Source: Spirogloea muscicola | Lineage: Eukaryota > Streptophyta > Zygnematophyceae > Spirogloeales > Spirogloeaceae | Reading direction: 5' to 3' | Assembly (NCBI GenBank): GCA_009602725.1 | Contig: WELB01000098.1 | Coordinates: forward strand, 406,821-470,820 | Length of the DNA stretch: 64,000 bases | In this document: in pieces, positions 1-64,000 of the stretch | Layout: every line of letters begins with the position of its first letter | Numbering within the stretch: the stretch's first letter is position 1 | Translations under genes and position numbers: made by a program | The notes under the pieces: generated by a model | What the model was told of the DNA's origin: nothing | Databases searched by the model: none | What the model saw: only the letters and a program-made list of their open reading frames with translations

Positions 1-479
1 TTGCAGAAGTGACAAGCGTCTCCTTGGACTCCGATGCAAAGCATCCCCGAAGTTCAGGCACTTGAGGAAAATTTTTCACAGCTTGGGACCCTGCGAAGAG
101 GCGCCCGCACAGCAATAAGGTGTAATTATAGAGCGACATCTAGCTACGCAAGTAAAGACATGCACTTGAAGTCGCTGCAATTTCTGGTTGCTTAGTGTAG
201 CAGCAATGCACCCATACCAGAACGAGCAGTGACATATGAGCATGTTATGTCAATGCTGCTGGCCTCAGTTTTTGTGTTGTATGTCGAGAGTGACCTCAGT
301 TTCTACATTGTATGTTGAGAGTGATTTATATAGAACGGTGCGATACCTGTGGACCTGTCATCTCTTGACTTGATTTCCATGATGGCTTCAGCATCGTAGA
401 ACCATCGGACAAATATCACTGTTGGAAGTGTGAAATAAAATGGAAGTGTATACCGCTCCTTTGAGACCCGGGTCAAGGT
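1..479. other. Downstream flank of the PIG-C gene, no gene recognised
   Basis: No reading frame here resembles a known protein. It lies 3' of the minus-strand PIG-C gene and probably holds its 3' UTR. The only structure seen is a 31-bp unit present twice in tandem with a few mismatches at about 263-324. Confidence 0.5.
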
Positions 480-3147
480 CTAGTCTGCAGCGGCGATGGT
501 GAGCTTGGCCTCGTCCCAAGGTCCCTGGATCTCAAACTTGTGCTTCTGCATGTGGATAAGGTAATATGGGCACACAAGCCCAATGAAGAACAGGCTGGCC
601 ACGAAGAGGCCAACGAGGAGCTGGCTGAGCAAGCCCACAAGCACCATGGCAGCAATGGCGAGGCCGCTCGTCAAGAGTAGGTGCAAGCCCGGGAAGCCGT
701 GGCGCACGTGATCGGCGACGACGGGGAAGAGGACGTAGGCCTCCAGAACGAGGAGAATGAGCGCAAAGGCTGCAGTAGGCGATTGGAGGCGCGATGCCAG
801 AAGAGTGAAGGCGAGGCATGCGGCGAGGAGAGAGACATTGCCGGTGAACTTGGAGCTTGCTGCAATGGCGTGTCCAGTACGAACAAAAGAAGCTTAATAG
901 TCTGGCCAAACACCTGACTAAATGACCTCTAAACTCTCATCCAACTTTTATTCTGAATGAACTCTCAGTCAGGTCTAGCCTTTGAGCCTCCACCTCCACC
1001 CCTCCCTATCACAGAGGTCATTGCCAAGCAAGCATACAGCTCATCTGCTGCTTGGAGGATGCCCTTTGCAGCTGATAAGGCGCGAGCTCGTACGAGTATG
1101 CGAGTGGCTGTAGTCGTGGAAGAAGAGGTGGATGAGCAAGAGGTAGATGGAGCTGGTCCATATGGTATCAGAGCTTATGGACCTGCAGTGATGAGAGAGA
1201 GCTATGAAGGAGATTGTGGCTTCTTGTGGTGCTTTAAGCGGCTGTGAAGTCCAATTGAAAGGCAATTGGAGCAAGCAAGCTCAGGCCACACCATTGGACC
1301 CTCAATATTCGGCTGTCACGTTGCAAAGCTGCTCAATTGTGGAGCAACCGCAATGACCAGATTGCTGCTCCTGCTGCTTGTCTCGTTTCGGCTGATTGTT
1401 TGCTGTGGGAGAAATGTCTGCTCTCACCTGGTCAGAGTCTGCAGGATCGGGGACATGATGTACACCCCGCTCACGAGCAGGAAGAAATTGAAGGCATCGC
1501 TTGCTAGAGCATCTGGACATCAAGGAGCAGCCATCTGGTGATTGCACGTAATAGTCAAGCACTCCTACACACGCAACCTTTTGCCTCAGCAACTGATGCT
1601 TGTTGCTTCATTGCTGAAATTGCTGAGCGAGCTGACCTTATTGCCAACAGTAACCATTACAGGAGGGGGAGTGCTGTTGCTTGTGGTCACCTGCTGTCAG
1701 CACCTCCAAGCCACGGAGAAGGACCCAAGCAACAAAGCCCACCGCAGCGAGTATGATATCAAGCACCAGCAGCTGGATCGTGGACATGCAATCCAGGAGC
1801 GCGTGTGCGGATAGAGCTGGGCCAGCGGGCACATGCGGCCTTCTGTCAGATGCAGGAAGTAAGTACGACTGAGCAAGCATGTGGGTCTGCTTGCACGCCT
1901 GTGTTTGCGGGTGCGCTTCGTTGCTTGTCCTGGATGCTCCGCCTGCTGCAGTGCACGCTTGTGGAACTCGATATGTTCAGACAAAGTGCAGTCAAAGGGG
2001 ATGAAAGTCTCTATCTTTCAGTGTGCAACTTGACAACTGAAGCTGTCCACAGTAGAAACTTGATAGTGATGCCCTTGAGCTTAGGAATATCTTCCCAGGA
2101 AGAAGGTCTAAGCTGAAGGTTTTGATTTCAAGGCTTCAAGTTTTGGCAGCTCGACTTGCCAGCAGCAACAACCACGATCGCGAGCTGCCGGATGACCACC
2201 ACTGACTCCCGCACCACAGTCCAGTAGTCCCGCTGCCAGAGAAAGTCGAGAGGGGCTGCATCAGCTGAGCAGGCGGCCATTGTGCATTAGCCAGATGCAC
2301 CGGAACCCCTCGAATGTGCCGCAACTTTCAGATAACCAAAGACTACCCTCCATTTGTTCAATACTTAGCCAGATTGTCACCACTTAGCCAGAGCAGTAAG
2401 TGCAGAACACCGTCTCGGACTTGGACCCTGGGCTTTGGTGAGTGGGCTCAGGTACAGGGCTGGTATTACTGGCTAGTCAGGTGAACGCTGTGGATCTGCA
2501 CAGCCCCAAAAGGGCCTCCTCGTGGCCGCCGTGCCACATGCTCTGAGGACAGCCTCCTCTGACCACTGTGCTACAAGATTGTTACAACCGCTTGAGGTGG
2601 ACGCAAGCTTGTACGAACTCTCAACGCAAGCCCAGGTCGGCCGGGCTCAGACTGGCATTGGGTTTACAGGTTCAGCATGATGGGCTGCGCGTGAGGTTTT
2701 CCTGTCTTGGAAATAAGGATGGAGTGTGTCTTGGGTGATGGAGGGCCTGAGTGGGCAAGTACGAAGGCAAGCACATCGACAGATGTGCATCACCTGCTGC
2801 TAAGCTGACCCGCTCTGTGACCACGAGCCAGCACATAGAGCTCTTGGAAAGGTCTCCGAGGTGCTGGGCGCAGCGGCTGCAGTTGACTCTGGCGTGCCCA
2901 GCGCCAAGGTTCCTGGCAGCGGCGGGCAAGGCTTGCAGAGCGCCCGACCGCCATGAGAGTGGCGCCGCACCTGGACGACGTTGGCGTTGGTCACGAGGCC
3001 GGCGAGGAACGATGGGTCGGTGTGCGCGTCGTCGTAGGGCTGCCGCAGGTACAGCACCTTGCGCCACGGCGGCCGGGCCAGGCCCGCGCCCACCGCCAGC
3101 GCCGCATTCGGCGTCCCAGCTTCCGAAGGCGGCGATTCCGGTTGCAT
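480..3147 (-). CDS. PIGC: PIG-C/GPI2, GPI-GlcNAc transferase subunit
   Basis: Membrane subunit of the ER complex that moves GlcNAc from UDP-GlcNAc to phosphatidylinositol, the first step of GPI-anchor synthesis. Six exons are read on the minus strand: 3147-2971, 2232 to about 2160, about 1830-1711, about 1507-1428, 1182-1094 and 859-480. Exon 1 starts at an ATG and carries the family N-terminal signature WRKVLYLRQPYDDAHTDPSF. Later exons give hydrophobic segments, SGVYIMSPILQTLT, SISSDTIWTSS followed by IHLFFHDY, and TGNVSLLAACLAFTLLASRL. The end shows CPYYLI then KFEIQGPWDEA, a hallmark of GPI2 proteins, before a TAG. Exons 4 to 6 join in phase. The end of exon 2 may use a GC donor and the edges of exon 3 are uncertain. 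Intron 1 (about 740 nt) carries a dispersed repeat. Identification is secure; exact length is not. Confidence 0.9.
2738..2825 (+). repeat. Dispersed repeat R2, copy in PIG-C intron 1
   Basis: About 88 bp beginning with GATGGAGGGCCTGAGTGG and ending near GCTGACCCGCTCTGTGAC. The same boxes in the same order, on the opposite strand, recur at about 8745-8822 and 8848-8925; a more diverged copy is near 45600-45665 and the piece GCAAAGGCAAGCACATCGAC recurs at about 42900. No coding potential is seen. Confidence 0.65.
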
Positions 3148-4131
3148 CTATGAGCTCTGTGAAGCCGCCATCACTGGATGTGCGCAGCGCAACACAACAG
3201 TGATCGCCGCAACTCGAGAAGGAATGTTGATAGCCGTGCTGACGTGAAGATAGCTGTGCTCATGATGTTGTCCAGTCCAAAAATTGCGCAGCCAGAGTGA
3301 ACCTCTGGAGCCCCGCTTCTTCTCGCACTCGCAACTTGGTCAAGCAGTGCAGTGTGTTCCTATCTTTCAAGTGGGAGGCAGATCAAGTTCATGGAGCGAG
3401 CTTTGGAAGAGTCTTTCCGGCTATGCATGTGCAGGGGCGGCATCGATGTGAGTGAGGGCTGGGCTGAAATGCTTAAGGAGTGTTCACAGCAGCAAGCAGT
3501 GGCTTGCTGCTTTTGAGGGTCCATGAGCATGATACATCTGGCATGTGCTTATCCATCCAAAATGGCCTTCTTCTCGATGCAATCGAGACTTGCACTTGCC
3601 GAGCTAGTGCTGCGGAGTTGCTATACAAAGCAATCTGATGCAGACCACACTAATGACGGAGATGAAGGTGAAGAACACGAGCAGGTGTAAGGAAGCCAGT
3701 GTGCATTGCCGCTTGCCTGTTTCTGGCAGAAATAGAAGGCTAGGAGCACTAAATTTGTTGACAAAGATTTGCAGTTACTGTCCAGCTAACTCCCATGCAA
3801 CCACAACTATGAATGAAGTACACATAGTGTGTCTGCAAAGACACACTACTTGGACGTCGGGTTCACAATGAAGCGTGTCAAGCTATTGACACGCTTCGGC
3901 TCGGTGAAGGAGCAACTTCTATGTACTCCATCAGCAGCCTTCATCAATTGCCACTCTCCGCGTAGCTGCCAAGCAAGAGTGCAGAGCAAAATCAGGTGAA
4001 GAGCGAGCTGCAGGTTCAACTGCTACTTGATAATGCTTACGCGTGCAATTTCTATCAATATCAGGAGTACACACAGAATGTTCAACAAGCATGCTCAAGG
4101 CTACACAATTGTAAAGAGGAAAGTGGACGAC
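3148..4131. other. Intergenic region with a hairpin, no gene recognised
   Basis: Lies between the 5' end of PIG-C and the 3' end of the LRR-SAPS gene, both on the minus strand, so it should contain the PIG-C promoter and the other gene's 3' UTR. No frame resembles a known protein. A perfect 11-bp inverted repeat (GAAGCGTGTCA, 3870-3880; complement 3888-3898; 7-nt loop) could fold as a hairpin, on the 3' side of the upstream gene. Confidence 0.45.
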
Positions 4132-7100
4132 TCACGCGACAAAGAGGGCCCGGAGCTTGTCAAGAGTGGCAAGCGTATGGTCGGTCTCTGATTCTAGAAA
4201 GTTGGGGGTGGAGGGTATGTCAGGCTTTGGGCCGCACAAGCCATCAGATTGCTCAGCCAGTAGCTTCTGCAAAGTGCCCCCATCATCGGCATACGATGTC
4301 CAAGCCTCACTGGCACTCAATTTGACCTGACAAAAATTTTGAAGCATACAATCAGCAAATGGCACACTGTCATTGAGGGGTACCACACAGTGCAGTTACC
4401 GAGCTTACAATGTTTCAAGCATGAAATCTGCATGTGCACTAAGAAGTGTCTTGATGACTTAGCAGGGCAAGCAATCACAAGTCATTGCCTATGTCTTGCA
4501 ATACAAAATGCGATACATCATTGATTCCTCAACTTTGTTGCTGACTGAAGTCTAGGGTAAGCAGAAGAGTCACAAGGGCCTGCTTACTTGCAGAGCTTCA
4601 TGCTTAGAAGCTAATTCTTGCAGGAATTTAGCAAGGGCAATTACATGGCCTGAGTAACTGCACAATCGGAGGCAAATCGGGGACATAAGATCCTTTGCAC
4701 CTCTCATTGGCGGCTCTTACCAAGATGATGAAGGATACATTGGTGTTAAGTTCCCGGTATCAGCATGCAGCAGCACGTGGACTTTCGATCTAACAGCTCA
4801 GGGTCACTCCAGACCCTTATATATTCTTCCTAACCAGTACATACAGAAAAGAGGGCACTCACCCTTCTCTTTGGCCTAATGGCAAACTTCCAGCTTTAAG
4901 GCCCACTTCTGCAAGTTGATTTGGGAATGAGTGTGGTCCATCAAAAAGACCCTGGCACAACTTCGAATCTGGGCGAGACAAGATGACCTGCCAGCAGATG
5001 CAACTGACAGTAAGCCTAAACTCCATGAATTTTTTGCAGAATTGCCCTTTCTATGGTCTGCTTATACAGAAACATGAATTCGGCAGCATAGATTAATATT
5101 CAATGACAATACCTCGAAGAATCGTAGTGCTGGTCCGTGAAAGATGCTACTCCAAGGATGAGCAAAGAACAGGCTCACAATCTTCTTGACCACAGAAGTG
5201 CTGAGCAATGCCTCATCAATGGCTTCACAACAAGGTAGAGCTAGTCTGTGCATAATTTCTACTGCTTGAATGCGATGTCGTCCAATCGCAGGAACCTCCA
5301 CACCTTGCTGGCATAGTACTGAGGCTGGTTCAATCTCCAGAACAGAGACTATGCTGCTCACACTCTGTGTCACCAGTCTCAGACCCTGCCATTGCAATCA
5401 CAGCAGTGCACAAAATCTTACAGATTATTGGTCAGAATACATTGGCTTGTTCATTCCACAGTACTGTGAATGTTTTGTACAAGGATGTGCATTTGAATGT
5501 CCACTGCCCCACTTGAGAGGCTAAGCTCCCTTCCTCTACAGAAGTTGCAGGACATCTGTATCAAGATTTACATCTGCAAAGCTTTTGGAAGTCCGCAAGT
5601 CAGCATCATATGCGACTTGCAGCAGATACATCCTTGTACCTACCTGGGGCAGACGATCTAAGGAGGATGATTGAATTGCTCTTGCAGATTCATCCTTGAG
5701 TTCTCTTCCTAGAATTAGTGTGATGTCCCTGAGCCTGTTAGCTAATATGGCAGGCCTAAATGCCAAGGAACTTTCTTCTATGGCTTGTATGGCCAGTTGA
5801 ACCTGACAGAGTCAAAATAGGATATATGAACTCTACACTTCTGCATCACAAATACTGCCATGTATAGATTACCATTGACTAGGTCTAGCAAGATCCTTGA
5901 TGCATTATAGAGTTTTGCTCACCATCTGACATAATCAATCGCTTCTCTTTGAGTGAACAGCAAATGAAGCCTATCAAGAGACCATTGCACCAGGTGATTG
6001 GCATTCTTACACGCTCAGGTACGTTTTCCCTAATGCCCCTATCACGCTGCCCGTTGCGGACAGTGTCATCTGTCCAGCCATCCTCAGAATCAATGTATGG
6101 CTGATTGTTCCACTTCTTGGGCGAGCCACCCCCTTTGAAGACTTTGTCAGCCTCTCCCACTATATCGGATGGCTCTTCAAAATCCACCTGCAAAAGTACT
6201 GAAAGCTTTAGCATCTCAGGTACAGGTAGGTATACTGTCCTACCAGTTTCATGCCTTTATCAGGATACAGACTTGAAATGCAGCAGATTGAGCAAGTTGC
6301 CCATCTTCCTTCAGATTCTTGACTATTGGAAGCTGTCAGCAGTTTGACAGATCGTTGCCGTGGTTCCTCACAGCAATTTAAAAGTATATGAAGTAGCCTG
6401 CCTAGTAAGGGCTAAGACCTTTGCATCAAGGCTGATGCTGTCCATGTAAACGTCGAGAAGTGCACCTTGACCAACTTTCTTACTCGCTGTAGCCCTGAGA
6501 GTACAAGACGGCCCTTCTCCGTCATTGGGTTGCCTCTGACATCCAGCGATATCAAGTCTGGTGCAGTACCACATGCAAGTGTCGTTGCCAGCAATTGCAT
6601 GCCCTCGTCTGAAATATAATTGTCTGAAAGGTCGATCGAAGTCACCGACGCACTGCTTTTCAATGCTTCCAAGAGCTGTTTCCAGAAGCAGACACGTGTG
6701 AGCTCTTGTAGTAAGACTATGACACATGAGGTCTAGGATCACCAGTTTTCAGACATGAGCCAGTCAAGGTGTACTATAGTTGTACTGTATCAACGGAACA
6801 AACCTTACGAGCCTTCTTGTCACTGAGTCGACAACGCCCCAGCTGCACCCACAGGCACAACTCATCCTTGGACTTGACAGCCTCCATAGTTGCAGTGAAC
6901 CTTAGGTGCATCAGAAGTAGAGTAAGTACTCAGCGAAGTTAATTGCACCTTCCCATGACAATCAAAGCGATATCTGTGGCAATATTCAAGCGAGGCACAT
7001 CGCCCTAATAACCTAGACAAGGAACATGCAACAAACTACGGGATATCAAGTCATCGGACAAGGATTTTGAGAATCAGCTGGTAGGCTTGCTGTACCTCTT

Positions 7101-7868
7101 GTCAGCAACCTCAGGCGGCAGCATCTTCCTGTCAAGCTCTTCTTTGAGAGTTTGTGCGTCATCAGCAGCTTTTGGCTGTTTCCTCTTCTGCTCACAGACA
7201 TCCAATATTGCGTACAAGCACTTCTTGAGCAGCAGTCATGCAACAATACCGCAACAAAGTCAAGACTAGATGTTTGAATTGCTGACTGGCAGGGCGGAAG
7301 GATTCACCACTGAGAGGAGCTTCTAGAGCGAAGCTAATCAGGTGGAAAAGTGACTGCGGCTGACCTTCTTCTTCTTTTTCTTCTTCTTTGAGGTGGGGCC
7401 AGCTTGTTCAGCGGACTGATTGCTTAGCTCCCCATCACTATCAACGCCAGTGCTATCGTCCTCTGTTGGGAGAGTGAGGCGTCACTTTAGGCACAAAAGG
7501 CAGTATGCACAAAGGATATCACATCAGGTGCACACAAAACCCTCGAGGTGATGAGCGCATCGTCCCAAACAATGCTCAAAAACCATCTACTGCATAATTC
7601 GCAGCAGAAACCACTGAGTATTGAGAATTATTCGCTACAAGAAGCCGTTGCACGAGCAGAAACCTGGCTTGGAGTCGTCATCACTGGAGTCAGACTGTGC
7701 TGCCTCATTGGAAACAGCTGCTACGGAGCTCACAGACTCCACAGTCTCAGAGGACTGGGGCAGATCTGAAGGCTGGGACGAACTCCTCTGCTCCTGCTCT
7801 GACTCGTTGCCAACTGGTGAGCTTGTCGGGCCCGAAGCCTTTCCTGACGACTCCTGGCCAGGTGCCAT
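4132..7868 (-). CDS. LRR protein with SAPS-like PP6-regulatory domain
   Basis: Twelve exons join in consistent phase to 592 codons plus stop: 7868-7664, 7462-7365, 7223-7096, 6900-6804, 6675-6484, 6332-6273, 6187-6011, 5802-5644, 5385-5113, 4987-4863, 4657-4588 and 4326-4132. The ATG at 7868 begins an acidic, Ser-rich leader ending in a Lys run. Residues about 175-240 hold leucine-rich repeats of the RNI type (SVTSIDLSDNYISDEGMQLL and LISLDVRGNPMTEKG). The C-terminal half resembles the SAPS fold of protein phosphatase 6 regulatory subunits: IGRHRIQAVEIM, then VVKKIVSLFFAHPW near an LH-like motif, then GYSGHVIALAKFLQEL where SAPS proteins have a GYMGHL-type motif. Expected role: scaffold or targeting subunit for a PP6-type phosphatase. 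The SAPS assignment rests on pattern resemblance and needs a profile search; the LRR is clearer. Confidence 0.65.
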
Positions 7869-8240
7869 ATGTGCTCCTATGAGCCCTAGTTCCTGATACT
7901 ATGCCGCGTCTGACTCAGCCACATCCTTTGACTAGGCATGTGAAACATTCTCCTCCTGAAGTTCTGAAATAGGAGATGCGTGGCCGCAGCCTTTGGAGCA
8001 CCGCAGCCCTGTTCTCCTGCAGCTGGCGAGGTGCAGCCTGCTGCTGGATGCGACCATGCACGCGCCGGCTTGGACCAAAGCAGCTGGTTGGACCCCAAGG
8101 ATGCAGCTCGTCGTCGTGCCTCGGTGTGGGAAAGCAGCAGGGCCCCCCGTCTGTGCTCGGCACAGGTAAGGCGGCGGAGCTGCCGGCGACGGCGCCGGCA
8201 TCAAGGAAATGGCGCGTGTATTGAGTGATCAAGGTCTCAA
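7869..8240. other. 5' flank of the LRR-SAPS gene
   Basis: Probable 5' UTR and promoter of the minus-strand gene starting at 7868. Moderately GC-rich; no coding match recognised. Confidence 0.4.
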
Positions 8241-9127
8241 TCTATTGAGTGATGGAGGGTCTGAGTGATTCTGCAGGCGGGAGAGCAGCGCATGGGCTTA
8301 CTGGCCACGGACCCTTTCTGATGTTGTGACTTCTTTGATGGGCTGGCTTTTCACAGCCCTTGGTCCCCTTCGGAGGAAATTGCACCTTCCTTTGATTCTG
8401 ACCCCAGAGTCTCGTTTGGGGCCAGATAGAAAGAGAGCCATTCTTTGTCCCTTTTTCCGTGCTGGCTTTGCACAGCGCTCGCTGAGTCCTCACTTTTATA
8501 CACTACTTGAGAATATCGCAAGTCTAGGATATGCACGACGTGATAACTTCCAGCCCAGGTGGGCATGCCGGCAGCCTATATGTCATTTTTGCGACTTCGT
8601 GTCAGCCTGTTTGCAGCGAGCTCAGGCTCATGCTTTGCACCAGCAAGCTGGTCGAGCCTTAGCTGGTGGCACAAGAGCTTGTCAATTGCCGTCTGGTATT
8701 CAGGCATCAGTCAGCGACCTCTATGTGCTGTCGTGCTTACGGAGCGGGTCAGCTTAGCAGCAGGTGATGTATATCTGTAAACGTGCTTGCATTTGTACTT
8801 GGCCACACAGGCCCTCCTTCACAAAATTCACACTCCATTCTTTTGAGTCAACTTAGCAGCGGGTGATGTACATCTGTCAATGTGCTTGTCTTTTTATTGG
8901 CCACTCATGCCCTCCATCACTTTATACACATTCATTCTCATTTTCTGAAAGAATCACTTTCTTTTCCAAGTGGGAGCGGTGACTGTGATTGGCTATCCCA
9001 AATAAGATGAAGATAAAGATAAGATAAAGAATGAACAAAGTACGAAGGGGCCAGAAAAATGCTAAAGCACGCAGCGACCCGAGTGCCAACTCCAACGGTG
9101 CTCAACAACCAAGGGTGCTCAACAACG
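8241..9127. repeat. Repeat-derived intergenic DNA
   Basis: A mosaic of pieces of the window's dispersed repeats. About 8338-8375 has the GGGCTGGCTTTTCACAGCCC hairpin core with the following CTTGGTCCCCTTCGG. About 8630-8700 is a diverged copy of the box seen at 41570 and 53750. About 8745-8822 and 8848-8925 are two minus-strand copies of repeat R2 in tandem. No intact gene. Confidence 0.6.
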
Positions 9128-9595
9128 AAAGAAGTGGCACTCCCAATGGGGGCAAGGGCTGTGAAAAGCCAGCCCGAAAAAGGATTGACCAAGGTTCGAA
9201 GGGGCCAAATGATGGAGGGGCCTAAAAATCGCTAAGCAGCTCCGAAGGGGCCTGAAGATGCTACGTCAGAACGGGGGAGGATGGACCACTCAGTGGTTAC
9301 GAGTGAGGAGCCTCAAATCCCGACAGACTAGCTGCCGGAAAACTATCCCCCTGACAGTGTTCGGCATCTTCCAGGATGGGGGATAGTTTACCGGCAGCTA
9401 GTCTGTCGGATGTGAGGCTCCTCACTCGTAACTACTAAGTGGTCCATCCTCCCCCGTTCTGCCATAGCCTCTCAAGGCCCCGCAGTCGCTGCTTAGCTCG
9501 TAGTTTGGCCCCTTCGAACCTTGTCAATTCTTTTCGGGCTGGCTTCTCACAGCCCTTGCCCCCATTGAGAGAGCCACTTCTTCTTCCAGGAGGCC
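9128..9595. repeat. Large foldback: two repeat copies in inverted orientation
   Basis: Two arms of roughly 220 bp face each other. The innermost part is the best conserved: AGACTAGCTGCCGG near 9332 on the left and CCGGCAGCTAGTCTGTCGG near 9391 on the right, separated by about 25 nt. Going outwards both arms contain the same boxes: GAGGCTCCTCACTCGTAACT, GGTCCATCCTCCCCCGTTCT, GGCCCCTTCGAACCTTG, and the GGGCTGG...CAGCCCTTGCCCCCATTG core. The right arm matches the direct copy at about 10200-10415. It could be a foldback element or a head-to-head insertion pair. Confidence 0.8.
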
Positions 9596-9648
9596 GGATA
9601 CACGGTGGCATTGGAGAACACGTCGGTCATGCCCATCCTCCAGGTTAC

Positions 9649-9750
9649 TGAGAGGTTACTGAGAGTCCGATTGCTGTCTCAGTCCTTAGCACTCCGGCTC
9701 CTACAGACCTTTTCCATTCCTTTGGGCTGGCCTCTCCCAGCCACCAATGA
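9649..9750 (+). repeat. Dispersed repeat, variant with two hairpin boxes
   Basis: Contains TCTCAGTCCTTAGCACTCCG, CAGACCTTTTCCATTCCTTT and GGGCTGGCCTCTCCCAGCC. An inverted, closely matching copy lies at about 56640-56750, showing that this is a distinct subtype of the window's main repeat family. Confidence 0.65.
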
Positions 9751-9759
9751 TTCTGGCCG

Positions 9760-10115
9760 CGCTTGCTCCATCCTCCAGAGCGCCGACGGACTCCACACGC
9801 GCCGCGTCGACCTGGTAGCGTCCACGCCGGGCGGCGGCGCGCGCTTCATCGCTGATGTGGTCACCACTGATGTGGTCGACCGCTCCAACCCGGGGGTCTC
9901 TGCCTCGGGGGCTGGCCACGCTGCGGCGAAGGCCGCTCGCAGCAAGGCGGCCAAATACGCCGACCACCCGGCTGCAGATGAGTTCGTACCCCTGGCCGTG
10001 GACGTGCACGGGGCTCTCGGATCCCAGTGGCTCGACCTGCTGGCCAGGCTTGCGCGGCGCGGTGAGCCGGCTGACTTCAACGCCGCTGGCTCGTGGGCTC
10101 AGGTATATCGTATGC
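9760..10115 (+). pseudogene. Retroelement endonuclease-like C-terminal fragment
   Basis: One frame carries SADGLHTRRVDLVASTPGGG, then RFIADVVTTDVVD, an Ala/Lys/Arg-rich stretch with AAKAARSKAAKYA, and FVPLAVDVHGALG followed by LARLARRG. Such a pattern (paired Asp segment, basic Ala-rich linker, then F-P-L-V-V/D-x-x-G) is one I associate with the C-terminal restriction-like endonuclease region of some plant and algal non-LTR retroelement proteins. No reverse transcriptase core is nearby, so it would be a truncated remnant, flanked on both sides by dispersed repeats. A GT donor-like site follows at 10100 (CTCAG|GTATAT). Family assignment is tentative. Confidence 0.4.
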
Positions 10116-10194
10116 GATTGTCCGTTCTCCCTTCAGCGGTCCATGGCCCATGGCTTGCTTCTGCATGCTAGCCGTGCACTCGCTGCGGGCTCCG

Positions 10195-10420
10195 GCTTTT
10201 GTCAGGGGGATAGTTTTCCGGCAGCTAATCTGTCGGATTTTGAGGCTCCTCACTCGTAACTACTGAGTGGTCCATCCTCCCGCGTTCTGCCATAGCCTCT
10301 TCAGGCCCCGCAGTCGCTGCTTAGCTCGTAGTTTGGCCCCTTCGAACCTTGTCAAATCTTTTCGGGCTGGCTTCTCACAGCCCTTGCCCCCATTGGGAGA
10401 GCCACTTCTTCTTGTTCCGG
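10195..10420 (+). repeat. Dispersed repeat, direct copy of the foldback arm
   Basis: Matches 9370-9595 box by box, with few differences: GGGGATAGTTTTCCGGCAGC, GAGGCTCCTCACTCGTAACT, GGTCCATCCTCC, GGCCCCTTCGAACCTTGTCAA and GGGCTGGCTTCTCACAGCCC, then GGGAGAGCCACTTCTTCTT. It is the clearest single copy for defining the family. Confidence 0.8.
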
Positions 10421-10656
10421 GTCTGAGCCACTGCCGGGTCAACGCCAGCCTCCACGGTGACGGGACCCAGTGACGGTAGCAGGTGGCCCCAAGCCCCTGC
10501 CTGCTGGAACTCGCGCATCACCTTATCGCCGTTACCGTCGTCATACCAGCGGCCGACAATGACCGTGATCCAGGGTTGCCGCATCGCACGGCCAGCTGTC
10601 GCTCGAGGTGATGGCCGATCTACGCCGTCCGATGCGGCCAGGGGAGGGTTTAAGCC

Positions 10657-10696
<40 letters not shown>

Positions 10697-11440
10697 CCNA
10701 GCGGCGGCGGCGACGGCGGCGGCGGCCACGGCGGCAGCGGCGGCAGCGGCGGGAACAGCGGCGCCGCCACCGCCTGCGGCTGCGCCTCAAACGAGGTCCG
10801 GCCCCGCCACGCACAAGCCTGGCCTTGTGTTCAGCGCGCCTCATTGGCCGCAGTGGGGCCGCCGTGCTGGGGTTTATACGAGAGCGATTCATGCTCCTCG
10901 GTAGTGAGGTCAAGGGGTTTGGGGAGGCCACCGCAGCATCTGCCGCTGGGGACCTCGTAGGATTGCGACGAGCGGACTAGCTGGCAGTGCTGGCAGTTGG
11001 CGACCATGCCGTCGCAATCCTGGCAATCAGTCTAGTCGCTTCACTCCCCCTAGTCGTGTCATCTTGTGCCGAAGACGCTGTTAGTGTGATACGGAGGCAG
11101 AGGTGTTGCACTAGCTTCTGCTGCGGCTGTTGCTGCTTATTGAGTAACTGGTAGTGGAGAAGGCCCGTACCTTTGGGCAGGGATATGAGGAGACAAAGCT
11201 GTGAATAGAGATGTGGTGGCTTTATCGAGTGGCTTTTGAGTGACATGACTGGCTTATGGCGGATAACTGCCTTCTTGCCATCGCTCGTGAAGTTTTGTCC
11301 TGCGGTTGCAGGCAGGTGCTGGGGACTGCCCACCTATCAGTGTGTTTCCTGTGGTCGTCATCGCTCATCCAGCTCGGCTTGGTAGTTGAGCTTCTCATTG
11401 CTGCTTCCTGCTGCTGTTTGTGCCCTTGCAGGCAGCAGCC
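10421..11440. other. Low-complexity DNA and eS7 upstream region
   Basis: Includes a run of 38 C (10658-10695), an undetermined base at 10699 and GGC-rich DNA to about 10790. No gene is recognised. The last few hundred bases should hold the promoter and 5' UTR of the eS7 gene. Confidence 0.45.
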
Positions 11441-12862
11441 ATGTTCACGGCACGCAGGAAGATCCAGAAAGAAAAGGGCCAGGAGCCAGACGAGTTTGAG
11501 GAGACAGTTGCTCAGGTATGGCAATGTATTTCAATGCAATGTGGGAGTTGCCTTTGCATCGCAGACCATTTGAGAAGAGGGTTCCTGAGTAATGTGGCGG
11601 CGGTCAGTTGTGGGTATGATGAGAAACTGTCGCCCCAGTCCTACATGCGTGCTTGCACGCTCTGAGGATTGACGATAGCACGTCAGTCTGACCCAGCATT
11701 GACCTGAATGTCTTATTCTCCATCTTCTTGTTGCTGTACATGACTTTGTCGGACTAGCCAAGGAATGCAGCATCTAGTGAATTGTGCAGTAGTGTCTAGT
11801 CGTCTCTGCATGGCCTCCAGTCTCATTCGCGGAGCCTTGGGCTTGGGGTCTACAGGCTCTCTTCGACTTGGAGGCCACAAATCAGGAGCTCAAGAGCGAT
11901 CTCAAAGACCTCTACATCAACTCCGCGAAGTAAGTCTGACCTTGATGCAGAAACCTGTATATTTCTGAGCTCTCCTCTTCATTGGACCAGCTGCCTATTA
12001 TGGTGTGCTTGTGCATTGAGCTCAATCAATATGTATGTGTTGACATAGTAAAGAACTGCCAGCCCTTTGCAGTACGTAGCTATCCAATCATTGGCTGCAG
12101 TGCTGACCAGCAATTGGTCGCCATTGCAGGGAGATCGATGTATCCAGCAGCCGGAAAGCTATCATTGTCCAGGTACCCTTCCGGTTGCGGAAGGCATTCC
12201 AGAAAATCCATGCCCGGTTGATTCGCGAGCTCGAGAAGAAGTTCAGCGGCAAGGTGGGCATCTTCATACTGTATACATGCTTGACAAGTTTAGTTTCTGC
12301 TGCTTTGATCATGATTGGTGCTGCTTTCGAGCACATGTGCTGACAGCGCCATGGATACTCTCATCTGAGCAGGATGTTGTCCTGGTCACCACAAGACGTA
12401 TCCTCAAGCCACCCAAGAAGGGTTCTGCTGCCCAGAGGCCTCGCTCACGCACCTTGACCTCTGTCCACGAGGCCATACTGGAAGACCTTGTCTTTCCAAC
12501 GGAGATTGTTGGAAAGAGGTGGCGATTCCGTCTGGATGGATCACGCATCATGCGGGTATGTGATGTGATCGTTTACAGTGTCATGGGAAAGCACCCATAA
12601 TCATTGCTGAAAGCAGCTGCTTCGGCTGGGATCTCGGCAGGGGCTAGTTAGGTTGCTAGCTTGAGGCCTGGCAAAAGCCGAGGCTATGCTGCCAGCTCCT
12701 CATCCAGAACAATGCATGCGTGCATGCCTTGAGCAGGTGTATCTGGACCCAAAAGAGCGGAATAGCACCGAGTACAAGTTAGAGACGTTTGGGGGTGTCT
12801 ACAAGAAGCTCACGGGCAAGGAAGTGACTTTCGAGTTCCCTGTTGCTGAAGCCACCGCGTAG
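11441..12862 (+). CDS. RPS7: Small ribosomal subunit protein eS7
   Basis: Component of the cytosolic 40S ribosomal subunit. Five exons, 11441-11515, 11856-11929, 12130-12253, 12373-12555 and 12737-12862, all bounded by GT and AG, join in phase to 193 residues plus a TAG; the family is normally about 190. The start [20 protein letters not shown] is typical. Further conserved blocks are [77 protein letters not shown] and [18 protein letters not shown]. Each intron is 120-340 nt. The coding sequence looks intact and functional. It lies on the same strand as SMG7 downstream. Confidence 0.98.
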
Positions 12863-13231
12863 AGCGCTAGCATGCGAATAGGTTTTCATCTGCAGCGCAA
12901 AGTTGCTAACAATGAGCATAAGCAAGCTGCAGTGCCATGATTGATATTCATTCGTCCAAGTCTCAAGGGTACTTTTATCATCAGCTCGTTGACCTTTGGC
13001 GCCTCTCTTTGGGCTTCTCACTATCAGCGTGCCTCAGTACTGGTGGTCTGGTCACCTAAAGCTGGCTCCAATAGCAGGACAGGAGACTCCAGGCTTTGCA
13101 CCAGCCTGCTCGAGTGCTTTGCTTTGGGCGCGCATGTTACCGTTCAGTGTCTTGTGCAGATGACAGCAAGCACAAAGCTTCATGCATTATTGTATGTGCC
13201 ATCGCCTTACTTTGTGAGAGCTCTTTGTGAG

Positions 13232-13279
13232 AGCACTTCCTTCCATTCCTTTTTCTGAAAAGGAATGGAAGGAAGTGCT
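13232..13279. repeat. Perfect 22-bp inverted repeat with 4-nt loop
   Basis: AGCACTTCCTTCCATTCCTTTT at 13232-13253 is followed, after TCTG, by its exact complement at 13258-13279. It lies about 370 nt downstream of the eS7 stop, at the edge of a repeat island. Confidence 0.9.
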
Positions 13280-13399
13280 TCCTCCTCCATCGCCCGGCAC
13301 TGCATGTCGATGCCCGCCGACGTAGTCGGGCGGGTAGCTTGGGGCATTCTAGCGTCCCGCAAGCCATCGTTGCATGCTATAGAATGCGGCTATCATTGA

Positions 13400-13645
13400 G
13401 TCTACGGCGCTCCCAGGCACTCGCGATACACCAGCGTGCTGGTCGTGCATTAGCCCAGGCTAATGGCTTCCGTGGTGGTGGGTTGGCGCCTCAGTATAGC
13501 TTGTCAGATATGCATTTGCTCAGTCGGGGATATTAGTGTCCCCCTTAGCCAGCTCATTACCCAGTTAACAGGACATTTGTAAGGCTAGAATTGGTCTCCC
13601 TTTCAATTTCATGCGCACCGCGCGCCTTCTCTCTTCCGGAAAAGG
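13400..13645 (+). repeat. Dispersed repeat, boxes B and A
   Basis: From about 13520 to 13640 this is nearly collinear with 26572-26690: both have CGGGGATAT, GTGTCCCCCTTAGC, AACAGGACATTTGTAAGGCT, then CTCCCTTTCAAT and ATGCGCACCGCGC. The preceding box, CGTGCTGGTCGTGCATTAGC, is a relative of those at 26523, 41571 and 53758. Confidence 0.75.
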
Positions 13646-13871
13646 GCGATGGTTGTTGAAGGCCAGCGGAAGCAGCTCATCGGAAGGGGCCAGGGCTGCA
13701 AGACCCTAAACCCAGAAAGACCTAACAAGCCGTGTATTGCGGACTGGAGCCTTGCGGATATCAGCGAGCCGGCACGCCGTTAAGGGCGCCACGTCTCCCG
13801 TTAGGTAGCCCTGGCGTCCACGCCGTTTAGTCAGCGGCCCCAGACCCACGCCACTGGTTGCCGTGAATCCC

Positions 13872-13904
<33 letters not shown>

Positions 13905-13913
13905 AGGTGACCC

Positions 13914-13953
<40 letters not shown>

Positions 13954-14253
13954 TGTGTCTGCCGCCATCGCTCCGCAGTCCGGTCAGCCGCCGCCGCGCT
14001 CGGCACGGCCTGCTCTTGCTCCGCATGAGTGCTCGGCTCTGTGCTGAGCGCGGCGGACGGGCACCTGCTTTCCTGGGGGAGCCGCCAAGTCGGGTCTGGT
14101 CAGACGTTGCTTAAGGCCCGGCTCAGAGCTCTTATGGCAGTCGCGCCGTGAGCAGGCGACGGCGTCGGCCAGGCAGGTCGGCTGCGCTGCTGACAGGGAG
14201 TTCGTGGTGCCATGCCAGGAATGACCTGCGCCTGACCTCGCGACTGATGGACG
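13646..14253. other. GCC-rich region upstream of SMG7
   Basis: Probable promoter and 5' UTR of SMG7. Holds GCC trinucleotide runs at about 13867-13902 and 13915-13952. No separate gene recognised. Confidence 0.5.
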
Positions 14254-17200
14254 ATGAGCAAGGCCGGGGATCTCAACGGCGGCCCCGCGCCCGCCGGGGC
14301 GCAGTACAAGCAGGTCGGCCGCTGCTCGCTTGTGCCTTCGCATCCCCTCAGAGAGTCTGTGATTCCCTTGGAGCAACTCCCTTTCCTGCAGCCAGCTGCT
14401 CTGCAGCATAGCGCCCTGTTGAGGCTATTCAGGTCTTATTCACTAGATTCGTGTTACTACTTAAGACATAGGTCGGCTTTCTTGTATGTTCGTAGTTATC
14501 ATGAAGTGCAGGATGTCATCACTTTGCTAGCGCACTGGCATGAGTTTCATCAGATGTTGCGCAGATGCTGGAATACGAGAAGCACCTGCGCAACCTTCTC
14601 CAGACCAAGGGCCCGTCAGACCCGAACGTCCGGACGCTGCGCAGCCTGATTCGGGAGAGCTATGAGGCTGTCATACTGGGGGATGCCGGGGCAGCAAAGC
14701 TCCACGATGTGGAGCAGGCGCTCTGGCGCCTCCATTATAAGCAGATTGAGGAGTTCCGGGGGAGGATCCGTAAGCTCACTGCTGCGTCCTCCGGCGAGGG
14801 CGCCCCGTCTCAGCAGGCCACTGCAGCCAAGGCCGTCCTGGCTGGCCAGCGAGACCCCCTGCAGAAGACTGTCGCCCTTTACCGCAGCTTCCTGGCAGAG
14901 ACGTCTGGTTTCTACCATGAGTTGATCAACAAGCTTAAGGCCAGACACAACCTGGGCCCCGACGAGCCCTTTCCCCCGCTGGCCAACGATCTTGAAGCAG
15001 GAGCGGCGGTGCTCAAACCCGGCGAGGATAGTGGCAGCATCCTGCAATGTCGGCTGTCCTGCCACAGGTGCCTCATTTACCTCGGGGATCTTGCGCGGTA
15101 CAAGGAACTCCAGAGCGACAAGGACGTCACTGCACGAAAATGGTCAACGGCCGCAGGGTACTACTTGCAGGCGTCGCATCTGTGGCCAGCAGGCGGGAAC
15201 CCGCACAATCAGGTACAAGGCATTCGAAGCTGACATTATCGAACTGTCTGGACTATTCACCTCTTTGTGCCTTCAGAACATGTTATTGCAGGAGCCCTGA
15301 AAAGCGTATTGCTTATATGGAACATATGATTCAGAAGGCCTTCTGTTTGCAGCAAATTGTTGGTCAAGTCTGGGGAGCATTATTATGTTGTACATATGCT
15401 TATTGTTCTACTTTTGCTTATTGAAATACCAGTGGCCCCTGTTTGATTGAAAACTGTATCCTCCTGACAGCTTGCAGTGCTAGCCACATATGTGAATGAT
15501 GAGCTTCTTGCCGTATACCGCTACTATCGGAGCCTGGCTGTTGATACACCGTTTCTTACTGCTCGGGAGAATCTTGTTTTACTCTTTGAGAAGGTAAGTT
15601 GCCCCCCCTAGTGGAGTTTGAAGCTGCTGAATGGCTGCTTGTAATATTGACGTGATGCTTGATATGACTGGGTGGGTAAGGTGCTGCCTGTCATATTTCA
15701 GGAGGAGCTTGAGGCTGGCTCATCGTTGTTGCTGGTGCAGAATCGCATTCGCTATGCCCAGCTGAGGCAAGCAGGGGATGTGCAGCCGGCAGTACGGGCA
15801 AGAATGGAACACCCGCCAAGCCATCAATCTCCGCAGGACACGCTAGTGCCTCTTGCCAATGGAGCTCTCAAGCTTGCCTTACGCAGTTCATCTCAGACCA
15901 GCGGGAAAGTGGCGCAACTCTCCCCGTCGGAAGCTGTGGAGCTTGGAGAAGCCTTCAAGATCTGCGCTGTGCGACTCAATGGTATCATCTTCAGCAAGAT
16001 TGGGTGAGTGGCAAGGGTTGTCTATCAGCATCTGTGGATATATATTGCATGCGAGTCGTGCACTACCCTCTCTTATTGGGAGTACACGTCTTTTTACAAT
16101 ATTGTTGGCTGGCGCCTTGTTATTCCAAGACAATGTCATGGTCACGCCTGAGCGCTGACATGTTCACTTTGCTGCTTGTAGGCTTGAGACATTCCCAGAT
16201 GCCATGGAAAGCATGCTGCAAGACCTGGATCAGCTACTGTTGTTGCAAGCTCCAGCATTAGAAGCGGCACTGTTTCCTGACATACACGGAGGGGTTGGCA
16301 CTGGACTTGCAGCTGGTCTGCTTCAGGTGAGACATATTGTCCAGTGTTACAGTCACCTGTTGTGGGCGCAGGTGAGCTCACTTGTAGGTGAGCTGTTGAC
16401 AACTGCTGGTTTTCTGATTTGTATACTTCGCATCTTTGACTGACGCAGTTGGTGGCTGTCAACATATTCACGGTTCATAACATTGACTGGACACCAGAGG
16501 GCCAGCAGCCAAGCTATGCAGAAGTCTTGCACAAGTCTGCTCTTGTACAGGTACTCTATTTTTGCATTCACTGCAGTGCCAAGATTGCCTGTTGGTGATT
16601 GCCATATTCCACATCAAGCATGGCTGGTTTGGTAAATGGTTGGCATTACGCTCTCCGTGCAGTTCTTGTCATCGGTGAATATAAGATTAGAGCAGTATTA
16701 AGTTGTACCTCAAGAAAGCTTAGCAGTCCGACAATGGGAAGCAACTGCTTTTCCTTGTTAGCGTAGCCACAATTATGGATGACATAAATCATTGTGCTGC
16801 ATTGATTATCAGCATGCGCTGGGAGCAGCCTACCTATTTTCAGGCCACCTTCTGCAAGGATGTGGGACGGCCAGCATTGAAGCATCAAGCCCCTTCCTTC
16901 CCGCCATCCTCACCTTCTTGGAGTGGCTTGCTTCTTGCCCGAGTATGTTGCAAGTCACCAAAGTGGAGGAGGCCAGCTCTTTGTTCTGGCAGCATTGTTT
17001 TCCCCTGCTGAACAGGCTGATGGAAGTGCAAAATGGGCGCACGAAAACAGTTGCAAGACTGGACTTACAGCCGCTTGAGTTGCCAACTGATGGCTTCGCT
17101 GGGCTGGGCACCTTCAATGACGGGGAGGACGTTGAGCAGGGAGGTGTGGCACTGTGGGAGGACTATGAGCTGAGGGGGTTCACACCGCTGAAGCCAGCAC

Positions 17201-19234
17201 ACCTAGGGCTGGACTACAGCAAGCCGGCCCCAAAAGCTGGCCCCGGCAGCAAGCACCATATGCGCACCCGCGTTGAGCGCATGCTGGCTGCTGGAAAGGT
17301 CATCTCTGCTGCGCTGGACAGGAGCGGACTGCCTGGCCTGCGTTACTACGAGGATGTGCAGAAGTTTAGCCTCCACAACGATACAGCTCATGGTGTTGAG
17401 TTGGCAGCATGTGTAGAGCCTGATAAGGTTGTGCTTTCCGAAGCAAATGCCGAGAAGCCGTTGCCCAATGGGCATCTGGACAGTGAAAGTGCAGCTCCTC
17501 CTGCAGCTCAGAGCAACATGGAGCACCAGGAGGAGGAGGAGTGGGCCAGCCTTAAGGAGGAGCAGGAGAAGAGTGACAATGGAGGCTCACTTATTGATCC
17601 CGAGCTGGCAGCGGTTGCGCCAGCACCAACTCTGCCGGCGCTGCTTGATGATGAAGACCAAGAGGAGGTGATCCTGTTCCGACCGACAGGCATCGCTTAC
17701 CAGCCGGCAGGCACGCAGAAGGCCTCCACTCCCAGCTGGGTGACGGGAATGTATGCCAATGGCTCTGTGGAGACCCCTTCATCCAACGAGGCAACAAATG
17801 CACCTCCAGCAACTGTGCATACTGCCACACACAAGCAAGGAGCACAGGATGTGAAGAAGATTCCGCCAGCTTTGCTATTTCCAGAAGTGCACGGCCAGGG
17901 CTCACTGTTTCCCGGCTTTGGACTGGTGTCTGGTGACAGTCTAGCGGGGGAGAAGCCAGCCGGCCATAATGTGGACTCGCCCCGCCTCGATAACTGGCTT
18001 CATCAAGCTGGCTTGGAAAGAAGCAGCCAGCTCCCTGCACAGCCAGACAAGGGTGCCACTAACGAGCCTGGGCATTGGCAGAACCAGGTCGCGATTGGCT
18101 CAGAGCAGGCATTGGAGCCGACCTTCGGAGGGGCAGCCTCACAAGCGAATAAACATCTGGGTTTAGCAGGAGGCGGTGATGCTTTGGCACCGGCCAAGTC
18201 TCATCTGGACGAGTCAGGTAAGCCTGGATCACGTGGGCGGCATTGGAACTCGCTGTTCTCAATGGATTGTTATCTTGTGGTTCATTGGAAAGTTCAACTT
18301 GCGACGCGGTTGTCACTCAAGAAGCAAGATCTTATCACAACTTGGACATCCCACTTGCGACGCAGTCATCAATCAAGAAGCAAAATACTATCACAATACT
18401 TGCTCGCTTGCCATTGCATTAAATGTTAGAGCAGGGAAGTCATTGCCTATTCCTATTATGCCCTGAATCCAAGTCTTTATATGGCCGGTTGGAAATGGAG
18501 GAACAGGCTGGAGCAACTTTGGCATGGAGCATGGGCAGCAGCCATCCCAGCTTTTCTCTGGCATCGCAGGCATCATCGGACAGAAGCGGCCTGGCTCAGC
18601 TGGAGGTCCTGCAGGGCTTGCCCCCAGCCCGCAGCCCCGCGGCCAGGGACCTGCTAGCCACAGGCCGCCTCCATTCTCGTCTGCTCCTGCCCCTCTTATC
18701 TTGCAGGACTCGCTCTTTGCAGCGCCCTGGCAAGGCAGCTCCACAATGGATCTGGTGCCGCCATCCCATATGTTCGAGGTGCCGAGCAAGCCTAATGTGG
18801 ACCCCAGGCCGAGCTGGGCGCCACCAATCTTTGCAGCCCAGAGCAGCACAATGATGGGCCTGAACGAGGCGCCGGGGATGCCGGCACCAAATGGCGCTCT
18901 TGCGCAGGATTACAGCTGGCTCGACCAGCACACCCATGTGCGGCCCCAGGACAGAGCAGGCTGGAACACCTCAGCGTCAAGGAAGCTACCGTTCCCTGGC
19001 CTCGAGGGCTTGGAGAAGCTTCTGCAGCAGCAGAAGGAGGACTTTGAGAAGCAGCAGGCATACTTTCGGCACCTGCAGGAGCAGGAGACTATGCAGCATC
19101 AGCCGCAGCAACAGCAGCAGCAACATCATTGGTCGCAGGCATTGCTGACGCCTCCTCAGCACTATCAGGGCAACAGAGCTCCGTATGAAGGGAGCCACGA
19201 CATGTGGAACGCGACAAAGCCATTCATTTCTTGA
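14254..19234 (+). CDS. SMG7: SMG7/EST1-like nonsense-mediated decay factor
   Basis: Adaptor that binds phosphorylated UPF1 and recruits decay enzymes; the plant protein also acts in meiosis. Eight exons (14254-14313, 14565-15212, 15471-15593, 15702-16003, 16182-16326, 16449-16550, 16813-18217, 18507-19234) join in phase to 1170 residues plus TGA. The N-terminal 14-3-3-like and helical-hairpin region shows CLIYLGDLARYKE, AAGYYLQASHLWPAGGNPHN, then QLAVLATYVNDELLAVYRYY and RSLAVDTPF, all SMG7 hallmarks. The second block has LWEDYELRGFTPLKPAHLGL and RVERMLAAGKVIS. The remaining C-terminal half is acidic, then Pro/Gln-rich and probably disordered, with a Q/H-rich run near residues 1115-1135 (about 19100-19125). 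Intron 7 contains a tandem duplication. Exon 1 encodes only 20 residues, so the start is slightly less certain than the rest. Confidence 0.95.
18298..18404. repeat. Tandem duplication in SMG7 intron 7
   Basis: Two units of about 50 bp, each beginning ACTTGCGACGC and containing TCAAGAAGCAA-like sequence and TATCACAA, follow one another with an 8-nt spacer. Both lie within the intron between 18217 and 18507. Confidence 0.75.
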
Positions 19235-20937
19235 GCGGGTATGTGGAATGTTTTTCCCCTTCCATCAATGAGCTGCAACAAGCAGTACTAACAAGTTCTT
19301 ACCTGACCTTGTTCTAGTGTGTGTGTGCAATTGTGCCTCAGATGGTGATGTGAGCAAGTTTCAAGACTGGCAATGGTGCTCTCACCCTCGCCTCATCAAG
19401 CATCTATTACCATCTGATCCGCTTGGAGGCCGTCGTCCCACCAAGAATTGTGGTGGGTGCATCTTATCTCGTTATTGTGCTCACTTTGTCTGACTCGACC
19501 TTTAGGCATTTCGTGGAGTTGCCTTTATGGAGACTAATACTTGTGCTGGAGTGAGCTTGCAGAGACATGCGGATCAAAGCACAGGAATTTTCTCTCAAAG
19601 ACCGTTTTGTAAGCGTCACATTGGATCTACAGGAATGTAGAAGCCCCGAGGACCAAGTGGAGGATGATTCATGACAGCAGGGCAAGCTATAAAGTGGAGT
19701 TGAGGTGACCACATCGAGGAGACATGGCCTTCGGGTATTTGTAGGCTGGACATTTTACCTATTGGTCAGCTGGTTGCAATTGGCCAGACGTTCCTGCAGG
19801 CTGTTGCAACGAGAGGATCGTAGGTTATTTGATGTGGAGCAGCTGTATTTTGCACGTAGAAGATGAACATTCCCCTGCATTGCAACTCAGCTTGACTTAC
19901 AACCAGCTGGGGAGCACAGGCTAGCAGGGAGAGGTGCCTGTGCTTGCACTAGCTGCGAGGTCGAAGGTTGTCTCTGCAGCGAGCCGGATCACAGTCATAC
20001 CGCAATGCTGTGCCTGCCCTGCCCGACTTTGTGGCCTGTTGCTTCCATGCATTGGAATATACCTTTATTGACTGGGACAATGCCTTCTCGTAGAACCACC
20101 TACTTGCACTCGTTAGCTGACTCTACAGCACTGCAGGCCCGTCTCATCCAAACCTGGACCTCTTGAAGGCATTCGAGGACAATCAACATCCTGTGACCTG
20201 GTGGGGAAGATTGAAACACTTAGCTTCAGACCGCCCCAAAATCGGCCATGCTACAAGCACACTTATCAATCAAGTAAAAAGGTATTAAGCATCGTCAAGG
20301 CTCACTACGTGCACCTGGCAAGATGCAGTTACCTGAAAGACAACAGGGTCTATGAAGTGTATTGAGGCAAGGCATGTGCGGTCTTTATGTGGTAAAATCC
20401 GCAATTTAGTGACATGCTGTACCGAAATCTGCGGGGTATTGTGGTACTTGCTGAAGTCTACGAGTAGAGAATTCAGGGCAAGTCACTTTGCTGCGAGCAA
20501 GGACCCACGTCCAGCAGCAATGCTGGACCACACAACACTGCCGTATTGACACACTAAACGAGTTTATCGAGTGCATGAAGAAAATGGGGCCTGAAGAATA
20601 AGGCCACGGATTGCTGCAACAAGCATGCTCTAGGGGCAGAGCAATGGCTGAGAATTGTGGAGAAGTGGAAGGGCATGGGCAATGACACATGCTGCCGTGT
20701 TAAGAACGTGTTGTCCAGTCGGGCGACATGATTGACAGCGACCACCAACTCTTTCAGATCCTGCTGTAGCCTGACAGCCATGAGATACGCTGCTATAGAG
20801 GGCTTCTGGAGTATGAAGATGAGCAGGTAATTGGCAGAATTCCCAGAAAGGAGACTGGAAAGTAAGAGCCAGTCGGAACGAGCACCAGCAGCGCCAAATT
20901 GATGTGAGAGGAGGCAACGTCAAGGTGGTAGAAGCTC
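19235..20937. other. Convergent intergenic region, no gene recognised
   Basis: Between the ends of SMG7 (plus) and the invertase gene (minus). It should contain both 3' UTRs. At 1.7 kb it is longer than two ordinary UTRs need, but no frame on either strand resembles a known protein. Confidence 0.45.
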
Positions 20938-23900
20938 CTAGAAGACCCACGAGTTGGATCTGGTGAGAGCTGGCCGGAGCTGCTTCTTCTCCTCCTCGAT
21001 CGAGATCATTGTCAGCTGGGAGGGGTCCTCCAGCAGCATCTTTGCCACCAGGTAGCCTGCGACGGACCACGTCTGATGCCGCCGGGCCTGCTTCCCGACA
21101 TACCTCCCCAGCTTCCCGTCGTAATACTCAGGCCACCCGTCCTTGGAGAGCCTCTTCTCTGCCAGCTCGATGCACCTCTTGGCGATATGCGGACGCCCCA
21201 CCTTAACGCTCGCTGCCGTCACCATCCAAAGCAATACTGCGACAGAGGACCGCGGCCGCCCAGCTCTCAGCAACTTGCACATGTAGCCGCAAGGCTCACA
21301 GCTCATTCATACTTCTACAGAGTCAGAAGGTGTCAGGCCACACTTCTAATCTGACAGCACAGTAGCTGCACCTAGAGTATGTTGTTGAGGCGATCAAGTT
21401 TCCAACTCCGCTGCTCCATGTGAATATTGTGCACAAGCCTACGGTTGTGACTAAGAGGATGGCCGCAACATGTACCTGGCCATGAGCCGCCGTTGTGGTA
21501 GCTCCATCGTGTATTCTTGGGATCGCAGCCGGTCACTATCCTCCACTCGTGGGCCTCCAGCGCCGGGTAAGCAACCTTAATAGGCATTTCCCCAACAATC
21601 TCGTCCCATCTTTCTTCGATCAAATCCATGATGGCATCGGCCTGGTCCGCTGTTGCCAGCGAGCTCAGTACTGCCATGCAGTTGCCAATCGCAAACCATC
21701 TGGGCACAAAGCAAGAATTGGATTTTTTGAAAGTGGTTAATGATGGCACCAACAACGCCAAGGTCAGGTGATCGCAGTCAAAGCACCATCTCAGCCGCCA
21801 TAGTCCAGCGAGCTGTATGCTGGTAACACACCTGAAATCAACTCTGGCAGGGCTGACATTGCCAACGAAGTAGCCGCCCCGCATGGGCATCCAATCAAAC
21901 ACCCAATCCGGAATCGAATCCGGAATAACGTTAAATTTGTTGACTGCGGTGTGGGAGTACTCCTCCGTCTTATATCTATAAATACTATTAAGTTGCTCGT
22001 GGTCAAGCCTGTTGCGCCACGACACTAGGATGTCAGAAGAGACTGCTGCAGAGGATGTGACAAAGAGAAAGGTGTCGCACACAGGAGCCGCAGCTTGTTT
22101 GATCAATTTTCTCAGTCACAATTTTAGTTCATACAGTTTCTACATCTCAAAGACACATCCAAGGAAAGCACAAAAGAAAGCAGCAGCAATCTGGTACCAG
22201 AAGTACGTCCGCATGTGGAAAGAGAGGGCAAAGATGCGCTTGTCAATACGCTCCAGGAGCTCCTTGCCTCCTCGGTCAGGCTTGAGCATGATCCGAGCGC
22301 ATCTAAGGGCCATGTAGAATAACGACTGAATCTCAATTGGATAACCGTAGATTCCCTGCCCAGGCACAAGCATGGGAAGCAAGCTGTCAGGGTGCTAGGC
22401 GATTCTGATTGTTGGTCACTGAGCAACAATGAATCTCAAAATGCCCAACAGCAGGAGGTGCATGGCAGCAAGCATACGCCAGAAGCAGCAAGCAATTCCC
22501 ATTTTCCCGTTCTCCTTGTTACTTGCCCAGTGAGACGAGCAACAACATGTCAGACTTACCATGCGGCGATCAATCATGCAGCAACCATCAGCACACAACA
22601 GAGTAGGGAACGTGTCAAAGCCATCCGCCAAGCACAGCTGCAGAATCAGCTTCATGCCGCGCTGGCATTCGGGCAGCTCTGCAAGAGCTTGATCACCTGG
22701 TGGACCAAAGCACAAGCAAAATCTTGTATTAGTGTGTTGCTAAGTTGGGAGTGGACGCAACTCACGACCCACTAATGGCAAGCTCGACATTTCAAATAGG
22801 ACATGCAGCAGCACATTACACAAGCTGCCCAAAAACAGCGTTGACCTACGAGTAGCACAACCCTCAACGAGCGGCTCAAGAAATGGTCGGATTGAGCAAA
22901 TTGATGCACATGAGGAAGGCCGTCTCCTCCAAGACATGATGCACACATGAGCAACAATACAAGCATGAGCTGGACTTAAGGAAATGCAGCACAGCTCAGG
23001 CATCAGGGGGTTCAGCACCTGTGGACTTTACGTAGGATCTGAGGAGGATGATCCACCAGAAGCCGGAGTCCACAGGGGCAACCCGACCGATGGCACTCTC
23101 TCCAAAATCAGCGATCATCGTGTCTGTGTTGCGCACTGGATCATGCAGCACCTTGAAGCTGGCGGGCATGACGCCCTCGCCCAGCGTGAAGCAGTCCACC
23201 CGCTTCTCCCAGGCTTGCAGCCTGAGGGTCTTGAGCAGGAAATTCTTCACAATCTCTGGCTCTCCATTCATCAAGAAGGCCAGGCCACTAGGAATGAAGT
23301 CCCGCACGAACACCTGGCCAAATTCGATACTCATGATATGAGCATACAGCTATGCACTTCCCAATCCAATGCTTGGACAACCAGGTTGACCCACCAGGTG
23401 TCCACTGAGGCACTGCAGCATTTAGGGGATGTACAGCGAGCTTGCAGCCAGCTAATGTCTGATAAATATTGACAAAGGTGTGTCAACAAGAAGGCAAAGC
23501 CTCAAGATATGACGAGGTGCATGGCCCTCCAAGTGTACATTCCAAATCTTGCAGGGTGCACACTGACCTGGTCATAGTTCAGGAACTCATCTTCCGAGTC
23601 GAGAGCTGCAATAGTCCCAACCGGCTTCCCACGAAAGAACACGAGGGACTTCCGGAGAGCTTCCCAGGCCTCACTGACAAGCGGGTGTGGCACCAAGTGG
23701 CTACCCGACTCGAAGTGGGAGTGGTGTATGTATCCTCGAGGGGTGTTGACGGCCGACGTGGCTGTCGATCGCAACCTGCATGCCAACGACACCAGGTATT
23801 GCAACAAGGACAGATGCTTAGGGCAGAGGCAACCGCCTGTCATACTTGTCAATTCCTGCGTGCAGATTTGTTTCGACATCGGTTAGACTTAAGAAGGAGA

Positions 23901-24810
23901 CGCACAATCAAGCATGCTGCAAGAGCCATCTGACAGTGGCCTTGGATTCGGACTGCCTAATGTCCCAACAGAGCCGGCACGTTCACCAGCATTAGTCCTC
24001 CGAATTTGCCAGTGACGCACGGCCAAATACAGAGCGACAATAATCTCACATAACCTGTCTTTCCCGTACCTTGACGCAGGGTCCCTAGAAGGGGACGAGC
24101 CCCCTCGTGTCGGCGAGGGAGCCCGCGACCGGAAGTTTCTGCAGATACGCGTTACTCAAGGCAGCAGGATCAGCTGACAGTCGGCCCTTCTTGCTCACAT
24201 GTCTGATCACATGAGCCAGGGGCGCAGGGGAAGCATCCGCTTTCTGACAATTAGCTGCTACCACTAAATCTCCAGCCAATGCAGGATATAGTGCACCCGC
24301 CACTCAAGTAGATTTCCAGCCAGTGATTGAAGCAAGCAGATACTACTCCAGCGCCTGATCTCTGCTGCTTCCCATGTCCCTATGTAATGTATCTGATCCG
24401 AACTTCCAATGGCCCCAACTATCCTCTGTTCCAGTGATTTGGTGGTGTGGCGTACCGTGGCGAGGAGAAGCCCTCCAGGTGGTCGGAGCTCTTGACGGTC
24501 TCCAGCATGCGCGGCCGCGGGGAGGCGTAGATGGTCTTGCTGCAGCGACGCGAGGCTCGGCAAGGGCCGTCAGCTCGAGGCTACAGCGGCCTTGCCGAAG
24601 CCGGTAGTGGATGCGCAGCGGCCCGGATCGGTCGCTGGCCGCCATGGAAACCGGCACCGAGCTCGGCGCCGCCGCGGAGCGCAGCATGGCGGCGCGGGCG
24701 CGGCATTGCCGGTACCTGAGCTTCTCGTACACCTGGTCCAGGAGCTGCTCCTCCTTGCCCGGGGGGCCGCCGCCGGCGCTGCCGCCGCCGCTGCCGCCGC
24801 CGGCGCTGTT
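20938..24810 (-). CDS. GH100 neutral/alkaline invertase
   Basis: Hydrolyses sucrose to glucose and fructose in the cytosol or an organelle. Supported exons on the minus strand: 24539-24456, 23775-23568, 23313-23019, 22696-22560, 22355-22198, 22008-21832, 21699-21476 and 21236-20938. They join in phase to about 527 residues ending in TAG. Blocks in order: [137 protein letters not shown] and [17 protein letters not shown]. The family's catalytic Asp and Glu are expected in the DSGFWW and EAHEWR motifs, both intact. The first exon, with a probable start and leader, lies around 24570-25060 and is broken by the N gap, so targeting cannot be judged. Confidence 0.95.
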
Positions 24811-24823
24811 GGCGCCGCTGCCG

Positions 24824-24916
24824 NNNNNNNNNNNNNNNNNNNNNNNNNNNNNNNNNNNNNNNNNNNNNNNNNNNNNNNNNNNNNNNNNNNNNNNNNNNNN
24901 NNNNNNNNNNNNNNNN
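24824..24916. other. Assembly gap, 93 undetermined bases
   Basis: A run of N inside GCC/GGC-repeat DNA encoding only Ala/Pro/Gly-type low complexity. It falls in the 5' end of the invertase gene. Single N bases also occur at 10699, 29416 and 62654, all in or beside homopolymers or GC-rich repeats. Confidence 0.99.
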
Positions 24917-25824
24917 GCGCCGCCTCCGCCGGCGAGTTCATCGCGGCGGGCGCCGGCAACGCCGCCGCCACGGGCGCGCTGGGCGGTGCCGTGGCTCCAC
25001 GCAAATACCGCCGCCGCTGCCTCCTCCCGCCTCCGCCGCCGCCGGGGGAGGATGGCGCCACGTGGCAGGCGCGGCTGTCCCGGGGAGGGGGGAGGGGAGC
25101 TGGGGCCTGCAGAGCTCCTCGCCCCGCCGTCAGCGCGGCTGACGGCGCGCCCCGCGTTGAGCCGAACGCCGGCCCCGGCGGCGTTCCAGAAAGCGCTGGG
25201 TGGGCGGGGATGCTGCCGTCACCGTTACCGGTGGACCCTTCGGGAAAAAGAGGTCAGCTCTTCTGAAATGGAACAGCCACGCAGGAGACTACGAGCGATC
25301 GGGAGCTTTGGGAGGATTCGCCGCCAAAACGTCAGCCAAACGTTGTGGCGACGGCGCCGCCGGGGGAGTCGTCTTGACGGGGCGGCGCTCAACGGCGCTT
25401 TTTCCCCGACGGGCCCCGTCGGGCCCTGCCGGGAGCTGCGGATGAGCCGCCGCGTGGCGGCCCGGGTCGCCTCGCGCCACGGAAAGCGGATGTTGCGCCG
25501 GGCCCGATGCCTCCACCACGGCGGCCGCCATGGCGCAGCGGCTCCTTCGCGGCCCGGGGCCAGAAGCGCCACGGGGCCCACCTTACTGGTCTGTCACGCC
25601 TCTCCCACTCTTTCACGGCGCCTAAAGACATGCTCATGCTCACATGCTCCTTCCTTGCCTATCCTGCATGCTCCTCCAGCGAGCCTCGCAGCCCATAGTC
25701 GCTCGTTTGGCACGTAACGGCCTCGATGAAGCTGCATGGACAGTCTTCCAGCTCCTGGGCTTCGTGTCATGTAGCCACATTCTCTTGCACCACTCATAGC
25801 CTGAACAACATATTGGCTTGAATA
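24917..25824. promoter_or_regulatory. GC-rich 5' flank of the invertase gene
   Basis: Very GC-rich DNA with long open frames in several phases, which in such composition have little meaning. It probably contains the invertase 5' end and promoter. No separate gene is recognised. Confidence 0.35.
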
Positions 25825-25826
25825 GG

Positions 25827-25884
25827 CCACCCTTTCATTTCATGCGCACCGCGCGCGCGCGCCTTCTCCCTCTTGCGCAGGGCT
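25827..25884 (+). repeat. Dispersed repeat box A, interrupted
   Basis: CCCTTTCATTTCATGCGCAC and the following CGCGCG stretch match box A at 13602, 26648 and 53418. The copy is immediately followed by the inverted-repeat element starting at 25885. Confidence 0.7.
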
Positions 25885-26263
25885 GGGTTACACCGGGTCG
25901 GACGCCGCGACGAGGGGTACGTGTTGCGCGTTGTATGGGATGACCGGCGCGGGCCCGGTCGCGGTCGCACGCCACGGATGCGCCACATCGGACGCTGACT
26001 AGGACGCCGTTTGCCCCCGTTAAGGAGGAAACGGAGCCGTTTGCCACGAGGGTGGCCGGAATCCGGACCACCTCCCGAGGTTGTCTCGTTTCCGACAACC
26101 CCGGCCCCCGCCGGAAAAGGGACAGCTGGCATCAACCCCTTCCGAACTACACGAAATTTCGAGTACGCATCCGCACGTGTAGGCGGTCTCGGCCTCCGTG
26201 GCAGCGACACCCACTTGACCCGGGCGGTCAGAACAATTTGAGCCGACCGACCCGGTGTAACCC
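25885..26263. mobile_element. 379-bp element with perfect 17-bp terminal inverted repeats
   Basis: GGGTTACACCGGGTCGG at 25885-25901 is the exact complement of CCGACCCGGTGTAACCC at 26247-26263. The interior encodes nothing recognisable. It sits between dispersed repeat pieces, as if inserted into one. No clear target site duplication is visible. The length and structure resemble a non-autonomous DNA transposon (MITE), but with one copy in the window this is inference. Confidence 0.6.
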
Positions 26264-26299
26264 GGAACCCGAAAGGGCATGTTTCAACGCTTTTCGTAG

Positions 26300-27140
26300 T
26301 CATCTCTTTTCGGGCTGAGCTGTTCGAAAACCTCACCCCCTTGCGGAGAGCCGATTTTCTTTCGGGCCCCTTCGGACCTTGTCAGTTCTTTCTGGGCTGG
26401 CCTCTCCCAGCCACCGCCCTCCCCCGGAAGCGTCGTTCTTATCTTCGGGCTGGCTTTTCACAGCCCTCGCCCCCTTCGAAAGAGCCACTTTCTTTCTTTT
26501 GGAAGAGCTGCTTCTCTCACACCCATCTGGCCGTGCTCTAGCTGCAGCCTCTGGCTTTCGGCATGCATGCGCTCACTCGGGGATATCTAGTGTCCCCCTT
26601 AGCTAGCTCATTACCCCGTAACAGGACATTTGTAAGGCTAGAATCGGCCTCCCTTTCAATGTTATGCGCACCGCGCACCTTCTCTTGGCAAGGGGACTGC
26701 TTTCCGGCGGGGGCTAGCCTTCCTGACTCGCGGCTGCTGAGTAGAGGTTACTAAGTACTTATCCTCCATGGTACTTGCTTTGTGTTTCAGCGATTTGGCC
26801 TTTTCGGATCTTGTCAATTCGTTTCGGGCTGGCCTTTCACAGCCCTCGCCCTCTCGGAAGAGCTCACTTCTTTACAGCCATTGCCTTTCCACTGAAGCTG
26901 TTTCTCTCCGCCTACGTGCTGACCCGCGGCTGCTGGGCGGGCACTGGTGTATGTAGCAGGACGCGGCCAATGCCTGCACTTGAGCTCGATTCTGCACTCG
27001 AGCGCTCTGGCCCTCGCTGCAGTCACTCGCATTACTGTGTGAGTCTAGCACATGTCCAACGGGCATTTCGGCCCTTTGGCCATTGTCCAGATGTCTGGGC
27101 TGGCTTGCCACAGCCCTCGCTCCCTTTAGCCACTTTCTGA
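26300..27140 (+). repeat. Cluster of dispersed repeat copies
   Basis: At least three hairpin-core copies: about 26360-26415 (GGGCTGGCCTCTCCCAGCC), 26443-26470 (GGGCTGGCTTTTCACAGCCC) and 26825-26850 (GGGCTGGCCTTTCACAGCCC). A fourth, weaker one is near 27098-27120. Box B is at about 26523-26600 and box A at 26640-26690. All are on the plus strand. Confidence 0.75.
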
Positions 27141-28270
27141 GAGATTAAACAGACACGCTGGCCTCTGTCGTTGCATTGAGGCGCCCAGACGCTCAGCCCA
27201 TCTGGGGTGCAGCCCCTCTCACTGCCTGCAGGCCGAGCAGAGCTCAGGCAAACTTGCCGGGCCCAGCGAGCTGGTGGTGCTGCGCTGACTGAGGCCAGCT
27301 GGGCGGCGGGAACGTACTGCGTAAGGCACAACTTGCCAGAGCGCTGGCCTTGCAAGTGCTCGACAGGCTCTGCAACTGTGAGGAAAGGGAGGCTTCACCG
27401 CTCGCTCCTGCTGGCTGTACCACTGGTGCTTCTGCACAGGAGCGCGCTTGCAGGCTCGCCCGTCTTCTAATCTTATTACAAAAGGGAAGGACTTTCCTGT
27501 CTCCGATGAACCGGCTGCAGTATATCGGCTGCTAGGTGCTCAGCCTTGACGAAGGGCTGGCCTTACTCCTGGCAAAGCCTGGTGCTTCTAACTTCGCTGA
27601 TTTCCATGTATGAATTTTGCCATTTGTTGTGAACAGCGCGCTGCTCAGCCCATCCTTTTTTATCAGTATGATATCGTTTATGTTGGGCTACGGGCCCTTT
27701 GTGCTGTTAAGATGGCCAGAGCCCCGAGCATTTATATTATCCTTGTAGCCGAACTCTGGTGGCTCCTAACAAGATCTCAAACAGGTCTGTGCAAGGCTCT
27801 GCTGAAGGCAAAATGTTGCTTCTGTCAGAGATTCTTCTTGACTCCACCTGCAACAGCCTCAACCGATTTGTCTCAGAGTCTTGTGTAGTAGCAGCAAGCC
27901 CTTCGACTTTTCTGTCCTTACACAGTGAGTCCTTGTAGTCTTTCTGAGCACACAGAGAGCGCAATCTGGTGTCACTCATGATTGCGCTACAAGGTCTTGT
28001 CATGTCTGGTACACAGTGTCGGAATTAGTAAGTTCAACCCTGCAAGCACTGGCAATGAGATACATCATTCAAGCCGCGTGTCTGGAGATCTGGTTTGGCA
28101 GGCTCTTCACTCACTCGTCACGTGAGCCTTTCCTTCTCTCTTCCAGCTGTGACCAACTAATGCAGCTCTCTACGAGGTCAAAGGCTATCATGCACCGCCA
28201 AATTTGAATATTCATAGACTTATCCGGCTAGTGTTAATGGGGGCTGGTCCAATCTCTTTATTAAGGTTTC
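27141..28270. other. Intergenic region, no gene recognised
   Basis: Lies downstream of ERG28 (minus) and after the repeat cluster. No frame matches a known family. The part next to 28271 should include the ERG28 3' UTR. Confidence 0.4.
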
Positions 28271-28993
28271 CTAGGAATTCTTGACATCATTTAGTCCCCT
28301 TGTCCTCGGCTGTCCTGCCTCAAGCGCAAACCTTCGATTCCCATCCACAGCCAGCCACACCAGCGAGGTGGCTGCAGGCCCACCAGGCGCACAGCAAGGC
28401 GTCAATTGGCTGGCCAAGCTCGCCAAGCTGGCCCACTATTGGAAGCTTTGCTGACATACACTAGCCGCTTCGCCAGCCATGCATTTGTGCGGACGCAGGC
28501 GGGACAGAGGACCATTACAGGCTATGATGCCGATCGTGGTAAAGTTGGCGAGTGTCATGGTTTTATAAACGCTGTACTCGGCCACAAAGTGGGCCAGCGC
28601 CACCGCAAAGGACAGAAACGTCGCGCGGCGCAGTGGTCGACACCCGAGGTCGGCGGCGCACAGCGCGCACACCCCGCAGCTGAGCGAGGTCCACACCGCA
28701 AAGGTTCGTGCGTGCAGGTCGGTCACTGCAGGCGATGGCCAAGTATGGGGGCCGGGGCGTTAGTGAGATGGGCTCCTCGCGAGCTCCTTGAGCTCGTGGC
28801 AGGCACAATGGGCAGCTAGGATCCTGATGAAGAGGCCCGCCGTGGTAGGCGTGCACATACTGCCGGCGGTTGAGTAGACGGCGGCGCGCAGGGCCCCCGG
28901 CGCGAAGTAGCCGAAGTAGACCGAGACCAGCCGCACGAGCGCCACGAAGTAGAGCCACAGGGCGAGCGGTGGCGGCGCTGGCGCCGCCCCCAT
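28271..28993 (-). CDS. ERG28: ERG28-like sterol biosynthesis scaffold
   Basis: Small ER membrane protein that tethers the C-4 demethylation enzymes of sterol synthesis in yeast and plants. Three exons, 28993-28861, 28725-28519 and 28371-28271, join in phase to 146 residues plus TAG, close to the family's usual 120-150. Exon 1 has ALWLYFVALVRLVSVYFGYF then LRAAVYS. Exon 2 contains the conserved LHARTFAVWTSLSCGV and RRATFLSFAVALAHFVAEYS followed by VYKTM. Exon 3 begins TSLVWLAVD, as plant homologues end with TS-x-VWM. The ATG at 28993 was chosen because it leaves a short leader; another in-frame start at 29038 is possible. The gene is head to head with CSB, about 0.5-0.6 kb away. Confidence 0.88.
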
Positions 28994-29500
28994 GGCCGCT
29001 GCCCCTCGCGGCGCAGAGAGAACAGCGGCTGCTGGCACTGAATGGCGGCTGCGAAGGCCAGCCGAGTGTGTGCAGAGTGGAGTCTGGCGTCTACAGGGTG
29101 CGCAGATGGGGACCCTCTTGCTGTGGACCTTGGTTCAGCCCTTCTGGGCTGGCCAGTCGCAGCCCCCGCCCCGTGTGGAGGAGCTCACTTCTTCTCACTG
29201 TGAAGCTGTATCGGCAAGCGCAAGTCAGGTGAGCTGGAGAGGTGGGCGGCATGACACCTGTAGCTTAAACCCCAAACCCCGGCCCCTCCTCCACATACTG
29301 GCACTGCCCTGCGCGTGGAGCCCGCACCTCCGCCGCCGGCGGCGGCGGCGGCGGTGACGGCGGCGGCGGCTGCGGCGGCGAGCAGATTTGCGGCGCGTCC
29401 GGGGGGGAGGGACGTNCGACGGACATCGAGCGTCGCGTCGTTGCCGAGGTCCGGCGCCGTCGTGGGCTCCGCGGCGGGCTGGCCGCCTTCAGGTCGCGGT
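28994..29500. promoter_or_regulatory. Shared promoter region of ERG28 and CSB
   Basis: Only about 0.5-0.65 kb separates the ERG28 start from CSB coding sequence, so both promoters must lie here. It contains a partial copy of the dispersed repeat (about 29135-29195, GGGCTGGCCAGTCGCAGCCC) and GCC/GGC runs from 29325 to 29395, plus one undetermined base at 29416. Confidence 0.55.
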
Positions 29501-29502
29501 GA

Positions 29503-32500
29503 TGGCCAGCGGCAGAGCCGCCGGCAGGCGGCAGTGCCTCTGACGCCGCGTTTCCATGGCGGTCGCAGGCGCAGGAGGATGCCGCTACCGCCGCCGCCGA
29601 TTGCGGCGGGGGCGATTCCACGGGCCGCTGCTCGCCGCCGGCGTTGTCCGACGGCTCGGAGGGCGCGCCGAGGGCCGAGGGCCAGGGAGCGCCGCACGGC
29701 GGCAACGGCGATGACCGCGGCGACAACTGTGGCGGCGCCGCTGGCGTCGACGCCCGGCGGCGGCTGCTGGCGCGGCGGCTGCGGCACCTGGATCAGGAGA
29801 TTGCGGTCGTGGAGGCTGCCGTGGAGGCTGCCACGGCCGAGCATGACGATGAGGGAGCCGGGGCGGCGGCAGCGGCTGGCGACCTCCACGGCGCGCTGGG
29901 GAAGGAGCGCCTCCGGGAGCTGCGCTCGCGGCGGCGCCTGCTCTCGGAGCGCCTGCGGCTCGCCGACGAGGCCCCCGGCGGCGGCGGCGGCGGCGCAGGA
30001 CGGAGGCCCCGCCAGACCGTGAGCTTTGCCGAGGACGCCCCACCAGCGGCTCTGCAGCCGGCTTTCGCCGAGCCGGCTGTTACGTTTAGCGGCGAGGGAG
30101 CGACGGCTGGCAAGGGTGCCGGCGATGACCACGACGACGACGACGACGATTTCGACCGGGCACTCGATGCGGCGGCCTCTGGGATGGTGGAGACGGTGGG
30201 CCCCCAGTGTGCTACTGGATTGCCCAGTTAGGGTTAGGGTTTTAGGATTTCAAGGTTTACGGTTCACGGTCTAGGTTAGAATCTAGGGTTTGGGTTAGTG
30301 CGCTGTTAAGCTACACAGCTCCTCCTTTAAGAGCATGCGCACACTGATAGTCACAATTGTGATTTCCATGCGGCTCGTCACTCCGCAGGAACGCGACCGG
30401 CTGATCCGGACGGGCGTCCTTACGCCGTTTGCAGGCGTCCAAGGCTTCGAGCGTGGCGTTCAGGGGCCTGGCGACGGGCCGGCTGCAGAGCTTGATCTCG
30501 GCTTCTCGGCCTCTGCTGAGGCAGAGGCCGAGATGAGCGCTGGAGCGGACGCGGCTGCCGATCAGGGAGGAGAGGAGGCCCGGATCGAGCAGTCGGCGGC
30601 CGCCACAGCAGCGGCCATGAAGCGGCTCCGGGAATCGAGGTGGGTGTGGAAGCAGCCCCTCGACTCTGCTGGCGTCATGCGCCTGCCGGTTACATGCGCT
30701 TGTTGACACCGGCTGTTGTGGTAGTTGAGCTTCCCGACCCCAATTGTCACACTCTCTCAGTTTGACCTCAGCTGTATTCCTCAACTTGTGTTGATTGCTA
30801 ATGACTTCTATAGGGTTTGGAACTAAACAGAGCTAACCACTAGGGTGTTGATAATTACGGTCTACTCTTGTATCACTGTCTCCTTCAGGGTCTTCGTTGC
30901 AAGATTCGACTGCAATATTTTACGCTTGAAAATGCAGGACCTTAGATGTATATATAATTACCTTCTCTTGAAGTTCCGCTGATGTTACGAAGGGTGCGGC
31001 TGTGTTGCGGCCAGGCCAAGGTCGACGCTGCTGGAGGGTGCCGACGTGCCGCGGCAGGAGCCGCTGACTCGTGAATTCCGGCGGCTGAGGCGGCCACTCC
31101 GGCCTCGGCAGGCCGGCGGCGAGGATGGCGACAAGGGGGGCGTCAGCCGAGGCCGGGGCAGGCGAGCAGCAGGCCGTGCCCGCCGGCCGCTGCCAGAGGG
31201 GCGGTGGCGGCGGCGGCGGAGGAGGCCTAGGGGTTCGTCGGCATCTGGCAGTGAAGAAGAGGAGGAAGACACGTCAGATGCCGAGCAGCAGCACGGTAAT
31301 GGTGGCCCGTTGAAGAAGCCGCGGCGAGTGAAGCAGGAGACCGATGGTGAGACAGCTTGCTTAATCAAGTGGCATCTGCCCTCAGTTCACAACTACAAGT
31401 GAAAGTGAAAGTGTTTACTTGTAGTTGTGAACTTGAGATTTTGAGATCGCGCCAGCTTTAGATTACGCCAAACCCAAGGATGCGATGGCAGGTCGTGCTC
31501 GTTGCTGACACATTGCTGGGGGATGCGCCACTTCTGCAGAGGACCGGAGCGCTGAGGACTTCCACGAGGAGACGATGACGAGTGACGCAGGAAGTACAGA
31601 CGACAGCAATCAGGAGGATGGGCAGGCACACACCTCTGTCGGGCGGCAGTCGCGGGAGCGCAAGGCAGCCGGCCGCAGGAGCTCCAAGAGCGCGCCGGCT
31701 GATGAGGACGAAGAGGATGTGGTGCTGGAGGGCGGCCTCCGCATACCAGGCAGGCAGTACGGTGCGCTGTTTGACTATCAGCGGACGGGGGTGAAGTGGC
31801 TGTGGGAGCTGCACTGCCAGCGCGCAGGCGGCATCATCGGCGACGAGATGGGCCTCGGGAAGACAGTGCAGCTTGCCACCTTCCTCGGCGCGCTTCACCA
31901 CAGGTGCAGCGCCACCGCCATTAAAGCTCGGAGCTCAAGCTTTAGAGCTCAGTGTTCCCTTGCTTCTGGCAGCATGTCTTACTTAGGCTAATCGTTTTGG
32001 TACTTGCTGACTGTGCTTCGCCAAAGCTGTCAGCTTTTTGTGGCTCCAAAGGTTGTCGAGATGTGGCGTATTGTCTAAAATCTCGTTTAGATGTCTCACT
32101 TGTGGCATGTGGTGACATCCTGAGCCGTGTCTGCCTGTGCGCCCATGACCTGCTCTTCCGCAGCGGCATGTACCAACCGAGCATGGTGGTGTGCCCCGTG
32201 ACACTCCTACGGCAGTGGCGGCGCGAGCTCCGGCTCTGGTACCCGCACTTCCGCGTGAAGCTGCTGCACGAGTCGGCGCTCCCGTCGCACCTGCGAAGCG
32301 GCGGCGGCCAGCCCAAGGGGACCGCCGCCAAGCGCCCACAGCAGCGTCCGCACGACGACAGCGAGGACAGCCGGAGCAGCGGTGATGAGGACGGGGGCAG
32401 CCCGGCGATCAAAGGTGCCGTCCTCAAGGGTGCGAGACGGTGGGACGCGATGATCGACAGCGTGGTGCATTCGCGCAGCGGCATCCTGGTCACGACTTAC

Positions 32501-35500
32501 GAGCAGCTGCGGCTGGTGCGGGACCGGCTGCTGGATGTGCCGTGGGGCTATGTCGTGCTCGACGAGGGCCACAAGATCCGCAACCCTGACGCGGAGGTGA
32601 CGCTCGTCTGCAAGCAGGTGCAGACTGTGCACCGTATCATCATGACCGGCGCCCCCATTCAGGTACCTACGGCCTGATGTACACTGCTAGTGGGGAAGAA
32701 ATTACTTGCTGATTTGTGCTGATAGTAAAGTGTCCTATAGGAGTCCGAGTACTTAATCATGATGTATCTTCCTGTCATGCTGCCTCTATTGTGAGGCTCC
32801 TGCCAAGCATGAATTGGTGACTCACTGCATGAAAGTGGACCTTACTTGCTTCGTTGTATGTCCAGAACCGGCTGACTGAGCTCTGGTCGCTCTTCGACTT
32901 TGTCTTCCCTGGAAAGCTGGGAACTCTGCCAGTGTTCAAGACGCAATTTGCACTGCCCATCTCCATTGGCGGATATGCCAATGCCACTCCTTTGCAGGTC
33001 CTACTTGCACTTTGCGCTCAAGTGCTGTCAAACACACAAACTTTTCAGGCTCATGAGTCTCACTGTTGTGCAGAATTGAGCAATGAAAATCAATTCAATA
33101 GGCAAGACTTGATGGCGCTCTCACAACACGTGATACATGATCACATGAAGCTCAGCGACATTCAAGCATGCAGGTCGAGCTTGACCGTTTGACTCCAAAC
33201 AGAGCAGGTATCCACAGCGTACAAGTGTGCAGTGGTGCTGAGGGACTTGATCATGCCTTACCTGCTGAGGAGGGTGAAGACGGACGTGGAAGCGCACCTG
33301 CCCAAGAAGACGGAGCAGGTCCTCTTCTGCAGCCTCACCGGCGATCAGCGGGCCACCTACCGAGCATTTCTCGGCAGCTCTGAGGTACTGCAGTATGAGT
33401 ATGAAACAAGTGCAAGAGCAGGTTCTGAGGCAAGCCTTTTGGGTAGTGTTATGACTCTCTCAGGTAGTGTTATGACTCTCTTTGATGAGCCCGACAAAGG
33501 TCTGATGAACTCCTGAAGCCAAGGTGATGCTTGCTCGGAGGGCATCTGGTAACAGGTGGAGCAGATCTTTGAGGGGCAGCGCAACGCACTGTATGGGATA
33601 GACGTGCTGAGAAAAATCTGCAATCACCCAGATCTCCTGGAACGCGAGCACTCCGCCGCCCACGAGGACTATGGTAATCCAGCTCGCTCGGGGAAGCTGC
33701 AGGTTGTCATGCAGATTTTGCCGCTGTGGAAGCGGCAGGGTCACCGTGTGCTCCTCTTTACCCAGACCCAGGTGATTTGCAGCTGCAAGGTCTCATGGTC
33801 AAGTGGCAAAGGATAGCTTGATAGTACATCCATCCTAGGTGTGTCACTTTGGATGCCTTAGAACTTCAGTCAGTGCGTTCTCTTGGTACAGTGTGACTTC
33901 TACTGATTGCTTGTCCTGAAAATTTGATGCGGTGGCTTTCTGCAGCAAATGCTTGACATTTTGGAGAGCTGCATGATCAAGGAAAATGTGGTGTATCGAA
34001 GGATGGATGGCAACACGCCTGTTCGGCAGCGCATGGCACTCATTGACGAATTCAACCAAGGACAGCATGTGTTTATTTTCATTCTCACCACCAAAGTGGG
34101 TGGACTGGGGACCAACCTGGTTGGTGCCAATCGAGTCATCATATACGACCCCGACTGGAACCCGTCCACGGACGTGCAGGTAGGACGCATTGGTCATGGA
34201 GGACATCAACTAGTCAAGCAACTGAATTCACAGAAATGATCAGAGTTGGTCGCATAAGCCGGGCATAAGGTCTTAATGAGCTGTTTGTATGAGATGCTGA
34301 TGTTCTTGTTTAAGCACTGTGGGTATTCACAATCGATTGTTGATGTTTACTGGAGTGATTTATTTGCTGGCCAGCTCTGTTGATCAAGTTAAGAGCGCCT
34401 TGCATTGAAACAAAGACAATTTGTGCAGGCCAGGGAGCGAGCTTGGCGCATCGGGCAGACAAGAGACGTGACAGTCTACCGGCTCATCACACGGGGGACC
34501 ATTGAGGAGAAGGTGTACCACCGCCAAATTTATAAGCAGTTTCTGACCAACCGCATCCTTAAGGACCCAAGGCAAAAGCGGTTCTTCAAAGCCAAAGATA
34601 TGACTGACCTCTTCACGCTCGGCAACGACGACGAGCGGGAAGAGACGGAGACGTCTACCATCTTTGCCGAGACAGTTGGGAGCATCGACCTGGGTGTGCG
34701 GGCCAGCCAGCCCACAAGCACTTCCACAGAAGGAAAGCAAGATGACGTTTTTACCAAAGCTGGTGAAAAGGAAGAGGAGCAGAAGCATCAGCGGAACAAG
34801 TCCTTGAGAGCGCGAGGGCGACAAAAAGATACTGGAATTGCAGCAGAAGCAGAAGCTAGTCCGAAGAAAAGGAGCAGGAAGCTCAAGGAGGAGGCAGGAG
34901 AGGAGCCACCAGAGCCTGGCCAAGAGGACGATGGGCGTATTCTCAGGAGCCTGTTTGAAGCCAGCGGCATCCATGTAAGTCAATTTCCTAATACTGCAAG
35001 GCCATGGAGATCTATGCAGATCGGAAGCAGGCATTCAGTGCATCTTGGCAGTGTGGGCTTGCTCTCTGGTTTGCTACTATTGGCAGTAGTTGTGCTGTTA
35101 AGTGGGTTATCACTTATTTCCACTAATTTCTATGTGATGCTTTCGCTGCTTGCAGTCAGCCCTGGATCACGACGCAATCGTGTCTCTGGGGGGCACTTCA
35201 TCGGCCTCCGACACCCGGCAGGTGGACTTGCAAGCCCGCCAGGTGGCGCAGCAGGCCAGCGAGGCACTCCGCCGGTCCCGCCTGGCTCGAGCATCTGACA
35301 ATGTGGCGCTGCCGACCTGGACGGGCCGATCAGGGGCTGCAGGCGGCCCCAGCACCGTGCGCCAGCGGTTTGGAGCAGTGACCCACTCTCAGTTAGCGGC
35401 CGGGACGAGACAACAGGCTGACGTGGGCTCCGGCCCAATGGTGGGCAGCGCAGCCGGCACCTCCGCGGGCAGGGCGCTCACGTCGGCGGAGCTGCTGGCG

Positions 35501-35845
35501 CGCGTGCGGCGCCGGAGGCAGGGCGCGGAGCTGGCGGCAGCGTCGTCTACAGCCAACAGCCATCCTGGCGGCGGCGGCCATGCAGCCTCCATGCCTGCGC
35601 GTGCAAGTCTTGCTGCCGGCCCTACAGACCCACAGGCGCTGGCCAGGAAGATCCGCACGTTCCTGGAAGAAAGAGGAGGCCGCGTGGCGTCAGCCGATGT
35701 CGCGGAGCGGTTCCGCCACGAGGTGTCGGCGCAAGACACCCCGCTTTTCCGCCGGCTCCTCCGGCAAGAGGCGTCGCTGGAGGGAACTGGGCCTGGTGGC
35801 CACAACAAGGAATGGCTGCTCAGATCGAGCACCGCCAATCCATAG
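29503..35845 (+). CDS. ERCC6: CSB/ERCC6 (Rad26) SWI2/SNF2 DNA repair ATPase
   Basis: DNA-dependent ATPase that acts with stalled RNA polymerase II in transcription-coupled repair. Exons: 29503 or later to 30195, 30389-30639, 31015-31346, 31540-31903, 32164-32662, 32866-32997, 33208-33384, 33556-33771, 33946-34179, 34429-34974 and 35156-35845; counted from 29644 they give about 1330 residues. Exon 2 opens with [14 protein letters not shown], a CSB N-terminal signature. Helicase motifs follow: Walker [10 protein letters not shown], motif Ia with [11 protein letters not shown], Walker B DEGH, motif [10 protein letters not shown], then [46 protein letters not shown] and motif [12 protein letters not shown]. 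The C-terminus, from [20 protein letters not shown] to EWLLRS, looks like the CSB winged-helix region. The true initiator is unresolved: no ATG lies in frame between a stop at 29500 and the conserved part, so a missed 5' exon or a sequence error near the N at 29416 is likely. Confidence 0.94.
30227..30300 (+). repeat. Degenerate telomere-like repeats in CSB intron 1
   Basis: AGTTAGGGTTAGGGTTTTAG is followed by decayed relatives such as CTAGGGTTTGGGTTAG. The units resemble TTTAGGG/TTAGGG telomere sequence of plants and algae. The array is short and imperfect. Confidence 0.7.
31385..31432. repeat. Perfect 16-bp inverted repeat in CSB intron 3
   Basis: GTTCACAACTACAAGT (31385-31400) and its complement (31417-31432) flank a 16-nt loop of GAAAGT-type sequence, a short way inside the 31347-31539 intron. 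Confidence 0.85.
33442..33484. repeat. Short tandem duplication in CSB intron 7
   Basis: GGTAGTGTTATGACTCTCT occurs twice in tandem with a 2-3 nt spacer within the intron between 33384 and 33556. Confidence 0.85.
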
Positions 35846-37785
35846 GAATGCTCAAATCATTTCTTCCTCTGTTTGTGCGGTCCTGCATGCGGTTCCTCAA
35901 GCTGCCCTTCTTAGGAGGGCTTTGTACATGACCCACTGTACTGCCCGTGATCATTTCCATTCTGTAGAGAGAACCACGTATACAAGTCACATTGACTTGG
36001 TAATGGGAACACAGCTTTGGCACGAGCTCAATGCTTGTGCTTCGTGCTACACTTGCATCGCTTGAGCACGTAGCCAGCTGTCGACCTTGTACATTAGTGC
36101 GACAAATAGACCTCTGCACTTGCTGATCCAGCAGTACATTGTGTATCGAACATCTAATACATGAGAATCCCTGCGACTGTGGCACCACTTGCAATTTGAG
36201 TTCCATATACGACCACATGCAGGCGCAAGCTGAACATCCAGCATTGACATGTCATACAGTCCAGTCAATGATCATAACATCATAACAGTAGAGTTTCAGA
36301 GCCTGGCTGCACATCAAGCTAGGCGCTCCATCAAGCCTGCATCCACTTACAACTGAAGCCTGCGCCACTTACAACATCCAGTGGACAGTATATGGACTGA
36401 CTGCATATGCACTGTTATGCGGTAAATGGATCTTGCGTCAAGCACAGCATACTGACATGGTTATGAAGTTGCTTATGAGTGTATGGGGCTCTGAAATAGG
36501 CCATCCTTCATATCTGGGAACAGGTATGCAGGCTTCAAACCTCTTTCTATGAGCATCAACCATAACACCTAAGCAAGTGACTGAGATGCAGCTGCATGAA
36601 GCTGCATTTCTTTCTTGTGAGGAGATTTAACAAGCATTGCGAGGCACTGATCAGATATTTGTAAGGTATAGCTGCAAAGCCTGAGAACATCAATCATTAT
36701 GAGGGGCTGGAGGCCGCTAAGCCCTCAAATATTTTGGTGAGGGCTACAGTGCAATGTAGCTCATGCTAAGACTTGCAAGGTCTAAAGATGATGTTACTGA
36801 GTCACTGGTCTAATTGGCCTCTTTGTCATTAGCCCAGATCTATCACTGGCCAATGCAATGTCTTGGCTCCATTGCTGCACCTCTTCAATGGAGCCAAGGA
36901 GTCAAGAGGCAAGTGTGCTCTCCCCTCGATCTCCTGACAAAGAGACAATATATTAGTGCAAGAACACCTGAGCATACATGCTACTTGTGCTTCCCAATCT
37001 GCAAGTATCATCATATAAACATCACCATTGTCCTGTGGACTACAGTACGAAGGGTTGATGTGCAAGAATGTCGCTGCCTCTGCCTTGAAAGTACAGCACT
37101 TGCTAAGCTAAGCCTGATCCAACGGACAAGGGGACAATGAAGTAATCTCTGAAGGATACCACGGAAGGATGGCAAAAGCCAGCGGGGGACTGTGTGGGTG
37201 TTGCACAAGCAATACCTACACACGTTACCAAGCGTCTACATCAATTGAGAAGCTGACCTTTCCCTAAATTGACTACATGAAGGCTTGCCAAATGGCTCTC
37301 CCAAGTACGCTGGCTGAGTTCCTCTTTGTCAGCATCTGACAGAGAGAAGTTGGTCATTCGCTGCAACACAAAGGCGGCTCTGCATAATAGGACACCGCAG
37401 TTGTCAGGCATTTGCTCCTTGATAGTGACCTAACACTCGCCCAACGGCTGCTAAGTAGCCACCAAGTTGCAATGCCAGGAGAGCGACATGCTGCTAACAT
37501 AATGGCAGGCTGGAGCTAGCAGGCTTACCGCCTGCAGTTCTATGGTGCTTTTAGAGGTCCCAGAATGACCAGCAGCACCCAGAAGCAATGGTGTCTTCTC
37601 TAAAAACTCTGTAACATCCCAATACCACATTGCCTACATATCCGGCCTCAATATCTAGACTAAAACCACATATGTGGCAAAATAGGAAAATCCTCGTTCT
37701 TTGAGGTCCTTGATAGTTGCAGAAGGAATAGTTGAAGATATTAAGCACTTGAGCACACGCACTGAGCAGGTCAAGCTTCGTCTAC
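35846..37785. other. Intergenic region downstream of CSB, no gene recognised
   Basis: AT-richer than the genes. It should hold the CSB 3' UTR and the 3' part of the minus-strand AP2-like gene. A perfect 13-bp inverted repeat (CTTGGCTCCATTG, 36862-36874 with 36886-36898) is present. No frame matches a known protein. Confidence 0.4.
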
Positions 37786-39640
37786 CTGTCATAGAGCTTG
37801 GCAGCATCCAGGGATGTAGCTGCCGTTCCCAGATGGACTTTCTTACTCCCTACCTTGATAGAAGCTTGCCACTTCCCGTACTTTTCAGACACTCCCTGTA
37901 GCTTGCTAACATCTCGCCTCACTTGGACGTTTTGAGCCCTCTTCCTTGCTCTCTGTTGCTTGATGTGGAGGTCCTGAGGACTTGCTTGTGTTCTGGTTGA
38001 AATGTCTGGCAATATGGCATAAATGTAGTTTGTGGTGTTGCATTATTGGTTTGTGCAACTCAAGCAGATCTGAAGTGCAAGTCATGTACACTTGCCCAAG
38101 CAGAGTACCCCCTACACTATTAATTTGAGCATTTCAATCATCTCCTGATCAACAGGTTGATGTGAAGTGCAGAAGTGATGTAAGTATCAGCGCTTCCATG
38201 TATTGGAGTGCAAGCTCTCCAGTCATACTATCGGATTTCATCAATATGTAAGAGTAGAGTCATTTGGAGCTGATTCACTTGACCATCCTGCAAAATGCAT
38301 GTAGTATAAGCATAGAGGATCGTATTGCACATCTGACAACTCACGATGAGGTCGGCTTTGGTCCGGGACCCTGCCTTCATCGTGTGTGCCTCCAGTTCCA
38401 CATTGTCTGCCTTCATCTCCTTTGCTGCTGATGGCGAGCTCGTCCTGCACGACACCAATTAGTCATCATTAATTGCACCATATCTATTTGCACAGATACT
38501 ACTAATGATTAGAACTGAATAGAGATTTCAGAATAGAATGATAGATAAGTTTAGTGGATCTCTCTGATCACAGGCGCAAACATACAGCAGGTTGTTCACC
38601 ACACATATGCAATTCACGTGTCCCACTAAACAAGCCCATGGGCTTCAATGGTCAAGCATGGGCATACGGTGGCGGAATGGAGGCTCGAATCTTTGCGGTC
38701 GGGCACAACAGTCACTTTAAGCTTGGCATGGCCTTGCTTTTGCAGCCTCATCGATTCTGCAACGATCAGGAAGATGACATAGCTGTCACTCACTATTCAC
38801 TCGTACAAGCAACAGGACTAGTTGCTTGCTGCAGATGTTGTCCCTTACAAAGTACTTCATTGTAGTCTCAGTGACCGTACTCCTGCGATTGTGAGGACTA
38901 GAGTGCCAAAAGTTGACACTCAATGCATCTAGTGACCTTGTCAGCACTTGTCAGCACTCCGCGGCACTTGCCCACTACTTAGGAGTACATCAATGATCAA
39001 GAATCACACACATGACAGGACCAGAGATGAGCAAGTATAGAGAGCCCTTGCTAGCCAGTGCTTGATACTGACAAGCTCCGACACAGCGAGAAAGTCGTAT
39101 GTCGTCCGAACTTATATACATTGTCATAGTGTGGCGTCAATTTGGGCTGTCAATTACCAGTGCTTATGAAACTCTGCCACGACAGCCCACTCAGCTCAGT
39201 CCGTTCATCCACTGTAAGCTTGACCTCAGATGTGAGCTTCCCAATGACACACAAGGCTCTGCCGAAGGTACAATGAGCACGGTAAGGACCCTGCTTCTGG
39301 CATCATGAGTACATCATGTATGGAGGACAAGACAGATTGGCAATTCGAAGGTTTGTCTGCTCTCTCCTCAGAGGAGCAGTGCAGAAGCAGTGCAGGAAGT
39401 CAGGAGCCTTCCGTTTAGCACCCCAGGAGAAGGTGTCAAGCATCATTCCATGCTCAAGACATAAGTCAGGCCCTTACCTTCTGTACATGCGAGTTGCCTC
39501 CTCTCTGCTTGGCAGGCTACGAAGGTAGACTTGCTTCCCGTTCCACCGAAGCAGCACTCTCCACGACCGATGCTTGTGTTGTGTGCAGCAAGAGCTGACC
39601 ATGCTAGGTAGTATTGAACGCTTTTCACTGCTGCCTCCTT
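37786..39640 (-). CDS. AP2-domain transcription factor exons (partial model)
   Basis: Two exons encode DNA-binding AP2-like segments. The clear one ends at 37786 before a GTAGAC donor and reads SKLQGVSEKYGKWQASI then KKVHLGTAATSLDAAKLYDR, matching the AP2 pattern of (Y/L)-x-G-V, W-x-A-x-I, HLG-T-F/A and AA-x-x-YD. The other ends at 39478 before GTAAGG and reads HRSWRVLLRWNGKQVYLRSL then PSREEATRMYR, a more diverged AP2-like segment whose usual N-terminal Y-R-G-V is not seen. Both lie on the minus strand about 1.7 kb apart. I infer one two-domain regulator. A possible upstream exon near 40100-40155 (MVSIRRKNPRRIRPTEVAA) and a start at 40273 may belong to it. Start, stop and middle exons are unresolved. 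Confidence 0.6.
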
Positions 39641-40930
39641 TGTCAATGTAGATTGTTCGTGGTGAACCTGGACCTACATGCACCAAAAGAACGTTGTGTG
39701 TCTCACTTGTATGAATTGTGAGCTTGTGCAGCTGAAGAAGAGCTGCCAATGCCAGGAAATGCTGAGACCAAATCTGGCCAATGTCAAGCATGCATCACCG
39801 GGACCTGACTGAAGAGAAGAGGATCAAGCTGACCCGCGTAAGCGCTAAGGGCTCTGAAGTCGTCTGAGACTAAAGCATCGCCCACAAAGATGCAGGTCCT
39901 CAACCTCACAAAGCTCATCATGGTTGGCATCAAAGCATCCCAGATATGCCATGACGCTTGGGATAAGTGGACTGATAACAGCCGCACACATGATATCAGA
40001 GTCTTCACTCAGCTACCACACTCAGCTATCACATGATACTGCCAAACGTGGTCTGTGGTGGTACGCTGTAGGTACAAGCTCACCTGCTGCAACCTCAGTG
40101 GGCCTGATCCGGCGAGGGTTCTTTCGACGGATGCTTACCATGTCACCTGCATGAGCTTGATTTTGGGTGTGAGGTTCTTGTGCTGTGGCTAAAGCAACCA
40201 AATTATTCAAAGATAGAGTGTGTATAGCGGCCAACAGTCCTCTCCCCAGCTCAGCGATTAGAGGCGTAGTCATATATTGTCACGGTCAGATGTACACAAG
40301 CCTGACATTGCAAGCCAAGCCAAGCTGAAATTCGAGAACGAACGTTGGAAGATGGACCTCAAGGATTAATCTCCTCGTGGAGGACTCCACTCGCTGTCCT
40401 TTACGGTGCAATGTGCTGTGCAGCACGGACTCCAGTGAACAGGCTAAGAAGAAGTGATGACGAGCTGCAGATGGCGAGGAGGAAGCCAGGGGATGGCCAA
40501 ATTGCCGTGGCAGCGCCCGTGACCACCGATTGGTCACGAACCACCGGAGGCTGGTCAGTTGCCTCCTGCAGAGAAAATAGGCAGCTGTTATCAAATCGGC
40601 AGCTGTTATCAAAAAAGCGGCTATAAAATCTAGCCAGGTGCATACAGAGGGTGTTCATAACATATCAGCGGAGCCACAGGCTAGGCCGACATGGCTGCTG
40701 TCAGTTACCCCGTGTCAGCGATAGGAGGTCAGATGAGCTGAGGCAGGAAAGGATGACCAGAGGCAGGGTCCTGGAGCTGCGGGGCAGCAGCCGTGCCGCG
40801 ACGGCGGGCCTGAGCTCGGCCGCTGCGGGCCGCGGGCAGCAGGAGCAGCACGGCGCGGAGGCGGAGGTGGTGGGAATGAGGTGGTGGGAATGGAGGGCCT
40901 GGCGCGGCTAGCCGTCTGGTGGGGGGGCTG
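39641..40930. other. Region 5' of the AP2-like exons
   Basis: May contain the first exons of the AP2-like gene: a basic segment RRKNPRRIRPTEVAA precedes a GTGAGC donor near 40091. A 16-bp unit, GCAGCTGTTATCAAA, is repeated in tandem at 40580-40613. Nothing else is recognised. Confidence 0.35.
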
Positions 40931-41094
40931 TTGCAGGCAGCCGGCGAGGCAACGGGTCGGGCGGCGCTCCCCAACCCGCCCCGCCGATCCAGCCCAGCCC
41001 CCGTCGTCGTCCCGGAAGTGAACGAGCGAATGACCGCATTTCCCAACTCAGGAGAGCATTTCCAAACGCGGGCGACGGTTGTGGAAGGCCAGCC

Positions 41095-41360
41095 CGAGGA
41101 AGGATGAGGGAAGAAGTGCGCGCCCATAGAGAAGAGGGGCTGGCAAAGCCAGCCCAGAAAAGAATGGGCAATGTCCAAAGCCAAAGATAGAGGAACCGGA
41201 AGAAGGACTACACTACAAAACACTGCACAACACAGAGACGATGCAGAGGGAAGCTCAGTACCCACGAGCGAGCAAGATGAGGGCCCAGATGCACGCCCCC
41301 ATGCAAGTGGCTACGACGAATGGGCGCCCACTATGTATGTGCTCACTCGTAAGTAGTAGA
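41095..41360 (-). repeat. Dispersed repeat, minus-strand copy
   Basis: GAAGAGGGGCTGGCAAAGCC then AGAATGGGCAATGTCCAAAG is the complement of 53925-53985, and the ATGCAGAGGGAAGCTCAGTA box recurs at about 54311. The orientation is opposite to the neighbouring copies at 41700 and 42530. Confidence 0.75.
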
Positions 41361-41447
41361 GTCCCCCTTCTATTGTGCTTTCCGTTTTGTTAGTGTAGCG
41401 CATGCGAGGAGTTTTCTGTTCCTCTTACACGCACAGTACTGGCTTGC

Positions 41448-42860
41448 CTGGCCTCCCTGTATACCATGCGCAGCGCGCCCAAACTCTCACAAACCCCTGT
41501 CACAAATCCCTCTGGCCCACAACGTCCGTCGCCGGGCTGGTGGTTGTTCCATGGCCCACGCCTTGCATCTGCGTGCTGGCCGTGCTCTAGCTGCAGCCTC
41601 TGGCTCTCTTCATGGGGATGCTTTCCGGCGGCCAGTCTTCTGACTTGCTGCTACCAACCAGAGCTTAATAAGTGATCCTACATGGTCCTTGCTTACTTAT
41701 GTCTTACAGCGCTTTTCGGTCCCTTTGAACCTTGTCAATTCTTTCGGGCTGGCTTTTCATAGCCCTCGGCCCCTTCAGTGAGCCAATTTCTTTCTTCCTT
41801 CCAGGGGGGCGATGAAAGAAGGAAACAAGTAGCTCTTCCAACGTAAGGCAATCGCTATGAGAGGCCAGCCCAAAGGACTAGACCAAAGTAGATACAAGGG
41901 CTGTGAGAGAAGTCGGCTCTGAAATGGGACGCGGGCTTTGAGAGGCATGCTTAGAGGCTAGCTGCTTCCTCTAACAGAAGGAAGAGTAGAAGCTCCTGCA
42001 AGGGGGAGCGATGGATGTGAACTGCCAGCACAAGAGGTAGGACAATGTCTGATGGTGCCGGTGAGGAGAAACAATGCAGCTGCGCAAAGAGTCTCAAAGA
42101 GTACGCTTTGTGGCTTCGGTCTCCCGGTCCTTTTTGGAGGGACTTCGTTCGTACAGTTTGGGCTGGCCTCTCACAGGCAATGCCTTGACTGAAAGAGCAA
42201 CTCCTTACGCAAGGGGCCACGACAAAGGATTGCTTGACAATCGTCATAACAATCAAATAATCAATATGAACGACAACCTACAATCAGCAAGCTATCCATA
42301 TCACTCACAATCAGTGTAACGATGCCATGCCGCCGCCCAGCCGCGGCCGGAGGGGCACGTCAACCCGTCCGCAAGCGCAGGCGCCGACAGCGCCGACGTG
42401 GCACCGGCGGGTCCCTGCCACGCTGGCCAGGCACGTGGGATACCTCCTCCCCCTTTCCCCGCCAACTTCCTTCCCCGCTAATAAGAACGTGTAAATGAGT
42501 GATGATTTTTGGGCGCCTTCCCGGCTATGCGGACCTTGTCCATTCTTTTTGGGCTGGCATTTCCCAGCCACCTTCTCAAATTGGGCGAGCTCCTCGTTGC
42601 GGCCCTTTGAAATTTGGTTATTCTTTCTGGGCTGGCTTTTCACAGCCCCCGCCCCATTCGGAAGAGTTGGCCTAGTACCCTGCTTTTGCGCCATCCGGCC
42701 CCTCTTTTCCTTTCTTTCTATGGCCGAGCAATTTCTTCCAGACCTTGCACATTCCTTTGGGCCGGCCTCTCGCAGCCATTGGGAGAGCCACTTCTTCTCA
42801 CAGCCATCGCCGTCGATTGAAGGAGCTACTTCATTCGAAAGAGCAACTTTTCTTCTCGTT
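41448..42860 (+). repeat. Cluster of dispersed repeat copies
   Basis: Box A near 41450-41490, box B at about 41571-41690 (GTGCTGGCCGTGCTCTAGCT, then CAGCCTCTGGCTCT), and hairpin cores near 41745-41765, 42160-42180, 42549-42570 and 42628-42650 (GGGCTGGCTTTTCACAGCCC). A minus-strand fragment with GAGAGGCCAGCCCAAAGGAC is at about 41860-41885. The cluster ends just before TAF9 exon 1 and so may reach into its promoter. Confidence 0.75.
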
Positions 42861-42968
42861 GGGAAAGCTCACTTGGTCCCGATGCGAGGGCCTGGAGTGC
42901 AAAGGCAAGCACATCGACCGGTCCTAGGGCGTCGGGACCAGGTCGCCAGTTCCTCACCCGCGGCCGCC

Positions 42969-44450
42969 ATGGCCGACGCCCCCCGCGCCGCCGCGGCGGC
43001 GGCGGCAGCGGCGGCGGCGGACATGCCGAGGGACGCGAAGGTGGTGGTGCGCATCCTCAGCTCCATGGGCGTGCACGACTTCGAGCCCCGCGTGGTGAAT
43101 CAGGTGGGGCCCCGCCCCTCCCCTCTCCCTGGCTGGCCGGCGGGGCAGCCCCGGCGCCCCGGCAGCAGCGGCGGCCTTTGAGGAGCTTGGCTTTCGGCCG
43201 GAAATTCTTGAGCTTGATGTCGGAAGTACTTGCTTCCAACTCTGTGTCCTGAGAGCTGCATGTTTGTGAGACATTCCGCCGTGTGAATTACAAGTGGCCA
43301 GCATGGTGACGAGGTGGGTCTCATAGATGGCAACAACCGCGACTGGTTCTCACTTAGGGACTGGCTGTCTCACAGTTCCTGGAGCTGATGCATCGCTACA
43401 TCGGGGATGTTGTGAGCGAAGCCCGCGTGTACAGCGAGCACGCTTCCAAGAACGGTGTCATTGACGTCGACGACGTCCGCCTTGCCATCCAGTCGTGCGT
43501 CAACTTCTCCTTCACCCAGCCACCTCCTCGAGAGGTCTGACCTACTTATACTCCATACGGCAATACTTCATTTTTACTTATGACTTACTTATACTCAATA
43601 TGGAATCCTTGTACTCCATATGGAATAGGGCAATACTTCACTTCATCAACTTGACGTCATAAGACTGCTGCGCACTTGACGTACGTTGAAGAGGTCAATA
43701 GTAACAGAGCCCTGATTAGAAAGGCCAACGTCACCAAGGTTTAGCTGCTCACTCACTTCAAGCTCTAGAAAACTATCTAATGACAACTGCCTACTGGAAA
43801 GTGGGTTCGTAAGCATTGAAGTGGTCTACATTTCTTGTTTGGCACACTTTCTCGACCATCTGCTCAGATATTGATGGAGCTGGCGAGGGAGAGAAATAGC
43901 TTACCACTGCCTCCTCTTGTATCTGGGCCTGGCATACCACTTCCGCCTGAAGCAGAAGCGCTGGTTTCGTCCAATTATCAATTTCATATTCCATCAAGGT
44001 GAGCGGAGAGGGCCAACATGGATGCATGTGTTAGCTGAGAAGCTATTGTGGTCCACACTCTCTTCTGTGCTTGTATCTTATACAGGACCGATGTTGTATT
44101 CTGGTGGTAGTTGTGGGCGTAGCCCTGACTCGCCAAAGTCAACAGCAAGTAGGTCTGGAGTGGTGCCCGGAGACTCCATGAAGCCAACGGCTGTTGAGGG
44201 AACTCTCAGCAAGCATGTAGTGCGGCACTCGCCGTTGTCTCAGTGAGCATCGGCACTTTTTGACTGCAGATCTGCAAGGGCAAGGCAAGATGAGGAATTT
44301 GATGACGACGATGTGGAAGCTGGAACACCTAGAGCCCAGCCAAAGCGCAAAGATACAGCCTCTGCCACCCTTGAGGAGCCCCAAGTGGCTGGAGGAGATT
44401 CCTCCAGGAAGGTGTCCTTTTCTATTGCAGCGAAGAAACTGAAGCCCTGA
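42969..44450 (+). CDS. TAF9: TAF9, histone-fold subunit of TFIID
   Basis: Histone-fold protein of TFIID (and SAGA-type complexes) that pairs with TAF6 at core promoters. Five exons, 42969-43103, 43376-43534, 43868-43998, 44111-44242 and 44270-44450, join in phase to 245 residues plus TGA. After an Ala-rich leader, [20 protein letters not shown] begins the histone fold. Next come [36 protein letters not shown], and [20 protein letters not shown] then [12 protein letters not shown], all TAF9 hallmarks. The C-terminal tail is acidic and then basic ([25 protein letters not shown]). The exon 4 acceptor at 44110 was chosen because the upstream AG at 44085 would bring an immediate stop. Intron 2 contains repeated CTTATACTC-type units near 43545-43645. 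Confidence 0.93.
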
Positions 44451-45923
44451 CAAAGTCAACAACCACGAGAAACTGGTAATAGCATTGAAATCAAACACGA
44501 TTAATCAAGAAAATGGCATATTCACTGCTGGCATACTCCATACTTGTTCTTCGTATGCTGGCACTTAACATGTTCTGTTGCCAATGATGGCAGGATACCA
44601 GCAACTTAAGGGTTCTGCTCTGTGGCACCATCTTGTGGTCCAAACCGAATGTGTAATCATGAGTATTACTAGACAAGTGGCTACTGTAACTGGTCAGAGC
44701 AGATTGTGGAGTAAGATGGTAACATGGTGGAACAAGATATGGAGTCTTGAAGCGAAGAAGAGAAGCACATTGGACATGCCTCCCAAACCTTGGCAGCAGC
44801 CGCTGTGCAGGCAAGTCCCTGACCACTGTAAGATCTGATGCAGTTCTGGTCTACCTGGTATGTCTGTATTATCAGCTCGCGAAGATTGTCTTGAATATTC
44901 ATGACGCACTTACCAATGACTGGATGCATGGATAGGCAGTTGCAATGCGACTGTGTCTTCACAGGACCAATACTTTTGAGTCTGGCTTCCTTTTGGTCAA
45001 TGTGGCTGCGGTTAACTTTCTCACTTAGCTGAAGCTCCGTTCAAGGCACTGCAGGAAGGCCATGGTGGTGGCATACGGGGCAAGCGATGCCATGGCACTC
45101 AGAGGACGTCAGTCTGATAATTGCGGCTCACTTCCTCTGCACTAGCCGCAGTAGACACAAGATGTACCCTTGCCTTTCGCTTCTTCATATCAAAATCGTC
45201 ATCTGTAGCAGCACTCACCTTTGCTCATCTCCTAGTCGACCAAGTTGTATGGAGAGTCGTTGCGGGTAGGTGGGAAGGGCGAAGTAACGAGGAGTGATTT
45301 GGCTTGGCTGAGTGCCGTGCCAATCGTGCTGCGTTTCAAGGGGCACGAGCCTGCCCTGCCCTTGAGCACAGTCACCGACGACAAGTCAGATTGAGCTCGT
45401 GACAGTGAGAACGACTCTTCCAGCAGAGGGCGATGACTGTGATTGGCCAGCCCAGAAGAATGTTCTAGCAAGGTTCAAAGGGGCCAGAGAAGCGCTGAAG
45501 CACTGACTGGGCACAAAGTGGCCACTGGGTGCTGTGCTGAGAGTGTCCTGATGGCCAGGGAACTTGCGTGCATTGAGATAATAAAACGCCGAAAGTGGCT
45601 TAGTACAATGGCAATGACATGTATCAACGCACATTACCCAGTGCGAATTGACCCGCTCAGTTACCACGGGTCGGCACATAAGTGTCGCTAATCGATGTCT
45701 AACGCTTACCAAGATGGCCAGGCCGGGCTGGTCAGTGAGCTCGACGTACTCCTGCACACCTGGCGGCGTTTGCGGCGACGACCACGGCGGCCGCGGCGCT
45801 GGCCGCCAGTGGTGGCGCCCGACCCGGCGTCGGCTGGAGCAGGCCGGAGCTTAGGCCGAGAACCTGCGACAAAGGCGCCACACGTCTCGGCCGCCGGCAC
45901 TGCGGCCGGTGTTGGCCGTCCCC
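44451..45923. other. Intergenic region between TAF9 and the parvulin-rhodanese gene
   Basis: No gene recognised. A minus-strand dispersed repeat copy (GATTGGCCAGCCCAGAAGAA, then AAGGTTCAAAGGGGCC) is at about 45430-45500, and a diverged R2 copy at about 45600-45665. The last 200 bases should be the promoter and 5' UTR of the next gene. Confidence 0.45.
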
Positions 45924-48315
45924 ATGGCCGCTGCTGCCGCCGCCGCCATCGCCGCTGCCGCCTCTGCCGCTGCTGCCAGCGGGCCGCCAGCGGGGGCGGC
46001 CTTCCGGCAGCCGCTGTGCTACGCCGGCCGCCCGGCGTCCCCGCACGGCCTTCGCAGGAGCCCTCCGGCCGCCGCCTTGCGGCGCTGGTACTCTGCTGCG
46101 GCGCGCGGCATCGTGCCTTCGGGTTAGTGCCATAGCCCCCGCCGTGCTCTGCGGGCCTGCGGCGGCTCGATATGCTGTTCTCTCGTGGCTGCGTTGCGGC
46201 TCTGCTGGCTCGCCGGTGTGCCTATGCCTGCGTCCAACTCTCTGCTCCGGCTCGCTCTGACCACTCTGCAGGCCGATGTGCTGCACATTGCGCCGCCAGG
46301 TCGCTGGCTGCAGAGGCGGCGCCACTGGCAGAGCGAGGCGGGTGTGTAAGTCGTGATCCACGATGATGGCCGTCGTGCTCGAATCCAGTCTCGCAGCTTG
46401 CTGAAGGAGGTGGCATGTGGTGGCATTGTTTGCCAATTGCTTCGTGCGCTATCGCATGGTGCTTGAGGAGCTGTGCTTATGCTTCAGCAGCCTCCTGTCA
46501 TCCATGGTAGTGCGGCCCTTGGTGCCTGCTCAGGCTCAGGGCCGCACAGAGAGGCGCACGAGGATGGCTAAGTTGCTGTTTCATAGTTCAGGATCAGCTC
46601 AACGAAGAGCATACTTTGTGATGTTTAGGTGGAGTCCCTGTCATGTTAGGAAGGCCGAGCCTGCCTGAGGAGCCGACTGGCAGCTCGTGCTGCTCGAGTT
46701 GTGCTGCAGGTGTCAAGGAGGGCATGGTGGAAATGAATGAGGAGGATGATGCTGCAGCGGTGCTCGAAGAAGGCACGATCAAGACCTTTGCCCAATATCC
46801 ATCAAACTTGGTGCAAGTTGGTGACGTATAAGTCACACTGTGTAGCTGTTGTCGAGTCGTTGCGCAGCTGAGACCTTCCACTGGCTTGTGGTGAGTGCAG
46901 TTAGGAGAGAGGCAGTTGATGGCAAAGCACTGGGGCCCAGCAGCCGCAAGAGCTTCAAGAACCGAGAGATTCTGGTCCAGCACCTGCTGCTGCCAGAAGA
47001 GCAGGCGCAGCAGCTCCTCCAGCTCGAGACCCGCATCCACCAAGGTAGATTTTGCAGCTGCAAGAGAACCTCTTGCTTACATTCTCATAGTCTGTTTGTT
47101 GGAAGCCATGGTGCTGGATTGCTGCATTCTTGTGCGCCTCTGATACTAGCTATTCTGAGCGCACGCATCGCAGAGGGCATTGATCTTGGCGACCTTGCGT
47201 CCGAGTTCTCGATCTGCCCCTCCAAGGATGAGGGAGGACTCCTCGGCTGGATCAGCAAGGGCAAGACGGTGCCCGAGTTCGAGGCGGCTGCTTTCAGCGC
47301 ACCAATCAACAAATTGACCAGGGTCAAGACCAAGTTTGGCTGGCACCTGCTGCAAGTGCTGTCCGAGCGGTAGGCCACTCCGTGCAAGATTCACATGCTC
47401 AAAAGATTTTGTGCTCCTTCACAAGCATACAAATGCCTTTGCTGCCTTTTCTGACTCTCACAGTCGACATGTACAATGCTCCGGCTTCAGGGAGGGAAGT
47501 ATGCTATGCCAAATCAGTGTGGAGGATTTTGCTCACCTCCTTGAAGAGCCAAATAGCATGGACAACGTTCAGCTCATTGATGTCAGAGAACCGTCAGAGA
47601 TGTATGCAAGTCTCTATAAGCTCATCGGTCCACACTCACATCTCTATCAAGCAGAATGTGTGCTCTGAATGCTTCTTTTGCGTATGCTTGTTGACAGAGC
47701 TGGCAGGCTCCGGCAGAGGCTTGAGATATATAGAGCACAGCCACTTTGCACTGAAGTGATTGTCCTGATCTCTTTGACAGAGAGACTGCCTCCATCAAGG
47801 GCTTCAAGCCTTTCCCGCTTAGTTCCTTCGGGCTGTGGGGTCCCACTATCACCAGAGATCTTGATCCTGAAAAGGAAACATATGTCCTTGTAAGCATGGC
47901 AGCTATGCCTACCATGCCGTCAATTTTCAGACAGGACTAAGTACTTACAATTGCTTGCTTGTAGATGGTGTAAGCTGCAGTAACCATCTGTTTACATGTT
48001 CATCCTTGGACACACTTTGCCTCGTCAACGAGGCTGCACTGACTCCACAGCCACTACTGCTTGTCGTCGATGTAGTGCCACCACGGCATGAGGTCGCAGC
48101 AAGCAGCACTTTGGTTGCAGTCTCAGGTAATGGCATCTTTGCAAGAGGGTTTTGCCTTGACAAATTGCAGGTATATTGAATTACACATCATGACCTTGTT
48201 AAAGAGATTAATGCCTTTATCATACATGTGGCAGGGCTTCAAGCAACTCTACAATGTGGCGGGAGGAATCGACGCATACTCCCGAAAAGTCGACTCCTCT
48301 GTGCCATTGTACTAA
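45924..48315 (+). CDS. Parvulin PPIase-rhodanese fusion, probably plastid
   Basis: Resembles the plant chloroplast protein that joins a parvulin-type peptidyl-prolyl isomerase to a rhodanese domain. Seven exons, 45924-46122, 46901-47044, 47174-47369, 47491-47601, 47781-47889, 48076-48126 and 48235-48315, join in phase to 296 residues plus TAA. Residues 1-66 are Ala/Ser/Arg-rich with few acids, like a transit peptide. The parvulin domain runs from REILVQHLLLPEEQAQQLLQ through ICPSKDEGGLLGWISKGKTV, PEFEAAAF and TKFGWHLLQVLSER. The rhodanese domain has VQLIDVREPSE and a catalytic loop CHHGMRS with its Cys, then LYNVAGGIDAYS. Joining exon 1 across a 778-nt intron is supported by phase but is the weakest step; other exons in that intron are possible. 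It is convergent with the lipase gene. Confidence 0.9.
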
Positions 48316-48976
48316 CAAGAGAAGGCAATTGCATGGCTGGTAATGACTGGTAGATCACAAAACTGGATGATTACCTCATTGGGCGATAGACAAGTCCAAG
48401 CATCACCCCTCTTCCAACTTACTTGTACTCTTTCTTGGGAACGTGACAGCATCAAACTGGCACTGATGACCAAGTAGTCTTGATTACAAACAGCTGGTGG
48501 CAAGCTGGTAGGCTGCTTTGGGGTGGAACCGCTTTGGTTCCCTAGCTTCCTATGAAGCCCCCATTTCACATCATGTATGAGCTAGGCTTTTCTCTGTATG
48601 CTTCACTAGCATGTCACAGAAGGTTGCTTGACTGATGTCAACCCACAACAGCATGTGCAACCATGCCATGAGAAATTGTGGGACTGTTGCTCTTCCAGAC
48701 AGCCTGTCAATGACTGCGCATCATTGCACAGTTGACCAGGTGCCTTGTAATGTCGACATTGAGTGCTTCCCTTGCCTTGGCTCTTGATTGACACTCTATT
48801 TGTACAGTATACAACAGGAGTCCAGATTGTTGGACGTAGAGATGGCAAGGAGACAACCTTCAGTGGGAACGCAAAAGCGACTTGCCAACTGAAGCATGCT
48901 CGTCATCGTTGTCTTTGAGTACCTCAAGGTCGTCCTTCACCATGTTGTCGATGAAGAGGTGCTCAGAGTGGTGGGC
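48316..48976. other. Convergent intergenic region with a partial duplicate
   Basis: Holds the 3' ends of two convergent genes. Its right end, from about 48838, belongs to the left unit of a tandem duplication of the lipase's last exon. Nothing else recognised. Confidence 0.5.
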
Positions 48977-49113
48977 CTAAGAGATGGCAAAGAGGGCTTT
49001 TGGAGAGGACAGAAACGACCTGCCATCCGTGGCATGCCCTTCATCGCTGTCTCCAAGTCCCTCAAGGTCCTTCTCCATGTGGTCAATGAGGTTGTCGAGC
49101 GATTTCAGGTGGT
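48838..49113. repeat. Diverged tandem duplication at the lipase 3' end
   Basis: Two units of about 130 bp (roughly 48838-48970 and 48980-49113) share GAGATGGCAA/AGATGGCAAGG, a GACTTGCCA/GACCTGCCA box, GCATGC, TCATCG-TGTCT and CTCAAGGTCGTCCTTC/CTCAAGGTCCTTCTCC in the same order. The right unit is the coding end of the lipase gene; the left unit lies past its stop codon. Confidence 0.75.
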
Positions 49114-52100
49114 TGGGCATGTAGTGATCGTGCAGCATTAGGCGGCTCAGTCGAATGTGGCCGTATAGCTGACGGTCTGTGGTGAAGAGCCCCACTCGCC
49201 GGTCACCAAGCTGGAGCTCCTCCTCACTGCTCTCCGAGGTCGTCGACCCAGCAGGCCCACGAAGATGGACACTCTGCAAAACCACAAGCCTGTAAAATGA
49301 GTCCAGCAGGAAAAACATGCAGGCGAGTCTTCTCCGACATGCATGCAGAATGGCATCCTTTAATATCAGAAGGGCCATTCTGTGTGCGTGCAAGCATCCA
49401 GCAAGTTGTCACATGGACCAGTACAACTTGGAAGAAAACTTGGTATTAACATAGTATGCATGCACTCAGCATAAGCTGAGCTCCAGTGACATTTGGATCA
49501 ACAAGTGTCAGCTACCGACGGGCTCATTGCCTCACCAACTCATTGACCCACTGCTGTTTGTGAACCTTGTTCAACAAAACAGGCTGACCCAAAACCTCTG
49601 GACAACCCATAAACAGGGGGGAGTGGCATGAGAGCTGCCAAGCTAGGTAATGAGGCGTCGCGGACCTGCCGGGAGCTGTTGACCATGTGCAGTACTAGGC
49701 CCGGGGGGAAGAATCGGCGCGACTCATCCTCGCCCTCCACGCAGCCCCGCCGGCCCACCGATACCCCGTCACTGGCCACCGCAGCTTTCACCAACTGGAA
49801 AGTCGGGGGCGAGGTCGCTCTATCAGCTTAAGCGAGACATTTTTGCAGGCTGATTAAGGTAATCAAGTCATTCAGTGTTGCCCAGACTGGGGGCCTTGCA
49901 CTCACCTGCTCTTCCTCTGCTGTAATTTCCTGCACAGCTTGCGCCTCAGCCGCTGATGCAGCATTTGCGGATGCCGGGCTGGGCTCGGACTCCAGCTCCT
50001 TATCCAGCTCCCGCCACAGGCTCGGCACCCATCCAGCTGGCCCATCTACTGGGCTCAAGTCAATCTCGTTGGCGGTCGGACTCACTAATACCTTCATGGG
50101 CTCGATTGACGGGTCAGCGCACTGCAGCTCTCCAACTCCCTCTTTCCTCCGGCTCCGCTTCTGCCGTCCATCACTCCCTGTCACATCCTCAGGTCTGTGT
50201 CGCTGAGCCCTCCAGGACCTTCCGAAAGCAGCATCTGCCTCGCGCATCCCCACCGGTGTGGCAGGCGGGTCGGCCTTCGTGGTGCTGCTGGTACTTGACA
50301 CGCTGGCCCCTGCCGTGCCCACAGAGTCCTTCACTGCATCTGACCTCCTGCTTCCAAGCACTGTGACTGTCGCAAGCGGCGCACTATCATCCGCATCCCG
50401 GATCATGCCCGTGCTCGGCACCTCAGGCGGCAGGTCCATGCAGAGCTCCTCCTCCATGGACGCCAAGGAGAGCGGCAAGGATGGTACGTCAGCGGAGGGC
50501 GAGGGCACCACCACCGCCCTCTGGCGGCGCCTCATGCAGTTCCAAGCGGGCAGGGCCATCAAACCCCCTCTAGGACCTCCTATGCCACTTGCACCCATCT
50601 GCTTGAGCAAGTACAAATTACTCATCAGTGACGCACAGGAAGGTCATCCACAAGGTCAGTCACAAGTTTTGCTGCGAATAAGAATGTAGGTTGCTCCAGA
50701 GCTACACTAGTCATGCCTGACCTGTGCGCTTTGACGCCAGTTGCGGGTGGCCAGCGAGGAGGCACGGCCAATCTTGGAGGTGACTGCCCCAAGGCTCGAC
50801 AAGTGACCGCGCAAGGCCGACGCAGACCCCATCACAACTTGCAGTATGCGCATCTGCTCCAGCTGCTCCCGCAAGTCGTTTATCCAAGCTGCTGCGGCCA
50901 CCTATTGCAGTTGGACATTTTGGGCACTGGCACACGTGAGCCCCAGGACTTGCTCATTTCGATAAGCAGATTTCAATAAACAATCAGGGGCTTGTGAGCA
51001 GCTTGTTCTTAGTGGTCCCCTGCAGCAAGGCACACGACCTGGCGGTGCGGTGGGACATGATGGTGGAGAACCGGGGTATCAATCCCCGTAAATGTCGCAT
51101 GGGGATGAGACGTGGACAACCAGACCGGAGTGATGCACCGGCAGCTTACCTCGGACCGGAGGTCATCCATGGACGCTGCTGAGAAGGTCGGGACAAGGTC
51201 AGCACCATTCACCAAGGAGGTGACGATGCCCTCTCCCGAGGCCGCAAGGTCATAAGTCATACATGCGGCTGCCTCAGGCACAGAGCAGATAGATAACAAG
51301 TTACGATTTTGACACGATATCAGAAACAATGTCAGAAAAATTCATCTTGTGACAATCACGACTGCAGTGAGTAGATGCTGCGGATATTATCTGTATTGCT
51401 GAATTTGAGTATCACAGGCAGAGGTTGATCACCAGATTCACCGAGGCAAACCACTCCACACAAGTTCACTGCATACCTGGAGCCACGCAGTAGCATGACA
51501 TGCATAGAAATTCTGGGTCCTCCCTCAGCACATAGGTCAGCAGAGCAGCAGTGCCCCCCCCCAGGGAGTGACCAACAGCCTGTGCATTGAATACTGAGTA
51601 AGTTGGAATAGTGACATAGCTGCATGTGTAGTACAAGGGACACCCAAGGGACACCAACATAATATCCAGCACAGACGAAAAGCAAAGGCAGGAGACATTA
51701 GCTACTAGCAAGTATCCTAGCACAGCTTCTTCCTGGCAATCACCCTAGCAGTGCTAAGCTAAGCTCGTCTAAGCCCAAGCAAAGACTGAGGACCTCCATC
51801 AGGAGACGGCCATATTTAGAGCAATGTAACGGAGGCATGTGGACAGTCATGAACGAGGCAAGAAAACCGCACCCTGATGAGATAGGTTGGGTGCATCCTG
51901 AGGGCCTCTCGAAGTGCTGGAGCAGCCTGTTTGGCAATCCATCTAGCAGCCGCTGCCATGCCGCAGTGTGCATACCCGAGTACCAGCTGCTTCACTCCTG
52001 ACTGGTCGAGAACAGTGTGGTGGAAGGGCACCACTGCTGCTGTGACACACGTCAGGGTGTCCTTGGTCGAGTGCGTGCCGCGCACGACGAGGAGGATGCG

Positions 52101-52893
52101 CTTCATGGTGTGGTCCAGGAGCACGACAAATGCCGGCTTCAGGAGCTGGAGCAGCGGATAACAGAGCAGACACAATGTACAGCGGTTAATGGCCTGAAGA
52201 TCCGCCTCTGAGCTCTCCCAACACTAAGCAAATAACACAAAATACTGCCATGCAAACGCTGTGCTCATGCTCATGCTCCACTCCCCTACTGATAACTGAA
52301 GAGTATGAGGAGCTGCAAGGAAGCAATGGCTGTGGTCAAGTTGCAAGCGGCAGCATCCAGGAGGTCAGTACTTGCATTGAGCACTAGTGGTCACATACCT
52401 CAGCTTTATGCCGGTAGAGGATCACCTCGCCGGCCTGGAAGCCGGTCGCCTCCAGGAACTCGGCGAGCTGCTTCTTGGAGAAGTTGTAGCAGACGTCGAT
52501 GAGGCGGCGCAGGTCCTGCAGGCACGCCAGCCACTCGGGCCCCACCAAGCGCTGGCTGCCGGCACCTGCGTACACCCTCGCCACGTCCAGCTGGCCCTGG
52601 CCCCCCACAGCATCGTCGGCTGTCAGCATTGACGTCCGTGTCGCTGACAACCCATTGGTAACCCAGATCGTCGCAAGGCTGCTGAGTGAGCCCACAACCC
52701 ACAATAAGGCATCGGCAGTGTCCTGACCTGGCGGCGGAGCAGGTAATTAATGCCGAAGACGAGGTCGGCGAGGGGCCACTTGCCGAGCGTCTCGCCGTAC
52801 GTGAAGCGCAGGGTTTCGGCCAACGTGGCCAGCGCCTCGGCCAGCGTGGAGGGCGGGCGCTGCGGCCGGTAGAACCGGCTACGCTGCCGCCGC
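48977..52893 (-). CDS. Class 3 lipase, sn1-diacylglycerol-lipase-like
   Basis: Alpha/beta hydrolase expected to cleave acyl chains from diacylglycerol or related lipids. Exons on the minus strand: 52893-52728, 52596-52399, 52145-51873, 51579-51477, 51268-51150, 50901-50722, 50598-49906, 49794-49666 and 49273-48977; they join in phase to about 719 residues ending in TAG, with at least one 5' exon missing. Order of blocks: LAETLRFTYGETLGKWPLAD, GQLDVARVYAG, KPAFVVLLDHTMKRILLVVR with GTHSTKDTLT, the nucleophile elbow AVGHSLGGGTAALL, ACMTYDLA, DLVPTFSAASMDDLRSE with the likely catalytic Asp, a long Ser/Pro/Ala-rich linker, SRRFFPPGLVLHMVNS, and LSRLMLHDHYMPNHLKSLDN. The plant and algal family shares this arrangement. 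The last exon ends in a tandem duplication that may have moved the stop. Confidence 0.9.
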
Positions 52894-53400
52894 CTGCGAC
52901 GAGGCCAGGCCCACGACGTCAGCCTTCAGTGCTACACCTTACGTGGGCTTTCCTGCCGCTAGTGCCACCACTTTACATGGGCTTTCCTGGACCATGCTGT
53001 CGTTAGGAGGCAGCCCGTCTGTGGCTGCATTGGGGCGTGCACGTTCTGTGCACCTCTCGCGGCTCTCCCTGGTCTGCTCCCGGCCGCCGCGGCCGTAGGC
53101 CATCCACGCCACGCCGTCCGCCCAGCCTGAGGGCCGCCGGAGGGCGGGCCCGCGACGGGCGCGTCAGTGCGGATCGGCGGCCTCTGCGTGGCGGCTGCGA
53201 GCGGCGGAGCCCACGACTGGCGAGCGCGCGCCCGAGACTCCAGCAAAGGGCGCGGCGCAAGGGCCGGCGGCGGCGGCGGCGGCGGCGGCACACGGGCGAG
53301 GCGAGTCTACCGTCTCCGGCGCCGTCGGCGGGTCTTGTTATCCTGCTGGCCCGCTCAGATCGGAGACGGTACATCTCCTACGCCTTCCACGCCCCTCCAC
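52894..53400. other. 5' flank of the lipase gene, GC-rich
   Basis: Should hold the missing first lipase exon and promoter. GGC repeats at about 53263-53290 produce open frames in several phases, so no first exon can be chosen. Confidence 0.4.
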
Positions 53401-53404
53401 TCCT

Positions 53405-54420
53405 CTCTGGCTTGAATTGGCCTCCCTTTTCATTTCATGCGCCCCGCGCGCCTTTCTCTCTCCTCACTCTTCTCCTCCTCTTATTTTTTTGCAAATTCTC
53501 GTGCACTACTTGTTGCCTGTACAATGTGTTGGCTTGTGAGTTGGCCTCCCTTCCACTTCATGCAGACCGCGCGCCTTCTCTCTTTGGGAGAGCCACTTTC
53601 CTTCTGGCTCCGCTGATATGAGCAAGAGAGAGTGCTTCGTAGCTACTTTGTTCCTTTTCCTGCTTGTTTTTTTAGTAAGAACACTCTGCATGCACCAGGC
53701 AGGCTTTTACGCTCGCTTGGCCGTCTCGCTGCAGAGGTCTATGGCCCGCGCGCTGCACCTGCGTGCAGGCAGAGCCCTCGCTGCAGCCTCTGGCTCTGGC
53801 CAGGGGACCCGCTTCCAGGAACCCAGTCTCTCCGACCTGAGGCTGCTTAGCAGAGGTTACTGAGTGCTTCGTAGCTGCTTCGTTTCTTTTCTGTGCTTAG
53901 AATGCTCCTCTTTCTTTGGCTTTGAACATTGTCCATTCTTTTTTGGGCTGGCTTTGCCAGCCCCTCTTCTCTATGGGCGCGCACTTCTCCCTTTTACAGC
54001 CGCCTAGGTTTTGGATCAGCAGCCGCATTCTCTTTCTGCACTAGCTTTGCCCGAACTGTGTATGGGCTCAAATTGGCCTCCCTATCACTTCATGCTCATC
54101 GCGCGCCTTCTCTCTCTTCGAGAAACAGCTCTTCGAGATTGACAAGCAGTGGCTGTGAGAAGAAGTGGCTCTCCCAATGGGGGCAAGGGCTGTGAGAGGC
54201 CAGCCCAAAGAAGAAAAGCGCTCGCCCTGAGAGAAGGGGGGGCTAGCAAAGCCAGCCCAAAATAGAATGGACAATGTCCAAATCCAAAGAATAAAGATAA
54301 AACTACAATGATGCAGAGGGATGCTCAGTAACCACGAGTGAGCAACAAAGGAATGGACAGCCCAAAGGAATGGACAAGGTCTGAAAGGGCCGGATGGCGC
54401 TAATAGCAGGAGACTAGTCT
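53405..54420. repeat. Cluster of dispersed repeat copies in both orientations
   Basis: Box A occurs three times (about 53412, 53538 and 54072, each GGCCTCCCT...TCATGC followed by CGCGCGCCTT). Box B is at 53750-53865 and the core at 53925-53985 (GGGCTGGCTTTGCCAGCCCC). From about 54165 to 54400 come minus-strand copies, including GAGGCCAGCCCAAAGAAGAA and GCAAAGCCAGCCCAAAATAG. This is the fullest example of the boxes in order A-B-core. Confidence 0.8.
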
Positions 54421-55734
54421 CAAGACGTCACCAAGTGGGCTCTGAGTAACCTCTAGTCAGTAAGTGCAAGTCTAAATGACTAGAGGGCGGAAAAGCGTCG
54501 CCCTGACGAAAAGGTTTCTTCGAGGGTGGCGTCAAGGCAGCACCGCTCTCCCTCATGGGGGGCAGCATCGGCGGCATTCAAGAAGAAGCAGCAGCTCTTC
54601 CAAAGTAAGGCGATGGCTGCGAGGAAGCAGCCCACAGGGAAGAGAAAAAACAAGCCCCAGCCCATTTCAGGCCTGCAGCACAGCTCGGGTCCACTGCTAG
54701 GCATCAGATGACCGGGCAACCTCTGCGTTCCCGACTGCTGCCTCATATGTACCCCGTCGCACTGGCCTCATCTTTCGCTTGTTTGACGTACACGTGCTAC
54801 TGGCCATGAGTTCCTCAGCAGCTTAGCTCGAGGCCGCCTTCAGGCTCGCTGGATGGTAGTTGCGTTCACTCTTCGTACTTTGATTGCTGTGGCCCTTATG
54901 TTTTTCTGTTTGTATCTCCTCTGGCCAATCAGGACTTAGCGCACAGTAGCCCATCCTTTTAATCACACAGGCCACCTTCGTCCTGCCACTGCCTTCTGCC
55001 GTAGGCCGCCACGCAGCATCGGCGCTCGTGGATGGCATTGCAGCTCCTGCAGTTGTCTGACCACGCTGCTGTCATCGACCCAGGGAGTGCAGGCCACTGC
55101 AGAAAGCCTCATATTGCTGCTTGCATGCTAGACCGTGGGCTTGAGTGTGGCGTTGAAGGGCCAGCACACATCTAGCACAGAGCAGAACATCATGGTGATG
55201 CCTCACGGCTTCATTACCTTTTCGCTGATTATCAGTAAAGGGTATTGACATTAGAAGAGTCCACTGTGCTCCATGATGAGCGCGTCGCTGTGCAATCCTT
55301 ACTCATCTCGAGCATCCTGGAGGCAGAGGCCTGAAAGGCTGGCAATCCGAAGTAGCACAATCAAGCACGGGCTCTGCAGTGTGCTCACAAGATACTTATT
55401 GCTGCTAAGATGATGGACGAGGCAGGCGGGTGAGGCCCCGGCAGAAGCGCAGCTCGTTTATGGCCATGCAGGCTGTGGAACACGACGAGCATACGTACTT
55501 GCCAAGTGCCTAAGGTGGTTAGCACGAATAAATCAAACTGCTCTGCAGCGGGGTGAGAGTCTTGTAAGAGCAGGTAAGGGTCTGGAAGAAGTACTCAGAT
55601 AGGAAGCAGTTCCTTGATCAACCCGATGCATAAGTGCAAACTAGCAGAAGTAGCTGCTGCATGTAGAGATGCCAGCAGTTGCTCGACCTAGACGGCAATA
55701 AATCCTTATCGGACAGGCAGCCAGCCGTGGTAAG
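54421..55734. other. Intergenic region, no gene recognised
   Basis: No convincing coding signal on either strand. A short stretch near 54595-54640 resembles a degenerate minus-strand repeat core. Confidence 0.35.
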
Positions 55735-56240
55735 CTAGCCTGTTGCTAAGTGCCAGGAGGATGATAGGAATATACCGCGGTGAGAATCGGAATACTGATC
55801 CTCACGGAGATGCTGAGGATGGGCTGCATCGTTTTCAGACAACAAGTTCCTGACAAATGATTTTGGGCTGCCGAGGACATCTTTCACCAACTGCTTGGTC
55901 AGCACCAGCCACTTTGTGTCCATGACTGCAGCTTCATACACGAATACTGTGAAGCACATGCTGTGCTGCACATCATGCATACAAACGGTGGTGGTGGTGA
56001 TGATGTACATTCCTTTGGGCTGGCCTCTCACAGCCAATGCCTTACACTGGTAGAGCTGTTTCTCGATGGCCTCTAGGAGAGGCGCCGGATAAGTGGCTAC
56101 AAGCCAGGTATAGAGCATGTGACCTCACTCTGGTGATTGGTGGTGCCAAAGTGAGCTAGTGGAGTGGCTGTTGAAGCCACCAAGGAGGACAGAACTAGCC
56201 GGCGCAGCTTCATTGTCAGCTGCAGCAGATGATGCCAAGG
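55735..56240 (-). pseudogene. Decayed partial copy of the SBP56-like gene
   Basis: GATCCTCACGGAGATGCTGA then GGATGGGCTGC at 55796-55828 matches the exon at about 62765-62797 (GATCCTCACGGAGCTGCTCA then GGATGGGCTGC), with diverged flanks on both sides. Further on, GTGGCTGTTGAAGCCACCAA at about 56165 resembles GTGGCTGGTGAAGCCGCCAG at 63096. The two matches are in the same order and orientation as in the full gene. Between them sits a dispersed repeat core (about 56010-56060), and no continuous frame survives. I infer a duplicated and broken relative. Confidence 0.55.
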
Positions 56241-56271
56241 GACATGACAATGCCAAGGGACATGACAACGT
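56231..56271. repeat. Short tandem duplication
   Basis: TGCCAAGGGACATGACAA occurs twice, back to back. Confidence 0.9.
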
Positions 56272-56635
56272 CAGCCCATGACCATCAGCAGAGTGTGGCT
56301 ACTGAGTTGCCCGTCCGAGAAAGTTTGTGACTGCAAGTTCAACAATAAGCACCACTGTTAGTGGCAAGCTGCATCAAGTCAATTCAGCAGCGGATAGGAG
56401 GGATGGAGCCTGACCTTGTTCCCAGCGTCTTGGGGTCGTTTTCGAGAATTTTGCTTGTGCATCTGGCTGTATTTATGGACGCTGGTACTTAGCGCCGAGA
56501 TCGAAGAGCTGGCAAATTGCCTCTCAGGTCTTTACCTCGACGCTAAGTCGCGTGCACCCGAGGTCATTGGTCGAGGATCCGGATGCAACCGACGACCGAG
56601 CATCTGTTCCTTTCCATCAGGCCAGTACTGCTGAG

Positions 56636-56900
56636 AGCAAGCGCGGCCAGATTAACTGGTGGCTGGGAGAGGCCAGCCCAAAAGATTGGACAAGGTCTGA
56701 AGGAGTCGGAGTGCTAAGGACTGAGACAGCAGTAAGCGCACTCTCAGTAACCTCAGTACTGCTGCGACAGGGTGCCGGCCTCCACATTTCCAGGACCCTT
56801 CCCTCGCTTGCTGTGGCAGAAGACTATCAACGACAAAAGAAGGAACAAGCGCGGCCAGATTAAGTGGTGGCTGGGAGAGAGTCGGATGGCAAAGCCAAAG
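56636..56900 (-). repeat. Dispersed repeat, minus-strand copy with partial duplicate
   Basis: About 56640-56750 is the complement of 9649-9775, including CTGGGAGAGGCCAGCCCAAA and GTGCTAAGGACTGAGACAGC. Its edge, CAAGCGCGGCCAGATTAA followed by TGGTGGCTGGGAGAG, appears again at about 56847-56882, so the end has been duplicated. Confidence 0.75.
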
Positions 56901-59900
56901 GAGTGCCGTAGCCATAGGTACGTGAATGCAATTTCGTGTATTTGAAACAAATGAAGGCCAAATTGAGGGGGCAGAGGCGAGGAGGGAAGCGGGGCTGGTG
57001 ACGCTGGGAAATAGACAGGCAAGGCGAGGTTTGTTGGTAAGAATGGACAAAAGAAGAACAAAGTTTACATCTTATTTCGGGAAAAGAAAGGGAGCAAAAC
57101 GCAATGGCGGCAGCCAGGCTCGGGGTTCAGGGCCCGAGACCCTTGTACGTGCCACTTATTCTCGAACGTGCCGGTCCGCGGAGCGTCAGGCCCCAACGGC
57201 GCTTCCGGAGGGCCTGCGGTCATGATAGCCGGCACCCGGCCGGCGCGGCGTGCCGGCCGCTGAGCAAACGTGGCAACACGAGTGACGTCGTGGCGGCGCG
57301 CGCGCCCGTGTCATACGCCGGTGGGCGCGCCGCGGCGGTGCGCACGTGAGCCACTGCGCACTTGCACAGGTGCCGGCCCGAGGCGGCCGTACCGACCGCC
57401 CGAGGGGGCCCTGCGCGGGCAGGGCGGAGAAAATTTTCCCGCCGTCTGGCAAAGCGGGAGTCCCTAAGTCCTGAAATCCTCCAAACCCGCCGCGACCACC
57501 TCCGCCGGCCCCAGCACCTCGTTCTCTCGCCACCACCTTCACCGCCGCCACCAGCACCGCCACGGTCCCCTCACCGCTATCAGCGCTCCCCCACATCGAT
57601 TTAATGTCGGCAGCCGCAGCTCTTTCCGCTACCCTCGCCTCAGCCACATCTATCTCCGGTTCCAACCCCGCTGCCGCCTCAGCCACCGCTATCTCCTCTA
57701 CCACTGCCGCCGCCATCGGCACCTGCCCCGCGACCGCGGCCACCAGCGCCGCCTTCGCCTCCGCCCCCGCCGCCTCCGCCACTGCCGAGCCTGGTCGGCA
57801 GTGGCCAGCTTTGCGTCAGGGAGAGCTTATGAGGACAGTACTTCGACAGATGCTTTGAGAGGCTCCTGCTGTGAAGACACATTAGCAACAGCTTCAGTCC
57901 GTCCGACCTCCTGTCTCTCGCGGTTACTGAGCTCTCTTGACTACGTTCTGCTGCACTGGGCACACACGCCAGGCCTCGCCAGCAAAACGTTCTTTGCGGT
58001 TGAATAATATTTCCTCCACCGTTGCCACACCTCGATTGCGCAGCCCTACTCTAAAACCTGTTCAAAAGCCCTCTCTGCTTAGTCATTTGCAGCTGCTCTT
58101 ACCGTGGTGAAGCACGTATATGACTTGTTGTTCGCCCAGTCTCGAGGACTGCGTTGAGTGACTTGAGGCTGCTTTGAGGGACCCTACCTTGCCTTGCAGC
58201 TGGCAGCTTGTTGGACTGACTGACTGCAAAAACTGCATCAAAGCATGGCTGTGAGAGAAGGGGTACGGTAAGAATGTTGGCCACAGATGTACGTGTGGGG
58301 GAAAATTGAAGCCATCAAGATTGACTGATGACTGACATAAGCTTTCTCAAGAAGAGCACTTCTCCCAGTCAGTTGCTATAATAAGGGCCTGTATGCTGTA
58401 TTGCTGGACCACAGCAATACAGCAATACACGCCAAAGATCTCTGAGCGAGCTCCAGCCCACTGTGGCTATGTGCGTGAAGTCTTGGCTGAAGGCCCTACA
58501 CGAGAACACAGAAACATCCGGAGTCTTAGACTGAGCACCAACGATACATCCTTATATCTCCAGCCGGATGCATGCCCGGACACACGATGGTCGACTTTGC
58601 CGGGGAATGGTTGAGAAGGCGTACCATACAGAACCAATACAGAAGAGTGCGATGTGAAAGTTCCTCAAATCCATGGGATGGCGGTGAGTATTGCATGTCG
58701 AGACCCTCAACTTTTCAGCATATGGGCTCTGCTACCTACTATCTGTGGTCTGCTTCCTCGTACTAATACACACAGATACGATGTGGCCTAGAGATAGTTG
58801 ATTTGGACAGCCTCTGCAGTAGGTGTGCGGCACAAGAACAGCAGCGGTTGCCCATCTTTCGTGATCAGTGAGAGTTGCTCCATGTTGTGCACATGCTGCT
58901 GTGCCACCAACTACGTTGGCGCCTACTAGGACTACAAGGATAGAGGCAGGGGCCCAGATGAAGCGAGCATAAAGCAGAGGCCTCCAAGATATTGTCAGCA
59001 CCAAAATAAGCAAAGCGTACTCTACTTTGCCACTTCAAGAAGATCAATTCCGTCATGGACGATCCGCGGCAAAGGATTCAGGCAGCTGACCGCAGGGATA
59101 TGCAGTATACAGACCAACAACATGTGCTACAGCGCCTGTGTCAGATGATGGCATTAGTACCACACCTCCTACTACATTGGCATCTCACTGTGACTATCGG
59201 TTGTCCTTGCTTGGTTAAATTGCTCGTACTCCAACTCCTTGGCTTGCACATGTCACTGGCCCCTGTAATAAAGAGTAAGTAGGACAGACTCATTCTTTGC
59301 TTGTGATGCCGTCACAAACGGGTAGCATAGTAAAGTAGCACGCTGTAGGGGCCAGTGCATGGCACATCAAACTCAAAACACTAAGCGGCTAATCTGACCT
59401 CACTCCCTCCTCGTCTCTAACATGATGGGTATCATGCCAAGCCAAAGTAGCTGTACTAGCTGCACAGCACGTCCAGGCAGCTGACATTTGATGCATGGCT
59501 ACACCTCATCTGTTTCCCATTTGTGTTGATGTGCTGGCATTACAGGAGTCAAGCAGAACTCAATTGGCTGTGCTTCTTGTCACAACTGGCCATTTTCACC
59601 GTCATCACTGTATATGGACGGCAAGTCCTTCGCTCACAGTCGCTGTTCACAGAAATGTGAGGGTCAACCCTTGCGCGAGACTGGAAGCTTCATTTCAGGT
59701 AAGGTAAGGTCATACTATCATAGAAGTCCGATTGTGTTCCGAGTCTCCTTCTGTGGCCTTCATGCACTACGGCCTTGGTCAGTCACCAGCGCAGCAATAG
59801 CAGGCCAAGAGCGCGGTTATTTGGTGGCTACATCCTACCTGCCTTCACTCTGCTGCCAAGTGAAGCCCTGTCTTGTGCTTCAGCGCTCCCCTGCCCATCG

Positions 59901-60385
59901 TAGACCCACAGCTAACTTGCTGCACCATGCAGTGCTGCTAACAGTTGCAGAAGTGACACCACATCTCTGAAGCCAAAAGCTCAAGAATGCAGGCTCTTTA
60001 TTGCAGTCAAACATCACACACGTCATACACAGGAAACTTGTGATGATTCGGCCACTGGCGATTGATTTTCCAATGGCGCGAGAATGTGAATGTAGATGAG
60101 GTCCCTCGCTCTGTGTGAGTGCACCGCTTTGTGCTCCTTACATCAAAAGAGGAGCTTATGGCCTCAGCACCTTGCTGGCAAACCGGAGCTCTTATGGAGC
60201 CAGCAGGGCCAAGCGCAGGCACGGTGCAGCATGCTCATGAGGTATTATTGGTATGACGTGAGAGGGGGATGTACAGGCCCTGCACCCTGACCATGGCGGC
60301 GCCGCCAAATGATGTGCGACTGTGAGGCGCCTTCCTCAAAATGCCTCTGTGCAGTGTATAGCCAGTGGCTTGCTCCTGTCGGCAA
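56901..60385. other. Long region without a recognised gene
   Basis: From 57100 to 57790 the DNA is GC-rich and gives Ala-rich open frames in several phases and on both strands, which I do not trust as genes. From 57800 to 60385 composition is ordinary and frames are short. A hydrophobic minus-strand frame near 58870-58990 could be a membrane segment but has no supporting context. The end near 60300 may hold the 3' part of the SBP56-like gene. Confidence 0.35.
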
Positions 60386-63300
60386 TCTAGGGGAGGTTCC
60401 CATTTCCTACATTGGGGTAGAATGCCATGCCGCAGGGCGTGTAGGAGCCATAGCGCGACTGAATGATCGTGTCAAAGTCATTGTCGCGCCTGATCCATTT
60501 GGGGTCCAGCACAAGGGATGTGGCATTGTAAATGGTCATGTACACTTTGTGGTCGCCGTTTTGATGGATAGTCCCATAGGGAGTTGGCAGCGGGCCAGCG
60601 TTGGGGTGTGCGCCTGCCAAGTACTATCAAACCTGATTATGACCAGGTCAAGAGGGAGCTGGCTGCAGAGGAGCCAAGAGGAGCCAAGAGCACATACTCA
60701 CAGATTCATGGCAGCATCATCAATGGACATAGCCCCGCGCAAATGATGACCCATTTGCAAGCATGGGTACTGACCAGGGTTGTTGAGGTCAAGTGCGTAA
60801 TCGGCAACAGCCAAGCGGTAGCCCTGAAACTTGTTGGAAACGCGGATGTAGGATGGACCCGAACCGGTACCTAGGAACAGCTCGTCAACAATCTTCAAGC
60901 TTGTGGCGTTCGTATAGTCGAAGTAGATGACCTGTTCCAGCAGCATGCCAATGGGAGCATGGGAGCATCAAAATCCTGCTGCATGAGCCGACATAGTAGC
61001 ACATACACTACCGCAATTATCCGACATACTATGCCATGATTTGGCTGCCAATGCAGAGTGAGAGATGTAAGAAGCCTAGCAAGATACATGCAATGCAAAT
61101 TCATCCAACTGGCTGCAAGAGGACAGTCACAAAGTGCAGCAAGCCCCATCTGATTGATTTGGTCAGATGGAGAGGCAGGCCCACCGAGCCGGCTGCGTTA
61201 AGGGAGATGAAGCCGCGCTTGTACAGGGTCGTTGACTGGTTGAAGAGGAAGCCTTGTACAAGCTCAATGTGGTGTGGTACCGGGTTGTACCCATAAATTG
61301 CAGTCAGGTCCAGAACCACAGTCACCTTGACGGGGTTTGTCTTTGGCTCCACCAGGTAAATCCTGCCCGTCATGGCGCCTGCACCATGGTAGGGAGCAAA
61401 ATGCTGCAGTAAGCTGCAATGCAGGAGCAACACATTCTACATACTGTGAAGGCTGGCAGCGCAATTTTTTCATGATGGGATACACTCTGACACTCGCAGC
61501 ACAGATGCTAGCGCGTGCTTACCAGTAACGTAGGCGCGGGAAGCCCCTTCAAGAGCGATAAATTTGGCTGCAAAATTGCCAGCGCCCGGTTCTGTTGTGA
61601 CAGTCTTCAGGAGGGTGCGGTTGGACAAGCCCCAGATTCTGATTGTACTCATCACCTGGAGGCCTGCGACCCACAATTGGCATGCACGGACGTTCCTCAG
61701 AGAGGAAGAGGACATTTCAATGCAACAGCATGTGTCAGAATCTGCCAACTAACACCAACAGGACTGCAAAACAGCTCGTGACAAGTATAATTTAAGCTCG
61801 TCTTCACGGTGACGACTTCTTGCCCGTCTGTGCCTCTTCTTGTGATGGTTGACAAAGTACCTGGAGATCCGGCATAGGCTGAGGAGGGGACAATGTAATC
61901 CGTGGTGATGAAAAGGTCCTGTACTTCAGTTACGGCCACTCCATAGGGCTGCAGGTCAGCTGGAGAGGGTGCCGGAGGGTAGGTCGCAACAACGTTTGAG
62001 TATCTGTCAACCTCCACAAGCTGGCCACCTGTCCCGCCTGGACACGGAATACACACACACACCATGCATGTCAGGAGGTTGTGGCTTAGAAATGCCCTTT
62101 GTCCTGTTTGACATCTCTTCTGCAGGGAAAAGCAGTAAGGCAGCCTGCATTTGTGGGAAAGAAGGGCTGAATCGTCTTTGTACTACGGCCTCAGTAGTAC
62201 AACAGGCAGAGCCCTAGGATTTTCACTGTATGGAACAACTGATTGTCCATAAAGGACGCTTTGAAGCAGATTATGTGCATAAGACAGAGGACATAGCTGC
62301 CAAGACAGAAAACCAGATAGTTTGGCTTCATTAGTGGATACTGTCACTCGTGTCGTCCTTATGATTTCCAAGACACAAAGACACGTTGTAGCTCCTTGAC
62401 ATCCCAGGTTGCATTCTATGGCTGTGCTAATATTAAAGTGAAGCTTTCTAAGCCATTCACTTGCATAAAACATGTATCTGCATATTTCGGCTCGACACAT
62501 GGGTCGTCTTTGTCACAAGACATTATGTTGGTCTCAGAGCAGAAGCTTAATTCTGCCATATCAGAGATCTGTTGTGGCCATTCTTAGCATTCTCACTTGG
62601 TAGGAAGGTTGGTTTCTGAAAGGGGGGGAAGGGGGGGGGGGGGGGGGGGTTTTNTGGGGGGGGGAGTTGTTGCCAATACAACGCACCAGTTGGGCCGCCG
62701 GCCATGGCAACCAGCCAGTTGCCATTTTTCACGGGGATGATACCGTATGGAGATGACGAGGTATTGATCCTCACGGAGCTGCTCAGGATGGGCTGCAGGG
62801 GGACCGTCAGGTTCCAAACGAACAGATTGGGCTGCCACATCCAGCCAGTTGATGCCAAGCTCAGTATCATCAATTGCAAAAGCGGAACTGGAGAGCCACT
62901 CTCAGCGCAGGGGAAGGGCCCTGCCAGCCTTCGTCATGAGATCACTTAGAAGTCAGAGCTGTGATGCACAGAGCACGCATTGTGTTAATATTGATAGTCG
63001 GGCAAGGAGTAGGACACTGAGTCTACCCTGCAGGTGAAAAAACTTCTGCCTTTACCTGGAACTGGTTGCCAGTTCCGACGTATTGGCCAGTGATGTGGCT
63101 GGTGAAGCCGCCAGAGAGGGCAAAGAAATTGTCATAGCTCAGCTGGACCTGAGTCGGCTGTTGCATGTAAGGGGGATGGCAAGACACGCCCCGTCAGCCC
63201 AAGCTTTGTCGGCTGATGCTGATTGGAAATAGCGGTGCAGTTGAACCGGCCAGCGGCAATGTCAGTGGCAGTAACATCATTGCATTCAGATCCGAGCAGG

Positions 63301-63823
63301 AGGCTCTCCTACCTCGTTGCCACGATTGATTCTCGGGTTGTTGGAGAAGGCCAGTTTGAGAATCTGGCCGTAGTCAGGCCTCGTGGCATCAAGGGCGAGG
63401 TTGATCAGCTTATCTGTCTCGTTCTTGATGTCATTGCCTGCAAGCCCATGCACAGTATGTGAGGCCCACTTGCACTTGCGATTGCTTGCCCACGTGCGAC
63501 CTACGAGCCCGCATGCCGTCTGCAAGGCTCCTCTGGACGTGCAGCTTTGACTGGTCACCGACCACCACACATCGTTTGACATTCTCGGCTCGGGCAGACC
63601 GGGGGAAGTGGCTTGGTCGCTGACAGACGCGGGAGAACCGACTGACAGAGGCCGTGCATCAGCGCCAAGGGAGCGAGAGGCCCGAGTGGCAAGGAGAGGG
63701 GGCTGCTGGAGGAGGATAGGGCAGGCCCGGCAATCGTATCAGAGCGGCTCAGGAGTCGGTGGTCAGCAGGAGGAGCTGTACCTGCCCAGACATAGAAGTA
63801 ATTGCCAATGCCGTGGTTCTGAG
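60386..63823 (-). CDS. SBP56-like beta-propeller protein (partial model)
   Basis: Exon-like blocks on the minus strand, in order: NHGIGNYFYVWAG (about 63823-63783), KLHVQRSLADGM (about 63540-63502), NDIKNETDKLINLALDATRP then DYGQILKL (63437-63313), LSYDNFFALSGGFTSH (about 63150-63060), WQPNLFVWNLTVPLQPILSS (about 62880-62680), DLQPYGVAVTEVQDLFITTD (about 62060-61780), STIRIWGLSNRTLLKTV (about 61660-61525), GRIYLVEPKTNPVKVTVVLD (about 61380-61160), VIYFDYTNATSLKIVDELFL (about 60930-60770), and KVYMTIYNATSLVLDPKW with GSYTPCGMAFYPNV (about 60610-60390). The succession of short beta-type blocks, L-x-L-D-A-x-x-x-x-YGQIL near the start and a PYG(V)-x-V...TTDY segment resembles fungal and algal proteins related to selenium-binding protein 56/methanethiol oxidase. 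Several N-x-S/T sites fit a secreted protein. Start, stop and some joins are unresolved, and a G-run with an N lies at 62624-62664. Function not established. Confidence 0.5.
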
Positions 63824-63876
63824 GAGGCGGGGGTGGCGGATGGAAGGGGGTTGGGGGCGAGTTAGTGGGGGCCGCG

Positions 63877-64000
<124 letters not shown>

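Follow-up and report, generated by a model that had tools for sequence, protein, structure and literature searches.

What are the short repeats with a GGGCTGG...CAGCCC hairpin core that crowd the intergenic islands of a 64,000-bp stretch of the Spirogloea muscicola genome (hereafter the window), and how did they get there? We have little doubt that they derive from LINEs (non-LTR retrotransposons), namely from the 3' ends of a group carrying a predicted restriction-like endonuclease. What the sequence shows is that the 3' end is fixed while the 5' ends are ragged, that duplications flank a share of the copies, that longer copies can encode a protein, that a copy may be nested in another, and that junctions tend to be rich in pyrimidines.

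The expression GGGCTGG-(3..12)-CAGCC matched 19 times in the window, whereas 30 first-order Markov sequences gave 0.43 matches on average and never more than 3; since two palindromes were read on both strands, the 19 matches correspond to 17 distinct hairpins. The original prediction had named 17 hairpin positions, 16 of which were recovered by this expression, while the 17th (41750) is a decayed copy that aligned at 41548-41794. Besides, the expression detected one hairpin absent from the earlier list, at 27097. With up to 3 mismatches allowed, GGCCCCTTCGAACCTTGTC was found eight times in the window, and GGGCTGG comes next in six of these cases. Genome-wide (153 Mb, 471 contigs), GGGCTGGCYTNTCACAGCCC has 3,444 exact matches (1752 + 1692) and its reversed control none, so the family is dispersed and not confined to this locus; confinement would have spoken against a single transposing family. 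With 8 copies in 64 kb, the density of this 20-mer in the window is ∼5.5 times the genome mean (3,444 in 153 Mb), and it is missing from the 9.9-kb stretches on either side of the window. A scan of viral contigs returned 65 pattern matches and no relative. Among the genes of the window are those for a neutral invertase of plant type, an EST1-domain protein, an SNF2-domain protein and a snoU31b-like RNA (Rfam), a content that by itself would suggest the plant lineage and probably an alga.

When copies from many contigs were aligned, one end was sharp and the other ragged. Read as GGGCTGG...CAGCCC, the direction taken as sense, a copy has its sharp end at the 3' side, GGGAGTGCCACTTCT, and its ragged end at the 5' side; mapping of the copy ends, as had been proposed earlier, thus yielded a single common terminus. 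The 3' UTR measures ∼100-170 bases and closes with the hairpin and then GCCACTTCT, the fixed 3' terminus of the element. Copies anchored at this end span 36-890 bases (36 search-anchor copies and 53 others), and the loci behind the end alignments were the best 40 of 2,960 candidates, a sample weighted to window-like copies. A fixed 3' end combined with ragged 5' ends is characteristic of LINEs truncated at the 5' side. A small cluster of copies (7/76), 48-54 bases long, starts just 5' of the hairpin, and in four of these seven the flanks share a string of at least 7 bases. Together with the position of the hairpin at the very 3' end, these minimal copies argue that this end suffices for reverse transcription to start. 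The hairpin repeats scattered over the window and the genome are thus 3' ends of dead LINE copies, numbering in the thousands.

In the window, at least four kinds of such ends can be told apart, namely types a, b and c and, probably, box A. Short a-type ends comprise a decayed fragment reduced to its hairpin at 8340-8375 (+; regular expression, alignments), copies of ∼50 bases at 26444-26496 and ∼80 bases at 26794-26873 (both +; regular expression, alignment) and one of ∼55 bases at 54160-54215 (-; alignment), directly behind which lies a b-type fragment (54211-54291, -; alignment). The b type is further represented by a 3' end at 41111-41210 (-; 94% to the long copy L084) and by a copy at 53693-54008 (+) that retains the end of the coding region and the entire 3' UTR (96% to L084 over 53714-54008). 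Ends of the third subfamily, the c type (GGGCTGGCCTCTCCCAGCC ... GGCCGCGCTTGCT), lie at 9724-9767 (+; regular expression), where the next copy abuts the tail, and at 56661-56703 (-; regular expression, alignment), with a c-type-like end at 26365-26413 (+; regular expression, alignments). Additional hairpin 3' ends were found at 27097-27145 (the newly listed one), 29146-29195 and 56017-56060 (all +; regular expression), and two adjoining ones at 42530-42662 (+; regular expression, alignments). The stem is almost invariant across subfamilies, in sets selected by the stem itself and by upstream sequence, respectively; at 131 sites anchored by upstream sequence it averages 5.9 pairs, compared with 3.9 in Markov sequences. 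No compensatory changes were seen in the stem, so that the pairing comes without proof from covariation, and folding was more stable than that of shuffled sequences in one of five ends (z -3.1; others -0.94 to 0.01).

Upstream of the hairpin, the copies share a reading frame that runs up to the stop codon. In the window, this is best seen in an a-type copy at 9768-10410 (+; 88.8% to the related copy L061), which comprises C-terminal coding sequence, a TGA at 10264-10266, the 3' UTR, the hairpin at 10364 and the fixed 3' end. The claim of the original prediction that no open frame is conserved therefore stands for the 3' untranslated core and fails just upstream, where a conserved frame lies. 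Searched against the genome, the C-terminal protein gave 21,934 candidates, and among the best 150 of them the matches listed beside the query itself are 64-92% identical and mostly open frames, some with stops; neither flank of the window matched it. Two copies are much longer: L084 has an open frame of 1,181 aa and L085 one of 1,158 aa, the two being 88% alike and still open where the sequence read starts on the 5' side, and the stop-to-stop frames at these loci extend over 1,338 and 1,558 aa. L061, a near-complete copy of the window's own a subfamily, matched residues 147-1181 in four pieces with frame shifts. These longer copies first encode a weak C2H2 finger; the reverse transcriptase comes next, then a C-C-H-C motif, and the region predicted to be a restriction-like endonuclease comes last. 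The C2H2-like stretch (aa 146-166) scored below the Pfam cut-off (E 0.13), and the C-C-H-C order is kept with a spacing of CX1CX12HX3C, compared with CX2-3CX7-8HX4C given for restriction-like LINEs in PMC5678591. The reverse transcriptase of L084 matches Pfam RVT_1 (E 2.7e-16), and the only PDB sequences below E=0.001 were three R2 proteins (3e-7 to 1e-6 with one sequence, 6e-9 to 9e-9 with a profile). By the RVT_1 match and the R2 chains, the predicted reverse transcriptase is of the non-LTR type. The intact reverse transcriptases retrieved by a PF00078 search, on the other hand, belong to unrelated Ty3-type LTR elements and were set aside, as the C-terminal protein had no match in those 20 loci.

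The region that follows the reverse transcriptase is predicted to be a restriction-like endonuclease, from its RVDL..D and KX2KY motifs. In LINE enzymes of this kind, the catalytic lysine is displaced into KX2KY, in the second helix, an arrangement shared only with Prp8 according to PMC5678591. The motif reads KELKY at position 1069 of L084 (once in the whole 1,181-aa frame, where RVDL-X..-D is present as well), KEIKY in L085 and KAAKY in the window, where the putative endonuclease core occupies an open stretch at 9770-10126 (+; motifs) with a frame shift near 10125. Among the fragments that cover KX2KY, the first lysine is kept in 16/18 and the tyrosine in 9/18, and in L061, which among the a-type copies was read over the greatest length, KAAKH stands in its place. 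The assignment is by motifs because a profile of the C-terminal region gave no match in the PDB at E<=10 or in Pfam at E<=1. The alternative APE endonuclease family PF14529 had no match in the genome, and Pfam reported no APE match in the L084 frame as read.

How these elements insert can be followed most closely in one nested group of the window. Its neighbour on the left is an a-type copy at 9127-9356 (-; 93.9% to L061), truncated ∼226-230 bases from its 3' end, which lies at 9127. Next to it stands the left piece of an older LINE frame (9357-9376, +; ..TTCGGCATCTTCCAGGA), whose uninterrupted counterpart, TTCGGCATCTTCCAGGA|GGCCGG, is intact in L061; in the window it is broken by a nested a-type copy at 9377-9581 (+; regular expression, alignments) that starts with TGGGGGATAG, carries its hairpin at 9536 and ends in GCCACTTCT. 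The last 10 bases of the left piece, TCTTCCAGGA (9367-9376, +; alignment), are repeated on the other side of the nested copy at 9582-9591, where the right piece of the split frame follows (9582-9643, +; 95% to L061). The search for target site duplications that had been proposed earlier was thus successful at this site and, above the expectation from mismatched pairs, across the sample: the longest string common to both flanks reached at least 7 bases in 27/76 copies (3.5 expected) and at least 8 in 16/76 (1.2 expected). With position limits applied, duplications were found in 19/76 copies (25%) and in 161/5,700 mismatched pairs (2.8%). Chance matches were mostly pyrimidine runs (134/161), and strings not starting with three pyrimidines occurred in 8/76 copies compared with 27/5,700 mismatched pairs. 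In the 57/76 copies in which these limits revealed no duplication, age, short length or deletion may be the reason. The fixed 3' end, ragged 5' end and duplications expected of target-primed reverse transcription are hence all present.

The sites of insertion are biased as well. At least 6 pyrimidines in the 8 bases upstream of the junction were counted at 44/85 junctions, versus 14% of random positions. In a test based on the tail motif, 7/85 junctions directly followed the tail of an older copy (0.84 expected); if all seven fall among the pyrimidine-rich junctions, 7/44 of these adjoin a tail, compared with 4.1% of pyrimidine-rich random positions. When a hairpin upstream of the 5' junction was asked for instead, a cruder test, 6/85 junctions qualified against 2.5 expected, with four in the opposite orientation, and strong tail-to-tail targeting was rejected on account of this weak result. 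The tail-motif test being the clearer of the two, insertion at older tails is a tendency only. Landing within older copies or at their tails would help build repeat islands.

The same element also accounts for one of the two boxes that the hairpin core had been said often to follow, and probably a relative accounts for the other; neither is a free module. Box B (CGTGCTGGCCGTGCTCTAGC..AGCCTCTGGCTCT) is coding sequence, namely the codons of RAGRALAAASGS near the end of the element's protein, and in the window it appears with a decayed hairpin in the LINE copy at 41548-41794 (+; alignment). Box A (up to 4 errors) occurs 19 times in 251,612 fetched bases, 6 of these in the window: at 13596-13640, 25827-25870 (motif search, alignment), 26651-26690, 53423-53465, 53549-53590 and 54081-54120 (the last four by motif search), all on the + strand. 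It continues into a CTT-type terminus in nearly all readable copies. Because the copy at 13596 lies ∼60 bases past the end of a LINE frame (13162-13533, +), a C-terminal coding remnant 36% identical to L084, box A probably marks where elements of a more diverged LINE lineage end on the 3' side, a link drawn from position. The other box A copies have different upstream sequence.

Could the repeats be something other than truncated LINEs? The original prediction offered a SINE-like origin as one option. A SINE would be short, transcribed by Pol III and fixed at its own 5' end, and it might share the 3' end of the LINE. A B-box-like GGTTCGAAGGG does exist, antisense to the element, and copies of ∼220-236 bases are in mild excess (11/36 anchor copies at 220-236; 4/53 others at 221-226). 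However, the ragged 5' ends run on into coding sequence, and an element read along the strand that carries GGTTCGAAGGG would have its ragged end on the 3' side; at its last positions, moreover, the box departs from the Pol III B-box consensus. ARAGORN found no tRNA in the window or in the 40 fetched loci, and Rfam found none in the window. Genomic counts of 29-mers (up to 3 mismatches) point both ways. They amount to 1,821 at the stop codon, 1,907 ∼25 bases upstream, 1,391 across GGGGGATAG and 1,809 further upstream within the coding part; the dip across GGGGGATAG would suit a start there, whereas the near-equal counts on either side speak against it, with the reservation that the upstream count may include sister lineages. 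If most copies started at GGGGGATAG, the upstream count would be far smaller than 1,809. With its sharp end at the 3' side, ragged 5' ends, an upstream coding frame, an antisense box and no tRNA, the family is very improbable as a SINE, and this reading was rejected.

The length excess could also denote a distinct, minor LINE derivative of ∼220 bases rather than a hot spot of truncation, and several such copies have duplications flush at the G-run. We consider this unlikely: the query by which the anchors were chosen had that very length, which makes the excess partly one of selection, and the 48-54-base cluster suggests a simpler cause, namely that reverse transcription pauses where the RNA is structured or rich in G. 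We think that the excess of starts at GGGGGATAG reflects such a pause site. A hairpin might also be present by chance in a DNA-based family (MITE, Helitron or satellite), which would fit its place near one end and the dense clustering of copies. Yet the aligned copies lack terminal inverted repeats, one of their ends is ragged, they have target duplications, and a reverse transcriptase frame is continuous with the repeat; this last point led us to reject a DNA transposon, and the chance that such a family is at work here seems negligible. The original prediction was right in so far as the repeats form a dispersed family of high copy number, spread by retrotransposition, with nearly all copies non-autonomous, a common end and target site duplications.

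For the LINE group favoured here, a plausible cycle can be proposed. The protein would bind the hairpin end of its own RNA and nick a pyrimidine-rich site. Reverse transcription may then be primed at the nick, with the CUUCU end of the RNA presumably pairing with the nicked strand. Copying would usually stop early, giving rise to ragged 5' ends, and closure would leave a duplication of ∼7-10 bases. Some copies would land in older ones or at their tails, and islands may form in this way.

Dualen (RandI) of Chlamydomonas is a green-algal LINE with a restriction-like endonuclease. It has been found in Chlamydomonas relatives (PMC8226300) and, as stated in PMC4640811, also encodes an APE endonuclease, unlike the present elements, in which no APE was seen within the frames read. 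A search of open-access papers for restriction-like LINEs in algae led to PMC5348765, in whose available part no such element is described. As portrayed in PMC5678591 and PMC4640811, restriction-like LINEs (R2, R4, CRE, NeSL/Utopia, HERO) have one long frame with a zinc finger, reverse transcriptase, C-C-H-C motif and KX2KY endonuclease; the group described here resembles them in its single long frame, its reverse transcriptase and its predicted KX2KY endonuclease, with a candidate zinc finger and the C-C-H-C order. The present group differs in being dispersed instead of targeting one gene, in its very many short copies and in its C-C-H-C spacing. The clades CRE, R2, R4, NeSL and HERO are mostly target-specific, while HERO is reported to comprise many non-specific families and some microsatellite-specific ones (PMC4640811). 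In behaviour, the dispersed insertion of the present group comes closest to that of HERO. Utopia, which PMC4640811 places in NeSL, targets U2 genes, and with Rfam gathering thresholds no U2 or other snRNA gene was found where the window's copies lie. R2 resides in 28S rRNA genes, whereas Rfam detected no rRNA in the window and the copies are spread over many contigs. tRNA-derived SINEs are similarly numerous, short and flanked by target duplications, but what marks them, namely a fixed 5' end, a head resembling a tRNA and Pol III boxes on the sense strand, is lacking here.

The zebrafish elements ZfL2-1 and ZfL2-2 are L2-clade LINEs with an APE endonuclease. They are of the stringent type, and their protein binds a stem-loop in the 3' tail (PMC4176376). 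The resemblance is one of working and not of descent; in Spirogloea, the endonuclease is predicted to be restriction-like and recognition of the hairpin is putative. There is also a tentative possibility, which we rate as a conjecture more apt to fail than to hold. Several LINE lineages of this genome, with proteins differing by at least a third, would have kept the same 3' hairpin and CTTCT; the shared end would serve as a ticket by which the enzyme of one lineage moves the RNAs of the others, and its pairing with pyrimidine tracts would have replaced the single-gene targeting typical of restriction-like LINEs and given rise to a dispersed element that also lands at its own tails.

In summary, the puzzling boxes of this locus come down to one ordinary cause, an element of an already known class, and a SINE label that might otherwise have found its way into repeat libraries is corrected. 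Less usual is the occurrence, in the plant lineage, of a dispersed, high-copy group of restriction-like LINEs with shared ends. Being heavily truncated, with a preference for pyrimidine-rich junctions and a shared 3' hairpin, this group should be useful for asking how targets get lost and how the RNA ends of LINEs are chosen.

The LINE copies are clustered, since an exact 20-mer representing one form of the hairpin repeat occurs at a density of 8 per 64 kb in the window, against a genome mean of about 1 per 44 kb, and is absent (0 matches) from both 9.9-kb flanks. Among the copies that reach the fixed 3' end, two small length clusters were observed. Copies of about 48-54 bases begin a short way 5' of the hairpin and those of about 220-226 bases begin at GGGGGATAG, as if reverse transcription had paused at both truncation points. 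Near one copy (9768-10410, plus strand), a run of C at about 10659-10699 with a terminal N is likely a weak point of the assembly.

The window also holds a snoU31b-like C/D box snoRNA (11612-11694, plus strand; 40 bits versus a gathering score of 37), together with coding stretches recognised by domain matches to EST1 (14544-15233, plus strand), neutral invertase of glycoside hydrolase family 100 (21372-22115, minus strand) and an SNF2-related domain (31946-32677, plus strand).

Elsewhere in the genome, a Ty3-type LTR retrotransposon reverse transcriptase was encountered in 10 loci fetched from genome contigs (L064-L073). Within the stretch fetched per locus, the longest frame is identical in length across all of them (1,003 aa), which suggests that these Ty3-type elements are recent copies.
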